A stretch of DNA of 64,000 bases from a virus, in IMG/VR virus record IMGVR_UViG_3300042479_001216, positions 1-64,000 of that record. One strand, 5' to 3'. The translations under genes were made by a program, and so were the position numbers. Shown here one piece after another: positions 1 to 64,000 of this stretch (positions are counted from its first letter, which is position 1; every line of letters begins with the position of its first letter). Below the pieces are notes generated by a model. That model did not search any database, was not told the DNA's origin, and worked only from the letters and a program-made list of their open reading frames with translations.

Positions 1-286
1 AATTAAGTGTATTGTGAGCAAATTTACATTCATCATATATCTGAAAATCATCTTCAAAAATCATTACTGTTTCAATATTTTCATCAAAACATTTCTGTAA
101 TATTGCCAAATGAGATTTGGTGCAAGAGTATTGATGCCAAGAATCAGTCAATGCTGGGAATCTTTCTAATCCATTAATATTATATTTCTCAATTTGTTCC
201 TCAACCCTAACTCTCCTATCTATTGAGTTATCCAAATTAATGTAATATCCTTTTTCAGCTATTATATGGTTTATTATACTAAACAT
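1..286 (-). CDS. Glycosyltransferase family 25-like protein, N-terminal part
   Basis: This gene is cut by the left edge; only about 95 N-terminal residues are visible, starting from an ATG at 284-286. The residues YYINLDNSIDRR, then a conserved Cys followed by SHLAILQKCF and VMIFEDDF, match the N-terminal pattern of GT25 (LPS biosynthesis type) glycosyltransferases: a YxINLxxxxxR start, an SHxxxxxxx helix and an acidic EDD metal/nucleotide-sugar site. It probably transfers a hexose onto a glycan. It lies just downstream of another glycosyltransferase gene on the same strand (10-bp gap), so the sugar genes continue beyond the window. The family call is moderately sure; the substrate is unknown. 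Confidence 0.7.
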   Translation of the reverse strand, partial: MFSIINHIIAEKGYYINLDNSIDRRVRVEEQIEKYNINGLERFPALTDSWHQYSCTKSHLAILQKCFDENIETVMIFEDDFQIYDECKFAHNTLN

Positions 287-296
287 ATATATTAAA

Positions 297-1547
297 TTAA
301 AAATTACCACTTATCTTATCACACCAACCTTTAGATTCACTATGAGGCCAAACAACCCAATACTTTGGCTGCCTTATCGCATTGAATTCCCTCCATATTT
401 TACAGTAATGGTCGGGGTCATTTAACATTCTATTAATTTCATCCTTATCTGCGTCTTTTCGATATATTGTTTCATCATTCTCATCATGGAATGCAACCAC
501 CCAAAAATCATAATCTTTCTCTGGAACTGAATTATAAGACACATCAATACAATGTTTAAATATGCTTGAAAATGAATTTAACCAATCTTCCTCCGTTTCA
601 TAATTATATGTATTTGGGGGGTAAGAATGTTTTAATGTCTCCTCTTGAATAGCCCTTCTTGAAAATAAAATCCCAGCATACCTCTCATAATCCCTTAATG
701 TTCGAACAGAACCAAATCCATACAAACCATTATGACCCTCCTGAACCAAGCCATCCATCCCAAAAAGTTTCTTATTAATTAAATGGCTTTTATTATTTTT
801 ATCAACCCACTCCTTATCATCATCCCATTGTTTTGTTCTGTTCTTTCTTGTATATTCATGATAAACAGTTAATCTATGTGGATGAAATAAATCATAACCA
901 TGTGTATATGCTCTTGCAGCAATTGAGATTTCTTCACCATGAAAATAATATTCTGGGTTATGCTGAACCTCCTTTGAAAATATGCCAAGTGTGAAACAAA
1001 AATGTGCAGAATAAAATCTTGAAGAAACTGGCTGACTTAAATTTTGCCAATTTTTAATAGTATCAGGTAAAAAAAACATTGCACCTTCTGGAATGAATCT
1101 ATCAAATAGCATTCGCCAAGGTTCTTTTGACCTTGCCTCTGGATCATTATCTGGGTCAAAAGAGGATACATACCCTGTTAATAATGGTTTTGGGTAGCCA
1201 GATTTTTGAAGTTGCTTAATCATTTTAATTAAAATATCATCCCAATTTTGTTCAAAACGCATGTGGGAATCAATCTGTAATGTATATTCTTCATTATTAT
1301 ATAATTGTTGAACCATGTTTCTTGCCCAACAAACACCTTTTGTTTCATTATATAATATATCAATAATTTTGAATCTCTTATCTTTTCTCCATTTATCTAA
1401 TGTGCCAAACTTATCATCTGGGTGGTATTGTCGTGCAATTGCAATAACTAGGTTCTTGGGGTTTTTTGCATTTGAAATTATATCTTCTATGGTTGATTCC
1501 AATAAATAATCTCTATAAGATGCAATTTGAACAAATATCTTACTCAT
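297..1547 (-). CDS. GlcNAc-type glycosyltransferase (Glyco_transf GlcNAc family)
   Basis: The 416-residue protein starts MSKIFVQIASYRD and carries the hallmarks of the Skp1-type UDP-GlcNAc transferase family: an IASYRD start, STIEDIISNAKNP, GVCWARNMVQQLY near residues 71-83 and QIDSHMRF near 91-98, where DSH replaces the usual DxD metal site. A later GEEIS(I)AAR segment resembles the family's second acidic site. It would be a cytosolic GT-A enzyme adding GlcNAc or a similar sugar to a protein or glycan. It sits upstream of the GT25-like gene on the minus strand and is probably co-transcribed with it. Acceptor and donor are inferred from the family only. Confidence 0.8.
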   Translation of the reverse strand: MSKIFVQIASYRDYLLESTIEDIISNAKNPKNLVIAIARQYHPDDKFGTLDKWRKDKRFKIIDILYNETKGVCWARNMVQQLYNNEEYTLQIDSHMRFEQNWDDILIKMIKQLQKSGYPKPLLTGYVSSFDPDNDPEARSKEPWRMLFDRFIPEGAMFFLPDTIKNWQNLSQPVSSRFYSAHFCFTLGIFSKEVQHNPEYYFHGEEISIAARAYTHGYDLFHPHRLTVYHEYTRKNRTKQWDDDKEWVDKNNKSHLINKKLFGMDGLVQEGHNGLYGFGSVRTLRDYERYAGILFSRRAIQEETLKHSYPPNTYNYETEEDWLNSFSSIFKHCIDVSYNSVPEKDYDFWVVAFHDENDETIYRKDADKDEINRMLNDPDHYCKIWREFNAIRQPKYWVVWPHSESKGWCDKISGNF

Positions 1548-1599
1548 TTAAAACATTTAATATATTAATATTAAAGTTTTTTACAATAAAGTAAATATT

Positions 1600-3354
1600 C
1601 TACTTTATGTATGGGTTTATTAAATTATATTTTGTTTTTAATATATTAAAATTATGCCTTATTTGACCAGCATTTAAGGGTTCAACATACATTCTAAATG
1701 CCCCCATATCACCTATTAAACTACCCCCAAATTCTTCTTCAAGAGTAATATTTGTGGTTAAACCAGAATATGATGTATTATTTAGTATATCAGTTGGTAA
1801 TAATTCTGGGTCTTGTATTAGGGTGTTATTTGTACATGAACTTAATGTAAGAGAATCTTTAAGCCCTTGTGTGCCACCCCCAACTGAAATATTGAAGGGG
1901 ACGCCAATTTGTCTTTCTTTTAGAGTATTTAATGGTCTTGGGATAATTTCCTCAAAATTATCAATGATGAAGAATATTTTACCATTTATGTATATTCTTA
2001 AATTTCCATTTCTATATTTTTTTGTATTAATCCATGATTGGTCAAAATTAACAACTTCAATGCTTGCATTTGTTTCACCACTTAATTTTGGTTGTATTAA
2101 TTCAATGCTTCTATTGGTTGTTGTTGCAGTATATTCCCTTGAGACTAATAATCCTAACCCCCCAAGTTCTTTTAAATCACAATTTTCAATTAGTCTATCT
2201 CTAACAAATACTGCGTCAATTTGAACCCAATTTTCATCTTGGATATATGTTGTATTTTTAAATTCATCAAATATTCCTTTTGTTGAGCACCATTGATTTA
2301 TAGTTGCACCTGATGTTTCGCAAGTTCCTGTTAGGGTGAATGTTTTTACACAAACTATTGGGTTGCCAGAATTACCACTTAACTGAAGTGATAGTGCATT
2401 TGAAACAGAATCATATAAGGGATTTGGTTCATTAAATATAACATCTTTATCTGGATTTGTTATTCCTGTGATTGGATATACCTTATTACAAGTTGATGCT
2501 GAATATGTGGATGCTGAATAATTTATATCACAATTGCAAGTATCCCAACAAGTTAAGCCAGATGTTGGTCTTGTATATGCACTATATGACACTGGATGTC
2601 CATCAGCAAAATGATAAAACTTATTTTCTGCTCTTGCACCTAAATAAAAGAATGTCCCCTTATTTTTTGGATATCTTACATTCAAACCATTTGTATCGCC
2701 TGTCCATCTATATTTTAATACAAATTCTGCTGTCCAGCCAAGATTTGGTCTTTCTGGGAATATTTCATAATCATAACCAAATAATCTATAAAATCCTTGA
2801 TAAAATGAACCATTTAATGATGAATATTTGAGACTTGATGTTGTTCCAGATGTTATATTATAAGAATAACTATTATCATTATATATTCTATTTGTGCTTG
2901 TTGTGAACCCTGTTATGGGGTGTAATTTTAATCTTCTATCAAATTTATACCTATTATATATATCATTTGTATTTGTATATAAACCATAATTTATTTCAAT
3001 GGTTTGACCAGAAATAACATTGGTTAATCCATTATCAATTCCGGTTAATCCAATATCACATATTGAAATTTTATTTTGGTATGTATTTGCTGTTAAATTA
3101 TAATTTTCTGGATTATAATAATTTTTTGAAACAATAACATCTGTTGATGAATATCCACTTGAATTACCAGAATAGTTAAAATCAAAATTGAATGGCATCC
3201 TATTCCCATCATTCTCAGCAATCAAATTTGATGAAAATACAGTTTCCTCATCAAAATTCAACTCATCCGAAGCCAAACTTATATCAATAATTTCATTTAC
3301 AGGTCTAAATCCAATCTTATTAAAATTATATTGATTAATATTTTGATAACTCAT
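1600..3354 (-). CDS. Putative virion protein with lectin-like C-terminal region
   Basis: This 584-residue protein is rich in Asn, Thr, Ser and Tyr, typical of phage tail or head-decoration proteins, and has no signal peptide or membrane segment. The C-terminal third (about residues 365-560) contains a VQIDAVFVRDR strand, an NGNLRIYINGKIFFIIDNF hairpin and a GVPFNISVGGGTQG strand. That order resembles a concanavalin/LamG-type sandwich, in which a ligand-like NG-K-I hairpin is common. Six or more Cys residues cluster between residues 270 and 395. It is divergently transcribed from the 3395 gene, with a TATTTATT motif 15 bp upstream. The role as a virion protein, possibly glycan-binding, is inference. 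Confidence 0.5.
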   Translation of the reverse strand: MSYQNINQYNFNKIGFRPVNEIIDISLASDELNFDEETVFSSNLIAENDGNRMPFNFDFNYSGNSSGYSSTDVIVSKNYYNPENYNLTANTYQNKISICDIGLTGIDNGLTNVISGQTIEINYGLYTNTNDIYNRYKFDRRLKLHPITGFTTSTNRIYNDNSYSYNITSGTTSSLKYSSLNGSFYQGFYRLFGYDYEIFPERPNLGWTAEFVLKYRWTGDTNGLNVRYPKNKGTFFYLGARAENKFYHFADGHPVSYSAYTRPTSGLTCWDTCNCDINYSASTYSASTCNKVYPITGITNPDKDVIFNEPNPLYDSVSNALSLQLSGNSGNPIVCVKTFTLTGTCETSGATINQWCSTKGIFDEFKNTTYIQDENWVQIDAVFVRDRLIENCDLKELGGLGLLVSREYTATTTNRSIELIQPKLSGETNASIEVVNFDQSWINTKKYRNGNLRIYINGKIFFIIDNFEEIIPRPLNTLKERQIGVPFNISVGGGTQGLKDSLTLSSCTNNTLIQDPELLPTDILNNTSYSGLTTNITLEEEFGGSLIGDMGAFRMYVEPLNAGQIRHNFNILKTKYNLINPYIK

Positions 3355-3369
3355 TTATATTATTATTAT

Positions 3370-3377
3370 AATAAATA
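3370..3377 (-). promoter_or_regulatory. TATTTATT late-promoter-like motif
   Basis: Read on the minus strand this is TATTTATT, 15 bp upstream of the ATG at 3354. It matches the motif that recurs before the first genes of many units in this window. No TTTG box was noticed at the expected distance. Confidence 0.4.
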
Positions 3378-3394
3378 GTATTTAGTGAATATTT

Positions 3395-4183
3395 ATGAAT
3401 AAAAGTCAAATGATAAATATTAACGAAGAATATTTTAATTCACCTTATTATTTTTTAATTAGAGAAAAGACTGATAAATATTCACTATATTTCTCAATAA
3501 ATGGCACATTGTCCGAAGCAAGAGATAATGATGAAGTTGTTCACTTTGATAAAAAAAATATTAAAAAAATAAAAAATCACTTAAATAAAATTGTTAAAAC
3601 CAAAAGAAAACCAACAACAAAGAAGTTAAAAAAAGAATTGGAAGAATTGGTTGATGATGATGGTTCAATGCTAACATCAAAAATCCCCATATTAAATAAT
3701 ACGCAACATACTCATAGAACAATGGATCAAATTATTCCAGCAACAAGGCAAACAAATGACCCTGTAACTCGTGGATATAGAACATATTATGGTGAGGGGA
3801 TTGAAGAGATTGATATGTCCAATGCATTTGGCTATGAGGAAACAAAAAATCTTGATGGTAAAAAAACATATAAATATTTGGTTGATAAACTTGATGTTGA
3901 ACCTGATGAGGCAAAGCAAAGAACAAAAGAATTTGGTAAAGACCCTTCTGGGAAAATAAGCAAAAAGAAAAAGAAAGGGTCTATTGATAAAATGACATTA
4001 TCTGAGTTCAATAAAATGGTTGAAGATTTGGTTGTATCAAAAAGAAATGGAGATAGTGATTTGCAGTCATCAAAAGATGAAACAAATCCAATTATCAAAA
4101 AGAATATTAAAATGTTGAAAACCCAAGCAGAGAAAAACGGATTAAGTATAAATGATTTAATAAAAATGCTAAAAAGTGAATAG
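3395..4183 (+). CDS. Hypothetical charged phage protein
   Basis: I do not recognise this 262-residue protein. It is very rich in Lys, Asp and Glu, with basic stretches near residues 48-75 (KKNIKKIKNHLNKIVKTKRK) and 190-200, a central Tyr/Gly-containing part, and a helical C-terminus ending in LSINDLIKMLKSE. No membrane segment or enzyme motif is visible. It is the first gene of a five-gene rightward group and overlaps the next gene by 8 bp. Its placement beside virion-type genes suggests a structural or internal-head role, but this is not shown by the sequence. Confidence 0.6.
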   Translation: MNKSQMININEEYFNSPYYFLIREKTDKYSLYFSINGTLSEARDNDEVVHFDKKNIKKIKNHLNKIVKTKRKPTTKKLKKELEELVDDDGSMLTSKIPILNNTQHTHRTMDQIIPATRQTNDPVTRGYRTYYGEGIEEIDMSNAFGYEETKNLDGKKTYKYLVDKLDVEPDEAKQRTKEFGKDPSGKISKKKKKGSIDKMTLSEFNKMVEDLVVSKRNGDSDLQSSKDETNPIIKKNIKMLKTQAEKNGLSINDLIKMLKSE

Positions 4184-4646
4184 TAAACTTTATAATAGAC
4201 CAATTCCTTTTCCTCCAGAAATGAAACAACATTTAATGATGTGTATGAACTCTATTGGACAAATTCCCCAAGATAGCGAAGGTTATAAAAGGAATAAAGA
4301 ATTACAAGGGAAAAATACAATATCATATACCCAAATGAAAAGAATAAAAAGTTATTTTGATACTTATAAAGGTGATTTTAAGGATGCTGAATTTATTTTA
4401 AATGGTAGTCTTAAAATGAAATATTGGGTTGAACAAACATTAAATCAAATGAGAGCAAATGTTAAAATGACCCAAAGAAATAGAACAAATGCTGGTGAAT
4501 CAAATCAATTTATTGATTCACATGATAAAGATGATACCAATGTTAGACCATCAGAAACACATAAAAAGGCAACAGAAAGGCATGCTTCCTCAATACCAAA
4601 AATAACAGAGGAAATAAATAAAATAAAAAAATTAATAAAATATTAA
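4176..4646 (+). CDS. Hypothetical protein, GTG start
   Basis: The 156-residue reading frame opens with GTG at 4176 inside the end of the previous gene (8-bp overlap). The first in-frame ATG is at 4221 (MKQHLMMCMN), so the start is not certain. The protein is basic and helical with the order RPIPFPPEMKQHL, YTQMKRIKSYFD, NGSLKMKYWVEQTLNQMR, and a polar C-terminus ending in coiled-coil-like KITEEINKIKKLIKY. It is not recognised. Tight coupling to its neighbours suggests that the 3395-5972 genes form one operon. Confidence 0.6.
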   Translation: MNSKLYNRPIPFPPEMKQHLMMCMNSIGQIPQDSEGYKRNKELQGKNTISYTQMKRIKSYFDTYKGDFKDAEFILNGSLKMKYWVEQTLNQMRANVKMTQRNRTNAGESNQFIDSHDKDDTNVRPSETHKKATERHASSIPKITEEINKIKKLIKY

Positions 4647-4650
4647 AATT

Positions 4651-4950
4651 ATGGGAGATGAATTAGCAATTGATTTAAGCCAAAATATTGAAAATAATTT
4701 GAGCAAATTTGCAGAAGAGCAAAGAGCAAAGCTATTACCAAAAAATGAATATAAGGATATAGCATTTGAATATTCATCAAAAAATCCAAATGCCCTTGGG
4801 GATGGCGATGGAAAAGGTAGGGGCAATGGTATTTTCCTTGATACTCATACACCAACAATTGGAACACAACTAGATGTTACTGAAAGAAAAAGTGAAATAA
4901 AAATAAATAAATTTAAGGAAAAAAATCCATATCCAGATTTTAAGAAATGA
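4651..4950 (+). CDS. Hypothetical small protein
   Basis: This is a 99-residue soluble protein of unknown function. Residues 1-50 look helical and acidic. A Gly/Asp-rich turn region (NALGDGDGKGRGNG) follows, then a TPTIGTQLDVTERKSE strand and a basic end KFKEKNPYPDFKK. The gene starts 4 bp after its upstream neighbour and overlaps the downstream gene by 4 bp (ATGA), which indicates translational coupling. No family is recognised. Confidence 0.6.
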   Translation: MGDELAIDLSQNIENNLSKFAEEQRAKLLPKNEYKDIAFEYSSKNPNALGDGDGKGRGNGIFLDTHTPTIGTQLDVTERKSEIKINKFKEKNPYPDFKK

Positions 4951-5375
4951 AATTAACAAATACATTAAAATCATTATTAACAGAAATTGCTTCAATTGAA
5001 TCAATTGCTTCAGCAATAAAGGGTAGACAAGTCTGTGTCGTTTATTATGATGGTGATGAGCCAGGGGGTAAAGGATTAAGACTAATTGAACCTGTTTGTC
5101 TTGGTACAACCAAAGGTGGGAATAGAGCAGTTAGGGCATATGATATTGAAGGGGCTTCACATACTGGTTATTTGGGGAAACAAATTCTACCCGGTTGGAG
5201 GATATTTAGATTGGATAAAATAATGTCATTAAATCCATCAGGTGAAGTATTTACAACCCCAAGAGAAGGGTTTAACTTTAATGGGGATAAAACTTTCAGA
5301 GGTGGTGTGTGCTTGGTTAAAGCAGAATTTGATGGGGATTATAATACACCAGAAGATGAAATAAATATTACATAA
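4947..5375 (+). CDS. WYL-like domain protein
   Basis: The 142-residue protein starts with a short helix (residues 1-22). Then comes an order resembling the WYL fold: IASAIKGRQVCVVYYDGDEPG, LRLIEPVCLGTT, GNRAVRAYDIEGAS and WRIFRLDKIMSL (about residues 22-92). In bacterial WYL proteins the matching elements are an IxxAIxxxxxxxxxY start, RxIEPxxLG, a WYLxAYD core and xRxFRLDRI. WYL domains sense ligands and often regulate defence or DNA damage genes. No helix-turn-helix is present here, so it would act alone or with a partner. The gene overlaps its upstream neighbour by 4 bp. The assignment is by pattern and not certain. Confidence 0.5.
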   Translation: MKLTNTLKSLLTEIASIESIASAIKGRQVCVVYYDGDEPGGKGLRLIEPVCLGTTKGGNRAVRAYDIEGASHTGYLGKQILPGWRIFRLDKIMSLNPSGEVFTTPREGFNFNGDKTFRGGVCLVKAEFDGDYNTPEDEINIT

Positions 5376-5399
5376 AATACCAAATAAATATTACATAAT

Positions 5400-5972
5400 A
5401 TGGAAAATGATTTAATGCAAAAACTAATGAAATCCAAAGCAATAATGGATGTTCACAACAAGTTACCAAGAAGTGGTAACGCAATACCAACGGGTGATAA
5501 TGTTGATTTTTCAATACCAAATGCAAGATATAATATACCTGATGATATACTATCTGAAAATGAAATGACAGCACCAGTTATGCCAATAAGAAATATTGAA
5601 ACCCCCTCTGAAGATGCAATAAAGAAATCAAGATTGCCAGATGAAATTAAAAGGATTATGCTGGAACATCCAATTGCACAAGTTCAGCAACCTATTGGTA
5701 GAAATATTTTAACAGATGAGATGGTTGAAAAAGCATCAAAATTAATGGGCAATAAACCAAAACAAAATATAGTAGAACAAAAACAAGTATCAAACACACA
5801 AATAGACGCAGAATATATTAAAAAAATTGTAAAAGAAACAGTTAAATCAACCATTAAAGAAATGGGGTTATTAACAGAAAGTACAGAGAAGTCAGATGAG
5901 TTTTTCCAATTTAGGGTGGGGTCACATATTTTTGAAGGTAAAATACAAAAGATTAAAAAAATTAAAAGTTAA
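5400..5972 (+). CDS. Hypothetical phage protein
   Basis: This 190-residue protein is not recognised. Its first half is Pro/Asn-rich and probably disordered (NARYNIPDDILSENEMTAP). Residues 80-115 contain LPDEIKRIMLEHPIAQ. The C-terminal region has a helix IDAEYIKKIVKETVKSTIKE and then a small beta unit FFQFRVGSHIFEGKIQKIKK. The helix-plus-hairpin ending and the location suggest a virion assembly or head-associated protein, but only weakly. It is the last gene before a strong terminator at 5999-6033. Confidence 0.6.
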   Translation: MENDLMQKLMKSKAIMDVHNKLPRSGNAIPTGDNVDFSIPNARYNIPDDILSENEMTAPVMPIRNIETPSEDAIKKSRLPDEIKRIMLEHPIAQVQQPIGRNILTDEMVEKASKLMGNKPKQNIVEQKQVSNTQIDAEYIKKIVKETVKSTIKEMGLLTESTEKSDEFFQFRVGSHIFEGKIQKIKKIKS

Positions 5973-5998
5973 TTAAATAATTATTTTGTTTGTAAAAA

Positions 5999-6033
5999 GC
6001 AATATGCAATCTCTGCATATTGCTTTTTTTTTT
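5999..6033 (+). terminator. Rho-independent terminator after the 3395-5972 operon
   Basis: A perfect 10-bp stem, GCAATATGCA (5999-6008) with TGCATATTGC (6014-6023), encloses a 5-nt loop and is followed by ten T residues (6024-6033). AAAA before the stem can pair with the first Ts and lengthen it. It lies 27 bp after the stop of the last gene in the operon. Confidence 0.9.
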
Positions 6034-6038
6034 GATTT

Positions 6039-6046
6039 TATTTATT
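6039..6046 (+). promoter_or_regulatory. TATTTATT promoter-like motif before the sugar island
   Basis: TATTTATT lies 23 bp upstream of the ATG at 6070 and directly after the terminator, so a new transcription unit must start about here. It matches the motif recurring upstream of other leading genes in the window. Confidence 0.4.
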
Positions 6047-6069
6047 ATATTTAAATATAAAATATAAAA

Positions 6070-7290
6070 ATGAGTAAACAAATAAAAGTTTTAGTAGTCC
6101 CATCTGACCGCTCTGGGGTTGGAAAATTCCGCTCAATTGACCCCCATCTTTTCTTACAATCAGAATATTCTGGTGAATTTCACATAGATATTGATTATGA
6201 ACCCCCAATGGATGATATGAACTTTTGGAAGAATTATGAAATTGTTGCTTTCCATAGAAGTATTGGTCATGATTTTGATAAAGCAAAGAGCCTTATATTA
6301 ACATTAAATAATATGGGTATAATTACAATTTGTGATATTGATGATTATTGGATGCCAACAAAGGATCACCCAATACATGAGATTATAAAAATTCATAAAA
6401 TAAATGAAAAAATAATTGAAAATTTAAAAGCAGCAAAATATGTTACAACAACAACAAAATTATATGCAGATTTAATCAAAAAATATAATAAAAATGTTTT
6501 TGTGTTTCCAAATGCTATAAATCCAAATGACCCCCAATTTAATGAGCCAACCCTTGAATCTGATAGGGTTAGAGTGGGTTGGCTTGGTGGGTCTAGTCAT
6601 CAACATGATTTAATGATTTTAGATAAACCATTTAGTTCATTAACAAAATATTCAAATAAATTACAATTTGTATTATGTGGATTTGATACTAGGGGTTCTG
6701 TTACTGAAATTAATTCTGAAACAAAAGAGCAAAAGAAAAGAAATATTAAACCAGAAGAAACTGTATGGGCAAGATATGAAGAAATATTTACACAAAAATA
6801 TTCTACAATAAGTGAGGATTATAAAAAATATTTGTTTAAATTTGTACAAGAACCTTATGATAAAGAAAATAATGAGGCTTATTTAAGAGTGTGGACAAAA
6901 CCTGTTACTGCATATGCTAAGAATTATGCAAAATTTGACATATCTTTAGCACCAATAAAGAATCACATTTTTAATGAAATGAAGTCGCAATTAAAAGTAA
7001 TTGAAGCTGGGTTTTATAAAAAAGCATTAATAGCCTCAAACTTTGGTCCTTATACGATTGATTTGAAACATGGATTAGATAGAGGTACTTTTGTAAAGGG
7101 GGGGAATGCTTTGCTTGTTGATGCTGATAGGAATGGGGTTGATTGGGCAAAGTATATTGAAAAGTTACTGAAGAATCCCAACTTAGTACAAGACCTTGGA
7201 GAAAATTTATATGAAACAGTAAAGGATACATATTCCTTAATTACTGTAACAAAAAATAGAGCAGAATTTTATAAGTCACTAATTAAATAA
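6070..7290 (+). CDS. Glycosyltransferase, GT-B fold (GT1/GT4-like)
   Basis: The 406-residue protein has an N-terminal Rossmann-like part (KVLVVPSDRSGVGKFRSIDP) and then CDIDDYW and PNAINP. A second Rossmann domain begins with VRVGWLGGSSHQHDL near residue 173, and a later segment, KVIEAGFYKKALIASNFGPY, resembles the nucleotide-sugar-binding E-x7-E region of GT4 enzymes. NAINPND resembles the linker seen in phage and bacterial GT4 proteins. It is the first gene of the long rightward sugar region. Donor and acceptor cannot be read from the sequence. Confidence 0.75.
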   Translation: MSKQIKVLVVPSDRSGVGKFRSIDPHLFLQSEYSGEFHIDIDYEPPMDDMNFWKNYEIVAFHRSIGHDFDKAKSLILTLNNMGIITICDIDDYWMPTKDHPIHEIIKIHKINEKIIENLKAAKYVTTTTKLYADLIKKYNKNVFVFPNAINPNDPQFNEPTLESDRVRVGWLGGSSHQHDLMILDKPFSSLTKYSNKLQFVLCGFDTRGSVTEINSETKEQKKRNIKPEETVWARYEEIFTQKYSTISEDYKKYLFKFVQEPYDKENNEAYLRVWTKPVTAYAKNYAKFDISLAPIKNHIFNEMKSQLKVIEAGFYKKALIASNFGPYTIDLKHGLDRGTFVKGGNALLVDADRNGVDWAKYIEKLLKNPNLVQDLGENLYETVKDTYSLITVTKNRAEFYKSLIK

Positions 7291-7297
7291 CTACAAC

Positions 7298-7999
7298 ATG
7301 ATAAATGTACCTTTAAACAAAATCTTATTCCTTGACATTGAAACTGTTGGTTGTGAAGCCAGTTTTGATGCCTTAAAAACAAACAAACCTGAATTAGCCT
7401 TTCAGTTTGAAAATTATTATGATTGGTTTGAAAAAAGATTTCCAGAGGATGGTGCTGATGGTTTTGATTCTATGTTTCATAATCGTTCAGCACTTGTTTC
7501 TGAGTTCCTAAAAATTGCTTGTGTTTCTCTGGCATTTGTTAATGATGATGGGTCAATTAAAATGCAATCATTTTCTGGAAAAGACGAATTGGATATTCTT
7601 AAAAAAACCCAAAAGGTTCTTCAAAAAGTTGGCTCATTAAATTATTTCCTTTGTGGCCATAATGTTAAGGGATTTGATATTCCAGTATTGGCTAAGAGAA
7701 TGATGATTAATGGACTGATGCCCCCAAAGATTTTACCAAGTTTTGATACTAAACCTTGGGAAGTTAAAGCAATAGACACAAAAGACATTTGGCAATATGG
7801 TCAATTTGGTTCAATTGCATCTTTAGAGTTAATGTGTGTTAGTCTTGGTATAGAATCATCAAAGAATATGGATGTTACAGGTAATAAAGTACATGACGCA
7901 TATTGGAATGACAACAATATTGAAGGTATTACAAAATATTGTGAGAGGGATGTTGAGGTTTTAATTGATGTAATTAAGAAACTTTTAATTTTAAAATAA
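7298..7999 (+). CDS. DnaQ/PolB-like 3'-5' exonuclease
   Basis: The 233-residue protein shows the DEDD exonuclease motifs. These are FLDIETVG near residues 10-17 (Exo I, D and E), GHNVKGFDIPVL near 123-134 (Exo II) and YCERDVEVLIDV near 210-221 (Exo III, where D follows a Y-x3-D type arrangement). Size and motifs fit the stand-alone 'DNA polymerase B exonuclease-like' family found in Bacteroidota and phages. It would remove nucleotides from DNA 3' ends in repair or replication. It is 7 bp after the preceding glycosyltransferase and 3 bp before the next gene, so it is embedded in an operon otherwise about sugars and nucleotides. Confidence 0.85.
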   Translation: MINVPLNKILFLDIETVGCEASFDALKTNKPELAFQFENYYDWFEKRFPEDGADGFDSMFHNRSALVSEFLKIACVSLAFVNDDGSIKMQSFSGKDELDILKKTQKVLQKVGSLNYFLCGHNVKGFDIPVLAKRMMINGLMPPKILPSFDTKPWEVKAIDTKDIWQYGQFGSIASLELMCVSLGIESSKNMDVTGNKVHDAYWNDNNIEGITKYCERDVEVLIDVIKKLLILK

Positions 8000-8002
8000 G
8001 GT

Positions 8003-8392
8003 ATGAAGGTCTGGGTAAATGGTTGTTTTGACGTTTTACATATTGGGCATATTCATTTGTTAGAATATGCAAAAAGTTTTGGTTATGTATTTGTTGGGTT
8101 AGATAGTGATATGAGAGTTAAAGAATTAAAGGGTAATGATAGACCCTTTAATTCTTTGGATGCAAGATTTAAAGTAATGTCCTCTTTAAAATATGTTGAT
8201 GAAGTAACTTCTTTTGATTCTGATACTGAATTAAAATCAATTTTGGCTTACTATCAACCAGATATAATGATTATTGGAGATGATTATAAGGGGAAAGAAA
8301 TAATTGGTCAAGAATTTGTTAAAGAGGTTGTTTTCTTTGAAAAAACACCTAATATTAGTACAACTAAAATATTAAATAACAATAAAAACTAA
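8003..8392 (+). CDS. Cytidylyltransferase-like nucleotidyltransferase (RfaE/HldE domain II type)
   Basis: The protein is a single 129-residue nucleotidyltransferase domain. GCFDVLHIGHIHLL at residues 7-20 holds the HxGH ATP-binding motif, SDMRVKELKG matches the SDxxVxxLKG segment, RPFNSLDARFKVMSSL fits RPxxxxxxRxxxLxxL, and NISTTKI near residue 117 is the C-terminal (I)STT motif. GDDYKGKEIIG is close to the GGDYxxxxxVG of heptose-phosphate adenylyltransferases (HldE C-terminal domain). It may activate a sugar phosphate, possibly heptose, or glycerol phosphate as in TagD. The heptose kinase and isomerase partners are not in the window. The fold is sure; the substrate is not. Confidence 0.85.
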   Translation: MKVWVNGCFDVLHIGHIHLLEYAKSFGYVFVGLDSDMRVKELKGNDRPFNSLDARFKVMSSLKYVDEVTSFDSDTELKSILAYYQPDIMIIGDDYKGKEIIGQEFVKEVVFFEKTPNISTTKILNNNKN

Positions 8393-8397
8393 AAAAA

Positions 8398-9006
8398 ATG
8401 AGTTTAGGAAATGATTTTGATGATTTATCGCAAGAAGAAATTGAAAGATTGCAAAATCTTATGAATGAACAAGGTGATGATGATGATATTAATGGACTTT
8501 TGGAAATGTTTGGCATTTCACCAGAAGAATATGGTACATTATTTGAAACTGCAATGAAGGTAAAAAACCTTGGATATAAAAAAGTACATCCAGATGCAAT
8601 TGAACCATTTTATAATTATGAAAAAGATTCTGGATTTGACCTCTGTTCAGTAGAAGAAGTTGTATTAAAACCCCTATCTAGGCTAATGGTAAACACGGGG
8701 TTGGCCTTTAATATACCAGATGAACATGAAATACAGATTAGACCAAAAAGTGGATTAGCAATCAATTATGGGGTTACTGTATTGAACACACCATCTACTA
8801 TTGATGGGGGTTATGTTGGGGAAGTTAAGGTAATTTTGTTTAACACATCAAGAGAAGAGTTTCATATTAAGAAAGGAACAAAGATTGCACAAGCAGTATT
8901 GTGTCCAGTAATACAAGGCAAATATGTTAATATAGAAAATATTGATGAATTACCCCAAACAGATAGGGGGGATAATGGTTTTGGATCAACAGGAATACAA
9001 TTATAA
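8398..9006 (+). CDS. dut: dUTPase with N-terminal extension
   Basis: Residues about 55-202 form a trimeric-type dUTP diphosphatase. Motif 1 is DSGFDL (77-82), motif 2 RPKSGLA (115-121), motif 3 STIDGGYVGE (133-142, with the catalytic-water Asp and the Tyr that stacks on uracil), motif 4 GTKIAQ (160-165) and motif 5 RGDNGFGSTG (190-199). The enzyme hydrolyses dUTP to dUMP and keeps uracil out of phage DNA. The first 55 residues are an acidic helical extension (NEQGDDDDINGLLEMFGISPEEYG) not found in standard dUTPases of about 145 residues. Its role is unknown. The gene starts 5 bp after its upstream neighbour. Confidence 0.95.
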   Translation: MSLGNDFDDLSQEEIERLQNLMNEQGDDDDINGLLEMFGISPEEYGTLFETAMKVKNLGYKKVHPDAIEPFYNYEKDSGFDLCSVEEVVLKPLSRLMVNTGLAFNIPDEHEIQIRPKSGLAINYGVTVLNTPSTIDGGYVGEVKVILFNTSREEFHIKKGTKIAQAVLCPVIQGKYVNIENIDELPQTDRGDNGFGSTGIQL

Positions 9007-9012
9007 TAAATT

Positions 9013-9618
9013 ATGGAGTTAGTTTTGATAGGGGCTGGTGGGTGTGCTAATGAGATTAGAGCTGAAATGAAAAATAATATAAAATGTTTTGTTGAAGATA
9101 CTTTCTTTAATGAAAATAATGATAATATTTATCCTTTATCCAAATTTGATCCAAAAAAATATATTGTTTTAGTTGCAATAGGTGATAGTAAATTAAGAAA
9201 AAGTTTAGTTGAAAAATTACCAAAGGAGACTATATATACAAAATATATTAGTCCTTCAGCACAAATTTTAAATAAAAACATTGAATTTGGCGAAGGTAGT
9301 ATTGTTTGTTCAGGTGTGATTATTACAACTAATTGTAATTTTGGTAAACACACTCATTTAAACATACATACATCAATAGGTCATGATTGTAAAATTGGAG
9401 ATTATTTTACAACTGCTCCTGGTGCAAGAGTTTCAGGAAATTGTAATATTGGAGATGTTGTTTATTTGGGGACTAATTCTAGTGTAAAACAGAAGATTAA
9501 TATTTGTGAAGAAGTTGTAATTGGTTCAAATGGTTGTGTAGTGAAAGATATAAATAAACCTGGAACTTATGTTGGAGTTCCTGTAAAAATAATTAAAAAT
9601 GGCGCAAGGAGTTTATAA
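9013..9618 (+). CDS. PglD/NeuD-type sugar O- or N-acyltransferase
   Basis: This 201-residue protein has an N-terminal Rossmann part starting ELVLIGAGGCANEI (GxGGxxxEI nucleotide-sugar-binding loop). From about residue 82 a left-handed beta-helix built of hexapeptide repeats follows (SAQILNKNIEFGEGSIVCSGVI..., HTSIGHDCKIGDY, NIGDVVYLGTNSSV), ending VGVPVKIIKNG. HTSIGHDC contains the His expected to be catalytic in PglD (here in IGHDCKIGD). It would transfer an acetyl or acyl group to an amino or hydroxyl group on a nucleotide sugar. The next gene, a DegT-like protein, overlaps its end by 20 bp, as is usual for aminotransferase/acetyltransferase pairs. Confidence 0.85.
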   Translation: MELVLIGAGGCANEIRAEMKNNIKCFVEDTFFNENNDNIYPLSKFDPKKYIVLVAIGDSKLRKSLVEKLPKETIYTKYISPSAQILNKNIEFGEGSIVCSGVIITTNCNFGKHTHLNIHTSIGHDCKIGDYFTTAPGARVSGNCNIGDVVYLGTNSSVKQKINICEEVVIGSNGCVVKDINKPGTYVGVPVKIIKNGARSL

Positions 9619-10243
9619 AATAACTGAAGACTTTGAGAAAAGTATATGCGATTATACTGGAGCACCTTATGCAATTGCTTTAGACAATATGAGTAATGCT
9701 CTTTTTCTTTCATTGTATTATGAAAAAAACATTAAAAAATCATTGGCCACTGATTATGTAGATTGCCCTTCAAGGACATATCCTTCAGTTCCTTGTGAAA
9801 TAATTCATGCAGGGTTAAAAGTTAATTTTACACCTGTAGAGGGTAACACAACTAAAGGCTCATATAGGTTAAACCCAACAAATGTGATAGATTCTGCCCT
9901 AAGATTTACTGCAAATATGTATATACCAGAAACTCACATGTGTGTATCATTCACAGGACCATACAAAACATTGAAATTGAGTAAAGGCGGTGCAATTTTA
10001 ACAGACAATCTGCATGCTGCTATGTGGTTCAAAAGAGCAAGGTTTAGTGGTAGAAGAGAATGTTCTTATCATGATGATTATTTTGATATGTTAGGTTGGA
10101 ATTTTTATATGATGCCAGAACTTGCAGCAAGAGGATTATTGATGATGAGTCAATTTTATAACTTGAATGGAACAAAAAAACATAATGAGGATTTGGAATT
10201 ACCATATCCTGATTTATCTACTTATGAAATTTATAAAAAATAA
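9599..10243 (+). CDS. Compact DegT/DnrJ/EryC1-like protein (short aminotransferase fold)
   Basis: The 214-residue protein aligns by eye with the large PLP domain of DegT/DnrJ/EryC1/StrS sugar aminotransferases: FEKSICDYTGAPYAIALDN at the start, CPSRTYPSVP, VIDSA (D98, expected to bind the PLP ring nitrogen) and SFTGPYKTLKLSKGG, where K123 would be the Schiff-base lysine, with one residue more than usual between SF and K. A GWNFYMMPELAA segment matches the NxRMxxxxAA motif. Normal family members have about 370-400 residues; the small C-terminal domain is missing here. The end, YPDLSTYEIYKK, resembles that of the 23219 gene, so this looks like a real short form and not a truncation. It may aminate a keto-sugar or be a non-catalytic binder. 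Confidence 0.75.
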   Translation: MAQGVYKITEDFEKSICDYTGAPYAIALDNMSNALFLSLYYEKNIKKSLATDYVDCPSRTYPSVPCEIIHAGLKVNFTPVEGNTTKGSYRLNPTNVIDSALRFTANMYIPETHMCVSFTGPYKTLKLSKGGAILTDNLHAAMWFKRARFSGRRECSYHDDYFDMLGWNFYMMPELAARGLLMMSQFYNLNGTKKHNEDLELPYPDLSTYEIYKK

Positions 10244-10263
10244 TTTTAAAACATTAAAAAAGT

Positions 10264-11931
10264 ATGAAAGTTGCAAAACTAATAATGTCGTGTGATGATT
10301 CATATTACCAAGACTATTGGCCTGTGGTTGCCAAGGTTTGTAAAAAGCAATTAGGAGCAACTCCAGTATTATTTAAAATAGGAGAAAAAGAAACTGATTT
10401 TTATTTTGATGGAAACGGATTGGTTAAGGAAGTCAAAGCCCTGCCACAAATTCAAATAAGTATTCAAGCTATATTCTATAGACTATATGGAACTAAGTTT
10501 TTTCCAGATGAAGTTTGTCTAATTTCTGACATTGATATGATGTTGTTTAGTTATGACTATTTTCAAAACACAATAAAAGATTTTGATGAGGACAGCATTG
10601 TGGTATATTCTAGTGATGCGTATGATTTAGAAAGGAATGATTCTAAAGGATGGTTTGATTCTAATATTTTTGCAATGTGTTATAACGCAGCAAAGGGTAA
10701 AATATTTGAAGAAATTTTTAATTTGGAAGGCAGTTTCTCAGATTTTTTTGATCGGTTAAGTAAATTTAAATACAAAAAAATATTAAAGTGGTATGGTGAC
10801 GAAATATATTTAACCAAAAAAATTGAAGAATTCTCGGATAGGTTTCAGGTACATAAATTAAGACGCGGTTATGAGGAAGGATTTTTTCTTAAAGACAGAA
10901 TTGAAAAGTGGCATTTTCCAATAGACTATGTTGACAACCAAATGAAATCACTTAACGCACGTGATGGTAGTTATGATGAAAAACTGCTAAAAGAAGGATT
11001 TTACTTAGATTGTCATTGTGTAAGACCTTTTGATTTACATGAAAAAGAAATTAATTATGTTGCGGATATGATCACATGTAGACAAAATTTAATCCAAACT
11101 ATTCCAGGTCAAGATTATAGTACAGTAAATGACAGATGTTTAATTCATAATGGGGATGTAGTGGATATAGGTTGTTTGAATTGGGATTGGAGTAATTTTT
11201 TTATTGGGAAGAAAAGAGTAATTGGTGTCGACCCCTTTGAAAATCAAATTAGACACACAGAGCTTTTCAAAGGAGTAATTGGTAAAGAAGATGGCATCAT
11301 AAAAATGAAAAACAAAGGTATAAACACATCTATGATTAACTCAGAGGATGGGGAAGAGGTAAAAGTTAAAACATGGAAAAATTTTTGTAAAGAATTCTCA
11401 ATAAACAAAATTTCATTATTGAAAATCAATATTGAAGGTGCAGAATATGATTTATTAGATAGTTTTGATAATCAAGATTTTGAAAATATTGACCAAATAG
11501 CTATAAGTTTCCATGATTGGATGATTCCAGAATGGAAATCAAAAACAGAAAAATCTTTAAGTGTTTTAGAATCAAAAAATTTTTCTTTACAAAAAATAAA
11601 TAATCCTTGGAATTGGTTTTTAGCAACCAAAAAAGAATTCTTAAATGAAAAATATCAAAATAAGAAAAAAAATGAAATCCACATTTCTTTTTTGGATACT
11701 CCACAATTAGAGATTAAGGGCAATACGTTAAAAAATTACTATGTTGAATTTTTGGACGAGAATGACAATGTTATTTATTCTTCAGAAATTAAAACAGGTA
11801 TGTGGACATCTTGTAATAAAAAACACTATAAAAAATGGAAAATTAAGATTAATGGTAAAATTGTCCACGATTTAAACAATACATTCATTCCTTACAATAA
11901 TGAAGTGATGGTTTACATTGATAATTGCTAG
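10264..11931 (+). CDS. Glycosyltransferase / FkbM-methyltransferase fusion
   Basis: Three parts can be seen in 555 residues. Residues 1-270 resemble a GT-A glycosyltransferase with a DID metal site in LISDIDMMLF (89-91) and a late acidic/His region. Residues about 295-460 are an FkbM-type SAM methyltransferase with VVDIGCLNWDWSNFF near 298 and LLKINIEGAEYDLL near 383, the family's IxIDxEGxE motif. Residues about 470-555 form a beta-rich tail (YYVEFLDENDNVIYSSEI, MWTSCNKKHYKKWKIKING) of a type found at the ends of other bacterial and viral glycosyltransferases. The fusion could add a sugar and methylate it. It lies 20 bp after the DegT-like gene. Confidence 0.75.
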   Translation: MKVAKLIMSCDDSYYQDYWPVVAKVCKKQLGATPVLFKIGEKETDFYFDGNGLVKEVKALPQIQISIQAIFYRLYGTKFFPDEVCLISDIDMMLFSYDYFQNTIKDFDEDSIVVYSSDAYDLERNDSKGWFDSNIFAMCYNAAKGKIFEEIFNLEGSFSDFFDRLSKFKYKKILKWYGDEIYLTKKIEEFSDRFQVHKLRRGYEEGFFLKDRIEKWHFPIDYVDNQMKSLNARDGSYDEKLLKEGFYLDCHCVRPFDLHEKEINYVADMITCRQNLIQTIPGQDYSTVNDRCLIHNGDVVDIGCLNWDWSNFFIGKKRVIGVDPFENQIRHTELFKGVIGKEDGIIKMKNKGINTSMINSEDGEEVKVKTWKNFCKEFSINKISLLKINIEGAEYDLLDSFDNQDFENIDQIAISFHDWMIPEWKSKTEKSLSVLESKNFSLQKINNPWNWFLATKKEFLNEKYQNKKKNEIHISFLDTPQLEIKGNTLKNYYVEFLDENDNVIYSSEIKTGMWTSCNKKHYKKWKIKINGKIVHDLNNTFIPYNNEVMVYIDNC

Positions 11932-11962
11932 TTTTTTCAATGAAATAAAAAATAATAACAAT

Positions 11963-13597
11963 ATGATAACAATAGGATTTTCAACAAGAAAGAGCAATCC
12001 AGCATTTATTGAGCAAGTTAAGAAAACAGTTGGCCCAAAAAATGTGGAAATTATTGAGGTAATTAACAATGGTGAAAAATCATTGGCAAAAGTTTATAAT
12101 GAAATACTAAATAAGGCAAAGAACAACATTGTTGTTCTTTGTCATGATGACATCATTTTTGAAGATAAAGGTTGGGGGAATAAATTAATTAAGCACTTTG
12201 ATAAAACCAATTTTGGCATATTGGGTATTGCTGGCACAACTAGTATGCCATCATCTGGTATGTGGTGGGAAGAAAGAAATAAGATGCTTGGTATTGTTAA
12301 CCATAAGCATGAGGGTAAACAATGGGAATCCAAGTATTCAACCTCATTAGGTAATGAGGCAGAAAAGGTGGTAATTGTTGATGGCTTGTTTATGGCAATT
12401 CATAAAGATAGAATTAAGAGCAATTTTATTGAAGATTTTGATGGATTTCATTTCTATGATATATCATTTTGTTTTGAAAACTATATGCAAGGGGTTAATA
12501 TTGGCGTTTTATATAATATAAAAATAACTCACTTATCAATTGGACAAACAAATGAGAAATGGGAAGAAAATAAAATTAAATTTGCTGAAAAGTATGCAGA
12601 TAACTTGCCAGTTAAATTACCCCATAATGGGAAAAGAAAATTAAATGTTTTAATATCTTGCTTATATTTTAAAAACTTCACAGGATCTGAATTATACGTA
12701 TATGAGTTAGCTAGAAACTTATTAAATCAAAATTGCAATGTTACTGTTGTTTCAGATATAGGGGGGTCATTAACAAAGATGGCAGCAAATCTTGGAATTA
12801 ATGTTTTTCACATAAATGAACCCCCAGGTTTTAAATTGGGTGATGGTAAGTGGGGTGTCAATACTGAGGAGGGTTTTAAAGTTAGTGAAGAGAATATGCT
12901 ATATTCTGTTGCACCAGTTAATTATGATGTGATTCATATTCAGCATAAACCAATTGCTGAAAAAATATGTCAATTATATCCGGGTATCCCAAAACTATAT
13001 ACCATCCACTCAGAGGTTATTTCTGTAGAAGAACCAATATTACATCCATCCATAAAAAAATATGTAGCAATTAGACCTAGTATAGCAGATTATATTGAAA
13101 ATGATTTTAGGATTCCATTGGAAGATATTTCAGTTATATATAACCCAATTGATGAGAATAGATTTAATTTAAATAAATCATCAAATGATAATTATGTTTT
13201 ATTTGTTGGAACAATTGATTATTTAAGAGAGAAAACAATAAGAGACTTAGTTATTTATACCAAAGAAAAAAATCTTGAACTTTGGTTGGTTGGAGATAGT
13301 TCATCAAATTACTTATCTGAATTATTAAATGATTCTCATGTTAAACATTTTAAATCAACTTGGAACATTGAAAAATATACAAAAAAATGTGTTGAAACTG
13401 CTGGTATAATGTTAGGTAGAACAACAATTGAAGGCTGGATGTGTGGAAAAGGTGGTTGGATTTATGAAGTTAATGATATTGGAGATATTTTGAGTAAAGA
13501 ATTTCACTTACCCCCAAATCAAGAGGAGTTGGAGGACAAATATTTTGGTTCAACAGTTGCAAAACAAATAAAGGATGAATATATTAAAATAATATAA
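11963..13597 (+). CDS. Two-domain glycosyltransferase (GT2-like plus GT4-like)
   Basis: I prefer the ATG at 11963, which gives 544 residues starting MITIGFSTRKSNPAF. The upstream ATG at 11918 would overlap the previous gene and add an unconvincing Asn-rich peptide. Residues 1-205 form a GT2-like domain with VVLCHDDIIF (D62/D63) and VDGLFMAIHKDRI. From about residue 220 (KLNVLISCLYFKNFTGSELYVYELARNL) a GT4 domain follows, with HIQHKP, PKLYTIHSE, VIYNPID and NYVLFVGTIDYLREK. The usual EGFG-like acidic loop is replaced by RTTIEGWMCGKGGW. Two transferases in one chain suggest successive transfer onto one glycan. The 3' end overlaps the next start by 1 bp. Confidence 0.8.
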   Translation: MITIGFSTRKSNPAFIEQVKKTVGPKNVEIIEVINNGEKSLAKVYNEILNKAKNNIVVLCHDDIIFEDKGWGNKLIKHFDKTNFGILGIAGTTSMPSSGMWWEERNKMLGIVNHKHEGKQWESKYSTSLGNEAEKVVIVDGLFMAIHKDRIKSNFIEDFDGFHFYDISFCFENYMQGVNIGVLYNIKITHLSIGQTNEKWEENKIKFAEKYADNLPVKLPHNGKRKLNVLISCLYFKNFTGSELYVYELARNLLNQNCNVTVVSDIGGSLTKMAANLGINVFHINEPPGFKLGDGKWGVNTEEGFKVSEENMLYSVAPVNYDVIHIQHKPIAEKICQLYPGIPKLYTIHSEVISVEEPILHPSIKKYVAIRPSIADYIENDFRIPLEDISVIYNPIDENRFNLNKSSNDNYVLFVGTIDYLREKTIRDLVIYTKEKNLELWLVGDSSSNYLSELLNDSHVKHFKSTWNIEKYTKKCVETAGIMLGRTTIEGWMCGKGGWIYEVNDIGDILSKEFHLPPNQEELEDKYFGSTVAKQIKDEYIKII

Positions 13598-14262
13598 TGA
13601 AGATATTGGTAAAATTTCCAACAAGGAATAGAAAAATTAAATTTTTTAATGTTTTAAAAATATACCAAACTCTTGCAAATAATTTGGATAATATGTTGTT
13701 TTTAATAACAATTGATGAGGATGATATCGAAATGAACAATTCTGATTGTTTGGAAATTTTATCAACTTTTAAAAATTGCAAGGTTGTGGTTGGTCAAAGT
13801 TCTTCAAAAGTACATGCAGTTAATAGAGATATGGACTATGCAAAAGATTGGGATATTTTGCTTTTAGCATCAGATGATATGATTCCCCAAATTAAAGGAT
13901 ATGATGAAATTATCATTAATAAAATGAAAGATATATATCCTAATACAGATGGGGTTCTGTGGTTTAATGATGGGTTTAAAAAGAGTGAATTAAATACAAT
14001 TTGTATTTTGGGCAAAAGATATTATGAAAAATTTAATTACATTTATTATCCTGGATATAAATCAACATGGTGTGATAATGAATTTATGAGTGTTGCAAAT
14101 TTATTAGGTAAGCAAACATATTTTGATGATGTCATCATAAAACATGAACACCCAGATTGGGGATTTGGAAAACAAGATGAAATTCATAAAAAAAATTATC
14201 AAGATTTAAATTATGATACAAATCTTTACAATAACAGAAAAAAAATTAATTTTGAATTATGA
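13597..14262 (+). CDS. GT-A glycosyltransferase-like protein
   Basis: The 221-residue protein begins MKILVKFPTRNRKIKFFNVL, a GT2-like 'PTRNRxxxF' opening. It has LITIDEDD around residue 36 and LLASDDMIPQIKGYDE around 89, where SDD is the likely metal site. HEHPDWGFGKQDEIHKKN near the end matches the 'KH.HP..G....D......N' region known in phage and algal virus transferase-like proteins. Its ends overlap both neighbours by 1-4 bp, so it is part of a coupled transferase operon. Substrate unknown. Confidence 0.7.
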   Translation: MKILVKFPTRNRKIKFFNVLKIYQTLANNLDNMLFLITIDEDDIEMNNSDCLEILSTFKNCKVVVGQSSSKVHAVNRDMDYAKDWDILLLASDDMIPQIKGYDEIIINKMKDIYPNTDGVLWFNDGFKKSELNTICILGKRYYEKFNYIYYPGYKSTWCDNEFMSVANLLGKQTYFDDVIIKHEHPDWGFGKQDEIHKKNYQDLNYDTNLYNNRKKINFEL

Positions 14263-14912
14263 ATAAAGTAATATCTTTTAGTCTTTGGGGAGACAATCCA
14301 AAATATACTTTAGGTGCAATTAAAAATGCTGAATTGTCAAAAACAATTTACCCAGATTGGGTCTGTAGGTTTTATTGTGGGAAATCAGTGCCAGAAGATA
14401 TTGTTGAAAAATTATCAACATTTGATAATGTTGAAATTGTTAAAATGCTAGATGAAGGTGATTGGACTAGTATGTTTTGGAGATTTTATGCTTGTGAAGA
14501 CTCAGATATAATGATATCAAGAGATACTGATAGCAGAGTATCAATTAGAGAGAAATTAGCAGTAGATGAATGGCTAAAATCCAATAAAGATTTCCATATT
14601 ATGAGAGATCACCCTTACCACAACGCACTAATAATGGGTGGTATGTGGGGATGCAGAAATAAAATATTAAAAAATATTAAAAATTTAATTAATGAATATG
14701 TTAAGGGTGATTTTTGGCAAATTGACCAAAATTTCCTAAAAGATATTATTTACAATAAAGTTAAAGAAAATTCTTTTGTTCATGATTCATATTTTACTTT
14801 AGAAAAAAATACAGTTAAATTTCCTAATAATAGAATGAATAATGAATTTGTTGGCGATGTTTTTGATGAGAATGAAAATAGACATCCTAAATTTTATTTA
14901 GAAATTTATTAA
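14259..14912 (+). CDS. Glycosyltransferase-like protein with DTD motif
   Basis: This 217-residue protein starts VISFSLWGDNPKYTLGAIKNAEL and has YPDWVCRFYCGKSVP, MFWRFYACEDSDIMISRDTDSRV (DTD at about 89-91) and a later HYxN-like DHPYHNALIMGGMWGC. This order is typical of a virus- and bacteria-encoded GT-A family in which the RDxD motif binds metal. It starts 4 bp inside the preceding gene (ATGA) and is 6 bp before the next. It would transfer a sugar from a nucleotide donor; the acceptor is unknown. Confidence 0.7.
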   Translation: MNKVISFSLWGDNPKYTLGAIKNAELSKTIYPDWVCRFYCGKSVPEDIVEKLSTFDNVEIVKMLDEGDWTSMFWRFYACEDSDIMISRDTDSRVSIREKLAVDEWLKSNKDFHIMRDHPYHNALIMGGMWGCRNKILKNIKNLINEYVKGDFWQIDQNFLKDIIYNKVKENSFVHDSYFTLEKNTVKFPNNRMNNEFVGDVFDENENRHPKFYLEIY

Positions 14913-14918
14913 AGAATT

Positions 14919-15569
14919 ATGAAATTAACAATTTTAATTTGTGTGCATAGTATAAATGAATTTTATGATATGTTATTGAATAAATCAATAAATTCATTGG
15001 TTAATCAAACTTATAAAAATTTTAAAACTATTATTGTTTTAGATGAATGTTGGGATTATACTCAAAAAATGATTGAATTAGCAAATTACAATTTAGATTT
15101 AACCATATTAAAAAAAGATAAAAAACAAGGATTATCATATGCTAAAGAATTTGGTTTAAAGCATGTTGAAACTGAATGGGTTGGATTTTTGGATGGCGAT
15201 GATTTATATTTACCAGACAAACTTGAAAAGCAACTTCACTACATAGAAAATAATGAAATTGATTTTTTAGGAACACATGCTTGGAATATTACTGGAATAA
15301 ATGATGATAATTTATTGCCAAGTTGTTTTGATGTTAATGACAATATAACTCATTTAGATATTTTTAATAAAATTTTTAGTGAGAATGTATTAACTCATGG
15401 TTCTATGTTAGTTAGAAAAAATGCATTATTAGAATTAGGTGGATATAGAGATATTAAAGGTATGGAGGATTGGGATTTATGGCAAAGAGCCATTAATAAT
15501 GGGTATAAGTTTTATCAAATACCTGAAAGATTATATATTTATAGATTAAATACTAGTATTATTAGATAA
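14919..15569 (+). CDS. GT2 family glycosyltransferase
   Basis: The 216-residue protein is a compact GT2 domain. It has MKLTILICVHSINEFYDMLLNKSINSLVNQTYKNFKTIIVLDEC at the start, LTILKKDKKQGLSYAKEFGLKH and WVGFLDGDDLYLPDKLEKQL with the DGDD metal site at 92-95. HGSMLVRKNALLELGGYRD and GMEDWDLWQRAINNGYKF then carry the ED catalytic-base region. All expected elements are present, so it is probably active. It ends just after the domain, with no membrane or extra domain. Confidence 0.9.
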   Translation: MKLTILICVHSINEFYDMLLNKSINSLVNQTYKNFKTIIVLDECWDYTQKMIELANYNLDLTILKKDKKQGLSYAKEFGLKHVETEWVGFLDGDDLYLPDKLEKQLHYIENNEIDFLGTHAWNITGINDDNLLPSCFDVNDNITHLDIFNKIFSENVLTHGSMLVRKNALLELGGYRDIKGMEDWDLWQRAINNGYKFYQIPERLYIYRLNTSIIR

Positions 15570-15570
15570 T

Positions 15571-16626
15571 ATGAATAAAATTAAAATTTTATTTTACTCA
15601 CATACCATAGACTATGGGGGTACTTGGAGGTCACATGAAAGAATATTATTAAATTTAAACCTTGATTTATTTGATGTATACGTTTGTTATAATCCTAACC
15701 AAGACAATAATCGGTTAAATTTTTTAAAAACAAAACTAAACAATTCTCAACTAATACCTTTTGAGGCGTCAACAGATAAATTAGGCCCGGATATGGGTTA
15801 TCCTTATAGAGAAAATAATTTTACCAAAATAGTTAAATCATATAATTTTGACATAATTCATTTTGCAAGAAGTGGATATTTTGAATGGCCGTTTAATCAA
15901 AGAATTTGCCCAATTCAAATTGAAACAAATATATTTGGTGGTAAGGATTTTTCTGAATTTTTAGATTGTTCTGTAACAATTAGTAATAAGGTAACAGAGA
16001 TTAGAAATGGTTCTGATTATATGATTTACAACCCAATTCCTTTTCCGTTAAATTCAAAGGATAATTTAAAATTAGAATATAATATCCCTAAAGATTATTT
16101 TGTATTTGGTAGAACGGGTAGAAAAGATAATTTTCATCCAATAGCTTTAAATTCATTAAAAAAAATAAAAGATAATGGTTATAAATTTAAATACATTATA
16201 ATTGGCGCATGTTGTCAAACTATAAATTTAATTAATAGTTTAGAATTAAATAATAATTGTATAATTATTGACCCAACAAATGATGATGAATTAATACATA
16301 AATTCCATAATACTATTGATATGTTTTTACACTATAGAAGTGATGGAGAAACATTTGGAACTGCAATAGCACAATCTATGATTTATGGTAAACCAATTAT
16401 TTCTCATTTTGCTGGATATAATGCTCAAGATGAAATTATAAAAGATGGTGGATTTGTATGTAAAAATGAAAACGAATATGTAGAATCTATTACAAACCTT
16501 TGTAATGACAAAGAATTATATAAAACAATGTCCTATAATGCAAAAAACAGGGCAATAGATTTTGAAGAAAAAAAAATAACATTAGAATGGGAAACTTTAT
16601 ATCAAAAATTATATGATAATAGATAA
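15571..16626 (+). CDS. GT4 family glycosyltransferase
   Basis: This 351-residue protein has a GT-B layout. The N-terminal part reads KILFYSHTIDYGGTWRSHERILLNL, and the linker is YMIYNPIPFPL. The C-terminal Rossmann domain contains FVFGRTGRKDNFHP, FKYIIIGACCQT and HYRSDGETFGTAIAQSMIYGKPII, where E-T-F-G-T-A-I-A-Q-S corresponds to the GT4 ExFGxxxxE region with Q in place of the last acid. It overlaps the next gene (FkbM methyltransferase) by 14 bp. The retaining GT4 mechanism is expected from the family; donor unknown. Confidence 0.85.
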   Translation: MNKIKILFYSHTIDYGGTWRSHERILLNLNLDLFDVYVCYNPNQDNNRLNFLKTKLNNSQLIPFEASTDKLGPDMGYPYRENNFTKIVKSYNFDIIHFARSGYFEWPFNQRICPIQIETNIFGGKDFSEFLDCSVTISNKVTEIRNGSDYMIYNPIPFPLNSKDNLKLEYNIPKDYFVFGRTGRKDNFHPIALNSLKKIKDNGYKFKYIIIGACCQTINLINSLELNNNCIIIDPTNDDELIHKFHNTIDMFLHYRSDGETFGTAIAQSMIYGKPIISHFAGYNAQDEIIKDGGFVCKNENEYVESITNLCNDKELYKTMSYNAKNRAIDFEEKKITLEWETLYQKLYDNR

Positions 16627-17404
16627 TATAATTAAAACTAAAGTAGATTGGTTTGAAATATATACTTTCAAAAATGATGGTATTGGTGGGGATATAATTA
16701 ACGGAAAAATTTGGGAAAAACATATTATTGAATTTTTAAAAACTAATTTAGATAGTGACTCAACCTTTATAGACGTTGGAAGTAATTATGGGTGGCATTC
16801 AATAATTGCCTCTAAGTATTGTAATATAGTTTATAGTTTTGAACCTCAAAAAATTATGTTTGATATCCAAACATTATCAATTAATGATAACAACATTAAA
16901 AACATAATTGTATATAATTTTGGATTAGGTAATGAAAATATTGTATCTAAAATGAATCAAATTAATTACAATTCTCCTTGGATTAATATTGGTGATTTAA
17001 GTGTTGGTGCTGGTGGTGAAGAAATTAATATAAAAACAATTGATAGTTTAGATTTACCAAAAATAGATTTTATTAAAATTGATGTTCAGGGATATGAAAA
17101 ATTTGTGTTAGAAGGTGGGGTTGAGACAATAAAGAAAGATAAACCAACATTGATTGTAGAGTTAGAAAATTTTCAATTAACCAAATTTGGATATGATGAT
17201 TCCAATATTTTTAAATTACTTAAAGATATTGGATACATTCCTTTTTATTTAGAATATGATTATCCTTCTGACCATATTTTTGTACATAAAGACAATATTG
17301 AATTGTTTACTCAAAAAAATAATATCCAACCATTAACCGAAGGGAATCACTTAAATAATAATTTAATAAATGGGGTTATCAATAAAATTATAACAAATTA
17401 TTAA
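16613..17404 (+). CDS. FkbM-family SAM-dependent methyltransferase
   Basis: In this 263-residue protein the SAM-binding loop is STFIDVGSNYGWHS near residues 50-63. YSFEPQKIMFDIQ follows as the EP motif, and IDFIKIDVQGYEKFVLEG near residues 149-166 is the FkbM signature (KIDVxGxE). LIVELENFQ is also typical. It would O-methylate a sugar or glycan. The start overlaps the preceding glycosyltransferase by 14 bp and the next gene begins 1 bp after its stop, consistent with one coupled operon. Confidence 0.9.
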   Translation: MIIDNIIKTKVDWFEIYTFKNDGIGGDIINGKIWEKHIIEFLKTNLDSDSTFIDVGSNYGWHSIIASKYCNIVYSFEPQKIMFDIQTLSINDNNIKNIIVYNFGLGNENIVSKMNQINYNSPWINIGDLSVGAGGEEINIKTIDSLDLPKIDFIKIDVQGYEKFVLEGGVETIKKDKPTLIVELENFQLTKFGYDDSNIFKLLKDIGYIPFYLEYDYPSDHIFVHKDNIELFTQKNNIQPLTEGNHLNNNLINGVINKIITNY

Positions 17405-17405
17405 T

Positions 17406-18254
17406 ATGTTAAAAATACTTTTAATACAAGAGAATGGCAGACATAATGAAAATAGACATTTTAGAGAATGTTTTTGTTTACAAAGAGCATTTATTAAGTT
17501 AAATCAAGAATGTGATGTTTGGGGTTTAGGTCACAATAATTTTAATGATAATATAGATTATGAATCATATGATTTAATAATAAATTTAGAAAATTATAAT
17601 GAGACAGGATGGGTTCCAAATTTATCTAAAGTTAAAACAACAAAATTTTTATGGAGTATTGATGCGCATGTAAAAGGGGAAGAAGGGTATATAAAAGAAT
17701 ATAATAGAGGTAATTATGACATTTTATTACACTCAACTAAAGATTATGTTAATAAAGATTATAAGATTTGGTTTCCAAACTCATTTGATGATACATTAAT
17801 CTCTCCAAGAAATGCTGCTAAAAAATGTGACCTTGGGTTTTGTGGTAACTTACTTAATAGAAACAACTATATAGATTTATTATCAAGTAATTTTAGTTTT
17901 ATATTTGATAATTTTGTTATTGGTGACTCTATGGTTAATGCAATAAATTCCTACAAAATACATTGGAATTGTAACTTATCAAATGATATTAATTATAGAA
18001 GTTTTGAGACCATAGGATGTGGCATACCCTTAGTGACTAACTATAATTACCAGTATGAAGAATTGGGTTTTATTGATGGTGTAAATGTTATGATGTATAA
18101 AGATAATAATGAAATGATTTTAAAAATAAAACAATTACTATCTAATGATAAATTAAGAGAGTCTATTGGTAAATCTGGATTGGAGTTGTCAAAAAAGCAT
18201 ACATATGAAAAAAGATGTGAAACTTTAATAAATCTATATACCACAAAAATATGA
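17406..18254 (+). CDS. CgeB-like glycosyltransferase
   Basis: The 282-residue protein begins LKILLIQENGRHNENRHFRECFCLQRAF. It has TTKFLWSIDAHVKGE, a typical 'D.H....' region, and FPNSFDDTLISP. The second domain contains CDLGFCGNLLNRNNYIDLL, SFETIGCGIPLVTNYN and a terminal KHTYEKRCETLINLY. These match the CgeB-like (Glyco_trans_1_2) group, including its RxFExxGCGxPxVT region. It is probably a GT-B transferase acting in glycan synthesis. It overlaps the following fucosyltransferase-like gene by 4 bp. Confidence 0.8.
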   Translation: MLKILLIQENGRHNENRHFRECFCLQRAFIKLNQECDVWGLGHNNFNDNIDYESYDLIINLENYNETGWVPNLSKVKTTKFLWSIDAHVKGEEGYIKEYNRGNYDILLHSTKDYVNKDYKIWFPNSFDDTLISPRNAAKKCDLGFCGNLLNRNNYIDLLSSNFSFIFDNFVIGDSMVNAINSYKIHWNCNLSNDINYRSFETIGCGIPLVTNYNYQYEELGFIDGVNVMMYKDNNEMILKIKQLLSNDKLRESIGKSGLELSKKHTYEKRCETLINLYTTKI

Positions 18255-19063
18255 ATTTTATAACTACAAATCATCAAGGTGGGATATGTAATGTTATGTT
18301 TAAATTATCTGCATCAATTAGTTTGGCTTTGGATAATAATGTTGATTATATTTTTTCAAATGAATTTTTAAGACCAATTAGTACTGAGACGCCAAAACCA
18401 GGGTTTGACCCTGATTATAGTGTTTATAAAGATAATTTATTACGTAATATTACTTTTATAGAGAAATTACTATTACCATATAGAGTACATGTAGAACCTA
18501 TAACATTTAATTATGGGCAAATAAAATATAACATAGGTGAAAATTTATTAATTGAAGGTTATTTTCAGAGTGAAAAATATTTTATAAATAATAAAGATTA
18601 TATTATCAATCTTTTTAAACCAACTATAAATATTAAACAAATTATTTTGGAAAGATTACCAAATGTTCAAAATTCAGTTTCAATTCATATTAGAAGAGGT
18701 GATTATTTATCATCATCTAATTACCATCCACAACAATCTATAGAGTATTATATGTCAGCTATTAATTTGATTGGTCTTGATAGAAATTACTTAATATTTA
18801 GTGATGATTTAAATGGTGTTAAAAGTATGTTTGATTTTTTACCTAATAAAGAATTTGTTAGTTTGGGCAAAGATTATTTAGATTTATACTCAATGAGTAT
18901 GTGTGAACACAATATAATATGTAATAGTACTTTTGGTTGGTGGGGTGCTTATTTAAATGAAAATAAAGATAAAAAAATAATTGGACCTAATAATTGGTTT
19001 GGACCCTCAGCGTCACATCTAAACTCTTCTGACATATTACTTGATAATTGGATTAAAATTTAA
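18251..19063 (+). CDS. GT11 alpha-1,2-fucosyltransferase-like protein
   Basis: The 270-residue protein has the three GT11 motifs: SIHIRRGDY (144-152, the GDP-binding HxRRGDY), YLIFSDD (180-186) and NSTFGWWGAYLN (225-236). Another conserved segment, LIEGYFQSEKYF (100-111), is present. The N-terminus reads NHQGGICNVMFKLSASISLA instead of the usual GGLGNQMFQYA. It should transfer fucose from GDP-fucose to a galactose-type acceptor, and GDP-fucose synthesis genes lie 5 kb downstream (gmd, fcl). This supports a complete phage-encoded fucosylation route. Confidence 0.9.
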   Translation: MNFITTNHQGGICNVMFKLSASISLALDNNVDYIFSNEFLRPISTETPKPGFDPDYSVYKDNLLRNITFIEKLLLPYRVHVEPITFNYGQIKYNIGENLLIEGYFQSEKYFINNKDYIINLFKPTINIKQIILERLPNVQNSVSIHIRRGDYLSSSNYHPQQSIEYYMSAINLIGLDRNYLIFSDDLNGVKSMFDFLPNKEFVSLGKDYLDLYSMSMCEHNIICNSTFGWWGAYLNENKDKKIIGPNNWFGPSASHLNSSDILLDNWIKI

Positions 19064-19066
19064 AAA

Positions 19067-19480
19067 ATGAAAAAGATATATTCAAAAATTAATGAAACTA
19101 AACTACTACACATAATAGTTAGAAAAAATGAAATAACCCCAGGAAGAGAAGATATAATATCTGGGGATAACTTTATCCAATGTTCAAAATTAAATTTAAC
19201 TAAGGGTACAACATTTAAACCACATAAACATATTTGGAAAGAAAGAACTAGAAATGTAATTGCACAAGAAAGTTGGGTGGTATTACAAGGGAGCGTCAAA
19301 TGTATATTTTACGATATTGATGATTCAATTTTAACAACAGAAATTTTATATTTTGGTGATGCATCATTTACATTAGAAGGTGGGCATAATTATGAAATAT
19401 TAGAAGATAACACATTAGTATATGAATATAAAACAGGTCCTTATGAAGGACAAGAATTTGATAAAACTTTTATTTTATGA
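19067..19480 (+). CDS. Cupin-fold protein
   Basis: The 137-residue protein is a single cupin barrel with KGTTFKPHKHIWKERTRNVIAQESWVVLQGSVKCIFYDIDD (first cupin motif, HKH with a later E) and LEGGHNYEILEDNTLVYEYKTGPYEG (second motif with H). Such small metal-binding cupins appear in sugar gene clusters as epimerase or isomerase relatives, or as proteins of unknown role. Its stop overlaps the start of the next gene (ATGA). A decayed second copy of its sequence lies after that gene, at 20107-20198. Confidence 0.75.
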   Translation: MKKIYSKINETKLLHIIVRKNEITPGREDIISGDNFIQCSKLNLTKGTTFKPHKHIWKERTRNVIAQESWVVLQGSVKCIFYDIDDSILTTEILYFGDASFTLEGGHNYEILEDNTLVYEYKTGPYEGQEFDKTFIL

Positions 19481-20112
19481 GACAAGACATTACAAGTTTA
19501 AATAAGTGGTTTGGGGATAATGGTGATTATACCCATAACATAAATTATGAATTAAATAACAATTCAATTGTTATTGATTTAGGGGGGTATTATGGGTTAT
19601 GGATTGATGAAATTTTAAAAAAAAATAACCCATATGTTCCTAATATAATATTAGTTGAACCTGTCCCAGACTTTTATAATCATTTAGTTACAAAATATGA
19701 AAATTATAAAAAAATAAAAGTAATGAATGTAGGTGTATCTACAGATAAAAATGAGGCAACTAAATCTTTATATTTGTCAAATGATGGCTCATCAACAAAT
19801 TTTAATACAAATGGTAATTCTGTAATCCAAATTAAAACCTTACCTATTGATAAAATACTTTCAGATAATAACATTAATCAAGTAGATTTACTTCAGATTA
19901 ATATTGAGGGCGATGAATATGCATTAATGGAATATATGATTGAAAGTAAAATTATTAATAAATTTAAAAATATACAAATACAGTTTCATTTAGGTATTGA
20001 AAATGATATAGAAAGAAGAATTAATATTCAAAAAAACTTAATTTATAATGGATTTGAAAATAAATTTGATTATCCTTTTGTTTGGGAGTCATGGGAAAAA
20101 AATAAAATGTAA
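19477..20112 (+). CDS. FkbM-family methyltransferase
   Basis: This 211-residue protein is a short FkbM enzyme: SIVIDLGGYYGLWIDE near 30-45 (SAM loop), ILVEPVPDFYNHL (EP motif) and VDLLQINIEGDEYALMEYM near 135-153 (N-I-E-G-D-E signature). It is the second stand-alone FkbM gene in the cluster. It sits between the intact cupin gene and a cupin remnant, and its stop codon falls exactly where the remnant begins, so it may have been inserted or duplicated together with cupin DNA. Confidence 0.85.
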   Translation: MRQDITSLNKWFGDNGDYTHNINYELNNNSIVIDLGGYYGLWIDEILKKNNPYVPNIILVEPVPDFYNHLVTKYENYKKIKVMNVGVSTDKNEATKSLYLSNDGSSTNFNTNGNSVIQIKTLPIDKILSDNNINQVDLLQINIEGDEYALMEYMIESKIINKFKNIQIQFHLGIENDIERRINIQKNLIYNGFENKFDYPFVWESWEKNKM

Positions 20113-20198
20113 TTATCCAAGAAAGTTGGGTATTAGTATATGAATATAAAACAGATTTCTGCAAAAGGTAAGAATTAGATAAAACATTTCTATAAATG
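20107..20198 (+). pseudogene. Decayed, internally deleted copy of the cupin gene
   Basis: Two blocks of this 92-bp stretch match the intact cupin gene. 20107-20131 matches 19254-19278 with three mismatches in 25 bases (ATGTAATT...CAAGAAAGTTGGGT). 20131-20198 matches about 19427-19480, including a run of more than 20 identical bases (TTAGTATATGAATATAAAAC). Roughly 150 bp between the blocks is missing, and the first block is out of frame. Even the ATGA stop/start overlap with the following gene is preserved. It is a remnant, not a gene. Confidence 0.85.
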
Positions 20199-21140
20199 AA
20201 GAGTGATAAAGTAACAATAATTGGTACTGGGTCTTATCTACCTAATAGGGTTGTGAGTAATAGTGAACTATGTAAAAACATAGACACAACACCAGAATGG
20301 GTTGAACAAAAATTAGGTATTTTAGAAAGAAGATTTATTGCTGATGAGAAAACTTCTGATTTAGCTTACTATGCTGCCATAAATGCTTTAGAATCGGCTA
20401 ACATAAATAAAGAAGATTTAGATTTAATTATAGTAGTTACTTCTAGTCCTGATCAAATATCACCATCAACTGCATGTGTTTTACATAATAAATTAGATAT
20501 TGAAAAAAATGTACCATCATTTGATATTAATGCAGTTTGTGCTGGGTTTGTCTATGCTATGTCATTTGCATCAACATTAATTAGTACTGGTATATATAAA
20601 AATATATTAATTGTTGCTAGTGAAACATATTCTAAACATACTAACTTAAATAATCGTCATTGTGTATTTTTTGGCGATGGTGCTGGAGCTGTAGTTTTAG
20701 GACCCTCAGATAATAGTTGGATGGTAAGTGAAATATTGTCTAATGGTAAAGGTACTGGTATGACAGGTTTTAGAATGCCATTAGATAAACCATTTGAAAT
20801 GGTAGGCAAAGAAGTTTGGGAACAAGCAACTAAAGTATTACCTGAATCAATTAAAAGTGTTTTAAAAGAAGCTAATTTAACAGCTGATGATATTAATATG
20901 TTAGTACCACATCAACCTAGTATTAATATATTAAAGTTGGTTGCAAAAGATGTTGGTTTACCAATGCATAAAGTAAAAACAATAATGGATAAATATGGTA
21001 ATATTGCAGGTGCATCAATACCAATTGCTTTAGATGATGCAATTAAATCAGGTGAAATAACTTATGGTGATAATATATTATTATCAGCTGTTGGTGCTGG
21101 TTGGGCTTGGGGTTCAATGATAATTAAGTATAATCAATGA
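20196..21140 (+). CDS. 3-oxoacyl-ACP synthase III-like protein
   Basis: The 314-residue protein is a full-length KAS III/FabH-like thiolase-fold enzyme. The catalytic triad is visible as C115 (DINAVCAGFVYA), H239 (VPHQPSINIL) and N269 (KYGNIAGASIPIAL). GTGSYLPNRVVSNSEL at the start, GDGAGAVVL near 160 and a terminal GAGWAWGSM are typical. FabH condenses acyl-CoA with malonyl-ACP; relatives in sugar clusters may transfer acyl groups. It starts within the ATGA at the end of the cupin remnant and overlaps the SDR gene by 4 bp. Such an enzyme is unusual in a phage; next to the SDR, acyltransferase and PhyH genes it suggests a dedicated acyl or modified-sugar pathway. Confidence 0.9.
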   Translation: MKSDKVTIIGTGSYLPNRVVSNSELCKNIDTTPEWVEQKLGILERRFIADEKTSDLAYYAAINALESANINKEDLDLIIVVTSSPDQISPSTACVLHNKLDIEKNVPSFDINAVCAGFVYAMSFASTLISTGIYKNILIVASETYSKHTNLNNRHCVFFGDGAGAVVLGPSDNSWMVSEILSNGKGTGMTGFRMPLDKPFEMVGKEVWEQATKVLPESIKSVLKEANLTADDINMLVPHQPSINILKLVAKDVGLPMHKVKTIMDKYGNIAGASIPIALDDAIKSGEITYGDNILLSAVGAGWAWGSMIIKYNQ

Positions 21141-21787
21141 TTATGAAAAAAATAGTTGTTTTTGGTGGAAAAGGTGGTCTTGGAACTAAATTAGTACCAT
21201 TTCTTAAAAAAAAATATGAAGTAATTGATTTAAGTAGTAAAGACGTTGATGTAACAAACCCAAAAGAAGTAAATAATTTTTTTAATGAAAATCAAGTAGA
21301 TATTGTTTTAAATATGTCAGGTAAAAAATATGATGTATTTTTAAATAGTATTACTGAGGATGATTATAAAGAAATTGATGATATGTTGAATGTAAACATA
21401 AAAGGTAATATAAATATACTTTCTGGATGCTTACCAAATATGATTAAAAATAAATGGGGTAGAGTGATATCAATATCTTCAATTTTTTCTGAAATGAATG
21501 TACCTAAAAATTCATTATATTGTGCATCAAAAGCTTTTTTGGATAGATTAATTTCGGTTGCTAATAAAGAAAATATAAAACATGGAATAACATGTAATAC
21601 AATACAACTAGGATATTGGGATGGTGGAATGGGTGATAGAGTTGAATCTAAATATCAAGATATTGCAAAAGAAAAAATAGGTTTAAAAAGGTTTGGTAAA
21701 ACTGAAGAATTATATAATACTATTGATTATATTATAGAAAATGAATATTTTTGTGGTGGTAATTTAAAAATAAATGGTGGATTATAA
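21137..21787 (+). CDS. Short-chain dehydrogenase/reductase (FabG-like)
   Basis: The 216-residue protein has the classical SDR elements: a GGKGGLG cofactor loop (10-16), DVDVTN (acidic after the second beta strand), LNMSGK where NAG is usual, ISISS (catalytic Ser near 114) and YCASK (Y128, K132). The C-terminal GGNLKINGG is also typical. It is probably an NAD(P)H-dependent reductase of a keto group. The start may be the ATG at 21137, which overlaps the previous stop, or the ATG at 21143. Pairing with a KAS III enzyme parallels fatty-acid chain reduction, but it could equally reduce a keto-sugar. Confidence 0.85.
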   Translation: MIMKKIVVFGGKGGLGTKLVPFLKKKYEVIDLSSKDVDVTNPKEVNNFFNENQVDIVLNMSGKKYDVFLNSITEDDYKEIDDMLNVNIKGNINILSGCLPNMIKNKWGRVISISSIFSEMNVPKNSLYCASKAFLDRLISVANKENIKHGITCNTIQLGYWDGGMGDRVESKYQDIAKEKIGLKRFGKTEELYNTIDYIIENEYFCGGNLKINGGL

Positions 21788-21796
21788 ATATAAAAA

Positions 21797-22327
21797 ATGA
21801 AAAAATTAAAAAAAGTGGGGAAAGATGTTAGGGTTAGTAATTTAGCAATAATATCAAGACCTGAATTAGTTGAAATAGGTAATCATGTAGCAATTGATAT
21901 GTGGACTTATATATCAACTCAAGCAATATTGGGGGATTATATTCATATTGCACCAAGTGTTTCAATTATAGGTGGTGCGCCAGCATTAATTGTTATGGAA
22001 GATTTTACTAACATTGGTTCTGGAAGTAGAATTGTCTGCGCAAGTGATGATTTTACTCAAGGATTAATATCGCCTGTTGTTCCATTAGAACATCGAATGG
22101 TCATAAATAAACCAGTAATATTTAAAAGATACTCTACTTTAGGTGTTAATTGTACTGTTTTACCTGGTGTAACATTAGGTGAAGGGTCAATAGTTGGAGC
22201 TGGGTCTGTTGTTACTAAAGATACAGAACCTTGGACAGTATATGCTGGATCACCAGCAAAACCAATCAAAACGAGAGATTCAAAACAAATATTAGAAAGT
22301 GCTAAAAAACTTATGAACTATGAATAA
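21797..22327 (+). CDS. Hexapeptide-repeat acyltransferase
   Basis: This 176-residue protein is a left-handed beta-helix of hexapeptide repeats: VRVSNLAIISRPELVEIGNHVAIDMWTYI, YIHIAPSVSIIGG, CTVLPGVTLGEGSIVGAGSVVTKD and YAGSPAKPIKTR at the end. These are typical of galactoside/maltose O-acetyltransferases and of sugar N-acetyltransferases such as FdtC or QdtC. The His expected in the active site is probably in the IHIAP region. It overlaps the PhyH gene by 8 bp and is likely to acylate a nucleotide sugar made by neighbouring enzymes. Confidence 0.85.
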   Translation: MKKLKKVGKDVRVSNLAIISRPELVEIGNHVAIDMWTYISTQAILGDYIHIAPSVSIIGGAPALIVMEDFTNIGSGSRIVCASDDFTQGLISPVVPLEHRMVINKPVIFKRYSTLGVNCTVLPGVTLGEGSIVGAGSVVTKDTEPWTVYAGSPAKPIKTRDSKQILESAKKLMNYE

Positions 22328-23222
22328 TTTTAAACCATCAAACAACTCATTAGACATTCCATGGATTGAATCACCATTTTTTCACGAATTATTGGATGAT
22401 TCAGGGCTAACCAATAAACAAAAAGAAAATTGTAAATTTTATAATGAAAATGGTTATCTTATTATTGATTTAGAATTAACTGATGATGATATATTACCAA
22501 TAGTAAATGACACGTATAGTGCACTAAATAATGAAAATACTACATATCATGCTGACCACTTTCAATATACAGAAAGTAAAAGAATATTTGAACATTGGAA
22601 AAAAAGTGACTCAATTGCTAATTTAACAATACACCCTAAAATTATTAATACTCTTAGTTATTTATATGGAAAAACGCCATTTCCATTTTCAACTATTAAT
22701 TTTATTAAAGGTAGTAATCAACCACTACATAGTGATACAATACATTTTCACACAATACCACATCTTTGGATGGTTGGTGTGTGGGTAGCATTTGAAGATG
22801 TTGATGAAACTAATGGCACTTTAAAAATAATACCGGGTAGTCATAAATGGCCAGTATATGAATACCATAATCTTAATTTACCTCACCCTGATACTATTGA
22901 AAATGGGGAATCTAATAATTATAAAATATATGAAGATTTTTTAATTGAATTAATAAAAAGTAAAAAAGCCTCTGAAAAAAACGTAAGTTTAAAAAAAGGA
23001 CAAGCTTTAATATGGGCTTCAAATATGTTGCATGGTGGCTGTAATGTTGAAGGTGTTACAGATTTTAATAAAACTAGATTAACTCAAGCCAATCATTATT
23101 TTTTTGAGGGGTGTGCCAAACATTACCATCCAATGTTTTCAAGACCGTTAGAAGGTCAATACGCACTTAAATGGTGTGATGATAACAACAATATTAAAAC
23201 CTATTTAAATGATAAAAAATGA
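22320..23222 (+). CDS. Phytanoyl-CoA dioxygenase (PhyH)-family Fe(II)/2-oxoglutarate oxygenase
   Basis: The 300-residue protein carries the 2-His-1-carboxylate iron site: PLHSD (H137, D139) and MLHGG (H238), with R253 in NKTRLTQANHYF positioned to bind 2-oxoglutarate. WMVGVWVAFEDVDETNGTLKIIPGSHKW is the conserved PhyH core. It would hydroxylate a small molecule or sugar using oxygen and 2-oxoglutarate. PhyH enzymes appear in other phage and bacterial sugar islands with unknown substrates. The 3' end overlaps the next DegT-like gene by 4 bp. Confidence 0.9.
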   Translation: MNNFKPSNNSLDIPWIESPFFHELLDDSGLTNKQKENCKFYNENGYLIIDLELTDDDILPIVNDTYSALNNENTTYHADHFQYTESKRIFEHWKKSDSIANLTIHPKIINTLSYLYGKTPFPFSTINFIKGSNQPLHSDTIHFHTIPHLWMVGVWVAFEDVDETNGTLKIIPGSHKWPVYEYHNLNLPHPDTIENGESNNYKIYEDFLIELIKSKKASEKNVSLKKGQALIWASNMLHGGCNVEGVTDFNKTRLTQANHYFFEGCAKHYHPMFSRPLEGQYALKWCDDNNNIKTYLNDKK

Positions 23223-23818
23223 ATTTTGAAGTAGTTTCAACTTTTGAAAATAAAATATCAGAGTTTTTTGGTTCTTCTTATGCAGTTGCTGTTGATAGTT
23301 GTACACATGGGTTAGAATTATGTTTAAGATATGTTAAAGAAACCAAAATTAATGTACCTACAAGAACATATTTGTCTGTACCATTTTTGGCAGAAAAAAT
23401 AGGTATAGAACTAGAATGGAGATATGAAGATTGGGAAAATTATTATACACTTAATTATGGTGATAAAAGAATTATTGATGCAGCAGTATTGTGGAAAAAA
23501 AATAGTTATATTCCCAACACATTTATGTGTGTTAGTTTTCAATATCAAAAACATCTTTCATTAGGTAGAGGGGGTATTATTTTACTTGATAATGAAATTG
23601 ATTATATTTCATTAAAGAAAATGTCTTATGATGGAAGATTACCTAACATACCGTGGAGAGACCAAGATATAGACACTCTTGGATTTCATTATTATATGAC
23701 ACCTGAGATTGCACAATTAGGACTAAATAAATTACAAGATGCAATCAATACCCCACCAAGGCAATGGGTAGTTACTGATTGGCCTGATTTAACTAAAATG
23801 AAAATTTTTAAAAAATAA
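23219..23818 (+). CDS. Compact DegT/DnrJ/EryC1-like protein, second copy
   Basis: This 199-residue protein has the same short plan as the 9599 gene. FENKISEFFGSSYAVAVDSCTHGLEL is at the start, followed by VPTRTYLSVP, IIDAAV (D87) and SFQYQKHLSLGRGG with the putative PLP lysine K111. GFHYYMTPEIAQLGL corresponds to the NxRMxxxxAA region. The small C-terminal domain of the family is absent. The end, WPDLTKMKIFKK, matches the paralogue's ending in pattern (PDL, then I-aromatic-KK). It may be an aminotransferase working as a dimer or with a partner. The stop is 1 bp before gmd. Confidence 0.75.
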   Translation: MNFEVVSTFENKISEFFGSSYAVAVDSCTHGLELCLRYVKETKINVPTRTYLSVPFLAEKIGIELEWRYEDWENYYTLNYGDKRIIDAAVLWKKNSYIPNTFMCVSFQYQKHLSLGRGGIILLDNEIDYISLKKMSYDGRLPNIPWRDQDIDTLGFHYYMTPEIAQLGLNKLQDAINTPPRQWVVTDWPDLTKMKIFKK

Positions 23819-23819
23819 T

Positions 23820-24818
23820 ATGAAAAAAGCATTTATTACAGGAATTAATGGGCAAGATGGCTCATACTTATCAGAATATTTATTGTCTTTAGGATATGAA
23901 GTTTATGGCATTGTTAGAAGAAATTCAGTACCTGAACACCAACAAAGCCGTATTGAATCCATAAAAGATAGAATGTATGTTTATTATGGGGATGTTTTAG
24001 ACCAAACAAATTTACAAAAATTATTAGATAAAATACAACCTGATGAAATATATAATTTAGCAGCACAAAGTCATGTTAGAATAAGTTTTGATATACCAGA
24101 ATTTACATTACAAACAAATTCAAATGGTGTTTTAAATATGTTAGAAGCCTATAGAAGAAGTTGTCCAAATGCTAAATTTTATCAAGCATCATCATCAGAA
24201 ATGTTTGGAAACTCTGTTGATAGTGATGGCTTTCAACGAGAAACAACACCAATGATACCAGTATCACCATATGGGTGTTCTAAATTATCTGCATATTCAT
24301 TAGTTAGAAGTTACAGAAGGGGTTATGGATTACATGCTGTAAATGGAATACTATTCAATCATGAATCCCCAAGAAGGGGATCCAATTTTGTAACAAGCAA
24401 AGTTATTAAAACTGCTCTTGAAATAAAACATGGATTAGCAAATAAACTAGTCATTGGCAATATGGATTCATATAGAGATTGGGGTCATTCTAAAGATTAT
24501 GTAAAAGCAATGCACTTATTATTAAACCACAATACACCAGATGATTATGTTGTATCAACAATGAAAACTCATTCAGTTAGAGAAATGATTGATTATGTAT
24601 TTACTAAACTAGAACTTGATTATAATCTATATGTTGTCCAAGACCAAGAATTTATGAGACCTGAAGAATTAAAATATCTTAAAGGTGATTCTACTAAAAT
24701 TAGAAAAGAATTTGGTTGGAAGCCAGAATATACTTTTGAAATGTTAATGGATGAAATGATTGAGCATTGGGATGAACAAGTTAGGATTACTAAAATGATT
24801 AATAATAAAAAATATTAG
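23820..24818 (+). CDS. gmd: GDP-mannose 4,6-dehydratase
   Basis: The 332-residue protein is a full-length extended SDR. It has GINGQDGSYL (NADP loop, 8-17), NLAAQSHV, SSSEMFG (124-130, with S126/E127), YGCSK (Y151, K155) and NHESPRRGSNFVTSK, the Gmd-specific substrate region. It converts GDP-D-mannose to GDP-4-keto-6-deoxymannose, the first step to GDP-L-fucose and related sugars. Fcl follows 5 bp downstream, and a second gmd overlaps the end of fcl. Confidence 0.95.
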   Translation: MKKAFITGINGQDGSYLSEYLLSLGYEVYGIVRRNSVPEHQQSRIESIKDRMYVYYGDVLDQTNLQKLLDKIQPDEIYNLAAQSHVRISFDIPEFTLQTNSNGVLNMLEAYRRSCPNAKFYQASSSEMFGNSVDSDGFQRETTPMIPVSPYGCSKLSAYSLVRSYRRGYGLHAVNGILFNHESPRRGSNFVTSKVIKTALEIKHGLANKLVIGNMDSYRDWGHSKDYVKAMHLLLNHNTPDDYVVSTMKTHSVREMIDYVFTKLELDYNLYVVQDQEFMRPEELKYLKGDSTKIRKEFGWKPEYTFEMLMDEMIEHWDEQVRITKMINNKKY

Positions 24819-24823
24819 TTTAT

Positions 24824-25726
24824 ATGCTAAAATTGTTAGTAACTGGTGGATATGGTTTAGTTGGTTCACATATTAAATCAGATATTAAGATTGGAAGTGA
24901 AATTGATTTAACAAACCCCCACCTTACATATGAAGCCTTTGAAAAGCATAAACCAACACATATTATTCATTGTGCTGGTAAAGTTGGTGGACTTGGGGGT
25001 AATATGAAGTATAAGGGTGAATATTTCTATGATAACATTATGATAAACACAAATGTTATAGAATCAGCAAGGAAGGTTGGAGTTGAAAATTTGGTTTGTT
25101 TCTTATCCACTTGTGTATTTCCAGATAATATTGATTACCCCCTAACTGAAAAGAAGATACATTTGGGTGAGCCTCATTCATCAAATTATCCCTATGCTTA
25201 TGCCAAGAGAATGGCAGATATACAAATTAGGGCATATAGAGAACAATATGGGTTAAATTATAAATCAGTAATACCAACAAACATATATGGTTCTAATGAT
25301 AATTTCTCATTAGAGCATGGTCATGTTATTCCTATGTTAATTCATAAATTATTTTTGGCAAAAGAAACAAAAACTGATTTTATTGTTTGGGGATCTGGTA
25401 AACCATTAAGAGAATTTATTTATGTTAAAGATGTTGCAAGATTAAGTGAATGGGTTTTAAATAATTACAATGAATCTGAACCAATTATTTTGAGTCCCTC
25501 ATCTGAAATTAGTATAAGAGATTTGGTTGACTTATTGGTAAATTATTTTAACTTTAAGGGTAAGGTAATATTTGATGATTCTAAACCTGATGGACAATTT
25601 AGAAAGCCATCTGATAATAGCAAATTGATGTCATATTTACCAGATTTTAAATTCACCCCAATTGAGGAGGGGTTGAAGGAAACAGTTGAGTGGTTTATTG
25701 AAAATTATACTTATGCAAGAAAATAA
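24824..25726 (+). CDS. fcl: GDP-L-fucose synthase
   Basis: This 300-residue extended SDR has GGYGLVG (8-14), a CAGKVGGLGGN segment, FLSTCVFP (93-100, with the catalytic Ser/Cys expected for epimerase activity) and YAYAK (Y124, K128). It also has NIYGSNDNFSLEHGHVIPMLI, the GFS-specific motif region. It carries out 3,5-epimerisation and 4-reduction of GDP-4-keto-6-deoxymannose to GDP-L-fucose (GMER/WcaG). It lies between the two gmd genes and its end overlaps the second by 14 bp. The GT11 gene at 18251 can use its product. Confidence 0.92.
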   Translation: MLKLLVTGGYGLVGSHIKSDIKIGSEIDLTNPHLTYEAFEKHKPTHIIHCAGKVGGLGGNMKYKGEYFYDNIMINTNVIESARKVGVENLVCFLSTCVFPDNIDYPLTEKKIHLGEPHSSNYPYAYAKRMADIQIRAYREQYGLNYKSVIPTNIYGSNDNFSLEHGHVIPMLIHKLFLAKETKTDFIVWGSGKPLREFIYVKDVARLSEWVLNNYNESEPIILSPSSEISIRDLVDLLVNYFNFKGKVIFDDSKPDGQFRKPSDNSKLMSYLPDFKFTPIEEGLKETVEWFIENYTYARK

Positions 25727-26714
25727 AATAGCATTGATATCTGGGATAAATGGTCAAGATGGATCATACTTAGCAGAATTATTGATTGAGAAAGGATATG
25801 AAGTTCATGGAACATTGAAAAGAAATTCAGTTGCAGAAAATCAAACATCAAGATTGGATAATATATATGATAAGTTAAAATTACATTATGCTGATTTGAC
25901 TGACTTATCATCATTAATTAGAGTAATACAAGATGTTAGACCTAATGAGATATATAATTTGGCAGCACAATCTCATGTAAGAATATCATTTGACCAACCC
26001 ATTTACACAGCAAATGCAACTGGACTTGGCGTTTTAAACTTACTTGAAGCGGTTAAACTTGTAGATAAGTCAATTAAAATATACCAGGCATCATCATCTG
26101 AAATGTTTGGTAATTCAATTGATGCTGATGGATTTCAAAGGGAAACAACGCCTTTAAATCCGGTATCACCCTATGGTTGTTCAAAAGTATTTGGGTATAA
26201 TATTGCAAGAAATTATAGAAATTCATATGGTATGTTTATATCAAATGGGATTTTATTTAATCACGAATCCCCAAGAAGGGGGACAAACTTTGTAACAAAC
26301 AAGGTGGTTAAACAAGCAGTTAAAATAAAATTGGGATTAGCTAATTCATTAAGTTTGGGTAATTTGGATGCTACAAGGGACTGGGGACACGCAAAAGATT
26401 ATGTGGAGGCAATGTGGTCAATATTGCAATTAGATAATCCTGATGACTTTGTGTGTGCCACAGGGGTATCCCATTCTGTTAGAGAATTGTGTGAATATGT
26501 TTTTTCATACTTGGGGTTAAATTATATGGATTATGTAAAACAAGATGAAAAATTTTATAGACCAGAAGAACTATATGATTTAAAAGGAGATGCAACAAAA
26601 TTAAGGAAAACAATTAACTGGCAACCAAAATATACATTTGAAACAATGCTTGATGAAATGATAGAATATTGGTTACATAAATTTAATGATGAAAATTTGA
26701 CTACTAAATTCTAG
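25713..26714 (+). CDS. gmd: GDP-mannose 4,6-dehydratase, second copy
   Basis: From the ATG at 25713 the protein has 333 residues (MQENKIALISGINGQDGSYL). A TTG start further upstream is possible but less likely. It contains SSSEMFG, YGCSK and NHESPRRGTNFVTNK, so it is a true Gmd and not merely a related 4-reductase. It is clearly a paralogue of the 23820 gene but diverged in sequence and base use: it has more GGGG/CCCC runs, like the phage backbone. This could be the resident copy and the other acquired, or they may act as a heteromer. No glycosyltransferase follows directly; phoH comes next. Confidence 0.93.
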   Translation: MQENKIALISGINGQDGSYLAELLIEKGYEVHGTLKRNSVAENQTSRLDNIYDKLKLHYADLTDLSSLIRVIQDVRPNEIYNLAAQSHVRISFDQPIYTANATGLGVLNLLEAVKLVDKSIKIYQASSSEMFGNSIDADGFQRETTPLNPVSPYGCSKVFGYNIARNYRNSYGMFISNGILFNHESPRRGTNFVTNKVVKQAVKIKLGLANSLSLGNLDATRDWGHAKDYVEAMWSILQLDNPDDFVCATGVSHSVRELCEYVFSYLGLNYMDYVKQDEKFYRPEELYDLKGDATKLRKTINWQPKYTFETMLDEMIEYWLHKFNDENLTTKF

Positions 26715-26721
26715 TTCCTAT

Positions 26722-26729
26722 TATTTATT
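26722..26729 (+). promoter_or_regulatory. TATTTATT promoter-like motif before phoH
   Basis: TATTTATT lies 19 bp upstream of the phoH ATG in the only real gap (34 bp) between gmd and phoH, followed by an AT-rich leader. It fits the motif that recurs upstream of leading genes in this window. Confidence 0.4.
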
Positions 26730-26748
26730 ATTAAATAAAAACAACTTA

Positions 26749-27480
26749 ATGACGAGAAGAAGATTTGTGAAAAAAGAAGATGAGGTTGAGTTAGCTCCCC
26801 AATCTAGGAAAAGCCAAATTTGTAGTTTACTTAAAAAGAAAACAAAAGAAAAATTCCTAAATGACAATCAAGTGGTTTATTATGACAAATTGTTAAATAA
26901 CCAAATTACAATTTGCATTGGTCCTGCTGGAACTGGAAAGAGTTATATGTCTATGAAAGCAGCCATTGACTTACTTGCAGACCCCAGCAATACATATGAC
27001 AAGTTGGTGATTGTTAAACCAGCAGTTGAAGCAGAAGAGAAACTAGGGGCGTTACCTGGAAATGTAAATGAGAAGATGGATCCATATATTTATCCATCAT
27101 TTTATTTAATTAACAAAATAATTGGCAAAAATATCCGTGAGAAATTAATGGATATGGAGGTTATTGAGGTTATGGCTCTTGCTTATATGAGGGGTTTAAA
27201 CATTGACAACACCATCTTGGTATTAGAAGAGGCACAAAATACCACACCAAATCAAATGAAATTACTATTGACAAGAATAGGTTTTAATACTAAATTCTTT
27301 ATATCTGGAGATTTGGAACAAACTGATAGATATAAAGACAAGAGGGGAACTGGATTATATGATGCTATGGAAAGATTACAAGGCATCTCAGATATTGCTC
27401 ACCATGAATTTTATAGTGAGGATATTGTTAGAAACCCCATCATAAGCAAAATTTTAAAAAAGTATGACAATAGCAATTGA
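26749..27480 (+). CDS. phoH: PhoH-like ATPase
   Basis: The 243-residue protein has Walker A GPAGTGKS (58-65), Walker B ILVLEEAQN (156-164) and ISGDLEQTD (185-193), all in the PhoH arrangement; the KPAVEAEEKLGALPG segment (90-104) is also diagnostic. PhoH-like proteins are P-loop NTPases common in marine and Bacteroidota phages and are thought to act as RNA helicase/ATPases. The first 30 residues are basic. The end overlaps the next gene by 17 bp. Confidence 0.95.
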   Translation: MTRRRFVKKEDEVELAPQSRKSQICSLLKKKTKEKFLNDNQVVYYDKLLNNQITICIGPAGTGKSYMSMKAAIDLLADPSNTYDKLVIVKPAVEAEEKLGALPGNVNEKMDPYIYPSFYLINKIIGKNIREKLMDMEVIEVMALAYMRGLNIDNTILVLEEAQNTTPNQMKLLLTRIGFNTKFFISGDLEQTDRYKDKRGTGLYDAMERLQGISDIAHHEFYSEDIVRNPIISKILKKYDNSN

Positions 27481-28051
27481 TTTAAATGGAATATTAAGGG
27501 ACACTCTTGGGAAGATAGAACAAGTTTATGATAAGTTTTATGTTGCAAATGAAGATAATGAATCAGAATTTAAATATGAAATAAATTACCCAATTGATTC
27601 CTTAAATCTTTTAAATCATTTTAAATTTCCATTGGATGATGATTTGTATAATTTTTTATACATTGAACATCCAATGGAGATATTTGGGCATGCAGCATCT
27701 GTTGAATATACAGGGATGAATGATTTGAATGATTTTTATTTGGATATGAGAGATAATCATGAGATTATTATTGTTTCCGATGAAATTGGAAAATCAAAGC
27801 CAGCAACATTGTTCTTTTTATCAAAATTTTCTTGTTTGATTGAAAATATCAAATTTTATAGCGAACAAACAAAAAATGAGATGATTAAACCAATAGATGT
27901 TTTACTTACGGCTAATCCTAACCTATTATTAGATGTGCCAAACAATTTGGTTATAATTAAGTATGAACAAGAATACAATAAAAATATTAAAACCAAACAT
28001 AGCATAAATAAACTAAGAGAATTTAAAGACAAAATTTTAGAACTATGTTAA
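27464..28051 (+). CDS. Divergent HAD-like protein
   Basis: The 195-residue protein starts MTIAIDLNGILRDTLGKIEQVY, which resembles the first HAD motif (DxDxxxxD of 5'-nucleotidases), but with Asn replacing the second Asp (D6, N8, D13). IIIVSDEIGKSKPATLFFLSKF near residues 102-123 fits motif II (Ser) with a following Lys, and LLDVPNNLVIIKY might be the motif III/IV region. The D-to-N change would weaken phosphatase activity, so it may be non-catalytic. It overlaps phoH by 17 bp. The HAD call is inference from motif spacing. Confidence 0.45.
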   Translation: MTIAIDLNGILRDTLGKIEQVYDKFYVANEDNESEFKYEINYPIDSLNLLNHFKFPLDDDLYNFLYIEHPMEIFGHAASVEYTGMNDLNDFYLDMRDNHEIIIVSDEIGKSKPATLFFLSKFSCLIENIKFYSEQTKNEMIKPIDVLLTANPNLLLDVPNNLVIIKYEQEYNKNIKTKHSINKLREFKDKILELC

Positions 28052-28323
28052 AAATTTTAGGAGAACATTATTATGTTGATTTAGATATTGTTGAAAAGTA
28101 TGTTGATATGACAGAAGTTGCATCAATAGAAATAACAGGTACAACAGATACAAAAATAAATATTATAAAATATGAACTTGTAAAACTAATGTTAGATGTT
28201 ATTCTAACAGAGAATGATGACATTGATGAAAAACTTGGATTAAGTTCAGGTAATAACTTGACTCTACCATTTAAATTGGCATTTAATACATTATTAAACA
28301 AAAAGATAATAAACAAATATTAA
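28045..28323 (+). CDS. Hypothetical small protein
   Basis: This 92-residue protein is not recognised. It begins with a beta-type segment LKILGEHYYVDLDIVEKYV, then VASIEITGTTDTKINIIKYELVKLMLDVI and a helical C-terminus LPFKLAFNTLLNKKIINKY. It overlaps the preceding gene by 7 bp and stops 1 bp before the next, so it is coupled in an operon. No enzyme motif is visible. Confidence 0.6.
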   Translation: MLKILGEHYYVDLDIVEKYVDMTEVASIEITGTTDTKINIIKYELVKLMLDVILTENDDIDEKLGLSSGNNLTLPFKLAFNTLLNKKIINKY

Positions 28324-28324
28324 C

Positions 28325-29371
28325 ATGAATGATATTAAACCAAAAATTGAAAATTCTTTAAATATCTTAAAAGATAAGAAATCAAGGATTTATTTTGTGG
28401 CTCAAGACACAAAAGGAAATGCTAGGGCATCCATAAAATATATATACGATGTGGCATTATCATTAAAAGATAACGGCTTCAATCCTATTATATTACACGA
28501 AAAGAAAGATTATTCAGGTGTTGCTTCTTGGCTTGACGAAAGTTATATGACCTCATTACCCCACCGTTCAATTGAGGGGGAGAATTTGGAAATTAGTCCA
28601 GAAGATTTTATTGTACTTCCAGAAATATATGGATTTATTATGGAACAAATAAAAGATTTGCCTTGTGGTAAAATTGTATTGATGCAATCTTACTCTTATG
28701 TTTTAGATACATTACAACCAGGGCAAAGTTGGCCTTCATTAGGATTTTTAAAATGTATAACAACTTCTGAAAAACAAAAGGATGAACTAGATTCATATAT
28801 GAAGAAAATGTCTTATGACATTATTACCCCAGTAATTTCAGATTTATTTGATAAACCAAAAGTACCCCCAATGCCAATTATTGCTGTTCACACAAGAGAG
28901 CAGACTGATACAATTAATATTGTTAAACAATTTTATTTAAAATACCCCCAATTTAGGTGGTTCACATTTAGGGATATGAGGGGTCTTAGCCAAAGTGAAT
29001 TTGCTAATTCTTTAAAGAATTGTTTTTTAAGCGTTTGGATTGATGATATTAGTGGTTTTGGAACATATCCATTAGAATCTATGGCTTGTGGTATTCCAGT
29101 TATTGGTAGAATACCAGATTTAATACCTGAATGGATGAATGATAAAAACGGCATTTGGATACAAGACAAATTAAAAATGGTTGATTATATTGCCGAATTT
29201 ATTCAGAATTGGTTGGAAGACAGTATAACACCTGAACTATATGAAGAGATAGAAAAGACATCTAATATGTATAAAGATAAGGATAAATTCACATCAACAG
29301 TTATCAATTGTTTTAATTCATATTTTGATAATAGAATAAACGCATTTCAAGAGCAACTAAACAAATTATAA
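28325..29371 (+). CDS. Glycosyltransferase, GT4-like
   Basis: The 348-residue protein has a GT-B appearance. RIYFVAQDTKGNARASIKYIYDVALSL is at the N-terminus, IVLPEIYGFIME and KIVLMQSYSYVL follow, and the second domain contains VWIDDISGFGTYPLESMACGIPVIGRIPDLIPEWM near residues 236-271. That last segment corresponds to the GFG..xxEAMACGxPVIG donor-binding region of GT4 enzymes. It is adjacent to a GT2-like gene (1-bp gap). It is separated from the main sugar island by phoH and two small genes. Substrate unknown. Confidence 0.75.
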   Translation: MNDIKPKIENSLNILKDKKSRIYFVAQDTKGNARASIKYIYDVALSLKDNGFNPIILHEKKDYSGVASWLDESYMTSLPHRSIEGENLEISPEDFIVLPEIYGFIMEQIKDLPCGKIVLMQSYSYVLDTLQPGQSWPSLGFLKCITTSEKQKDELDSYMKKMSYDIITPVISDLFDKPKVPPMPIIAVHTREQTDTINIVKQFYLKYPQFRWFTFRDMRGLSQSEFANSLKNCFLSVWIDDISGFGTYPLESMACGIPVIGRIPDLIPEWMNDKNGIWIQDKLKMVDYIAEFIQNWLEDSITPELYEEIEKTSNMYKDKDKFTSTVINCFNSYFDNRINAFQEQLNKL

Positions 29372-29372
29372 A

Positions 29373-30179
29373 ATGAGCAAAAAATTATCACTATCAATTA
29401 TATTACCAATTAAATCATCAAAAGTTAAAGACTTTGATATGTTTTTCACCAAAGCAATTGCGTCATTGGAGAAACAAGAAAATGATTTTGATGAATTGGT
29501 TATTATCCATACAAAAGAAGATTCTCTTGTTAAATATTTAAATGAATATGATTTTAAATCTATTAATGTTAAAAAATTAGCTTGGGATTCTGAACCAAAT
29601 TATTGTGAGCAAATTAATTATGGCGTTGAAAACGCTTCATCAGAATGGATTTCATTATTTGAATTTGATGATGAGTATTCAAATATTTGGTTTAAGAATT
29701 TTAAAAAGTATGCAGAAGTTTATCCTGAATATGGGGCATTTTTACCTGTTGTTGTTGATGTTGATGCAAAAGAAACATTTGCTGGTTTTACAAATGAAGC
29801 AACATTTGCGGCAAATTTCACCCAAGAAATGGGAGTTTTAACAAATGACATCCTACAAGAATATCAAAATTTTCAAACTTCTGGAATTATTTTGAAAAAG
29901 GATATATTTATTAGCACAGGTGGATTTAAGCCATCAATAAAATTAACATTTAGTTATGAATTTTTATTGAGGTTAACTTATAATTCAACATCAGTTATGA
30001 CAATACCAAGATTGGGATATAAACATACCAATTTAAGGGAGGGGTCAATATTTTGGAATTATAAGTATGATGATAATAAAATTACTGAAGATGAAGTTAA
30101 ATTTTGGCTTCAAACTGCTAAAAAAGAATATTTTTTTACAACTGATAGAAAAATAAAGTACGAAATTCAAAATTCTTAA
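29373..30179 (+). CDS. GT2-like glycosyltransferase
   Basis: The 268-residue protein starts KLSLSIILPIKSSKVKDFDMFFTKAIASLEKQ, a GT2-type opening. WISLFEFDDEYSNIWFKNF (around residue 90) carries an FDDE acidic site, and FQTSGIILKKDIFISTGGFKPSI matches the acceptor-site region G-hydrophobic-x-K-x5-GGF. The DxD is atypical, so activity is probable but not certain. Its last base is shared with the start of the sigma-factor gene (TAATG). Confidence 0.75.
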   Translation: MSKKLSLSIILPIKSSKVKDFDMFFTKAIASLEKQENDFDELVIIHTKEDSLVKYLNEYDFKSINVKKLAWDSEPNYCEQINYGVENASSEWISLFEFDDEYSNIWFKNFKKYAEVYPEYGAFLPVVVDVDAKETFAGFTNEATFAANFTQEMGVLTNDILQEYQNFQTSGIILKKDIFISTGGFKPSIKLTFSYEFLLRLTYNSTSVMTIPRLGYKHTNLREGSIFWNYKYDDNKITEDEVKFWLQTAKKEYFFTTDRKIKYEIQNS

Positions 30180-30913
30180 TGACAACCCAAACTATTGATG
30201 TAATAGATGATACTAAGAAAACAAAGAAAACCCCAAAAGAAAACTATTTTGACATAAGGGAAGAAAAGGCTGTTGTAGATTTTCTAACAGCAAATACTTT
30301 ACATGAAAAAAACAAAATATACAACCAATTTCTTAGAAAGCCTTTAGATAAAATGATATCGTCAATAATTAGACGATACAGGTTATATAGAAAAGATATG
30401 GACTTCAATGAGATTCATACTGATGTTCATTCTTTTCTTATGACCAAAGTAGATAAATTTAAACCATCCAAAAATAAAAAAGCATATTCATACTTTGGTA
30501 CGATATGTAAAAATTATTTGATGGGTCAAATATTAAAAGACCAAAAAGAAACCAACAGAAAGGTATCTTATGAAGATATTTCAGCATCAATAGAAGAACG
30601 CCCAGATATGTTATATAACATAGATGATGATGTGGTTGATTTAGATTTAATTATTGTTGAATATACTATTAAACTAAAAGATTTTGTTGAAACCCAATCT
30701 TTAACTGATAATGAAAGAAAATTAGGATTAGCATTAATAGATGTTTTTGAAAAATATGAAACAATATTTACAGCAACAGATAATTCAAAGTTTAATAAAA
30801 ATTTAATTTTGTTGTCATTGCGTGAAATGACAAACTTAACAACTAAAGAGATTCGAGTTTCGTTAAAGAAATTTAAATCTCTTTATATTTTTATTATAAA
30901 TAAAATTGTTTAA
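30179..30913 (+). CDS. gp55-like late-transcription sigma factor
   Basis: The 244-residue protein resembles T4 gp55, the small sigma-70-related factor of late transcription. A central segment around residues 95-125 (AYSYFGTICKNYLMGQILKDQKETNRKVSYED) fits sigma region 2.2-2.3, where T4-like members read 'aF.Yf..ii.na....ikk.kk'. A second helical region near 205-235 (LLSLREMTNLTTKEIRVSLKKF) looks like a helix-turn-helix. It probably directs host RNA polymerase to phage late promoters; a -10-only TATTTAT motif precedes many virion genes here. It follows a glycosyltransferase gene and precedes baseplate genes. Confidence 0.65.
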   Translation: MTTQTIDVIDDTKKTKKTPKENYFDIREEKAVVDFLTANTLHEKNKIYNQFLRKPLDKMISSIIRRYRLYRKDMDFNEIHTDVHSFLMTKVDKFKPSKNKKAYSYFGTICKNYLMGQILKDQKETNRKVSYEDISASIEERPDMLYNIDDDVVDLDLIIVEYTIKLKDFVETQSLTDNERKLGLALIDVFEKYETIFTATDNSKFNKNLILLSLREMTNLTTKEIRVSLKKFKSLYIFIINKIV

Positions 30914-30915
30914 TT

Positions 30916-31284
30916 ATGGCTAGACCAGTTAAAAAAGAAATTTCTTTTAATAAGGAATCAATTCTAAATCTAATGCAAGAAATATACAATGAACTTGTTG
31001 AGCAGAGGACAACTGCCATTAGAATACAAAACAAAATGCTAACAATGTTAAAGGATCCAGAAGATATGACAATGATTGGACCTGTTATTGAAAAGCAACA
31101 AAAAATTATTAATGAGTGTGTTGAAAAAAAATTAAGTTTATCTAAATTACAATCAAGTATCTGGGAAAAAATGAGTAAAGATGAAACATCTTATTCATTT
31201 GCAGATTTGGATGAAACTGTATTAGAAAATTTATTAAATAAAGACATAAATAATGATTTAACAAATAATTACACATTAAAGTAA
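30916..31284 (+). CDS. Hypothetical helical protein
   Basis: This 122-residue protein is predicted to be helical or coiled-coil (ILNLMQEIYNELVEQRTTAIRIQNKMLTML, IEKQQKIINECVEKKLSLSKLQSSIWEKM), and its acidic C-terminus has FADLDETVLENLLNK. It lies 2 bp after the gp55-like gene. By position it might be a transcription partner such as a gp33 analogue, since T4 late transcription needs a small coactivator, but no sequence motif shows this. Confidence 0.55.
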   Translation: MARPVKKEISFNKESILNLMQEIYNELVEQRTTAIRIQNKMLTMLKDPEDMTMIGPVIEKQQKIINECVEKKLSLSKLQSSIWEKMSKDETSYSFADLDETVLENLLNKDINNDLTNNYTLK

Positions 31285-31288
31285 TGGT

Positions 31289-33331
31289 ATGCCAAATTTA
31301 ATTAATGAATATAAGAACATTAGCAAAAAAATTGATGCATATACAACTTACTTAGATAGTAACAATGCGTCAAAAACAGCTAGAAGACAGAGTGAAATCT
31401 TTTTTGATAAAGTTGTTTCTAATGTAAGTAATTCAATTAATATAAATAAAGCCCCAAGCAATTTAAAGACCAATAAAGCCCCCTCTGTTTTTGAACAAAT
31501 AATTAGTTATATAAAAAAAATAGATGGTGAGGGATTGGATACTAATAACAAATTATTAAAGACATTTTCAGATATTACAGTTAAAAACCTTTCAGAAATA
31601 AAAAAAATATTATCTGATGAGGCAATTAAATTATTAGGTTGTAGAGATGACCAAACATTTCCAGTTATACCTAAAAATGAATATATTAAGCCATCATTTA
31701 AAATGGACAAAAAATCAAAAGTTTTTGTCCCTATTAAGAATTTAGATTTATTTGGTAATTTAACAAAAAGTCCAGATTCTACATCTGGTATATTTTTTTA
31801 TGAAAATCTAAAAAACACCACAATAGGTCAAAACATTACAAATGATAAATATAAAGGATATGGTGGCAATTTAGGGTTTTCATTTAATCGTGAGTTATAT
31901 GAGCGATTAAGTAATGAGAAAGAAACTTTTTATCAAAAATATGGTACAAATTATAAAGGATATTCTGGATTGGATTTATTTGATTTTTCATATGAAACAA
32001 AAAATGATTTAGATGTAGATGGGGATTTTATTGCGGTTGCTTTGTTGGGGGATGGTGATAATACATTTAATTCTTATAGTAAATTTATATTTGATTATTA
32101 CGATACATTAGACATCATTGATTTTAATAATATTATAAAAAACATATTTAGTTATCTTATTGATGGTGCAGATATTACAGAAAGTAGTACAGAAACAGAC
32201 ATAAAGGAGAAAAGTAAATTTATGTTATTAATTGAAAGATTTTGTAATAAATGTATTGACAATAGTGAAGAAATAAATGTTAGTGGCATTTCTAAAATAT
32301 CAGAACTAGATAATGATACTGATGATTTTTTCACATTTTCTGAAATTGATTTAAGAAAAATAGATAGGAATATAAATAATTATCAAAATAAAATAATTGA
32401 TTATGAGAGTTGTGGGGTATTAAATCAGCCAATTGATTATGAGATTATAAGAGATTTTGCAAAAGATATTATTGATACATTTGATGGATTATCTGAACAA
32501 GAAAAAAGTAATGCAATAAATGAGGGAATATTAAGTATATTACAAAATAATAATTTACAAAATAATAATGCAACTTTATTTTCTTTTGTTAAAGCAACCA
32601 TTGAATCTATTATTAGCCCAAAATTATTATTTCCAATAATGGTGTTGGGTCAAGTTATTGAAGGGACAATTAATGATAAATATAATGAACTAAAAGACCA
32701 AGCTGAAAAAAATTTAAATGAGGCTAAAAGTAATTTATCATATGCAAAAGAAGTAATTGGGAGTGCTGAAATATTTGCAAAAAAATATAAAGTTTATATT
32801 CAAAATGTTACCAAAAAAATATTGGAATTATTCTTAAAAGAATTATTTAACATATTGAAGGGTAAATTAAAAAAGATGGTGTCAAAAGTGGTTGGAGGTA
32901 TTTTTGAAAAATACACCAACAAACAAAAAAGAATAATACTTGCATTGACTTCATCTTTATTTGGTATATTATCAATTAAGGTTGATTTAAAAAAATGTAA
33001 AAGTGTAATTGAATCTATTGGACAAATATTAAATTCAATTAATGTTTTAAGTAAAAGAGCAATTATACCAATACCAGCACCATTATTACTTGGTGCTCAA
33101 TTTTTACCTGGGTATTCAAGTGAACGAGCTAAAATAAATGTTATTTCTGAAATGCAAAATTTGGGTTTAAAAACTGAAAACTTGTTAGATGGTTCACCAA
33201 ATAGAGTTTTATTGTTTGCTGAATCACTTATAAATGGCATGGATTCTGAAGAAATTACAAATGGTGCAGTTGATGGTTTTATTGACCCCCTATTAACAGG
33301 AAGGGTTTTTGCTAAAAAAAGACATGGTTAA
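31289..33331 (+). CDS. Putative virion (baseplate or tail) protein
   Basis: The 680-residue protein is not recognised. Residues 1-130 are helical and polar, and residues 190-240 include aromatic/Gly-rich SGIFFYENL and a KGYGGNLGFSFNRELY segment. A long helical block at 460-560 (YNELKDQAEKNLNEAKSNLSYAKEVIG and onward) is followed by two hydrophobic stretches near 555-580 and 595-615 (IIPIPAPLLLGAQFLPGY). Position between the sigma factor and a gp5-like protein and the long mixed composition suggest a baseplate hub or wedge component. No catalytic motif is visible. Confidence 0.5.
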   Translation: MPNLINEYKNISKKIDAYTTYLDSNNASKTARRQSEIFFDKVVSNVSNSININKAPSNLKTNKAPSVFEQIISYIKKIDGEGLDTNNKLLKTFSDITVKNLSEIKKILSDEAIKLLGCRDDQTFPVIPKNEYIKPSFKMDKKSKVFVPIKNLDLFGNLTKSPDSTSGIFFYENLKNTTIGQNITNDKYKGYGGNLGFSFNRELYERLSNEKETFYQKYGTNYKGYSGLDLFDFSYETKNDLDVDGDFIAVALLGDGDNTFNSYSKFIFDYYDTLDIIDFNNIIKNIFSYLIDGADITESSTETDIKEKSKFMLLIERFCNKCIDNSEEINVSGISKISELDNDTDDFFTFSEIDLRKIDRNINNYQNKIIDYESCGVLNQPIDYEIIRDFAKDIIDTFDGLSEQEKSNAINEGILSILQNNNLQNNNATLFSFVKATIESIISPKLLFPIMVLGQVIEGTINDKYNELKDQAEKNLNEAKSNLSYAKEVIGSAEIFAKKYKVYIQNVTKKILELFLKELFNILKGKLKKMVSKVVGGIFEKYTNKQKRIILALTSSLFGILSIKVDLKKCKSVIESIGQILNSINVLSKRAIIPIPAPLLLGAQFLPGYSSERAKINVISEMQNLGLKTENLLDGSPNRVLLFAESLINGMDSEEITNGAVDGFIDPLLTGRVFAKKRHG

Positions 33332-33332
33332 T

Positions 33333-33542
33333 ATGAAAAATAATGAAAATATTATTGAATTCTGTAAGGATATTAAAAATAAAAGTAATAGTGAAATTAT
33401 TAATGTTTTGGATAGTTTGACTGAGGAATTTAATGAAACAAAAAATATAGTTATCAATCTGACTTATAAATTAGATGAGATTGAGGGGGCTTATTCTAAA
33501 ATTTTAGAAGAATATAATTCAAGAAATAATTATGGACAATAG
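33333..33542 (+). CDS. Hypothetical small helical protein
   Basis: I choose the ATG at 33333 (MKNNENIIEF, 69 residues), because starts further upstream lie inside the previous gene. The chain is one acidic heptad-like helix: IKNKSNSEIINVLDSLTEEFNETKNIVINLTYKLDEIEGAYSKILEEY. It could be a small assembly or tail chaperone-type protein. The end overlaps the next gene by 11 bp, so it is coupled to the gp5-like gene. Confidence 0.6.
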   Translation: MKNNENIIEFCKDIKNKSNSEIINVLDSLTEEFNETKNIVINLTYKLDEIEGAYSKILEEYNSRNNYGQ

Positions 33543-35040
33543 AGTACTATTTCCAGCGGAGATAATTGATATTGAAGACCCATTAGGATTAAATAGGGTT
33601 AGGGCTAGGGTTGATTCAGATAGAAATGATGATATATTAAATTCAATTAGTAACCCAAATTTTAATGAAAAAACAGACATCTGGGGGGATAGGGATCCTT
33701 TCATATTTAAACCATTATTGCCTTATTATATAAATGCTCCCTTGAGTGCTGGAGAAAGAATATTGGTTATTTATGCAAATAAAGATTTTAAGTTTGATAA
33801 TCAATATTATATTCAATCTGATTTTAATTCTCCTATGCGAGCGGATTCTAATACTGTGACAGAATCTCGTATATTAACTGGTTCAGGTAGAAGATTTAAA
33901 AGAACATTAACATTAAAAAATCTTGATGGTTCATATAGGAAATCAAAAGTTAAAGGCATATTTGTTGAACCTAATGATACTGGTATTATTGGTAGGGGAT
34001 CATCTGACATTTTAGTTAAAGAGGATGATGTTATAATTAGGGCAGGTAAATACAAGGGGTCAATGAATCCAAATGAGTTTCCTACACCAAATTATAATAG
34101 GTCATTTGTTCAAGTATCACAGTTTAAATCAAGGAAAGTAAAAAATCCCCCAGAAGTTATTGAACTTGAAAGAGAAAAAACATTAGGAACAAAATTCTTG
34201 ATTGAATGGGTTATCCAAAATCCTGATGCTACAAATGATAAATTTGATGGATTTATTAATTTATATAATTTAATTCAAAATGAAAGAGTAGCTATTAAAA
34301 ATTTGGATATTAATAGTACTATTGATGATTTAAAAATATTTAGATGTAGGGTTAAGTTTAATCAATTAAGTAAAGAAAATACAATTAAATTTATTAATGA
34401 TTTTATTCAAAAATGCAATTCAGGTGTAAAACTTGATGATGGAACACAATTATTTTTTGAAAATGAAATAAAATTCCCAATATTTTTTAGACCAGGATAT
34501 TCAACTTATTTAAGATTGAGTGGAACATTTTTATCTAAAACACCATCTACAAATGTTATTGACATATATAATGAAATAAAGTTTGATAAATTTTCAAATA
34601 AAAGGGGTTCAGGATTTATTTATTCAAAAGATAGTACAATTGTTCCTACTTTTACTGAAAGTGGTGTTGTTATTGGTAATACAATAATAAACGAAGAAAA
34701 TTCATCTGCTTTAATTGGTGCTGACACAATTTATTTATTAAGCCACAATACTACTCCTTCACCTAACAAATCCAAAATTGATTTAACAGATACTTTATAT
34801 GGTATTGATAATGATAAAATTGTTGATAGTATTGACCCCAATACATCTTCAATTATTAGGGGAGAAGAACTTCTTGAATTGATTAATTTAATCATTAGAT
34901 TTTTGGTTACACATGCACATCCATTTCCCGGGGAGGCACCAGTTTCTGTTACAGAAGATGGATCAACAATTCAAAATCTATTACGTGAGTTTTCACTTGC
35001 AACAACAAAAATATTAAACAAAAAAATTAGGATTAATTGA
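33532..35040 (+). CDS. gp5-like baseplate hub/spike protein with N-terminal OB-fold
   Basis: The first 85 or so residues look like the OB-fold of phage baseplate spikes: RVLFPAEIIDIEDPLGLNRVRARVDS, PFIFKPLLPYYINAPLSAGERILVIYAN. This is the VxxxxDPLxxgRvrVr ... P..sag..g..p.xGe.V.v pattern of gp5/gpV proteins. The remaining 410 residues are beta-rich; SGTIDDL and THAHPFPG segments near the C-terminus resemble THxHPxPG stretches of phage baseplate proteins. It should form part of the central hub or spike. No lysozyme domain is seen, unlike T4 gp5. Confidence 0.65.
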   Translation: MDNRVLFPAEIIDIEDPLGLNRVRARVDSDRNDDILNSISNPNFNEKTDIWGDRDPFIFKPLLPYYINAPLSAGERILVIYANKDFKFDNQYYIQSDFNSPMRADSNTVTESRILTGSGRRFKRTLTLKNLDGSYRKSKVKGIFVEPNDTGIIGRGSSDILVKEDDVIIRAGKYKGSMNPNEFPTPNYNRSFVQVSQFKSRKVKNPPEVIELEREKTLGTKFLIEWVIQNPDATNDKFDGFINLYNLIQNERVAIKNLDINSTIDDLKIFRCRVKFNQLSKENTIKFINDFIQKCNSGVKLDDGTQLFFENEIKFPIFFRPGYSTYLRLSGTFLSKTPSTNVIDIYNEIKFDKFSNKRGSGFIYSKDSTIVPTFTESGVVIGNTIINEENSSALIGADTIYLLSHNTTPSPNKSKIDLTDTLYGIDNDKIVDSIDPNTSSIIRGEELLELINLIIRFLVTHAHPFPGEAPVSVTEDGSTIQNLLREFSLATTKILNKKIRIN

Positions 35041-35048
35041 TATTTATT
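35041..35048 (+). promoter_or_regulatory. TATTTATT promoter-like motif
   Basis: TATTTATT is 10 bp upstream of the ATG at 35059, in the 18-bp gap after the gp5-like gene, followed by an A-rich leader. No TTTG box is found 19-20 bp upstream. This fits a -10-only late promoter. Confidence 0.4.
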
Positions 35049-35058
35049 AAATAAAAAA

Positions 35059-36561
35059 ATGTCAATTCATCTATCTTATTTTAATAGAAACAACACTTTA
35101 ATTGCAAATTCAAAAATAAATACAGGTAGAAACCCTGTTATTGAATTAACTTATGGTGCAACAGATTACTTAATCCCAGCATATGGACCAACAAGGCTAA
35201 TTTTTGATTTAGATTTAGAACCTCTAATTGATAAAGTTAATGATGATATCATTTTTAGCGGTTCATTGTCAAGTGTCACACATACATTAGTCTTAAAAAA
35301 TTCAGCATCTTTTGATGAATCCTTATTAAATGGGAAAATGCCAAATCAAAAACGTAGAGCATCTTCCTTTGATTTGGTTTTATTTAGAATTCCATTGAGT
35401 AGTGGTAGCACAGGGTATGTTCAAAATTGGGATGAAGGTGTAGGTTATGATTATACAGATTATTCAAAAAACTTAAATTCAGGGTCAGGGGCGAAATATC
35501 CCCTAGTTATAAAGAATGATAATTCATTTGCATCAACCCCCTCAAATTGGTATAATGCTCAAACATTAAGCGGATGGACTGAACCTGGTATTTATAACAA
35601 TAAAAATACGGGAAATGTTAATTATAGCGGATTGACCATTCTTGATACCAAACATTTTGAATTTGGTAATGAAGATGTTTCATTTAACATGACAAATGAA
35701 ATAAACGCCATTTTAAGCGGTTCTACCACATCTTATTCTGGTTGGGGCATTGCTTATACCCCATCTTATGAAAATGCAACAGGGTTAACGGAAAGCTATT
35801 CTGTTGGCTTTTTTTCAAGGCACACCCAGACATTTTATGAACCTTATCTATTAACAACTTATGATGATTTGATTAAGGATGATAGAAATAATTTTGTTAA
35901 GAATAGGGTAAATAAATTATATCTTTATGTAACAGATGAAGATTCGTATTCAAATTTGGATAACAATCCAATTGTTAATATATTTGACAATGATGGGAAT
36001 GTTGTTACTGGTTGCACAAACTTATCAACAAAATTAATTACCAAGGGTGTGTATGAGGTATCTGTACCAAATGTATTTAGTGGATATACAGCACCTATGG
36101 TATTTACTGATGTTTGGAGTGGGATGACCTTAAATGGAATTACATTACCCAATGTTGAAAATGAATTTGTATTATATGATGTAAATAATCGAATTAAAAC
36201 TGGAACAAAGACAACAGAAAGTGAAACATATAATTTTGATTTCTATAACATTATGCAAGGGGAAAAAATACTCAATACTGATGTTAGAAAGATTGGGGTT
36301 ATAATTAAAAAAGCATATAGCACAAGTGAATTATTAACAAACATTAAAGGATTTTATCGTGTTTATGTTAAGGAGGGGGAAACCCAAGTTCAAGTTCAAG
36401 ATTGGACAGAATTTAACAGAACACCAAATGAATATTATTTTAATTTTGACACAAGAGATAAAATACCAAATAAATATTTTGTTGATTTAAAGGTTCAAAT
36501 TGCTGGGGAGATTACCACTTATAAAAAACAATTGCACTTTTTTATTATAAATAAAAAATAA
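35059..36561 (+). CDS. Putative virion protein (tail/baseplate)
   Basis: The 500-residue protein is beta-rich with many Ser, Thr, Asn and Tyr, typical of tail or baseplate proteins. Notable parts are FDLVLFRIPLSSGSTGYVQNWDEG and YTDYSKNL near residues 105-135. VSFNMTNEINAILSGSTTSYSGWGIAYTP near 215-243 resembles disaggregatase-like or 'DNRLRE' modules where a domain-swapped beta sandwich ends in W-G-I-A. The later region has Ig-like spacing. No membrane segment is visible. It precedes the repeat-protein array directly (7-bp gap). Confidence 0.5.
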   Translation: MSIHLSYFNRNNTLIANSKINTGRNPVIELTYGATDYLIPAYGPTRLIFDLDLEPLIDKVNDDIIFSGSLSSVTHTLVLKNSASFDESLLNGKMPNQKRRASSFDLVLFRIPLSSGSTGYVQNWDEGVGYDYTDYSKNLNSGSGAKYPLVIKNDNSFASTPSNWYNAQTLSGWTEPGIYNNKNTGNVNYSGLTILDTKHFEFGNEDVSFNMTNEINAILSGSTTSYSGWGIAYTPSYENATGLTESYSVGFFSRHTQTFYEPYLLTTYDDLIKDDRNNFVKNRVNKLYLYVTDEDSYSNLDNNPIVNIFDNDGNVVTGCTNLSTKLITKGVYEVSVPNVFSGYTAPMVFTDVWSGMTLNGITLPNVENEFVLYDVNNRIKTGTKTTESETYNFDFYNIMQGEKILNTDVRKIGVIIKKAYSTSELLTNIKGFYRVYVKEGETQVQVQDWTEFNRTPNEYYFNFDTRDKIPNKYFVDLKVQIAGEITTYKKQLHFFIINKK

Positions 36562-36568
36562 TTAGATA

Positions 36569-37276
36569 ATGGAAAAAGAAACATTAAAAAGAATATTTGA
36601 ATTCCTTGAAGAGAAAGGAGAACATAGAGCACCATTTAAATGGAAAATATTAAATAATGAGCCAATAACCAAAGAAGATTTAGATGTTATAGGTAATTTG
36701 TGGTTTTATGAAACAACAATAACCTCATTACCAGAAGGTTTGAAAGTTGGTGGTAATTTCGATTTAAGAAGATCAAAAATAACCTCATTGCCAGAAGGTT
36801 TGAAAGTTGGGGGTAATTTGAATTTAGGTTCAACAAAAATAACATCATTACCTGAAGGATTGGAAGTTGGTGGTGATTTGTTTTCATCTAATACAGATAT
36901 AACCTTGCTACCAAAAGGATTGAAAGTTGGTAGGGATTTGTATTTAAATAATACAAAAATAACTTCATTACCAGAAGGATTGAAAGTTGGAGGGCATTTA
37001 GTTTTAAATAATACAAAAATAACTTCATTACCAGAAGGACTTGAAGTTAGGAAAGATTTGGTGTTATTTGGTTGTAAAAATATACAATCATTGCCAGAAG
37101 GTTTAAAAGTTGGTGGTGATTTGGATTTAAGACTAACAGATTTAACCTCATTACCAAAAGGATTGAAAGTTTATGGATCTATAATGTTGAATCTTTCCCA
37201 TTTAGATGAAATTAGTAATTATAGATTAAGAAAGATGATTCAACCTGGATTTATAAAAGGAAAAATAGTTAGATAA
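36569..37276 (+). CDS. Leucine-rich-repeat-like family protein, array member 1 (8 repeats)
   Basis: This 235-residue protein opens the array. The N-terminal module is MEKETLKRIFEFLEEK, then PFKWKILNNEPITKEDL (residues 1-37). Eight 20-21-residue repeats follow, of the form (S/L)LPxGLxVGGxLxLxxTxIT, in which L, P, G-L, V and alternating L-x-L are fixed. A cap, LDEISNYRLRKMIQPGFIKGKIVR, ends the chain. The repeat resembles bacterial LPxGL solenoid repeats and should fold as a right-handed solenoid with a parallel beta face. The function is unknown; protein binding is the usual role of such folds. Confidence 0.85.
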   Translation: MEKETLKRIFEFLEEKGEHRAPFKWKILNNEPITKEDLDVIGNLWFYETTITSLPEGLKVGGNFDLRRSKITSLPEGLKVGGNLNLGSTKITSLPEGLEVGGDLFSSNTDITLLPKGLKVGRDLYLNNTKITSLPEGLKVGGHLVLNNTKITSLPEGLEVRKDLVLFGCKNIQSLPEGLKVGGDLDLRLTDLTSLPKGLKVYGSIMLNLSHLDEISNYRLRKMIQPGFIKGKIVR

Positions 37277-37872
37277 TGGAAAAAGAAACAATTGAAAAAA
37301 TACTTGATTTTCTTGAAGAAAAGGAAGGGGTAATACCTAAAAATAATTTAAGGTGGAAGTTATTATTTAATAAACCATTAACAAAAGATGAATTAAATAT
37401 AAAAGATGATTTGAATTTAATGTACTCAAGTATAGAATCATTACCAGAAGGGTTAAAAGTTGAGGGGGACTTAATTTTAACATTTTCAAGAATACAATCA
37501 TTACCAGAAGGATTAAAAGTTGGGAAGCATTTGTTTTTAGCATATTCAAAAATAACCTCATTACCAAAAGGATTGAAAGTTGGTGGTAATTTGCATTTAA
37601 ATTATACATCCATTAGTTCATTACCTAATGACTTAAAAATTAGGGGTTTTTTGGATTTATATTCTTGCAAAGATTTAATTTCACTACCAGAAGGATTAAA
37701 AGTTGGTAAATATTTGAATTTAAAAGATACAAAAATAACATCATTACCAAAAGGGTTAGAAGTTAGGGGGGTATTGTATATAGAAAATACCCCATTACGA
37801 AAATACACAGATGGACAATTAAGAGAAATGGTTTATCCTGGATTTATAAAAGAAAAAATATCAAGATTGTGA
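37276..37872 (+). CDS. Leucine-rich-repeat-like family protein, array member 2 (6 repeats)
   Basis: The 198-residue protein has the family N-terminal module (MEKETIEKILDFLEEKEGVI...LRWKLLFNKPLTKDEL), six repeats such as SLPEGLKVEGDLILTFSRIQ and SLPKGLKVGGNLHLNYTSIS, and the cap TPLRKYTDGQLREMVYPGFIKEKI. One repeat is 21 residues (DLYSCKDLI) where a Cys replaces the position before the turn. It starts on the last base of member 1's stop (TAATG) and overlaps member 3 by 4 bp. Confidence 0.85.
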   Translation: MEKETIEKILDFLEEKEGVIPKNNLRWKLLFNKPLTKDELNIKDDLNLMYSSIESLPEGLKVEGDLILTFSRIQSLPEGLKVGKHLFLAYSKITSLPKGLKVGGNLHLNYTSISSLPNDLKIRGFLDLYSCKDLISLPEGLKVGKYLNLKDTKITSLPKGLEVRGVLYIENTPLRKYTDGQLREMVYPGFIKEKISRL

Positions 37873-38282
37873 AAGAAGAAACATTAAAAAGAATACTTGA
37901 ATTCCTTGAGAAGGAAGAAAATAGAAAAAAACCTTTTGCTTATAAAGTAAAAAATAATGAACCCTTAACAGAAAAAGATTTAAATATTGAAGGTAATTTG
38001 GATTTATCAAATTTTAAAATAACTTCATTACCAGAAGGATTGAAAGTTGGGCGTGTTTTAGATTTAACAGACTCAGATATAAAAACATTACCAGAAGGAT
38101 TGGAAGTTGAGGGTAATTTATGGTTAGCTGGGTGTTGGGGTTTAACCTCATTACCAAAAGACTTGAAAGTTGGGGGTAGTTTATATATTTACAGAACAAA
38201 ATTTACAGAAATTTCAGACAATGAATTATTGAATATGATAAAGCCAAATGGTTATATAGGAGAAATAATAGGAAATATGTAG
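37869..38282 (+). CDS. Leucine-rich-repeat-like family protein, array member 3 (3 repeats, GTG start)
   Basis: This 137-residue member begins with GTG (GTGAAAGAAGAAAC) overlapping the TGA of member 2, the only visible non-ATG start in the array. The N-terminal module contains EFLEKEENRKKPFAYKVKNNEPLTEKDL; here YK replaces the usual WK. Three repeats follow, one with CWGLT, and then a cap FTEISDNELLNMIKPNGYIGEII. It is among the shortest members, so the fold tolerates very few repeats. Confidence 0.85.
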   Translation: MKEETLKRILEFLEKEENRKKPFAYKVKNNEPLTEKDLNIEGNLDLSNFKITSLPEGLKVGRVLDLTDSDIKTLPEGLEVEGNLWLAGCWGLTSLPKDLKVGGSLYIYRTKFTEISDNELLNMIKPNGYIGEIIGNM

Positions 38283-38285
38283 ATA

Positions 38286-38825
38286 ATGGAAAATAAAACA
38301 TTTAAAAAAATACTTGATTTTCTTGAAAAGGAAGAAAATAAAATGCCCCGAGATAAAGGTAGTTTTAAATGGAAGGTTATATTTAATGAATTAACATATG
38401 ATGAATTAAATATTAATGGTAATTTGGAATTATCATATACAAAAGTAACATCATTACCAGAAGGATTAAGAGTTAAGGGTTGGGTTAATTTAATGGGTTG
38501 TTCGGCAATAGTCTCATTACCAGAAGGGTTAGAAGTTGGGGATTATTTATCTTTAGCAAGTTCAAATATAGAATCACTACCAAAAGGATTGAAAGTTGGT
38601 GGTAATTTGAATTTAAGGAACTCAAAAATAAAAAATATACCTGATGATATTGAAATTGGTGGTTCTTTGTATTTGCAGAAAACAAAAATAACTTCATTAC
38701 CAAAAGGATTGATAATTAAGGGTTATTTAGTTTTAAATAGTAATGATAGTTTATCCAAATTTTCTAATGCTGAATTAAAAGAAATGGTTAAACCTGGATT
38801 TATAAAAGGAATATTAAGAGAGTAA
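38286..38825 (+). CDS. Leucine-rich-repeat-like family protein, array member 4 (5 repeats)
   Basis: The 179-residue member starts MENKTFKKILDFLEKEENK and has SFKWKVIFNELTYDEL, five repeats (SLPEGLRVKGWVNLMGCSAIV to SLPKGLIIKGYLVLNSNDSL) and the cap SKFSNAELKEMVKPGFIKGIL. One repeat reads NIPDDIEIGGSLYLQKTKIT, with P-D-D-I in place of P-x-G-L, a variant also found in member 9. It is coupled to member 5 by a TAATG overlap. Confidence 0.85.
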   Translation: MENKTFKKILDFLEKEENKMPRDKGSFKWKVIFNELTYDELNINGNLELSYTKVTSLPEGLRVKGWVNLMGCSAIVSLPEGLEVGDYLSLASSNIESLPKGLKVGGNLNLRNSKIKNIPDDIEIGGSLYLQKTKITSLPKGLIIKGYLVLNSNDSLSKFSNAELKEMVKPGFIKGILRE

Positions 38826-39298
38826 TGGAAATAGAAACATTAAAAAAAATAATTGAATTCCTTGAGAAAGAGGAAAATAGACCAAAACCTTTTGCTTATA
38901 AAGTAAAAATTAATCACCCATTTACAGAAGATGAATTAAATTTTGATGGGGATTTAATTTTAAATCATTCAGCAATAACCTCATTACCAGAGGGATTGAG
39001 AGTTCAAGGTGATTTGTCATTATTTGCATCAGCAATAAAAACATTACCAGAAGGGCTATATGTTAAGGGTAGTTTGGATGTATCACATACATATATTGAA
39101 TCATTACCAGACAATTTATATGTTGGGGGTGATTTATGGTTTAAATATTCAAATATAGGAGAAATACCAAAAAATTTATACGTTGGTGGTGAATTAGATA
39201 TAGAAGAGACCCCCCTCGCCAAAAAATATACAGATGGTGAAATAAGAAGAAATAAAAATTTAAATAATGGTTCATTTAAAGGAAATATAATTAGATAA
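38825..39298 (+). CDS. Leucine-rich-repeat-like family protein, array member 5 (4 repeats)
   Basis: This 157-residue member starts MEIETLKKIIEFLEKEENRPKPFAYK, close to member 3 in this module. The four repeats use a YV variant (SLPDNLYVGGDLWFKYSNIG, EIPKNLYVGGELDIEETPL). The cap is different from most: AKKYTDGEIRRNKNLNNGSFKGNIIR. Member 6 shares the last repeats and this cap almost exactly, so members 5 and 6 arose by a recent duplication or by exchange. Confidence 0.85.
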   Translation: MEIETLKKIIEFLEKEENRPKPFAYKVKINHPFTEDELNFDGDLILNHSAITSLPEGLRVQGDLSLFASAIKTLPEGLYVKGSLDVSHTYIESLPDNLYVGGDLWFKYSNIGEIPKNLYVGGELDIEETPLAKKYTDGEIRRNKNLNNGSFKGNIIR

Positions 39299-39768
39299 TG
39301 GAAAAAGAAACATTAAAAAGAATATTTGATTTCCTTGAAGAAAATGATGATATCAAAACACCATTTTTATGGAAATGGGTAAATAATGAACTAACAAAAG
39401 AGGATTTAAATATAAAAGGCAATTTAAATTTGGAATTTACAACTATAACCTCATTACCTAATGGGATGAGAGTTGAAGGTAAATTGTGGTTGTTGGGATC
39501 AGAAATAAACTCATTACCAGAAGGGTTATATGTTAAGGATAGTTTTAACTTATCCCATACAAATATAGAATCATTACCAGACAATTTATATGTTGGGGGT
39601 GATTTGTATTTTAGACATTCAGATATAGAAGAAATCCCAAAAAATTTATATGTTGGTGGTAATTTATATATAGGAGAATCCTTCCTTGCCAAAAAATATA
39701 CAGATGCTGAAATAAGAAGAAATAAAAATTTAAATAATGGTTCATTTAAAGGAAATATAATTAGATAA
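39298..39768 (+). CDS. Leucine-rich-repeat-like family protein, array member 6 (4 repeats)
   Basis: The 156-residue member has the module MEKETLKRIFDFLEENDDIKTPFLWKWVNNELTKEDL, four repeats and the cap AKKYTDAEIRRNKNLNNGSFKGNIIR. The second half (from SLPEGLYVKDSFNLSHTNIE) is nearly the same as in member 5. The N-terminal half is closer to other members, which suggests recombination between paralogues inside the repeat region. Confidence 0.85.
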   Translation: MEKETLKRIFDFLEENDDIKTPFLWKWVNNELTKEDLNIKGNLNLEFTTITSLPNGMRVEGKLWLLGSEINSLPEGLYVKDSFNLSHTNIESLPDNLYVGGDLYFRHSDIEEIPKNLYVGGNLYIGESFLAKKYTDAEIRRNKNLNNGSFKGNIIR

Positions 39769-40247
39769 TGGAAAAAGAAACACTAAAAAATATACTTGAT
39801 TTTCTTGAAAAAGAAGACAATAAAAAACATAAAAACAAAGGAACTTTAAGGTGGAAATTTATGTTTAATGAACCATTAACAAAAGAAGATTTAATTGTTA
39901 GAGGCGATTTGGATATATCTGGCATAAATATACAACATTTACCAAAAGGGTTAAAAGTTATAGGAAATGCTGATTTTCGGTTCTCAAGTTTAAAAACATT
40001 CCCAGAAAAATTATTTGTTGAGGGTGATTTGAATTTTGAATGGACAAGTTTCAAATCCTTGCCAGGTGATTTATATGTTGGTCGCGATTTAGATTTAACA
40101 TATTCAGATATAGAAACATTATCAAAAGGTTTAAAAGTTGAACGTAATTTACATATTGTAAAAACTCCATTAGCAAAACTTTCAGATGAAAAAATAAGAG
40201 AAATGGTTGAACCAGATGGGTTTATAAATGGTAAAATAATTAGATAA
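39768..40247 (+). CDS. Leucine-rich-repeat-like family protein, array member 7 (4 repeats)
   Basis: This 159-residue member starts MEKETLKNILDFLEKEDNKKHKNKGTLRWKF. It has four diverged repeats (HLPKGLKVIGNADFRFSSLK, TFPEKLFVEGDLNFEWTSFK, SLPGDLYVGRDLDLTYSDIE, TLSKGLKVERNLHIVKTPL) with several Leu-to-Phe or Trp changes. The cap is AKLSDEKIREMVEPDGFINGKIIR. It is the most divergent repeat set in the array. Confidence 0.85.
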   Translation: MEKETLKNILDFLEKEDNKKHKNKGTLRWKFMFNEPLTKEDLIVRGDLDISGINIQHLPKGLKVIGNADFRFSSLKTFPEKLFVEGDLNFEWTSFKSLPGDLYVGRDLDLTYSDIETLSKGLKVERNLHIVKTPLAKLSDEKIREMVEPDGFINGKIIR

Positions 40248-40855
40248 TGGAAAAAGAAGCAATAAAAAATATATTTGATTTCCTTGAAAAGAAAGAAAAT
40301 AAAAAACATAAAGATAGGGATAGCATTATTTGGAAATTAAAATTTGATGAACCAATAACAGAAGAAGAGTTAAATGTAAAAGGTAATTTGGATTTATCAT
40401 ATTCAAAAATAACCTCATTACCAGATGGGTTGAAAGTTGGTGGTTATTTGATTTTAAATTATTCATCTATTAAATCATTACCTGATAACTTAAAAGTTGG
40501 GGGTCGTTTAGATTTAGAAGGTTGTGAAGATTTAATTTCACTGCCAAGAGGATTAGAACTTGGAGCGTCTTTATATTTAGAAAATTCCACAAATTTAATA
40601 TCTTTACCAAAAGGATTGAAAGTTGCGCATAATTTAGATTTAGAAAATTGCACAAGTTTAACATCCTTGCCAGAAGGATTGGAAGTTGGCCGTGATTTGT
40701 ATTTAGAAAATTGCACAAGTTTAACATCATTACCAAAAGGGTTGAAAGTTAGGGGGATTTTAATTATAAGTGGATCACCATTAGTAAAATTTTCTGATGA
40801 AGAATTAAGAAATATGGTTAAACCTGGATTTATAAAGGAGCAAATAATTAGATAA
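40247..40855 (+). CDS. Leucine-rich-repeat-like family protein, array member 8 (6 repeats)
   Basis: The 202-residue member starts MEKEAIKNIFDFLEKKENKKHKDRDS, almost the same as member 9 at protein and DNA level. Four of its six repeats are the 21-residue form with a Cys or Ser turn (LENCTSLTSLPEGLEVGRDL), and two adjacent repeats are near duplicates. The cap is SPLVKFSDEELRNMVKPGFIKEQIIR. The row of Asn-Cys-Thr turns would put a ladder of Cys residues on one side of the solenoid. Confidence 0.85.
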   Translation: MEKEAIKNIFDFLEKKENKKHKDRDSIIWKLKFDEPITEEELNVKGNLDLSYSKITSLPDGLKVGGYLILNYSSIKSLPDNLKVGGRLDLEGCEDLISLPRGLELGASLYLENSTNLISLPKGLKVAHNLDLENCTSLTSLPEGLEVGRDLYLENCTSLTSLPKGLKVRGILIISGSPLVKFSDEELRNMVKPGFIKEQIIR

Positions 40856-41394
40856 TGGAAAAAGAAGCAATAAAAAATATATTTGATTTCCTTGAAAAGA
40901 AAGAAAACAAAAAACATAAAGATAGAGATACCTTTATTTGGAAATTAAAACTTGGTGATCCCCTAACAAAAGAAGATTTAATTGTTAATGGTGATTTAGA
41001 TTTAACAGATTCAACTTTAAAATCATTACCAGATAATTTGGAAGTTAAAGGTAGAATGATTACTAGATTTTCAAAAATAGAAGAATTACCAAAAGGGTTA
41101 AAAGTTGATGGTTCTCTGGAGTTATCGCATTCAATTATAAAAAACATACCAAATGATATTAAAATTGGTGCTTCTTTGTATTTGCATAATACAAAAATAA
41201 CTTCATTACCAGAAGGGCTAGTAATTGACCTTTGGTTATCAATAATGGATACACCAATAAAAAGATTACCAAAAGGATTGGAAGTTAATGGATATTTAGC
41301 CGTGAGTGTTGGAGATAGTTTAGACAAATTTTCAGATGCTGAATTAAGAGAAATGGTTAAACCTGGGCGTATAGGTAGAATAATTAGGATATAA
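40855..41394 (+). CDS. Leucine-rich-repeat-like family protein, array member 9 (5 repeats)
   Basis: This 179-residue member shares its first 26 residues with member 8 but has different repeats, including NIPNDIKIGASLYLHNTKIT (as in member 4) and SLPEGLVIDLWLSIMDTPIK. The cap is DKFSDAELREMVKPGRIGRIIRI. An exchange of repeat blocks between members is therefore visible. It is the last gene before the 139-bp interruption; no TAATG follows. Confidence 0.85.
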   Translation: MEKEAIKNIFDFLEKKENKKHKDRDTFIWKLKLGDPLTKEDLIVNGDLDLTDSTLKSLPDNLEVKGRMITRFSKIEELPKGLKVDGSLELSHSIIKNIPNDIKIGASLYLHNTKITSLPEGLVIDLWLSIMDTPIKRLPKGLEVNGYLAVSVGDSLDKFSDAELREMVKPGRIGRIIRI

Positions 41395-41511
41395 CCACAT
41401 ACAATTTAACCACAACAGCAGATTTTAATAAAGATGACATAGTAATAGGCTAAAACAAAAAGTCCCTTAAAATCAAAATATGAGAGCCATAATCAAAATA
41501 AAGAATAATGA

Positions 41512-41519
41512 TATTTATA
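41512..41519 (+). promoter_or_regulatory. TATTTATA promoter-like motif in the array gap
   Basis: TATTTATA lies 14 bp before the ATG at 41534 and is followed by AATAAAAAATAA. The remaining part of the 139-bp gap (41395-41511) shows no gene. No TTTG box lies at the -33 distance. It could drive the 41534 gene and array members 10-13. Confidence 0.5.
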
Positions 41520-41533
41520 ATAAAAAATAAGAT

Positions 41534-41956
41534 ATGATACATCCAGTAATTAAAAAAATTGTTAAGAATGCAATAAATGAGCAAGCAACAGAAAATTATA
41601 TGTTTTTTGGAAACTTAAAACAAATTAAAAGACAATGTGAATTATTGCTTGAATTTCAACCTGATGAAATTAATGAATTGTTGACCAATGGCCATGATTG
41701 GGCTGATGACCATGTGACAGTTGCAAAAGAAAACTTGGATCAAGTTTTTGATTTTATGATGAATGAATTTGAAAATAGGGATAGCCAGAACATAACAGAA
41801 GCAAAGGAAAAAAAGAATAAACCAACAAATCCCAAGTTATGGAGTCAATGTTTGAGTTGGGCAAGGTCTAGGTATAAAGTATGCCCAAGCGCATATTGTA
41901 ATGGTGCTGCGGCAAAAAGGTATAAGAAATTGGGTGGAAAGTGGAAGAAAGGATAG
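41534..41956 (+). CDS. Hypothetical phage protein interrupting the array
   Basis: The 140-residue protein has a helical first half (IHPVIKKIVKNAINEQATENYMFF, LLEFQPDEINELLTNGHDWADDHV). The C-terminal module KPTNPKLWSQCLSWARSRYKVCPSAYCNGAAAKRYKKLGGKWKKG is of the 'NPxLWxxxxxxAxxxYxxxPSAYxNxxAxkxYkxxGgxW' type found in many phage proteins of unknown role. It has three Cys residues. It is unrelated to the repeat proteins around it, but is followed 3 bp later by array member 10 with the usual junction sequence. Confidence 0.7.
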   Translation: MIHPVIKKIVKNAINEQATENYMFFGNLKQIKRQCELLLEFQPDEINELLTNGHDWADDHVTVAKENLDQVFDFMMNEFENRDSQNITEAKEKKNKPTNPKLWSQCLSWARSRYKVCPSAYCNGAAAKRYKKLGGKWKKG

Positions 41957-41959
41957 ATA

Positions 41960-42424
41960 ATGGAAAAAGAAACATTAAAGAAGATATTTAAATTTCTTGA
42001 AAAGAATGATGAAATAAGAGCACCATTATTATGGAAATGGTCAAGTGGTGAACCATTAACAGAAGATGATTTGCATATTAAAGGTGATTTGGATTTTTCA
42101 GATTCAGGGATAGAAACATTGCCAGATAATTTATATGTTGAAGGTGACTTGTATTTACAATTTTCTGATATTAAATCATTACCAAAAGGATTGAAAGTTG
42201 GGAGACATTTAGATTTATCAAACACAAGAATAACTTCTATGCCAGAAGGATTAGAAGTTGGGGTTGATTTGGATTTATCCTACTCTGAAATAGCATCATT
42301 ACCAAAAGGATTGAAAGTTGGGCAAAATTTGTTTATTGGTGGAACACCATTAGCAAAATTTTCAGATGATGAATTAATAAAAATGGTTGAGCCTAGTTTT
42401 TTAAATAGATATATATATAGATAA
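41960..42424 (+). CDS. Leucine-rich-repeat-like family protein, array member 10 (4 repeats)
   Basis: This 154-residue member restarts the array after the unrelated gene. Module: MEKETLKKIFKFLEKNDEIRAPLLWKWSSGEPLTEDDL. Four repeats follow (TLPDNLYVEGDLYLQFSDIK to SLPKGLKVGQNLFIGGTPL), then the cap AKFSDDELIKMVEPSFLNRYIYR. The TAA stop overlaps the next ATG. The module is close to that of member 11. Confidence 0.85.
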   Translation: MEKETLKKIFKFLEKNDEIRAPLLWKWSSGEPLTEDDLHIKGDLDFSDSGIETLPDNLYVEGDLYLQFSDIKSLPKGLKVGRHLDLSNTRITSMPEGLEVGVDLDLSYSEIASLPKGLKVGQNLFIGGTPLAKFSDDELIKMVEPSFLNRYIYR

Positions 42425-43071
42425 TGGAAAAAGAAACATTAAAGAAGATATTTAATTTCCTTGAAAAGAAGGATAATAGGAATACGCCACTTAGGTGGAA
42501 ATGGTCAAATGGTTTTCCATTCACAGAAGATGATTTACATGTTAAAGGTGATTTGAATTTATCAGATTTAGAGATAGAAGAATTGCCAGAAGGATTGAAA
42601 GTTGAAGGTGATTTGTTTTTACAAAATTCAGATATTAAATCATTACCAGAAGGATTGGAAGTTGGAGGGCATTTAGTTTTAAATTATACAGAAATAAGAA
42701 AATTACCAAAAGGATTAAAAGTTAAATTAGATTTGGATTTATCATATACACAAATACAATCATTACCAAAAGGATTAAAAATTGAAGGTGAATTAAATTT
42801 AAATACCACCCCATATTTGGAATCATTACCAGAAGGAATGGAAGTTGGTATATTATCTTTGGAGGATTCAGAGATAGGATTTTTACCAAAAGGATTAAAA
42901 GTTAATAGATTGTTAGATTTAATGCGTTGCAAAAATTTAACTTCATTACCAAAAGGGTTGGAGGTTTATGGTAATTTGGCCATTCACGACTCTGGGTTAG
43001 CAAAATTTTCAGATAATGAATTAAGAAAAATGGTTAAACCAGGATTTATACTTGGAAATATAGAAAGATAA
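42424..43071 (+). CDS. Leucine-rich-repeat-like family protein, array member 11 (7 repeats)
   Basis: The 215-residue member has the module MEKETLKKIFNFLEKKDNRNTPLRWKWSNGFPFTEDDL and seven repeats. One is 21 residues (LNTTPYLE) and one is a residue short (SLPEGMEVGILSLEDSEIG). The cap is SGLAKFSDNELRKMVKPGFILGNIER. Irregular repeat lengths would bend the solenoid. It is coupled to both neighbours by TAATG. Confidence 0.85.
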   Translation: MEKETLKKIFNFLEKKDNRNTPLRWKWSNGFPFTEDDLHVKGDLNLSDLEIEELPEGLKVEGDLFLQNSDIKSLPEGLEVGGHLVLNYTEIRKLPKGLKVKLDLDLSYTQIQSLPKGLKIEGELNLNTTPYLESLPEGMEVGILSLEDSEIGFLPKGLKVNRLLDLMRCKNLTSLPKGLEVYGNLAIHDSGLAKFSDNELRKMVKPGFILGNIER

Positions 43072-43475
43072 TGGAAAAAGAAACACTAAAAAAGATATTT
43101 ACATTCCTTGAAGAAGAAGAAAATAAGGATAAACCATTTATGTGGAAATTAATGAATAATGAACCATTAACAGATGAAGAGTTATTTGTTGAAGGGGATT
43201 TGGATTTAACAGAAACAGATATTGAATCATTACCAGATGGATTGAACGTTGAGGATATTTTAAGTTTATATGGTTGTAAAAATATACAATCATTACCAGA
43301 AGGATTAAAAGTTGGGGAGGATTTGGATTTGGGACATTCAAATATAACATCATTACCAAAAGGGTTGAAAGTTTGGGGTCGTTTGTTTATTAAAAATACA
43401 CCATTAACAAAATATTCAACTGAGGAATTAAGGCAAATGGTTAATCCTGGATATATAAATAATATAATTAGATAA
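43071..43475 (+). CDS. Leucine-rich-repeat-like family protein, array member 12 (3 repeats)
   Basis: This short member of 134 residues has the module MEKETLKKIFTFLEEEENKDKPFMWKLMNNEPLTDEEL. Three repeats follow (SLPDGLNVEDILSLYGCKNIQ, SLPEGLKVGEDLDLGHSNIT, SLPKGLKVWGRLFIKNTPL) and then the cap TKYSTEELRQMVNPGYINNIIR. The GCKNIQ repeat is also found in member 1, another sign of shared repeat blocks. Confidence 0.85.
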   Translation: MEKETLKKIFTFLEEEENKDKPFMWKLMNNEPLTDEELFVEGDLDLTETDIESLPDGLNVEDILSLYGCKNIQSLPEGLKVGEDLDLGHSNITSLPKGLKVWGRLFIKNTPLTKYSTEELRQMVNPGYINNIIR

Positions 43476-44041
43476 TGGAAAAAGAAACACTAAAGAATAT
43501 ATTTAATTTTATTGAAAAGTTAGATGGTACAAAAATTCCATTTTTATGGAAAATAACAAATGGTTCACCATTAACAAAAGAAGATTTAATTGTTAATGAT
43601 GATTTGGATTTATCAAATTTTAAAATAACTTCATTACCAGAAGGATTGAAAGTTAGTGGCAATTTGAATTTAGATTATTCAAAAATAACTTCATTACCAG
43701 AAGACTTGGAAGTTGGGGGCGAGTTATCTTTAGAACATTCAAATATAAAATCATTACCAGAACTATTGAAAGTTGGGGGTGATTTGGATTTATATGGCTG
43801 TGAAAAACTTGAATCATTACCAGAAGGATTAAAAGTTAATGGTACATTATATTTAAATCATTGTTACAAATTACAATCATTACCAAAAGGATTGAAAGTT
43901 GATGATGGAATAAACATAACTTACACAAAATTAACCAAATACACTGAAAATCAATTAAAAAAAATGGTTAAACCTGGATATATTAAAGGTATTATATTAA
44001 ATGAGGATCCTGATTGGGATGAAACAGAATTTGCTATTTAA
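43475..44041 (+). CDS. Leucine-rich-repeat-like family protein, array member 13 (5 repeats, acidic tail)
   Basis: The last plus-strand member has 188 residues: module MEKETLKNIFNFIEKLDGTKIPFLWKITNGSPLTKEDL, five repeats (two with Cys turns), and the cap TKYTENQLKKMVKPGYIKGIIL. It then adds a unique acidic tail NEDPDWDETEFAI not present in other members. The -33 box of the next promoter (44030-44033) lies inside its last codons. Confidence 0.85.
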   Translation: MEKETLKNIFNFIEKLDGTKIPFLWKITNGSPLTKEDLIVNDDLDLSNFKITSLPEGLKVSGNLNLDYSKITSLPEDLEVGGELSLEHSNIKSLPELLKVGGDLDLYGCEKLESLPEGLKVNGTLYLNHCYKLQSLPKGLKVDDGINITYTKLTKYTENQLKKMVKPGYIKGIILNEDPDWDETEFAI

Positions 44042-44061
44042 TTCAACTTGTAGTATATTTG
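44030..44061 (+). promoter_or_regulatory. Bacteroidota-type promoter (TTTG, 20 bp, TATATTTG)
   Basis: TTTG at 44030-44033 and TATATTTG at 44054-44061 are separated by 20 bp. This exactly matches the known Bacteroides/Flavobacterium -33/-7 consensus (TTTG, 19-21 bp, TAnnTTTG). The ATG of the next gene is 13 bp downstream, after an A-rich leader without a Shine-Dalgarno sequence. Confidence 0.8.
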
Positions 44062-44074
44062 TAATAAAAAAACT

Positions 44075-44461
44075 ATGAACATTAAATCTTGGTTGACCCC
44101 CCTAGTTAATTCATTTAAAGAAAACATCTTGGCATTAACTGACCCAACAGAGGATGAAGTTAGGTGTAAAAATATTATCTTTAAAATGCTGGACAATCCA
44201 GATGCCAAACTTGCTTATTCATCAAAATCGCCAGAAAGATTAATTTATCTTGAAGATGAGAATATCTTTATCATTATATATGATAGAGAAATTCATATGA
44301 TTTATGAATATGAACTTTTCAAGTTTTTTATTAATCACCATCAAACACATATTGATATTATCAGCAGGTTTGATGATAAGATGCAATCAAAATTTGATAC
44401 CTTTTATGAGTTGTCAAATTATCTAAAAGAAAACTTTTTAATTAAGGTTGAAGCCTTTTAG
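44075..44461 (+). CDS. Hypothetical protein
   Basis: The 128-residue protein is not recognised. It begins with a helix (IKSWLTPLVNSFKENILAL), then KNIIFKMLDNPDAKLAYSSKSPERLIYLEDENIFIIIYDREIHMIYEYELFKFFINHH, a beta-hairpin plus helix, and ends helical. It has its own strong host-type promoter directly upstream, so it is likely to be expressed early. Many such genes in phages are host-takeover factors, but nothing in the sequence proves this. Confidence 0.65.
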   Translation: MNIKSWLTPLVNSFKENILALTDPTEDEVRCKNIIFKMLDNPDAKLAYSSKSPERLIYLEDENIFIIIYDREIHMIYEYELFKFFINHHQTHIDIISRFDDKMQSKFDTFYELSNYLKENFLIKVEAF

Positions 44462-44503
44462 GTTAACAAAGATATGATAATATCATATAAATTTAAAAAC
44501 ATT

Positions 44504-45412
44504 ATGAGCAAAATAAAAATTCTTATAACTCCTAATCAAGCAGATGAAATTTCAAATAAACTAAAAAAAACATCAGCTTCAGAAAAAGGTACAGACTTTG
44601 AAAACTATATTTTTGAACTATTCAAAAAAACAGATTTGTTTTCTGATTTAACCAAAAAAACTATTGATAAAAATAAATTTATAAATATTGATTCAAAAAC
44701 TTCTTATGGTGAGGAAAGAAAAACAATAAAAAAATTATTTATACAATTAATGGGAAAATTTAAAAATATGAAACCCCAAACAACACTAAAGGGTGATTAT
44801 TTAATTCAAATTAATGGGGAGGATGAAGTATTTGATGCAAAAAATTATGATAGCATTATTCCTATATTTAAATTCCCTGAAATTGAAGGGTTATCCCCTA
44901 AATCTTTTATGAAGGGTAGCGACTCAAACATAAAATACCCTACTTTTTATTATCTAAAAAACCATGCTACTATTCTTTATAATTTTTTATTCCCTAGTAA
45001 CAATACTAAAAAAAATGAAGCCAAAGCAATTATTGAAACTGAATTTACAACAAAAAAACAAATAACTGAAATAACAAAAGATGAATTTATTGCAATATTT
45101 AGGATGACTGAATTAGGTTATGCTTGGAAAGAATTTAATATAATACCCAAGAGGAATTTTATTATAAAAAGTGGTAAAAAAATACAATATAAATTTGCTT
45201 CTTTTGATGAAATACCAAATAATAATGTTATAGTTGATTTACTTACACAAAATGGTTACTTGTATCTTTTTTTCACCCAAAATGATAATATTTTATTTAT
45301 ATTATCACAAAGGGTTTCTGGACAAGGAAATTGTTCATTTATTAATTTAGATTATGTTCATTTAGTAAATGAAGTTAATGCTAATGATTATGAATTAAAA
45401 ACTCTTCAATAA
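44504..45412 (+). CDS. Possible PD-(D/E)XK nuclease-like protein
   Basis: I prefer the ATG at 44504 (MSKIKILITPNQADEI, 302 residues); an in-frame ATG at 44474 would add 10 residues. EKGTDFENYIFELFKKT near residues 30-46 fits the first helix with the conserved Glu of restriction-endonuclease-like folds. TTLKGDYLIQINGEDEVFDAKNY near residues 90-112 gives D (GDY) and DAK, the D-x(n)-(D/E)xK core. A beta-rich C-terminal half has IVDLLTQNGYLYLFFTQNDNILFIL. The motif fit is good but short, so the nuclease call is a hypothesis. The 3' end overlaps the opposing gene by 32 bp. Confidence 0.5.
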   Translation: MSKIKILITPNQADEISNKLKKTSASEKGTDFENYIFELFKKTDLFSDLTKKTIDKNKFINIDSKTSYGEERKTIKKLFIQLMGKFKNMKPQTTLKGDYLIQINGEDEVFDAKNYDSIIPIFKFPEIEGLSPKSFMKGSDSNIKYPTFYYLKNHATILYNFLFPSNNTKKNEAKAIIETEFTTKKQITEITKDEFIAIFRMTELGYAWKEFNIIPKRNFIIKSGKKIQYKFASFDEIPNNNVIVDLLTQNGYLYLFFTQNDNILFILSQRVSGQGNCSFINLDYVHLVNEVNANDYELKTLQ

Positions 45413-45734
45413 TTCTTATTAAACTTTCCTTTGTAACCATTGTTGGTTTATTGCCCGTTCCAGATTTTGGATTCTTTTTTTCAGCCGCTCTTTTCTTTGT
45501 ACAAGCTGACTTCTTTTCAGCATCACTCATCTTACTAGCAACACCAGCCGCCTTACATTTAGGATATGCACCCTTATCATCAGATTCTCTGCCACAGGGG
45601 GGGTGCTTACCATTTGAATCTTTTCTACATATATTAACCCAAGGACCTTTGGGTTGATTGCTACCTTTTGGTTTTTTCTTATCACCAAACCAAACTCTTA
45701 AATCTTCATTAAAAAATGATGGCTTATTTTCCAT
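45381..45734 (-). CDS. Hypothetical basic protein with Cys motif
   Basis: From the ATG at 45734 (MENKPSFFNEDLRVWFG) the protein has 117 residues; a start further upstream would lie in the terminator region. It is very basic and has four Cys: NICRKDSNGKHPPCGRESDDKGAYPKCKAAG and KKSACTKKR. The PCGR...YPKC pattern is known from short phage and algal-virus proteins of unknown role, possibly zinc-binding. The C-terminus MVTKESLIRIIEEFLIHNH is helical. It is the last gene of the leftward head module and overlaps the nuclease-like gene tail to tail. Confidence 0.65.
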   Translation of the reverse strand: MENKPSFFNEDLRVWFGDKKKPKGSNQPKGPWVNICRKDSNGKHPPCGRESDDKGAYPKCKAAGVASKMSDAEKKSACTKKRAAEKKNPKSGTGNKPTMVTKESLIRIIEEFLIHNH

Positions 45735-45746
45735 AAAATTTTTATT

Positions 45747-45780
45747 AATAAATATATGCAAATAAAAAAAGGGTTGCAAA
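45747..45780 (-). promoter_or_regulatory. Host-type promoter, -33 box inside a terminator
   Basis: On the minus strand TTTG (45777-45780) is followed after 20 bp by TATATTTA (45749-45756), then 14 bp to the ATG at 45734. This is the Bacteroidota -33/-7 pattern with A for the last G. The -33 box lies in the loop of the capsid-gene terminator hairpin. Confidence 0.55.
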
Positions 45781-45794
45781 AAAATGCAACCCTT
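45763..45794 (-). terminator. Terminator after the major capsid gene
   Basis: GGGTTGCA (45771-45778) pairs with TGCAACCC (45785-45792), extended by two A-T pairs, around a 6-nt loop. On the minus strand it is followed by a run of seven Ts (45764-45770 read as A on plus). It lies 25 bp past the capsid stop, so it ends the head operon. Confidence 0.9.
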
Positions 45795-45818
45795 CCTATT
45801 ATATCAATATAAAATTGA

Positions 45819-47609
45819 TTATCTTAACTCTTGTAAGTCAAATGTTCTAACACCATCAACCGTAATTCTACCGTAGAAACGGTTGTTAACTAGTTTTTTA
45901 GCATATCTTGTCATTATACCTTTAATTGGTGTAAAGTTGAATGGATTATACATTGTTGGTGTTAATTGTAATGGTACATATGGTGCATAGATATAACCAG
46001 TGTCTAATAATGATGTTCCTTTGTGTCCCATTAACACTTGGTTTGCTGGGAAGTAAGGGTCACGATATACTTGGTAACGACCTGCTAATGTACCAACTCT
46101 TTCAATACCCATGTTGTATTGGTCTTGGTCAGGAGATGCATTTGATACGTGGAAGTATTCCAAATCATCAAAAATTGCACTAACTTCAGAAGAAACAACA
46201 ATCCAGTTTGCACCACCTCTCAATGTTGATTTGTGGATTTGTGCTGATACTTGGTTAATAGTTGTGATTAATGTTTGATTCCAGTCTTTCTGTGTGTAAG
46301 GGATAGCGTTTGTACCCAATCTCTTCCAACCATTGTAATCCCAACGTAAATTCCAAGCAGCACCTTTTCTAAGGTCTCTTAAAATTTCTCTATCAATCTC
46401 AGCTGCAATTTGCTCTGATAATAAAGCAGTTAATTCTGCTTCAGCATCAATGTTATGGAATGCAGCAACGTCTTGTGCCATTTCTGGTGACCATTGTGCT
46501 CTTAACTTTCTTTCTGTAACTGAAACAGTAACTGATTGTAAATCAAAAGAAACCTCACCAATTTTATCTTCAAATTCTAAACTCTTGTAAATTCTATAAG
46601 TTGCTGTAAAGTCAGTTGCGGCTGTACCTGAAATTGATGTTGTGAAACCTGTGTAACCATCTAATGAATCTGCACCAACTGTTGCAGGTCTTTGTAAATC
46701 AACTTCAAGATAAACAACACCAGCAGGTGTTGATAAATCATTGTATGATCCACCTCCTGTTCTACTACTAGGGAAAGTTATTGTATTCTCAGAACCATAT
46801 TGAACAAGCCCTTTTGCATATTTCTGTGTAACAACTCTAAACAATAATGGATTGCCAAGTCCAGATGCTGTTGTAACACCAGAGAATGCACCACCTGCTG
46901 ATGTACTTGCATAAACAGTCAAACCAGCCAAGAAACTTTCATTATCCATTGGATGACCATCAGGTCCAATTAATTTACCTTCACCATCAGATCCAAAACC
47001 TGTCAAAGCTAGTATAACTCTTCTATAATTACCTGCTGAATAACCTGAAGTAACTAATGAACCATCACTCCAAACAACTGTAGTACCTGTTGCAGTAACT
47101 GCACTATATTGTCCTTTTGAATAATCATAAAGACCTTCTGGGTTTAAGCTTGGCTCATTACCTTCATAAAATCTATCATATAAATTTTTTCCACTACCAT
47201 AACCAGTAGTTGGTGTTTGAGTATCTGCTGCACCTGGAGCACCATATGGTGAATAGTGTGCACCAGAATTTGCTTCTTGGATTTGAGGTACAAAGAAGAA
47301 CAGTTTACCAATTGGTAAATTCATTGCCTGTACAGATACAATATCATTAGCCAATAATTTAGAGAATACTCTCCTAACGATTGGGAAAACAACTGTTTCA
47401 AACGCACCAGTATCAGATGTACTAGCCGCTTCGTTAATAAGATATGATGCTTGGTTTTCATATAACTGTGCAACATTCTCTTTTAAATGACCTTTTAAGC
47501 CTTCAAGGAATCCTAATTTATTCCATTTGTTAATTGTATCTTCTTTGATAACTTTTAGGTGTTTCAACCCAATATTACCAACAAGACCTGATTCTAATAA
47601 TGCTCCCAT
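45819..47609 (-). CDS. Major capsid protein (T4 gp23-like)
   Basis: The 596-residue protein has the gp23 features. An N-terminal arm (residues 1-60) ends NVAQLYENQASYLINEA, followed by FETVVFPIVRRVFSKLLANDIVSVQAMNLPIGKLFFFVPQ, equal to the 'vfP.vrR.f..lia.dIvgVQPM..P.G..f' block. VTVSERKLRAQWSPEMAQDVAAFHNIDAEAELTALLSEQIAAEIDREIL is the conserved central helix region, and ANWIVVSSEVSAIFDDLEYF and GTLAGRYQVYRDPYFPANQVLMGHKG follow. It forms the capsid hexamers and is probably processed by the gp21-like protease. About 150 residues near the middle (160-330) are Gly/Ser-rich and poorly conserved. It lies 25 bp after the scaffold gene. Confidence 0.95.
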   Translation of the reverse strand: MGALLESGLVGNIGLKHLKVIKEDTINKWNKLGFLEGLKGHLKENVAQLYENQASYLINEAASTSDTGAFETVVFPIVRRVFSKLLANDIVSVQAMNLPIGKLFFFVPQIQEANSGAHYSPYGAPGAADTQTPTTGYGSGKNLYDRFYEGNEPSLNPEGLYDYSKGQYSAVTATGTTVVWSDGSLVTSGYSAGNYRRVILALTGFGSDGEGKLIGPDGHPMDNESFLAGLTVYASTSAGGAFSGVTTASGLGNPLLFRVVTQKYAKGLVQYGSENTITFPSSRTGGGSYNDLSTPAGVVYLEVDLQRPATVGADSLDGYTGFTTSISGTAATDFTATYRIYKSLEFEDKIGEVSFDLQSVTVSVTERKLRAQWSPEMAQDVAAFHNIDAEAELTALLSEQIAAEIDREILRDLRKGAAWNLRWDYNGWKRLGTNAIPYTQKDWNQTLITTINQVSAQIHKSTLRGGANWIVVSSEVSAIFDDLEYFHVSNASPDQDQYNMGIERVGTLAGRYQVYRDPYFPANQVLMGHKGTSLLDTGYIYAPYVPLQLTPTMYNPFNFTPIKGIMTRYAKKLVNNRFYGRITVDGVRTFDLQELR

Positions 47610-47634
47610 TTTCTATTTTTTTTTATTTAATTTA

Positions 47635-49419
47635 TTAACCTAATTTACCCATCAAATCCTTCATCCTCAAAAATTGAGGATTTTCATAAGTTTTTGATTC
47701 AATTAAGTTAGCTGATGAACCTGTTGACGCAACATTTGAAATCTTACGGTTAACAGACTCATTTAAAGACGAATTTGAATCTTTTGATAATTCATTGTTA
47801 ATAGCAGAATACAAGTTTTTAGATTCTTGTAATGTCTGAATATTATCAAATCGTCTTAAAATGTTTATTTTTTCTTTTTTAGTAGTTGAGTGTTCAGTAA
47901 ACAATCTTGTTGCATATGCTAAATTAGCATTGAAAACTGCAACATCATTTAGTTTCTCTCTAAAAATGTTTAATGATTTTTTATAATCATTATTTGTTTG
48001 TTTTAATTCAGAAACTTGGTTTTCCAGAGCCTCTAAATGTAAATTTCTATTTGGTGTTACGCCTTTTCTAAGACCTCTACCTGCTTTACTTCCCATTCCG
48101 TAAGTTCTTGATGCTTCTTTGGTTTCTTGTTTTTTACCAGTTGTAACTTTTTTCATTTTCCCATCAACATTTGCTGCGGATTTGTCATAGTTAAATTTGG
48201 CTTTACCTGTTCCCATTTTTTTAGGACCCTCTTTCATTTTTTCATTAAAACCGTTTTTAGCCATCTTGTACTTAAATTTGGAAGTCTTTTTAGCCTCACC
48301 TAAATAATTATAATTCTCTCCAACATTACCATCGCCACCATTTAAACAACCTTTTTCTTTCAAGTAATCATACACATCAGAAATAGTTGCTTTTGGATTT
48401 TTGGCTAAATAATCTGAAGTGCTAAAATTAGAACAATCAAAATCTTCATCATCTTCCATTTCATAATCATCATCTTCCATTTCATAATCCTCATCTTCCA
48501 TCTCATAACCATCATCTTCTACATCAAACTCTTCTTCGTCTTCCATTTCTATTTCATAAATAACATTGCTATGTTTATTTGCTTTTTCAAAAATTTTATC
48601 AATTGTTGATTGCGTATCATCTTCTTCTAACTCCATATCATCTTCCATATCATCATCTTCTTCTTTGTTGTCATTAAAATATTTCAAACCAAGTCTTTTG
48701 CTCATAGCATAGTCCACATCAATATCTTCGTTTTCGTCATCAAAAGGTTCAAAATCACCTTCTTCATCGTCGTCATTAAAATATCTCATACCATATTCTT
48801 GAGCATCATCTTCTTCATCACCATAACTTGACTTGATATAATCATCCTCTAAATCATCATCACCATCATCCATTTGATTACTAAGATGACGAACCATACG
48901 TGAATATTGTTTACCTTTCCCCATATCTGAATCAAAATCTTCTATTTGTTCTCCTAGTCTTATTAAATATTCATCACCATCATCAGTTAATGAGATATCA
49001 TTACCATCTTTTGATATAATTATACCATCTTCATCATCCATTGCTTTAAATACTTTTAAAAGTTCACTTTGTGATGCTCCCCTCATATCAATAACATCAT
49101 CCTCCATATCCATATCATCTTCCATATCCATATCATCTTCCATATCCATATCATCTTCCATATCCATATCATCTTCCATATCATCTTCCATATCATCCTC
49201 CATATCCATATCATCTTCCATATCCATATCATCTTCCATATCTAAATCAGTTTCATCATCTTCAATATCTGCTTGCTCATTTAAAGATTCTTTAACTAAT
49301 TCTTCGATTTCTTCCTTCATTGTTGAAGCAAGTATTCCTTTTGCGTTTTCTGCAAGCACATCTTCAATTTGTTTCATTTGAATTAGTGCTTCTTCTACTA
49401 AATTTTTTTCAGATTGCAT
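47635..49419 (-). CDS. Prohead core scaffold protein (gp22-like)
   Basis: By position, directly before the capsid gene, and by composition this 594-residue protein is the prohead core. Residues 1-55 are helical, and residues 55-115 consist of repeated DMEDDM units. A long Asp/Glu-rich part continues to about 350 with repeated YEMEDDD(Y). A basic stretch KKTSKFKYKMAKNGFNEKMKEG follows. The C-terminal region from about 455 is a coiled coil (LEALENQVSELKQTNNDYKKSLNIFREKLND) like T4 gp22. At 594 residues it is far longer than T4 gp22 (about 270) because of the acidic region. It is probably degraded by the protease during maturation. Confidence 0.8.
   Translation of the reverse strand: MQSEKNLVEEALIQMKQIEDVLAENAKGILASTMKEEIEELVKESLNEQADIEDDETDLDMEDDMDMEDDMDMEDDMEDDMEDDMDMEDDMDMEDDMDMEDDMDMEDDVIDMRGASQSELLKVFKAMDDEDGIIISKDGNDISLTDDGDEYLIRLGEQIEDFDSDMGKGKQYSRMVRHLSNQMDDGDDDLEDDYIKSSYGDEEDDAQEYGMRYFNDDDEEGDFEPFDDENEDIDVDYAMSKRLGLKYFNDNKEEDDDMEDDMELEEDDTQSTIDKIFEKANKHSNVIYEIEMEDEEEFDVEDDGYEMEDEDYEMEDDDYEMEDDEDFDCSNFSTSDYLAKNPKATISDVYDYLKEKGCLNGGDGNVGENYNYLGEAKKTSKFKYKMAKNGFNEKMKEGPKKMGTGKAKFNYDKSAANVDGKMKKVTTGKKQETKEASRTYGMGSKAGRGLRKGVTPNRNLHLEALENQVSELKQTNNDYKKSLNIFREKLNDVAVFNANLAYATRLFTEHSTTKKEKINILRRFDNIQTLQESKNLYSAINNELSKDSNSSLNESVNRKISNVASTGSSANLIESKTYENPQFLRMKDLMGKLG
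49098..49242 (-). repeat. In-frame 18/12-bp tandem repeat in the scaffold gene
   Basis: About eight copies of CATCTTCCATATCCATAT (18 bp, plus strand), with two 12-bp short units, encode DMEDDM and DMEDDMEDD on the minus strand. The nearly perfect DNA identity points to recent slippage. Copy number is likely to vary between relatives. Confidence 0.9.
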
Positions 49420-49440
49420 AATTTTTATTTATTTTTATAA

Positions 49441-49448
49441 TAAATATA
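49441..49448 (-). promoter_or_regulatory. TATATTTATT late-promoter-like motif before the scaffold gene
   Basis: Read on minus, TATATTTATTATAAAAATAA lies about 20 bp upstream of the scaffold ATG at 49419. No TTTG box is found at the -33 distance. It follows the terminator at 49494-49528, so scaffold and capsid genes must start transcription here or be reached by read-through. Confidence 0.5.
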
Positions 49449-49493
49449 TCAAAAAGTAAAAAAGTTACTGATTATCATTATTATTTTTAAAAT

Positions 49494-49528
49494 AAAAAAA
49501 CCCCTAACATTATTTATGCTAGGGGTTT
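49494..49528 (-). terminator. Terminator before the scaffold gene
   Basis: AAACCCCTA (plus 49498-49506) pairs with TAGGGGTTT (49520-49528), with further pairing of ACAT/ATGC through one wobble pair. On the minus strand the stem is followed by a T run (49494-49500). It lies 20 bp after the stop of the 49548 gene. Confidence 0.9.
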
Positions 49529-49547
49529 ACGATAAAAGTTATTTGTT

Positions 49548-49757
49548 TTAAACAAAAACCTCATCAATTTTTGATTCTGAAACTGCTGTTATTCTCCAAT
49601 CTTGGGAAAAGTTTTTATACTTTTCTGTAACTTTTGCTTCAACATCTGTTACAGAATAACCTTTAACTAATTTCTCTTCTCTTACTTTTTTCATTTTACC
49701 AGTATTCTCATCAGGTAGAGAAAAAGTTAATCTGGCAACAAAGAATTTTTCATCCAT
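49548..49757 (-). CDS. DUF4494-like small protein
   Basis: The 69-residue protein reads FFVARLTFSLPDENTGKMKKVREEKLVKGYSVTDVEAKVTEKY, then WRITAVSESKIDEVFV. This resembles the N-terminal part of the Bacteroidota DUF4494 family (xFxxKVRYEK...G..KKVTExYLVDAxSFTEAExRI...), although members there are about 140-160 residues. Function unknown. It has its own promoter and terminator, so it is a single-gene unit inside the head module. Confidence 0.55.
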   Translation of the reverse strand: MDEKFFVARLTFSLPDENTGKMKKVREEKLVKGYSVTDVEAKVTEKYKNFSQDWRITAVSESKIDEVFV

Positions 49758-49780
49758 AGGTATTGTTTTTTATTTGTTTG

Positions 49781-49813
49781 TATAAATATAGTTGTTTTTT
49801 TTGTAAAATCAAA
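49781..49813 (-). promoter_or_regulatory. Host-type promoter (TTTG, 19 bp, TATATTTA)
   Basis: On the minus strand TTTG (49810-49813) and TATATTTA (49783-49790) are 19 bp apart, 25 bp upstream of the ATG at 49757. The only difference from the Bacteroidota consensus is A for G in the last base of the -7 box. Confidence 0.65.
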
Positions 49814-49817
49814 TTTT

Positions 49818-50408
49818 TTAATCTCTAATTATTGAACCTTTTATAACTCCAGGTTTAACCATTTTTCTTAATTCATCATCTGAATATTTTTCTAATGGTG
49901 TTCCAGCAATATCCAAACCACCTTTAACTATCAAACCTTTTGGTAATGTTTCTATTTTTGTAAAGGATAATATTAACTCTCCCCCAATTTTAACTCCTTG
50001 GGGTAATGATTTTATTTGGCTATTAAATAAATTTAAATCCCCACCAACAAACAATCCTTCCCCAATGGAAACTATTCGTTTTGGTGATAATTGAATGCTG
50101 TCACCAACTTTTAATCCTTTTGGTAATGAGTTTATGGCATCACAACCAATTATGTTTAAATGACCACCAACTTGTAAATCATCTGGTAATGAGCTTATTT
50201 CTGAAAAGGTTAACATCAAATCACCCTCAACTTTCAAACCATCTGGTAAGGAGGTTATTTTTGAATTTTCTAAATTTAAATCACCTTTAAAAGTCAAATC
50301 TTCTTCTGTTAATGGTATATCATTTTTCAATTTCCAAAATAATGGTAAATTTTGTTTGCTCTTTTCTTTGATAAATTCAAATATCTTTCCTAATGTTTCT
50401 TCTTTCAT
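49818..50408 (-). CDS. Leucine-rich-repeat-like family protein, minus-strand member 3 (6 repeats)
   Basis: The 196-residue protein belongs to the same family as the plus-strand array. The module is MKEETLGKIFEFIKEKSKQNLPLFWKLKNDIPLTEEDL, there are six repeats (one reads SIGEGLFVGGDLNLFNSQIK with the Pro lost), and the cap is TPLEKYSDDELRKMVKPGVIKGSIIRD. The N-terminal module is nearly the same as that of the 50811 gene, so this pair duplicated locally. The start is 1 bp after the stop of the next upstream member. Confidence 0.85.
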   Translation of the reverse strand: MKEETLGKIFEFIKEKSKQNLPLFWKLKNDIPLTEEDLTFKGDLNLENSKITSLPDGLKVEGDLMLTFSEISSLPDDLQVGGHLNIIGCDAINSLPKGLKVGDSIQLSPKRIVSIGEGLFVGGDLNLFNSQIKSLPQGVKIGGELILSFTKIETLPKGLIVKGGLDIAGTPLEKYSDDELRKMVKPGVIKGSIIRD

Positions 50409-50409
50409 T

Positions 50410-50811
50410 TTAATATATGTTACCTATATAGCCATCTGGTTTTACCATATTTAATATTTTCTCATCTGACATTCTCCCTAATGGTGTGCCACCAAGCCAT
50501 ATATTACCCCGAACTTTTAAATCTTTTGGTAGGGATTTTAAATTTTCACAATCTTGTAACTGCAAATCACCACCAACTCTTAAACCTTTTGGTAATTTTT
50601 TTATTGGTGTGGCATTTAACAATAAATTACGTTTAATATATAACCCTGCTGGCAATTGTTCTATGTCTTCCCCTTGTAAATCCAAATCACCTTTGACATA
50701 TAATTGTTCTTTAGTAAAGGGGATTTTATTCATCATTTTCCATTTTATGGATAATTTTTTTTCATTTACTTCAAGGAAATTAAATATGTTTTTTAATGTT
50801 GCTATTTCCAT
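50410..50811 (-). CDS. Leucine-rich-repeat-like family protein, minus-strand member 2 (3 repeats)
   Basis: This 133-residue member starts MEIATLKNIFNFLEVNEKKLSIKWKMMNKIPFTKEQL. It has three repeats (QLPAGLYIKRNLLLNATPIK, KLPKGLRVGGDLQLQDCENLK, SLPKDLKVRGNIWLGGTPL) and the cap GRMSDEKILNMVKPDGYIGNIY. Its start overlaps the stop of the 50811 gene by 1 bp, the same coupling as in the plus-strand array. Confidence 0.85.
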   Translation of the reverse strand: MEIATLKNIFNFLEVNEKKLSIKWKMMNKIPFTKEQLYVKGDLDLQGEDIEQLPAGLYIKRNLLLNATPIKKLPKGLRVGGDLQLQDCENLKSLPKDLKVRGNIWLGGTPLGRMSDEKILNMVKPDGYIGNIY

Positions 50812-51572
50812 TATCTCATTATCCTATTTATATGTCCAGGTTTAACCATTTCTCTTAATTGCTCATCTGTGTATTTTGTTAATGGTGCATTTTTAATATA
50901 CAAACCACCAAAAACTTCCAACCCTTTTGGTAATGAGGTTATTTTTGAATATCCTAAAAACAAATGCTCCCCAACGTTTAATCCTTCTGGTAAGGATGTT
51001 ATTTCTGAATATCCTAAAAACAAATGCTTCCCAACTTTCAATCCTTCTGGTAATGAGGGTATTTTTGTATGTTGTAAATGCAAATCACTACTTATTGTTA
51101 AATTTGAATTAAGTATTAATTTGTTGATAGTTACAATTCCTTCAGTTATTACACCTTTTGGTATTTCGTCTATATTAAATATATGACTATTTATTGCATA
51201 GATAACTCCACCAACTTCCAATCCTTTTGGTAGTATTCCTATACTTGTATAAGATATAACCAGAGAACCACCAACTTTTAATCCTTTTGGTAATTTGCTT
51301 ATCATACTATCAGAAACATTTAACGTACCGCCAACTTCTAATCCTTCTGGTAATGATCTTACTTTACTATACCCTAAACTCATATTCCCATAAACTTTCA
51401 AGCCTTTTGGTAGTGAGGTTATGTTTCTATTTGATAAATGCAAATCACCTTTAACATTCAAATCTTCTTCTGTTAATGGCATATTATTTTTCATTTTCCA
51501 AAATAATGGTAAATTTTGTTCACCCTTTTCTTTGATAAATTCAAATATCTTTCCTAATGTTGCTATTTCCAT
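50811..51572 (-). CDS. Leucine-rich-repeat-like family protein, minus-strand member 1 (about 8-9 repeats)
   Basis: The longest family member (253 residues) has the module MEIATLGKIFEFIKEKGEQNLPLFWKMKNNMPLTEEDL. Four regular repeats are followed by an irregular middle (NSHIFNIDEIPKGVITEGIVTINKLILNSNLTISSDL), three more regular repeats and the cap APLTKYTDEQLREMVKPGHINRIMR. The middle would break or bend the solenoid. It starts 1 bp after the protease gene stop, so it is embedded in the head operon. Confidence 0.85.
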   Translation of the reverse strand: MEIATLGKIFEFIKEKGEQNLPLFWKMKNNMPLTEEDLNVKGDLHLSNRNITSLPKGLKVYGNMSLGYSKVRSLPEGLEVGGTLNVSDSMISKLPKGLKVGGSLVISYTSIGILPKGLEVGGVIYAINSHIFNIDEIPKGVITEGIVTINKLILNSNLTISSDLHLQHTKIPSLPEGLKVGKHLFLGYSEITSLPEGLNVGEHLFLGYSKITSLPKGLEVFGGLYIKNAPLTKYTDEQLREMVKPGHINRIMR

Positions 51573-51573
51573 T

Positions 51574-52275
51574 TTATTTCAAATAACTATCAAGTTTATT
51601 CATTAATTTTAATATATTAGTTGAGGGGTCAATTTTCTTTTCTTCTTCTAGTTTTTCATCATACTTATGCCTATCTTCCTTATTTGAGAATAGGTATGCC
51701 CCGGGTGTTGATGGGGATGAAACCAAATCAAAACAAATCAATTCAAAATCATCTTGAACCTCATTTTTCTCCCCAACTTTTTTAAGTGATCCAACCCCCC
51801 TAGAACTGATTCCTAGGCTCACTCCTTGCCTCATTAGATTTGCGGCAACATCACCCTTGGTTGACACAACACCGCTCTGGTGAAAGCCAGGAGAGGTTAA
51901 TAGCAATAATTTACCCATTAGTATATTGCCATCCCACCAAATTTCTGTTATTAAGTGGGCAACTCTATCTAAGTCAATTAAGGATGATTCGGGGTGATTT
52001 AATTCAGAAGTAGATAAACCCTTTTCAATAATTTGCTTATATCTTTCAGCCTCCCTTTTTAATATTTTTTCAGGATATGTTCTACCATTTCTATTTGGTA
52101 CATCATGCTTTTGCAATACAGCATAAAATTCAAAAGGGTTCTTATAATCTAACTTTTTGTTTTCTTGTATTAAATTAACATTTAATTGGTCTTTGGGATT
52201 AATCCAACCAGCATCAGCCTCAATTAATATTCCATGACCAATTTCATTTGATTCTAATATTCTTAAACTATTCAT
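51574..52275 (-). CDS. Prohead core protease (T4 gp21-like)
   Basis: The 233-residue protein has the gp21/herpes-assemblin-like signature: QKHDVPNRNGRTYPEKIL near 55-72, TSELNHPESSLIDLDRVAH with catalytic His94, and GVSLGISSRGVGS near 151-163 with the catalytic Ser (157 or 158). DLVSSPSTPGAYL is the conserved last core strand. The enzyme cleaves core and capsid proteins during head maturation. Position between the portal-side genes and scaffold fits the T4 order, except that three repeat proteins and a DUF4494-like gene lie between it and gp22. Confidence 0.92.
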   Translation of the reverse strand: MNSLRILESNEIGHGILIEADAGWINPKDQLNVNLIQENKKLDYKNPFEFYAVLQKHDVPNRNGRTYPEKILKREAERYKQIIEKGLSTSELNHPESSLIDLDRVAHLITEIWWDGNILMGKLLLLTSPGFHQSGVVSTKGDVAANLMRQGVSLGISSRGVGSLKKVGEKNEVQDDFELICFDLVSSPSTPGAYLFSNKEDRHKYDEKLEEEKKIDPSTNILKLMNKLDSYLK

Positions 52276-52289
52276 ATTATATTTTATAT

Positions 52290-52299
52290 AATAAATATA
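52290..52299 (-). promoter_or_regulatory. TATATTTATT late-promoter-like motif before the protease gene
   Basis: TATATTTATT on the minus strand is 14 bp upstream of the protease ATG at 52275. No TTTG box lies 19-20 bp further upstream. It fits the -10-only class. Confidence 0.45.
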
Positions 52300-52313
52300 T
52301 AAAATGTTTTGTT

Positions 52314-52754
52314 TTATTGAATTAAATCTCTTTTTGTTATGAAAAAATCAAAATATTTGTTTTTAGAAATATTTTTATTATATATTTCTTTTATTATTTT
52401 TCTAACAGAGTCCTTTAATTCATTTGATTTAAAATCAACCCCAACTTTAGCAAATAAAGTTATTTCAAGGTTCATAAAAGATTTTTTATCTAACGAAAGA
52501 CCACTATGTCTAATATCCAAATCAACAATTGTTGATTTATGAAATAAATTCAAATCATTGACATCTAATATTGTGTGCTTAATATCCCTTGACTGGGTGC
52601 AAACAATTTTTTTCCAGTTAGTATAGTCATCTTTTGGCTGAACCCAAGATTGAATATTTATGTAAATTGATTTTAATTCAATATAATCAATAGTACCGTA
52701 AAATACTTTTAAATCATTAAATAACCTAAGTCTTATTTTTTTCCCATTCTTCAT
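52314..52754 (-). CDS. Hypothetical protein between portal and protease
   Basis: The 146-residue protein is mixed alpha/beta: KIRLRLFNDLKVFYGTIDYIELKSIYINIQSWVQPKDDY at the start, KHTILDVNDLNLFHKSTIVDLDIRHSGL in the middle, and a C-terminal SFMNLEITLFAKVGVDFKSNELKDSVRKIIKEIYNKNI. It is not recognised. In T4 the small core proteins gp67 and gp68 sit at this point of the order, so a prohead core or assembly role is possible by position only. Confidence 0.6.
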   Translation of the reverse strand: MKNGKKIRLRLFNDLKVFYGTIDYIELKSIYINIQSWVQPKDDYTNWKKIVCTQSRDIKHTILDVNDLNLFHKSTIVDLDIRHSGLSLDKKSFMNLEITLFAKVGVDFKSNELKDSVRKIIKEIYNKNISKNKYFDFFITKRDLIQ

Positions 52755-52764
52755 TGATTGTTAA

Positions 52765-52786
52765 TTGTTTATTTAAAAATAAACAA
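52765..52786 (-). other. 10-bp inverted repeat upstream of the 52754 gene
   Basis: TTGTTTATTT and AAATAAACAA form perfect 10-bp arms separated by only AA. It lies 11 bp upstream of the ATG at 52754, in the 56-bp gap after the 52811 gene. It may be an operator or a weak terminator; the 2-nt loop is too tight for a normal terminator hairpin. Confidence 0.5.
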
Positions 52787-52810
52787 AAACAATATAATTA
52801 TCAAATGAAA

Positions 52811-53515
52811 TTACCCATTTAATGATTTATTTAAATTTTTTATTTCATAATAATTCAATATATCAAACTTATCAGTTTTAACCTTATCAATTGCCTTTAA
52901 TATTTTTGTCTTAACTTCAGCATTTGTTTCGGTCAAAGACAATTCAACTAGTTTCTTCTCTGTATCAGATTTTAATGTTATAAAATCAGCATTTAATTTA
53001 TTCTTATCTTCTTTTAATAATGATAAAATTTCCTTTTTTGTTTCCTCATTTAATGAATTAATATATTCATTAACTTTTGTATTAACAACTTTAACCATTG
53101 AACTTATTGGTAAGTTAATTTTATTCTCATTAATTTTAATTGGTTGTACTAATACAGTTAAAATATTCTTTTTGATTTCAACCAATTCTTCAATACTTTT
53201 TGTTGATTCATAAACTAATTTATCAATATTTCCATATTCATTATTATCAAGTTTATTTAGGATGACTGGTATTTTAGATTTACTAATTAATTTCTTAGCC
53301 CAATCAATGCCCTCATCCAGATAAGTTTTTGCCTCACTTTCAGTTAAACCCCTTGGCTTTGATAAATCACCATATAATACATATAATTTGGATAAATTTT
53401 TATCCTTTAAAATATGCTTTTTAAAATTTTTTATGTTTTCTTTAAAAATCTTCTTATCTTTTACAGATTCTGAAAGATTATTTTCAATAATTGTTTTTAC
53501 TCTACCAAATTTCAT
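52811..53515 (-). CDS. Hypothetical helical protein in the head module
   Basis: This 234-residue Lys-rich protein is almost all helical (VKTIIENNLSESVKDKKIFKENIKNFKKHILK, then ESEAKTYLDEGIDWAKKLI, and a long KKEILSLLKEDKNKLNADF segment). No motif is recognised. It is 21 bp after the portal gene and could be a core or internal-head protein. A TATTTATA motif precedes it by 13 bp. Confidence 0.6.
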   Translation of the reverse strand: MKFGRVKTIIENNLSESVKDKKIFKENIKNFKKHILKDKNLSKLYVLYGDLSKPRGLTESEAKTYLDEGIDWAKKLISKSKIPVILNKLDNNEYGNIDKLVYESTKSIEELVEIKKNILTVLVQPIKINENKINLPISSMVKVVNTKVNEYINSLNEETKKEILSLLKEDKNKLNADFITLKSDTEKKLVELSLTETNAEVKTKILKAIDKVKTDKFDILNYYEIKNLNKSLNG

Positions 53516-53528
53516 ATTTTTCTTTTTT

Positions 53529-53536
53529 TATAAATA
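53529..53536 (-). promoter_or_regulatory. TATTTATA late-promoter-like motif
   Basis: TATTTATA on the minus strand lies 13 bp upstream of the ATG at 53515, followed by seven As. There is no TTTG at the -33 distance. It falls in the 21-bp gap after the portal gene stop. Confidence 0.45.
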
Positions 53537-55390
53537 TTATGAACCTAATAACTTTTTTAGTTCGTTTTCTAAATCCCCCAAAGATTTTTGACCTTTTGAT
53601 AATGGAATATAATTTGTTCCATTAAACTTGCTATGTTCAAGCAAAATATTCAAATTTCTATCTCTTGATTCTGGTGCTAAACCTGACTCTGCTGGTGGAG
53701 GTATCCCCATATCCATACCACCCATATCATCCCCCATTGGAGGTGGTGGTGCACCCATATCCATACCACCCATATCCATACCACCCATATCATCCCCCAT
53801 TGGAGGTGGTGGTGCTCCAGCAGTTGTTGTACCACCACTTACTGTACCATATAACTTATCAATATTATCAAATAATCCAGTTTTCTTAATAATGAGAGGG
53901 GTTTGTTTTAATTCTTCACCAACTGCTCTTTCAATTCTCTGTTGTTGTAAATCTAATCTAATCTCCTCATCAGAGAAACCAAAAATATGTTTTTTAGCCC
54001 ATGTTGCTGAAACTGGTGAAATACCTGTACCAGGATCCGCAACTGCATCCCTATAAAGACCAACCTTTTCTTTCCAAACATCAATCTTTAATAAATCTGA
54101 TTGTGTTGATGGATTGGTTAATCCCAAAGTAAAATTAGATATTTCATCCTCAAAACCCAATAAAAATAAATGAATAATTGCAATTTTATTCAATTCAGAT
54201 ATCATACATTTTTGTATTCTATTTATTGTTCTTGCAAATCTAATATCTTGTAACGCTAAAGTTTTTCCTTCACCAGCCACATCTTCAAAACCCAAGAATG
54301 TTTTTGGTATCCTTAATGCTGTAACCAATTTTTTCTGGATATACTCTATATCTGCAATTTCTCCAAGATTTGTTCCGCCAGGTAAAGTTTCAATGGGACT
54401 ACCTTGCCCGGGGTCTCTTACTGGTATAAAATAATCTTGGTCAACAGCCATTTGATTATATCTCATATCCACATTACCCGTTTTACTATCAACAATTTGT
54501 TCTCGTTTGAATTTATTTGCAACACGCTGTACATATGACTCAACATCATTATCATCCATATTACCAACAAAAACTTTAAATACCCTACGTTCTGGTGCTC
54601 TTGATGTTCTATATATTAACATAGCATCTTCTGCCAATAAAAGTTGTTTCCAAATACGCCTCGCTTTTTCCAATAAAGATGTACCATAAGGTAATTTTCT
54701 ATCATCTCCCAATATTCTAAAGTGAGCAACTTCCCAAGGCTGAAATTCCATCTGTTTATTTTTCCATTTGAATTTAAGGGATTGATTTTCTGATGACATT
54801 TCACCATAATTTGGTGATTTTTCAGTACTACCTGGTTCTAATCTTTCTATTTCTATATTAGGTAATTGATTGCAACCAACAATGCCTTTTTCTGGGTCTA
54901 ACTTTAAATAGACAAAATTATCACCAAACTTAGCTGTATTCCTAGTCCACATAGGCAATGATGTGTTTATATCCAAAACATTATTAAATAAATCAGTTAG
55001 CACCGATTTAATTCTTTTTGATTCAGAATATATTTGTAGCATATGACCATCTTCATTTGCTGTTGTTGATTCTTCAGCATATATATCTAATGCTGCCCCT
55101 ATTTCTGGCGTATACTCCATACTTTCAAAATCATAGACTGATGCTAATCTTGTTGGTTCATAATATACTGCTTGGGTATATAAGTGGTTATCAATCTTTG
55201 CCCATTGATTTGATAGATAAAATGATTGCTGGGCTTGTAATTTTTCCCTTTGATATTCATCTTTATTTTGCGTTCTTAATAACTCCTTCTTATCAAATTT
55301 ATATGTTGGGATATCTTGATTTAAAAGAGAATTTGGTCCAAAAGTTGCAGATAACCTTTGCCAAACTGTTAGATTTTCATTATTACTCAT
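53537..55390 (-). CDS. Portal protein (T4 gp20-like)
   Basis: The 617-residue protein has gp20 features: QWAKIDNHLYTQAVYYEPTRLASVYDFESMEYTPEIGAALDIYAEES, LFNNVLDINTSLPMWTRNTAKFGDNFVYLKLD, KQMEFQPWEVAHFRILGDDRKLPYGTSLLEKARRIWKQLLLAEDAMLIYRTSRAPERRVFKVFVGN and PGGTNLGEIADIEYIQKKLVTALRIPKTFLGFED. It forms the dodecameric DNA gate at the head vertex. The C-terminal 80 residues carry Met/Gly/Asp/Pro repeats (GGMDMGAPPPPMGDDMGG, DNA repeat within 53697-53815) not typical of gp20. Similar repeats occur in the 59746 protein. It lies 12 bp after the terminase gene. Confidence 0.93.
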   Translation of the reverse strand: MSNNENLTVWQRLSATFGPNSLLNQDIPTYKFDKKELLRTQNKDEYQREKLQAQQSFYLSNQWAKIDNHLYTQAVYYEPTRLASVYDFESMEYTPEIGAALDIYAEESTTANEDGHMLQIYSESKRIKSVLTDLFNNVLDINTSLPMWTRNTAKFGDNFVYLKLDPEKGIVGCNQLPNIEIERLEPGSTEKSPNYGEMSSENQSLKFKWKNKQMEFQPWEVAHFRILGDDRKLPYGTSLLEKARRIWKQLLLAEDAMLIYRTSRAPERRVFKVFVGNMDDNDVESYVQRVANKFKREQIVDSKTGNVDMRYNQMAVDQDYFIPVRDPGQGSPIETLPGGTNLGEIADIEYIQKKLVTALRIPKTFLGFEDVAGEGKTLALQDIRFARTINRIQKCMISELNKIAIIHLFLLGFEDEISNFTLGLTNPSTQSDLLKIDVWKEKVGLYRDAVADPGTGISPVSATWAKKHIFGFSDEEIRLDLQQQRIERAVGEELKQTPLIIKKTGLFDNIDKLYGTVSGGTTTAGAPPPPMGDDMGGMDMGGMDMGAPPPPMGDDMGGMDMGIPPPAESGLAPESRDRNLNILLEHSKFNGTNYIPLSKGQKSLGDLENELKKLLGS

Positions 55391-55402
55391 AATATATTAT
55401 AT

Positions 55403-57154
55403 TTATCTTCCACCAAATAACCAATTATATTTTTGGTAATCATTTACATTTGGGGTATTTATTCCATCTTTACCATTGGCATTTGATATCATTGGATTAA
55501 AATAGAGTGATTGTTCAGTATATGTATTTGTATGTGTACTCCAAGAATTAATCATTGCTTTTGTGTGGTTTGTTACTTTTTCCAAAACTTGAAAAGACTT
55601 TTCTGCAACATAAGTAGCCATTGCTATTGCCATAATACAATCATCATGATGCCCCTTCTGGTGATCAGGTCTCCCATTTATATATATAAAGGTATTCATT
55701 TCATTGTATAGTCTATTTGAATAAATTTTAAAACCATGTCTTAATGCTTCTTCATAAGATGCAATCATTTGAACTCTTTTGTTATTGAAATTTATTCCAG
55801 GAATCCTTTCATACATTTTTGGGTCATACTTCCATTTATTATTTGTATCAACATTATCATAATATAAACTTGGATAATTCATTTCTTGTAATTTCCTAGA
55901 TGTTGCAACTCCCATTCCACCAGTCAAATCGACAACAACAAATGCCCTATACATTGTACACCATTTATACACAACTTCTGCTAATATATCTGGGGGTATT
56001 TTGCCAACATATTCCAAAACTTGTTCTTGTGTATCAAAATCAATAATCTGAATTGTTGAAAAATCTTCTGAATCGCCCCTTGATACATCAACACCTGCAA
56101 CATACCTATGACCATTTTCTGGCTCTTTAAACATCCATAAACTATTTCCCATCAATTTTGATATGGGGTTTGCCAATTGGTTCTTTAAGATATTTGTTAA
56201 TAATTCTGAATCAAATACATTATCACCTGACCCCAAGAAATTACTTTCAATCTCTTGTGAAACTTTTCTTTTATCATATTTTAATTTCTTCACCATACCC
56301 TCATACCAAGATGAACATGGTTTATAACCTTCTTCAATATGGTCAATCACTACTTGATGGTCTCTTTCGTATGAATTCTCATGTGATAAATCTAATATAT
56401 CATCTTTGGTATATTCTTCTTTATTTAAAAGATAATGAATCATATCTTTTGTCTTTACCAAAAATAAATCTTTTGTATATCTTGGATCCCTATACCAAAC
56501 CATTTCAGTAATCTTGAACTCATTCATATTACGCAATGCTTGGTCATATATCTCATAATATATCCTATCATAACCATTTGGTGTTGATATTACCACAACC
56601 TTACCCCCTGTTGATAGCGATGCCATAGAGGCTGCCCAAAAGTCGGGGTCAGCATCAATATAGGCTGCCTCATCAAATATCAATGTGGTGGGTGTATAAC
56701 CCCTTAACGCATCTTTTGATGTTGCCACTGCTTTAACCTCACAATCATTGTTTAATTTAAAATGCCTTGCTGAATTTTTTTCAGATGAAAATCCAATACC
56801 AACCCAATTAGGCCATTGTTCTGTAAAATGTCTAACCTTATTAGCCATCTCAACTGCGGTATCCAATTTGTTGGCAATAATTAACACTTTTTCAGGTTTA
56901 TTCTTATTTGCAAATGCTAATTTTTTTGATATCCAAGCAGCTGTAACCGTTGACACCCCAGCCTGCCTATACTTTAATGCAATATTTTCATTATATGAAT
57001 CAAAATCCTCAATCAATTTTACTTGGTCTGGAAATAAATCTAATGGTACATATCTTTTAACTGTATTGTCATATGTTTGTAAATATGTCTTTAAACAATA
57101 TGGTGTGCTTTTTATACATTTGGCTGATTCAATCAATACTTGATCTCTTGTCAT
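55403..57154 (-). CDS. Terminase large subunit (T4 gp17-like)
   Basis: From the ATG at 57154 (MTRDQVLIESAKCIKS) the protein has 583 residues; a TTG upstream is less likely. ATPase: KYRQAGVST (61-69, Walker A variant), TTLIFDEAAYID (156-167, Walker B DE), then VVISTPNG (coupling motif). Nuclease: AGVDVSRGDSEDFSTIQIID, VVVDLTGGMGVA and KGHHDDCIMAIAMATYVA, with the three expected acidic residues. It packages DNA into proheads and cuts concatemers. A host-type promoter precedes it, overlapping the upstream terminator. Confidence 0.95.
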   Translation of the reverse strand: MTRDQVLIESAKCIKSTPYCLKTYLQTYDNTVKRYVPLDLFPDQVKLIEDFDSYNENIALKYRQAGVSTVTAAWISKKLAFANKNKPEKVLIIANKLDTAVEMANKVRHFTEQWPNWVGIGFSSEKNSARHFKLNNDCEVKAVATSKDALRGYTPTTLIFDEAAYIDADPDFWAASMASLSTGGKVVVISTPNGYDRIYYEIYDQALRNMNEFKITEMVWYRDPRYTKDLFLVKTKDMIHYLLNKEEYTKDDILDLSHENSYERDHQVVIDHIEEGYKPCSSWYEGMVKKLKYDKRKVSQEIESNFLGSGDNVFDSELLTNILKNQLANPISKLMGNSLWMFKEPENGHRYVAGVDVSRGDSEDFSTIQIIDFDTQEQVLEYVGKIPPDILAEVVYKWCTMYRAFVVVDLTGGMGVATSRKLQEMNYPSLYYDNVDTNNKWKYDPKMYERIPGINFNNKRVQMIASYEEALRHGFKIYSNRLYNEMNTFIYINGRPDHQKGHHDDCIMAIAMATYVAEKSFQVLEKVTNHTKAMINSWSTHTNTYTEQSLYFNPMISNANGKDGINTPNVNDYQKYNWLFGGR

Positions 57155-57166
57155 ATTTTGTTTTTT

Positions 57167-57199
57167 TATAAATACATACAAAATAAAAAAACCCCCAAA
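57167..57199 (-). promoter_or_regulatory. Host-type promoter before terminase (TTTG, 19 bp, TGTATTTA)
   Basis: On the minus strand TTTG (57196-57199) and TGTATTTA (57169-57176) are 19 bp apart and the ATG at 57154 follows 14 bp later. The TTTG and spacer lie within the terminator hairpin and its T run at 57185-57218. Confidence 0.5.
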
Positions 57200-57218
57200 C
57201 TAATTAAGAATGGGGGTT
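57185..57218 (-). terminator. Terminator after the 57239 gene
   Basis: AACCCCCA (57190-57197) pairs with TGGGGGTT (57211-57218); the minus strand then continues with seven Ts. It lies 20 bp past the stop of the 57239 gene. The hairpin is nearly the same as the one at 62391-62421 (one mismatch over the whole 26-bp core). Confidence 0.9.
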
Positions 57219-57238
57219 AATTCTATGAAAAATAAAAA

Positions 57239-58585
57239 TTAATTTAACATATTTGCATCTCTCAAATTTTTAAGTAATTCAGGTAAACTGACATCCATAT
57301 AGTCATTTGGGTCAAAATTTTTAACTTGTTTACCACCAGAATATGTGTTGTCTGGGGTATTTGTATCATCATCATCATCATCTTGGTCACCTAAACCACC
57401 ATCATCAAATTGACTCATTAAATAATCAAGATATCTTTGCTTACCTTCTCTTGCAGCAGCAACTAAGTCTTTAAATTCATTTTGAGCATATGAATTATCA
57501 CTAGGATTAGTTGATATAACATATTTCATTAAGTTAAGAAATTCTTTTGCAGGTATTTTATACAATTCAACAAAAAAGAAATTAATTAATCCAATATCTG
57601 ATTTGTCCAATACATCCATTGGTAAAATATTTCTTATCTTCTTTAAGATGGCTGGCCCAATTCTTAAACCCTCTGTTTCTGCTTTTAATGTATCTGCTTG
57701 ACCTAATGTCATATTAGCTGTATCAGTATCAGAAGGATAACCTTGTCTTGCTAATGCTTCTTGAACTCCCTTACCTATTTCATGGCATAGAACTGGAAAA
57801 ATAAATCCAGCAGCATTTATAACAGTTTTTAATTCATTTGTTTCCTTATCTTCTTCATCATCAACTTCAACAGCACCAGCAACTCCACCACCACCACTAG
57901 CCATATCCATATAATCTTCATTTAAATAATAAAAATGAAGATCAATTAATGGTAATGTTGATTTATATAATTGAAATAATCTTGGATTAATTTCATCCAA
58001 TCTTGCTTTTATTTCTGGCTTTTCATAAATGTATTGGACTTTTTTCCCTGTACCACCAATTAAAGCATTAATAATATCTCTTTTAAATACTTCATCATCC
58101 AACACCTCTTGTTCCTCAAAAGTTAATTCATCCTCTATTTCCTCTTTATTTTGTTTCATTTTGCCAACCACATCATTACCTGGCATATCTAATGTTGCAT
58201 TAATAGTAAATGTTTCATCAGAAATTTCCATTTCATTTAATGTCCCTTCAATTGCTAACTCTACTAATTCATCACTATTTGATTGTTCAATCTCTTGAAT
58301 TGCTCTAACATTTCTAAACATAGTGGTTGATATTATGCTAGCCAATTCATTTGGTGTCAAATCATCCTTACCAACTACATCTCTAACCTTTTCAACCAAG
58401 TCATTAAATGAATCACTATATAATTTTTGAACATCAGCAGCACCCCTCTTAAAGGCTGGGTTTTTAGCAAACATACTTTCAGGGTCAGCCAATTTCTTTT
58501 CAAGTCTTGGATCCATTCTTTCAGAACCACTATAATCTAATTGCTCCTTTAGTTTTCTTTTTATTAATTTATTAATATCCTTCAT
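57239..58585 (-). CDS. Putative head-associated protein
   Basis: The 448-residue acidic protein is not recognised. It begins MKDINKLIKRKLKEQL, an N-terminal helix. NPAFKRGAADVQKLYSDSFNDLVEKVRDVVG follows, then a Glu/Asp-rich part around 135-165 and VINAAGFIFPVLCHEIGKGVQEALARQG near 255-283 (a CHEIGKG stretch that resembles, but does not match, a zinc protease HExxH). A disordered Asp/Gly tail (GGLGDQDDDDDDTNTPDN) precedes the last helix. It is the end of a leftward operon with 58585 and 59354. Its function is unknown; a virion role is plausible. Confidence 0.6.
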   Translation of the reverse strand: MKDINKLIKRKLKEQLDYSGSERMDPRLEKKLADPESMFAKNPAFKRGAADVQKLYSDSFNDLVEKVRDVVGKDDLTPNELASIISTTMFRNVRAIQEIEQSNSDELVELAIEGTLNEMEISDETFTINATLDMPGNDVVGKMKQNKEEIEDELTFEEQEVLDDEVFKRDIINALIGGTGKKVQYIYEKPEIKARLDEINPRLFQLYKSTLPLIDLHFYYLNEDYMDMASGGGGVAGAVEVDDEEDKETNELKTVINAAGFIFPVLCHEIGKGVQEALARQGYPSDTDTANMTLGQADTLKAETEGLRIGPAILKKIRNILPMDVLDKSDIGLINFFFVELYKIPAKEFLNLMKYVISTNPSDNSYAQNEFKDLVAAAREGKQRYLDYLMSQFDDGGLGDQDDDDDDTNTPDNTYSGGKQVKNFDPNDYMDVSLPELLKNLRDANMLN

Positions 58586-59364
58586 TAGTTTTCAAAATTT
58601 AGTAATTGCATAATGTTATCTATAATAGCGTTTTTTGCCTTTTCAGGTGAAATTGCTTTTGGTGTTGTATTAACTTTTGGGTTTGGGTTAATAAATGGGT
58701 TATCTCTCCTTGTTGGTTTTGTTGTTGGTTTTGCTGGTTTTACAACTGGCTTTGTTTCAGTATTTGCTTTTGGGTCTGGATTAACTTTTGGATTTGGGTT
58801 GATGAATGGATTATCCCTTCTTGTTGGTTTTGTAGTTGGTTTTGCTGGCTTTACAACTGGCTTAGTAGTTGGTGTATCATATTCTCTTAAATGCCTCAAT
58901 AATGCACTTTTTGTTACTTTTGGTTTTGAATAAGATTCAATCATTCTATCCATTTCATTTTCAATAAAAACATCAATTGGATTTACGCCTTCTTTCACAC
59001 CTTTCTTAACATCCATAACACATCTTTCATATTTTTTAAGTTGTGATTTTGTCCACTCACTTCTTTCAGATGTTCCAAATTCTTTTTTTAATTGTGCTGT
59101 ACAAATTGCAAAAGGATTTTTTGTTTGAGATTTTTTCTTTGCCTCACCCATTTCCTTTTTCTCAAGTCTAACATTATAACCTTTAGCAACTAATTGCATT
59201 GCCTTTGGTTCATTTTTAGTTATAATACTACCCTTGGTTGATGTAGTTTGCTCTGTCACTAATTTTGAATATAAATAATTTATATTGTTCTCACTCATAC
59301 CTCTTAAAGTTTGCATTGAAAATCCACCCTCTAAAAGTGATATTACTTTTTTATTAATTTTCAT
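58585..59364 (-). CDS. Hypothetical Lys/Pro-rich repeat protein
   Basis: The 259-residue protein has a helical first half (KKVISLLEGGFSMQTLRGMSENNINYLYSKL) and NPFAICTAQLKKEFGTSERSEWTKSQLKKYERCVMDVKKGV, a segment seen in other phage proteins with a C-x-A-x-L-K...C spacing. The C-terminal region (from about 165) is two near-identical copies of TKPTRRDNPFINPNPKVN with VVKPAKPTTKP linkers. It ends in AKNAIIDNIMQLLNFEN. The stop shares one base with the next gene. Unknown function; the tail is probably disordered and basic. Confidence 0.6.
   Translation of the reverse strand: MKINKKVISLLEGGFSMQTLRGMSENNINYLYSKLVTEQTTSTKGSIITKNEPKAMQLVAKGYNVRLEKKEMGEAKKKSQTKNPFAICTAQLKKEFGTSERSEWTKSQLKKYERCVMDVKKGVKEGVNPIDVFIENEMDRMIESYSKPKVTKSALLRHLREYDTPTTKPVVKPAKPTTKPTRRDNPFINPNPKVNPDPKANTETKPVVKPAKPTTKPTRRDNPFINPNPKVNTTPKAISPEKAKNAIIDNIMQLLNFEN
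58670..58862 (-). repeat. Two 83-bp direct repeats in the 58585 gene
   Basis: 58670-58752 and 58780-58862 are about 90% the same by eye and encode the two KPVVKPAKPTTKPTRRDNPF copies in frame. It is a coding duplication, not a mobile element. Confidence 0.85.
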
Positions 59365-59746
59365 AAGTCATAATTTTTTCAAATTCTAATACTAAATCTC
59401 TTTCATATAGTTTATTTTTTATTTCTTGTTCAGTTTCACCAAACTTGAATACCAATCTATTTTTAACATCTTCATTTACTTCCCAACCTAGTGCAATAAC
59501 TCCATCAACAGAATCTATCATTGAAAAATAATCTGAATTTTGTATTAAATATAATGATACATCTTCTGTTGTTAATTGTCCAACTTTTGTAATATATTTT
59601 AATTCTGGTGGCTTTGGATATCCATTTGATGGTTTGGCTTCCCAACTTTCCCCCCAAACTGAATCAGAAGATGAAAATATAAATTCATATATAAAATCAC
59701 CTTTATAATTGATGCCTAATGAGTTTATGAAAATTAATCTATTCAT
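59354..59746 (-). CDS. Hypothetical phage protein
   Basis: This 130-residue protein starts NRLIFINSLGINYKGDFIYEFIFSSSDSVWGESWEAKPSNGYPKPPELKYI, has a VGQLTTEDVSLYLIQNSDYFSMIDSVDGVIALGWE core, and ends in a helix LYERDLVLEFEKIMTYEN. Similar 'W-G-E-x-W-x-x-x-P-x-x-G' proteins occur in T4-like phages between head genes, with no known role. It overlaps the next gene by 11 bp and shares one base with the 59746 gene, so it is coupled in the operon. Confidence 0.65.
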   Translation of the reverse strand: MNRLIFINSLGINYKGDFIYEFIFSSSDSVWGESWEAKPSNGYPKPPELKYITKVGQLTTEDVSLYLIQNSDYFSMIDSVDGVIALGWEVNEDVKNRLVFKFGETEQEIKNKLYERDLVLEFEKIMTYEN

Positions 59747-61101
59747 TATATGATATCTCCTTTTTTATTTATCTTAACTGTTCTTTCGTTTAATTTCAAT
59801 ATAATATTACCCAAGTTTGATTTGCCCATAACTTTAAATCTTTTATATTTATTTAAAAAACTTTCAGCAGCTAAATATTGGTTTCTGGTTTCAGATAAAA
59901 CATTTATTGATTTTAAATTTTCTTTTAAGAATTTTGCATTTTTATTCTTCCTTTGTTCTGCTAATATTTTTTCTTGTGGGGTTAATTCAAAGTATCTTGA
60001 TAAAATGTTGTCCACTTTGGATTCAGAATATCTCTTTTTTGGTGCATAACTTTCATCACCCCCTGGTGGTGGTGGCATTTGACCCATACTTGCCCTATTA
60101 CCCCCATTTGCTGGTGGTGGCATTTGACCCATATAAGGCATTTCACCCATATCCTCATCACCCATATCAGGCATTTCACCCATATCCTCATCACCCATAT
60201 CAGGCATTTCACCCATATCCTCATCACCCATATCAGGCATTTCACCCATATCTTCATCGCCCATATCTTCACCCCCTTCAAATTTTGACATAATATCATC
60301 AAGATCCTCTTCATCAAGGGCTTCAATATTTAATGATGAAATAACCATATTAATAACATATTTAATTTCTTCTGAAGTTAAACCTTCTTCATTTTCTAAT
60401 GCTCTGATTTTCTGTGTTAATCTGCCTGTTAATTTTTGTATGGTTTTAAATGTAATTTGTTCTTCACCTTTTTTTGATTTATCACCCATTTCATCATCGC
60501 CCATATCTGACATATCATCACCCATTTCATCATCACCCATATCTGGCATTTCACCACCCATATCATCCATAGGAGGCATTTCACCCCCTTCTGGTGGTGG
60601 CATACCCATATCACCCATATCACCTCCACCATCCAATGGAGATGGGGGTAATTCTGGCTGTGGAACTGCTGGTGGTGCTGGTGGTGGCATAGGAACGTCA
60701 CCCATATCATCAACAGGTGGTTTTGGTGTTTTTAATGTATATTTCTTTTGCTCACCAAATAATGAAATACCATCTGGGTTATCATAAATTTCATTTAATT
60801 CTTTGGTAATTAAATTTAACTTCTTTAATGCTTGTGAATATGATCTATAGTATGTTCTATTTTTCATTGGCTCAATATAATCCAATGTTGATTCGGTTAA
60901 TCCTCTTTTGATTATATATCCAACTTTTTCCTTAATAATAAAATATTTATTACCATCAGGTAGATTTATATCATATTCTTTTGAGCTAGTTTCATTGATA
61001 TTTTGTCTATCAACTTCCTTATACATAGCAATTTCTAACATTCTATTTAGCTTTGCACTACCTTGTAGTTTTTCACTACCAATTGGTTTTAATTTACTCA
61101 T
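59746..61101 (-). CDS. Putative virion protein with Met/Gly/Asp/Pro repeats
   Basis: The 451-residue protein has an N-terminal folded part (residues 1-125; LNRMLEIAMYKEVDRQ, YFIIKEKVGYIIKRGL). A Pro-rich stretch with PMPPPAPPAVPQP follows, then two Met/Gly/Asp blocks separated by a helical segment (ITFKTIQKLTGRLTQKIRALENEEGLTSEEIKYVINMV). The second block is four exact DMGDEDMGEMP repeats (DNA 60137-60268). The C-terminal end is basic and helical. The portal protein and scaffold of this phage carry similar acidic Met repeats. No family is recognised. Confidence 0.6.
   Translation of the reverse strand: MSKLKPIGSEKLQGSAKLNRMLEIAMYKEVDRQNINETSSKEYDINLPDGNKYFIIKEKVGYIIKRGLTESTLDYIEPMKNRTYYRSYSQALKKLNLITKELNEIYDNPDGISLFGEQKKYTLKTPKPPVDDMGDVPMPPPAPPAVPQPELPPSPLDGGGDMGDMGMPPPEGGEMPPMDDMGGEMPDMGDDEMGDDMSDMGDDEMGDKSKKGEEQITFKTIQKLTGRLTQKIRALENEEGLTSEEIKYVINMVISSLNIEALDEEDLDDIMSKFEGGEDMGDEDMGEMPDMGDEDMGEMPDMGDEDMGEMPDMGDEDMGEMPYMGQMPPPANGGNRASMGQMPPPPGGDESYAPKKRYSESKVDNILSRYFELTPQEKILAEQRKNKNAKFLKENLKSINVLSETRNQYLAAESFLNKYKRFKVMGKSNLGNIILKLNERTVKINKKGDII
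60137..60268 (-). repeat. Four 33-bp direct repeats in the 59746 gene
   Basis: Copies start at 60137, 60170, 60203 and 60236; the first three are the same and the last has two changes. They encode DMGDEDMGEMP on the minus strand. There are no spacers, so this is a coding repeat and not a CRISPR. Confidence 0.95.
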
Positions 61102-61115
61102 TTTTTATATTTTTT

Positions 61116-61310
61116 TTAATTATTTAAACCATTTATTCCACCTAATGCAACTGCTGACATTTCAATAACTGTATCAGTCCCTCCTGTTGCATTTCTAACA
61201 ACTGCTTGTGGATGCGGTACTTGTGTTGTTCCGGTTAGAGGGTTTCCATTAAAAAACCCAAACATACCTCTGGTATATTCATAAAACGTGTTTGCACTAA
61301 CTACTGCCAT
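61116..61310 (-). CDS. Hypothetical small protein
   Basis: The 64-residue protein reads AVVSANTFYEYTRGMFGFFNGNPLTG, then HPQAVVRNATGGTDTVIEMSAVALGGINGLNN. It is uncharged and Gly/Asn-rich and ends with a small hydrophobic stretch, like some minor virion or decoration peptides. It has its own TATTTATA motif 16 bp upstream and precedes the 59746 gene by 14 bp. Not recognised. Confidence 0.55.
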   Translation of the reverse strand: MAVVSANTFYEYTRGMFGFFNGNPLTGTTQVPHPQAVVRNATGGTDTVIEMSAVALGGINGLNN

Positions 61311-61326
61311 TTTTATTTTATTTATA

Positions 61327-61334
61327 TATAAATA
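61327..61334 (-). promoter_or_regulatory. TATTTATA late-promoter-like motif
   Basis: TATTTATA on the minus strand is 16 bp upstream of the ATG at 61310 and is part of TATATTTATATATAAATAAA. No TTTG lies at the -33 distance (one is only 10 bp upstream). It would lead the 61310-57239 operon. Confidence 0.5.
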
Positions 61335-61373
61335 TATCTATTATGTCAAATATTAATATAGTAAAAATAAAAT

Positions 61374-62117
61374 TTAATAAATTTCATTTTCAATGGATAA
61401 CTCTTTGGTTCTTTTCTTATATTGATAATTAAACACCTTATCTAATAGCCCACTTCGCCTTAAATACTTATAAACCAAATTTTCATTTGAAAATTCACCT
61501 CCCTTTTCCAATCCACCTTGCCTAAACTTCCTTAATTTATCTGTTAATTTTTTTATATTACTTTTTGCAACTTTTAATGAAGACTTATCTGCATCTATTA
61601 ATGTTTTTTTAACAACCCCAACCCAATGGTCAATTTTTAACTTTAATTTTGCTTTATTAACTGGTGGTTTTTCTTTTTTGGGGATAACAAGCCATTCACT
61701 ATTCATTAATGAATATTGTCCTTCACCTGAATGTTTCTCTTTTGAATCTTGTGGAAAAACCTCAACATCATAACCTTTTATGGTTAAATTATGTTTTTCG
61801 TTAAATATTAATTTTTTTGCTGAAAATAATTTTAAATATATTTCACCATCATCATCAAATTGATCCAAATCAATAACAATATGTAAATCAAAATCAGAAT
61901 ATTCTGACCAATTATAATTGGATATTGAGCCAGTTAATATAATGTCCTCAATAAAGACTTCTTCATCCAGAAATTCAATAAATTCTTTTGCAATATCTAA
62001 TAAACCCTTTTTAATTTCAGATTTAATTTTTGCTTTCTTTATATCATTTGGAGTTTCCCAGACCTTGGGATTCAATGTATCTTTAACAACAAAACTTTGA
62101 ATTATATTATCTTTCAT
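61374..62117 (-). CDS. Pol beta-type nucleotidyltransferase-like protein
   Basis: The 247-residue protein has the minimal nucleotidyltransferase motif: ILTGSISNYNWSEYSDFDLHIVIDL near 60-84 (GS, then D75 and D77) and GYDVEVFPQD near 115-124 with the third acid D117. The C-terminal 100 residues are helical and basic (KAKLKLKIDHWVGVVKKTLIDADKSSLKVAKSNIKKL). It probably transfers a nucleotide to a protein, RNA or small molecule. It overlaps the KTSC gene by 4 bp, so the two are co-translated and may be partners. Confidence 0.8.
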   Translation of the reverse strand: MKDNIIQSFVVKDTLNPKVWETPNDIKKAKIKSEIKKGLLDIAKEFIEFLDEEVFIEDIILTGSISNYNWSEYSDFDLHIVIDLDQFDDDGEIYLKLFSAKKLIFNEKHNLTIKGYDVEVFPQDSKEKHSGEGQYSLMNSEWLVIPKKEKPPVNKAKLKLKIDHWVGVVKKTLIDADKSSLKVAKSNIKKLTDKLRKFRQGGLEKGGEFSNENLVYKYLRRSGLLDKVFNYQYKKRTKELSIENEIY

Positions 62118-62356
62118 TTTTTAACATATTTAAAACTTTTAGCAATATTTGTGCTAAAGAATTTACCTTGTGATTCTGATAATCTAAATTGAGTATATAA
62201 TTTATGCGGAACATCATCATACTCATACATAATATCATTATTGAATGTAATCAATAACTTTTTTGTATTTAAGTCATATTCACTTTTCTTAATATTACTA
62301 GATTTAATCTCATTAATGATTTTAGTTCCACTTATAATTTCTTTTGTAATTCCCAT
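62114..62356 (-). CDS. KTSC-domain protein
   Basis: This 80-residue protein is nearly all KTSC domain: IKSSNIKKSEYDLNTKKLLITFNNDIMYEYDDVPHKLYTQFRLSESQGKFFSTNIAKSFKYVKK. It matches the pattern SSNIxxxxYDxxxxxLxVxFxxGxxYxYxxVPxxxYxxxxxAxSxGxxFxxxI. KTSC domains occur at the C-terminus of some lysyl-tRNA synthetases and as stand-alone proteins of unknown role. It is translationally coupled to the nucleotidyltransferase gene. Confidence 0.88.
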   Translation of the reverse strand: MGITKEIISGTKIINEIKSSNIKKSEYDLNTKKLLITFNNDIMYEYDDVPHKLYTQFRLSESQGKFFSTNIAKSFKYVKK

Positions 62357-62371
62357 AAATTGAATTTTATA

Positions 62372-62379
62372 TATAAATA
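62372..62379 (-). promoter_or_regulatory. TATTTATA promoter-like motif before the KTSC gene
   Basis: TATTTATA on the minus strand lies 15 bp upstream of the ATG at 62356. An imperfect -33 box TCTG (62400-62403) is 18 bp upstream of the -7 box, within the terminator stem. Confidence 0.45.
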
Positions 62380-62390
62380 TACCAAAAATA

Positions 62391-62421
62391 AAAAACCCCC
62401 AGACTAATTAAGAATGGGGGT
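62391..62421 (-). terminator. Terminator after the lipoprotein gene
   Basis: ACCCCCA (62395-62401) pairs with TGGGGGT (62415-62421), followed on the minus strand by a T run (62391-62395 and beyond). It is 27 bp past the lipoprotein stop. The 26-bp core differs by one base from the terminator at 57190-57218. Confidence 0.88.
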
Positions 62422-62448
62422 GGAATGGAAAAATACACTTAAATAATA

Positions 62449-62913
62449 TTAAGGTGTTGCTACAATAAATGAATATTGATATTTGAAAATAGATTCACAT
62501 TTATTGTTATAAACTTTAACATCCATAAAACCAAATTCAGGTGTTGTTGTCTTTATATTGAAAAGTAATCCCAAATTATTCCCAATTTTATTCTTATCCA
62601 GAATAGTTATATTACTTTTGGTTGATGGATATAGTTTATACTCAACAGTATAATTACTATCAATTATGATATTTGTTAAGTTGGTGATATTACCCAATGA
62701 ATCATTATTAAAAAATTCAGTTGAAACATTATAAGATTTATTTGAGGCAATTGAAAACCAATCTTCATTTATGCTAGAATATTTTGTAATTGAATCAATT
62801 GTTAAAATAACAGCATTTATTTGCTTTGCTTTCACAACATCTTTTGTTTGCACAACTTCTTTTTCACAAGAAAAAATGGATATTAAACCCAAAAATAATA
62901 TAAAATTTTTCAT
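62449..62913 (-). CDS. Putative lipoprotein
   Basis: The 154-residue protein has a clear lipoprotein signal: MKNFILFLGLISIFSCEKE, with basic start, hydrophobic core and Cys16 at the lipobox. The mature part is a small beta-rich domain (INAVILTIDSITKY, LTNIIIDSNYTVEYKLYPSTKSNITILDKN, FKYQYSFIVATP). It would be anchored in a host membrane; with E-K-E after Cys it may reach the cell surface. Phage lipoproteins often block superinfection. It is preceded by the cyclophilin and Hsp20 genes in one leftward unit. Confidence 0.8.
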   Translation of the reverse strand: MKNFILFLGLISIFSCEKEVVQTKDVVKAKQINAVILTIDSITKYSSINEDWFSIASNKSYNVSTEFFNNDSLGNITNLTNIIIDSNYTVEYKLYPSTKSNITILDKNKIGNNLGLLFNIKTTTPEFGFMDVKVYNNKCESIFKYQYSFIVATP

Positions 62914-62918
62914 CTTTG

Positions 62919-63350
62919 TTAAATTATTGAAATACTATTTATTAAATCACCTTGGCTAATTGAATCAATTACATCCAACCCATCAACAACTTTACCAAAG
63001 CATGTATGATTTCCATCCAAATGAGCAACACCTTGCCTATTATGACATATGAAGAATTGTGATCCCCCAGTATCCCTACCAGCATGAGCCATACTCAATA
63101 CACCCCTATCGTGTTGTTGTTTATCAGCATTAACCTCACACTTAATATTATATCCTGGTCCACCATTTCCAACACCATTTGGGCAACCACCTTGTATCAT
63201 AAAGTTGGGAATAACCCTATGGAAATTTAATCCATTATAAAATCCTTCATTGATTAATTTCTTAAAATTATCAACGGTAATTGGGGTTTCATTGTCATAC
63301 AATTCAGCAATCATCACCCCCTTTGCTGTTTCAATTTTTACTTTTGTCAT
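62919..63350 (-). CDS. Cyclophilin-type peptidyl-prolyl isomerase
   Basis: The 143-residue protein is a complete small cyclophilin: [48 protein letters not shown] (catalytic Arg in FHRVI), [21 protein letters not shown] and [14 protein letters not shown]. It lacks a signal peptide and so acts in the cytosol. It should speed proline isomerisation during folding. Cyclophilins are rare in phages. It shares one base with the Hsp20 gene, so both are co-translated. Confidence 0.95.
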
Positions 63351-63763
63351 TAGTTAATTGTTATTGTTTTTTTAGGTTTAGCAATATAATTTGGCAAGAA
63401 TAATGTTAAAATACCATTTGATACTGTTGCTTCAATATTTGATTCATTAAAGTTGCTATCAACTTTGTATTTGTGAAGTATTTTCTTAACTTCGCCTTTC
63501 TTATTGACAACCCTTTCACCTTTAATTATGACTACCCTATCTTCTATAGATATTTCTAAGTTATCTTTGGTAAAACCTGGAACTTCAAAGGATATGTATG
63601 CACCATCCTTAGTTAATTCAATATCATATTCACTATCATAGGCGCTATGTTTAATCCCATAATGACCATAAGTGGAATCTGATGCAAACGGTACTGAACT
63701 TGATAAGCCAAATGGATTTGATAATCCAAATAATAGCTCTGCTAAATAATCTCTGTCTTTCAT
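63350..63763 (-). CDS. Hsp20 small heat-shock protein
   Basis: This 137-residue protein is an alpha-crystallin domain with a short Phe-containing N-terminal arm. [39 protein letters not shown] is followed by [29 protein letters not shown], ending KKTITIN with the I-x-I motif of the C-terminal tail. It would hold unfolded proteins in solution. Hsp20 genes are known in T4-like cyanophages. It is the first gene of the leftward unit with cyclophilin and lipoprotein and is driven by a divergent control region. Confidence 0.93.
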
Positions 63764-63775
63764 AATTTTAATTTT

Positions 63776-63809
63776 TATAAATGTTTATTTTTTTTATGAT
63801 AAAGTCAAA
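63776..63809 (-). promoter_or_regulatory. Hsp20 promoter (TTTG, 20 bp, AACATTTA)
   Basis: On the minus strand TTTG (63806-63809) is followed after 20 bp by AACATTTA (63778-63785), 14 bp before the ATG at 63763. The -7 box is imperfect. The box lies beside the operator-like array. Confidence 0.5.
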
Positions 63810-63834
63810 TATAATGCCAAATATATTTTTATAT

Positions 63835-63908
63835 GACAAAATGGCAGTTATATATATATCAATAAGACAATTTGTCATAATACAATGAAATTATAAGACA
63901 ATTTGTCA
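63835..63908 (+). promoter_or_regulatory. Operator-like array with 31-bp period
   Basis: Two copies of ATAAGACAATTTGTCA (63862-63877 and 63893-63908), each a GACAA-T-TTGTC palindrome, are exactly 31 bp apart. A half-site GACAAAATGG begins at 63835, again exactly 31 bp before the first copy. Another palindrome, TACAAA-A-TTTGTA, follows at 63924-63936. The array lies between two divergent promoters, so it is probably bound by a dimeric repressor or activator on one face of the DNA (31 bp is about three helical turns). Confidence 0.75.
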
Positions 63909-63914
63909 AAACTA

Positions 63915-63948
63915 TTTGATTAGTACAAAATTTGTAGCATATTTATAA
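63915..63948 (+). promoter_or_regulatory. Rightward host-type promoter (TTTG, 19 bp, CATATTTA)
   Basis: TTTG at 63915-63918 and CATATTTA at 63938-63945 are 19 bp apart; the ATG at 63962 is 16 bp further. It overlaps the TACAAA-A-TTTGTA palindrome and directly follows the operator array. Confidence 0.6.
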
Positions 63949-63961
63949 AAAAACATAAGAT

Positions 63962-64000
63962 ATGAATGTTGACTATTTTGATGATGAAAAAACAACAAGA
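63962..64000 (+). CDS. Start of a rightward gene, cut by the window edge
   Basis: Only 13 codons are visible: MNVDYFDDEKTTR. The open frame follows a promoter-like sequence and an A-rich leader typical of this phage. No function can be given. It is probably the gene controlled by the operator array. Confidence 0.5.
   Translation, partial: MNVDYFDDEKTTR

Follow-up and report, generated by a model that had tools for sequence, protein, structure and literature searches.

One group of large T4-like phages has an apparently undescribed repertoire of dozens of tandem leucine-rich-repeat (LRR) genes, and thirteen such genes stand in a row in the window analysed here, the 64,000 nucleotides at positions 1-64,000 of the virus record IMGVR_UViG_3300042479_001216 (full record 107,202 bp). 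As judged from its sequences, the family is a maintained, diversifying recognition family and not junk. The repertoire as such is well supported; its target, timing and delivery are what we infer. It is tentatively read here as a clade-specific repertoire of LRR binders against variable host proteins, probably defence proteins, which may be made late, packaged and injected.

Genomic organization of the LRR genes

The initial annotation had described thirteen genes of one plan in a row, interrupted by a single unrelated gene, and exactly this was recovered between 36569 and 44041, with 13 intact ORFs of 134-235 aa and one other gene among them (Table 1). The proposed plan of an N-terminal module, repeats and a C-terminal cap matches the alignment of the 26 members of this genome, in which the columns M1, I9, F12, K26, T34, L38, L44, L54, P55 and L199 are invariant; all 26 members are intact and range from 116 to 253 aa. 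The overlap of stop and start codons as TAATG, claimed for nearly every junction, was found at 9 of the 11 LRR-to-LRR junctions of the array, the two others being a GTGA overlap (37869) and a 3-nt gap (38286). With member 1 as query, other members of the same genome were matched with E-values down to 3e-46, so that the likeness within the family is not due to chance. The net charges of the 26 members lie between -16 and +6, and a reading as basic DNA-packing proteins was rejected on this ground.

What had been presented as one array holds as a cluster and falls short as the extent of the family, which occupies several sites and has 26 members in the full record, including three more in the window on the minus strand (49818-51572) and 10 more farther along the record. 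A second record (G003), which overlaps this one and is 100% identical to it in three compared stretches, reaches about 34 kb farther upstream and contributes 10 members. In total at least 36 LRR genes, grouped in six clusters, are present in the phage, and 41 in a relative of 270 kb. The genomic positions of the clusters are shared among relatives and the copy number differs; where both anchors are in view, it ranges from 6 to 13 at the site of the array (site A) and between 1 and 5 at site B.

Table 1. Features of the window at and around the two LRR sites
Feature	Coordinates	Strand	Remark
Site A left anchor, 500-aa gene, function unassigned	35059..36561	+	no PHROG match
LRR member 1, 235 aa	36569..37276	+	
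LRR member 2, 198 aa	37276..37872	+	
LRR member 3, 137 aa, GTG start	37869..38282	+	
LRR member 4, 179 aa	38286..38825	+	
LRR member 5, 157 aa	38825..39298	+	
LRR member 6, 156 aa	39298..39768	+	
LRR member 7, 159 aa	39768..40247	+	
LRR member 8, 202 aa	40247..40855	+	
LRR member 9, 179 aa	40855..41394	+	
Non-LRR gene within array, 140 aa	41534..41956	+	DUF5872 match weak, under cut-off
LRR member 10, 154 aa	41960..42424	+	AlphaFold2 model pLDDT 92.5
LRR member 11, 215 aa	42424..43071	+	
LRR member 12, 134 aa	43071..43475	+	
LRR member 13, 188 aa	43475..44041	+	
Site A right anchor, 128-aa gene, function unassigned	44075..44461	+	
Major head protein	45819..47609	-	phrog_138, E 2.7e-66
Probable scaffold, site B anchor	47635..49419	-	named by position only
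Site B LRR, 196 aa	49818..50408	-	
Site B LRR, 133 aa	50410..50811	-	
Site B LRR, 253 aa	50811..51572	-	
Head maturation (prohead) protease, T4 gp21 type, site B anchor	51574..52275	-	

Site B lies inside the head-assembly operon, between the gp21-type protease (Peptidase_S77, E 2.5e-24; phrog_207, E 8.8e-43) and a gene without family match that is called the probable scaffold from its place between the protease and the major head protein; the T4 counterparts of these two anchors are direct neighbours. In a comparison of protease loci, which were not picked via LRR genes and which include several near-identical copies of one phage, 30 of 31 clade loci and 0 of 42 sister-group loci had LRR genes behind the protease (best 80 of 312 matches). 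The clade was defined by about 88% identity or more and at least 250 bp downstream of the protease were required, by which three clade loci and two sister-group loci were set aside; two further loci had no protease ORF. L156 was scored positive after its open frame had been read by eye, four LRR-bearing loci fell in the lower identity bin through rounding, and L163 is the one clade locus without an LRR gene at site B. A search run without a positive control gave no LRR match in 12 records of the sister group. Among the site-labelled loci the occupancy of site B was 23/23, a value that is biased since these loci were fetched through their LRR genes.

Of the same-strand genes tested upstream of site A, those with a family match encode sugar epimerases, glycosyltransferases, FkbM methyltransferases, PhyH, PhoH and, at a borderline E-value of 0.0097, a late sigma factor; this lends no support to late expression of the 13-gene array. 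The three nearest genes (31289, 33532 and 35059) matched no family in PHROGs or Pfam, and the last, the 500-aa gene, had no match in named phages either. The idea that site A belongs to a virion-gene operon was rejected, as the neighbour genes tested with PHROGs and Pfam gave no such picture; this lowers the odds of packaging, of the preferred reading as a whole and of the combinatorial arsenal described below, and raises those of binders that stay unpackaged. Site C adjoins a peptidase (Peptidase_M42, just above cut-off) and a glucosaminidase, and single LRR genes occur at 95075 and, in record G007, at 174051 and 205033. As a separate observation, identity in locus L013 drops to 65% for the pair of genes preceding the 500-aa gene, against about 90% for their neighbours.

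Repeat structure and predicted fold

The repeats (470 + 163 distinct repeats) share a consensus of L at position -1, L at 3, V at 5, L at 9, L at 11, T/S/C at 14 and I/L at 16-17, and contain the LRR motif LxxLxLxx(N/T/S/C)x(L/I). Pfam LRR models matched one to two of the 26 members at E<=0.01, every printed LRR score being below its cut-off (for example LRR_1, 18 vs 20.6). The proteins are confidently predicted to be LRR solenoids, with an AlphaFold2 pLDDT of 92.5 and pTM of 0.83 for member 10; 42 of 44 picked sequences were covered in the first structure run. The best solved neighbour by VIA-align was 8z5u chain 0 (Z 14.1 over 115 residues, rmsd 2.1), with Z-scores of 14.1 and 14.5 for the two lineages described below.

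Variability, selection and gene turnover

In 470 distinct 20-residue repeats, the exposed positions 8, 10, 12, 13 and 15 counted from the proline have entropies of 3.1-3.7 bits, the next most variable position having 2.31 bits, and these five positions form the concave face of the predicted solenoid. The analysis of selection started from 271 distinct coding sequences, 101-459 codons long; 292 ungapped pairs of equal length and less than 22% difference were obtained, from which 78 pairs sharing no sequence were taken, most divergent first, whose branches may be partly in common. The dN/dS was 0.15 for the core, 0.47 (about 0.5) for the convex side and 0.81 (about 0.8-0.9) for the concave face, with 0.56 overall and 0.75 for the N-terminal module, which also evolves fast. 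Bootstrapping over pairs, with dS taken from the whole repeat and every repeat read in a 20-residue register, gave 0.11-0.23 for the core, 0.40-0.59 for the convex side, 0.68-1.07 for the face and 1.45-2.17 for the ratio of face to convex side. These estimates show a core under purifying selection and a concave face whose change is near-neutral or diversifying. Positive selection is not proven, since the dN/dS of the face does not exceed 1 and the N-terminal module is fast as well.

Whole genes also differ between relatives. Locus L102 has two members more than the window, standing between neighbours common to both whose identity to the window's copies is 98-99%. L013 is without members 2-5, 10 and 12, its first member is new, and its members 11 and 13 are separated by another gene. 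Identity between paralogues is patchy, with an exact run of at least 24 nt in 71 of 325 pairs and a longest run of 74 nt. On a tree built from the constant ends of 139 of 174 site-labelled proteins (filtered by length and N-terminal module), members from the same site cluster together, with 23 label changes against a mean of 68.1 and a minimum of 59 in 300 shuffles. By these comparisons of sequence, whole genes are shown to be born and lost at fixed sites. No reverse transcriptase was found in 13 records, which may be fragments (control genomes, 3/14 positive), and a diversity-generating element was accordingly dropped as the source of variation.

The predicted solenoid, the variability of the concave face and the gene turnover all support the earlier suggestion that constant ends and a variable middle make up a modular recognition set. 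Decaying copies with dN/dS near 1 had been named as the mark of junk, and the values found are 0.56 overall and 0.15 in the core, with broken copies being rare in the material covered (a split member in one contig and one second-lineage copy with a stop).

A second lineage and its N-terminal tag

A second lineage (lineage II) has homologous LRR arrays whose proteins begin with a tag ending in [LI]xE, similar to the capsid-targeting sequences (CTS) of T4; after removal of the first ~35 residues it aligned with the window family at an hhalign probability of 99.4 (E 1.1e-21). Its arrays are flanked by the genes for tail sheath and tail tube or occupy a further place, site D. In 18 chosen rows L9 and E11 of the tag are invariant, and the form MKxLIRKxLxE matched 20 LRR genes and nothing else. 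A looser pattern was N-terminal in 13 of 1,081 distinct non-LRR ORFs (about eight families by eye) and internal once, giving an N-terminal expectation of 0.1 from the internal rate; this count is post hoc, the pattern having been devised after examples were seen and several of the 13 ORFs being mutually homologous. In a separate loose test the N-terminal enrichment was only moderate, with 15/97 in G000 vs 9, 4 and 2 for the three windows that follow, and with 28/232 vs 17, 10 and 5 in G007. At residues 8-30 a strict motif occurred within the window's lineage in 5 of 25 LRR proteins of G000 and in 0 of 39 of G007. The 140-aa gene inside the array has an N-terminal tag of the [LI]xE kind, IVKNAINEQ. 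On the window's own LRR members the tag was sought and not found, which counts against their packaging. The sequence YLINEA in the N-terminus of the major head protein, which resembles FLTEA of T4 gp23, was left unused, as the columns differ in the alignment.

For T4, the protease motif is given as L/I-X-E, and a ten-residue CTS is reported to suffice for packaging and delivery (PMC9026906; on head proteases, PMC5694885); T-even internal proteins are reported to be defence proteins of diverse kinds with only the CTS in common (PMC3012670). The site in the head operon together with the tagged sister lineage hints at packaging in the head, a point absent from the initial annotation. That at least some LRR proteins are packaged there is possible and, on balance, doubtful.

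Comparison with known systems

The T4 internal proteins (IPI-IPIII, Alt) are likewise small and diverse proteins of T4-like phages with a constant N-terminus and a variable payload, and the gp21-type protease is present in this phage too, with a putative cleavage at the [LI]xE end of the lineage II tag. However, they come in few copies rather than tens, whereas the window's proteins have an LRR payload and no tag, and packaging is here a matter of inference. The same short bacterial-type LRR is found in SspH1, SlrP and IpaH, and there are sequence matches to the solved LRR domains of these effectors; the NCBIfam model of SlrP matched 6 of 26 members weakly (best E 2.1e-8, 32.5 bits vs a cut-off of 1113). 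Unlike these effectors, the phage proteins are without a C-terminal E3 ligase (NEL), stopping after the C-terminal module at 116-253 aa, have other end modules and are encoded by tandem phage genes. The closest solved repeat and fold, 8z5u chain 0 (profile E 5.9e-31), belongs to a polar flagellar motor, where this LRR protein is a single part of a cellular machine, the likeness covering repeat and fold. The ankyrin-repeat host-range families of poxviruses and the VLRs of vertebrates are likewise solenoid repertoires that have expanded, with ends kept constant and binding faces that vary. These are work-alikes to which no kinship is claimed, and they differ in fold (ankyrin) or by VLR gene rearrangement; lamprey VLRs were among the weaker PDB matches.

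Among phages, Edwardsiella phage Edno5 has a gene of the same repeat type (Edno5_0047, 46.6% identical to member 1 over 74% of its length), but it is one gene in the 16.5 kb examined, lies in a prophage-type control region and has another N-terminus. The BFVD entry A0A6J5LZF9, 'Leucine-rich repeat [uncultured Caudovirales phage]', is 38% identical, such entries being single predicted proteins. A Vibrio phage tail-module gene with an LRR match of 10% probability (PMC10945359) and a jumbo phage with a BspA-type LRR gene (PMC7765460) are on record, and the portions of these papers covered describe no LRR arrays; a term search of the available text of PMC5512222 gave no mention of LRRs. A family of similar size in one genome, of unrelated fold, is the zinc-ribbon expansion of Bacillus phage G, with about 35 copies and a suggested role as transcription factors or structural DNA-binding proteins (PMC7824862). 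In addition, T4 can evolve via tandem amplification of a counter-defence gene (PMC9391042). A scan of bacterial genomes with the family alignment gave no relative; with member 1 two records were matched, at query residues 36-228 and 121-179, the N-terminal module being unmatched. Both scans work from few exact peptide patterns, by which distant relatives are missed. PADLOC models matched 0 of 26 members.

Possible functions of the LRR repertoire

In the preferred reading, different concave faces would bind different partner proteins, and these would be fast-changing host proteins, most likely of defence. The LRR proteins would be made late, and at least some may be packed into the head and enter the next host along with the injected DNA, in the manner of T4 internal proteins. 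The fuller version of a combinatorial arsenal, in which interchangeable faces are head-loaded and injected together against whatever defences the next host has and turnover keeps the set current, is considered rather unlikely. A somewhat unlikely alternative is that the proteins are intracellular binders for host takeover or anti-defence which are never packaged, the head operon being a convenient place of insertion. It agrees with the missing tag on the window's members, with the sugar and host-takeover type genes (no identified virion genes) that precede site A, with the surroundings of site C and the scattered single genes, and with the fact that no signal peptide or membrane segment was spotted by eye in the members of this genome; however, site B in the head operon and lineage II between tail sheath and tube genes would then mean that early proteins are expressed late.

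That the proteins are adhesins of the virion surface or alternative receptor-binding modules is improbable: site B belongs to the head-assembly operon and to no tail-fibre locus, dozens of small separate proteins stand in place of one switching fibre, no attachment domain was noticed and the 13 records hold no reverse transcriptase, although the place of the lineage II arrays and the variable exposed face are in favour, as is the divergent L013 gene pair, which would suit a host-recognition region if these are tail genes. Drifting helpers of structure or assembly, such as head core proteins or tail chaperones, would adjoin protease and scaffold as seen, with a near-constant presence at site B within the clade; the variable copy number at both sites, the empty site B of L163 and the sister group, which has no LRR genes at site B and 12 records without a match, make this explanation quite improbable. 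A functionless, neutral expansion of repeats is the least credible and very improbable, for it could account for tandem duplication with patchy paralogue identity, the split copy and the stop-shortened one, but not for the low dN/dS of the core with intact frames in 26/26 members, by which junk expansion is disfavoured, nor for sites that persist clade-wide with same-site members together on the tree.

Immune receptors and animal viruses provide known cases of large repertoires of repeat-solenoid binders. In the open-licence literature searched, none was found for phages and no phage system of this form is described. Should the partners of the faces be host defence proteins, defence targets would be naturally catalogued in the family, which would also serve as a ready-made library of binders, and if the proteins are packaged, the principle of the T4 internal proteins would be widened from a few inhibitors to dozens. 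The gene turnover at fixed sites also makes the dynamics of the phage-host arms race measurable in metagenomes.

Extent of the LRR gene family

The thirteen consecutive genes of common plan described in the initial annotation were all found to be intact leucine-rich-repeat (LRR) genes, and the near-universal TAATG coupling proposed there was borne out, with 9 of 11 LRR-to-LRR junctions having this form. Three further LRR genes are present in the window, and the phage's own 107,202-bp record contains 26 in five clusters (13, 3, 7, 1 and 2). G003, an overlapping record from this phage with 100% identity across the three overlapping stretches compared, extends about 34 kb upstream of the window start and holds a sixth cluster of ten genes there, so that the phage has at least 36 LRR genes. 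In a 270-kb relative (G007) 41 LRR genes in nine clusters were counted, and the family was present in 22 of 22 related records searched, which had been selected by matching it. In one contig, L012, array member 6 is broken into two frames of 89 and 93 aa (10730-11199) and near-identical contigs are intact; the split is either a sequencing error or a fresh break.

The major head protein (phrog_138), portal (phrog_213), terminase and gp21-type head protease, together with the tail sheath found in G003 and G007 (phrog_23, E 5e-55), identify a T4-like myovirus. Among named phages, Microcystis phage Mel-JY01 and the Flavobacterium phages immuto come closest in portal and head protein, all at less than 60% identity, and the G+C content is 28%. 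A sugar-modification module of the phage occupies a long run of same-strand genes in the window (6070-29371); it encodes glycosyltransferases, epimerases of the GDP-mannose dehydratase type, FkbM methyltransferases and one PhyH protein. A 78-aa ORF (G000:82231-82467, locus L051) of the phage's own record contains the repeat KWESGATRGxANP three times.

Table. LRR clusters, their genomic sites and examples of tagged unrelated ORFs
Feature	Record	Coordinates	Strand	Position or remark
LRR array (site A)	window	36569-44041		between 500-aa gene at 35059 and gene at 44075
Unrelated gene interrupting the array	window	41534-41956		tagged ORF
Three further LRR genes	window	49818-51572	-	
Site B				between head protease and probable scaffold gene
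Site C				peptidase on one side, glucosaminidase on the other
Site D				after gene at 98952
Site E				singleton
Tagged unrelated ORF	L052	848-1165	-	
Tagged unrelated ORF	L052	246-827	-	

Protein fold and selection on the repeats

By alignment, the LRR proteins consist of an N-terminal helix and short module, repeats of 20 or 21 residues and a C-terminal module. For a 154-aa member, AlphaFold2 (42 sequences) returned a confident model (mean pLDDT 92.5, pTM 0.83) in which a solenoid is flanked by helices on its N-terminal side and by a helix plus strand on its C-terminal side. The nearest solved structure, 8z5u chain 0, is an LRR protein of a polar flagellar motor, with E 5.9e-31 in the sequence-profile search and, in the VIA comparison, Z 14.1, rmsd 2.1 and 115 aligned residues (second-best row Z 12.3). 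Each match to a Pfam LRR model printed with a score fell below the cut-off of that model, and a weak, unnamed family, phrog_21719, matched several of the seven members tested (best E 4.7e-6). In a Chlamydiae MAG, a 983-aa protein (L121:5704-8655) has the same repeat type with a different N-terminus and a long C-terminal part.

Among 470 distinct 20-mers, repeat positions -1, 0, 3, 5, 9, 11 and 16, counted from the proline, were near-fixed, and the xLxLxx(T/S)x segment had entropies of 3.1 to 3.7 bits at its five exposed positions. In LRR proteins, the concave face is built from the exposed residues of this segment. In 78 pairs with no sequence in common, dN/dS was 0.15 for the core, 0.47 for the convex side and 0.81 for the face, with ranges of 0.11-0.23, 0.40-0.59 and 0.68-1.07, respectively, in a bootstrap over pairs in which dS was computed across the whole repeat. 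In the same pairs the N-module reached 0.75, nearly the rate of the face, the C-terminal module 0.50 and the overall value 0.56. The fold is thus preserved and the face is free or driven to change; the values fall short of proving positive selection.

Genomic sites, clade distribution and turnover

The arrays occupy the same sites in related phages, with copy numbers of 9+4, 6+3, 6+0 or 10+0 at site A, 1 to 5 at site B, 2 to 7 at site C and 1 to 7 at site D. In T4 the protease gene 21 directly adjoins the scaffold gene 22, so that, compared with that phage, site B represents an insertion. In order that the LRRs themselves did not select the loci, these were fetched via the head protease, and the best 80 of 312 matches were used. 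Of 31 loci with a minimum of 250 bp downstream of a protease of about 88% identity or higher, 30 had LRR genes there, one of these being a contig-end locus judged by eye; L163 was the sole exception. In the sister group (74-77% identity in the counted loci), by contrast, LRRs followed the protease in 0 of 42 loci, with the scaffold gene in view in 36. The protease-fetched loci are not mutually independent. The family profile had no match in twelve sister records of up to 321 kb, in a search run without a positive control, and a profile of a second LRR lineage (lineage II) had none in seven of these twelve, with six LRR-bearing records matched alongside. In many sister phages a short gene of about 107 aa takes the place of the LRRs at site B (L174-L181, L183, L187-L190, L192, L193, L207).

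Whole members are gained or lost in L102 while shared members stay 98-99% identical, and one site B member is only 74% or 67% identical in L110 and L100, with neighbours at 97-99%. Between the relative contig L013 and the window, dS was 0.04-0.28 for seven orthologous array genes and 0.29-1.21 for the ten flanking genes compared, so that the array has its own exchange history. Two window genes (31289-33331 and 33532-35040), without match in a PHROG search, are only 65% identical in L013, versus 89-93% for the genes on both sides, and the 312-aa gene behind the array (44474-45412) has a different length there and 58.7% identity over 126 aligned residues. Exact DNA runs common to LRR paralogues reach at most 74 nt, and at most 45 nt across distant clusters. 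The 12-mer TTAGATAATGGA occurs in 9 copies in the phage's own record, all at LRR starts, among them those of the first array gene and of the singleton starting at 95554, as if duplication units had carried along the end of the preceding LRR gene. In a tree of the constant ends the members mostly stay with their own site (23 changes versus a shuffled mean of 68.1).

A second lineage with an N-terminal tag

L050 gave access to lineage II at ten loci. Most carry arrays; that of L143 is the longest, with eight genes, the final one shortened by a stop. In this lineage the constant N-terminus is MKTLIRKLLKEQEE..., the repeats read NLTEVGGxLxLxxCxNLxSLG, and the C-terminal module is recognisably that of the window lineage; hhalign aligned all but the first ~35 residues (probability 99.4, E 1.1e-21). 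The model is an LRR solenoid (pLDDT 89.5), with the first 30 residues at only about 63-65. One lineage II array is located at site D (anchor 45% identical), and that of L144 is flanked by tail sheath and tail tube genes. A 521-aa protein (L027:10998-12563) combines the N-terminus MNLNENINRIKQVMGLLNEQ, a middle part and a family-type LRR domain.

Unrelated proteins share a kind of short N-terminal tag that ends in [LI]xE and mostly continues with Q, N or A. When 1,081 distinct non-LRR ORFs were compared with a pattern built from lineage II-type tags themselves, 13 matched in the first 32 residues, where 0.1 were expected; these 13 fall by eye into about eight families, and elsewhere in all of the ORFs the pattern occurred once. 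Such tags are possible capsid-targeting sequences, which would mark a set of injected proteins. A sister-group relative of the gene interrupting the array (L216:11763-12230, minus strand), recognised by eye from a common NYMFF..LKQ.KRQ stretch, bears another tag of greater length, MKTVKLTESDLNRIVKKVLTEQ, as though tags could be exchanged on this type of gene.

Possible roles of the LRR proteins

The LRR fold is old, and isolated LRR genes are already known from phages (Edno5, BFVD entries); no description of phage LRR arrays was found in searches of open-licence PubMed Central listings. A term search in a survey of 224 jumbo phages (PMC7824862) gave no mention of LRR; the one expansion of comparable kind that it brought up belongs to a different fold. 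The family probably constitutes a repertoire. In T4, gp21 cleaves after L/I-X-E, and ten N-terminal residues are enough for a protein to be packed into heads and delivered to the host (PMC9026906); T-even internal proteins are described as diverse defence proteins with only the capsid-targeting sequence in common (PMC3012670). These proteins and their capsid targeting are the nearest functional precedent, which would apply to lineage II.

The main rival explanations are that the LRR proteins are intracellular binders that are never packaged, or that they are surface adhesins. Unlike T4 internal proteins, the window's own members gave no tag motif in a motif check, and their packaging into the head appears rather unlikely. 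Of the same-strand genes upstream of site A, those with family matches are sugar epimerases, glycosyltransferases, FkbM methyltransferases, a PhyH protein, a PhoH protein and, as a borderline match, a late sigma factor; the closest three had no family match in PHROGs or Pfam; on these matches the 13-gene array is not assignable as a late virion operon. In the favoured reading, which we consider plausible but short of probable, the LRR proteins would be binders with variable targets, changing host proteins would exert pressure on them, and some or all of them would be delivered by the virion.
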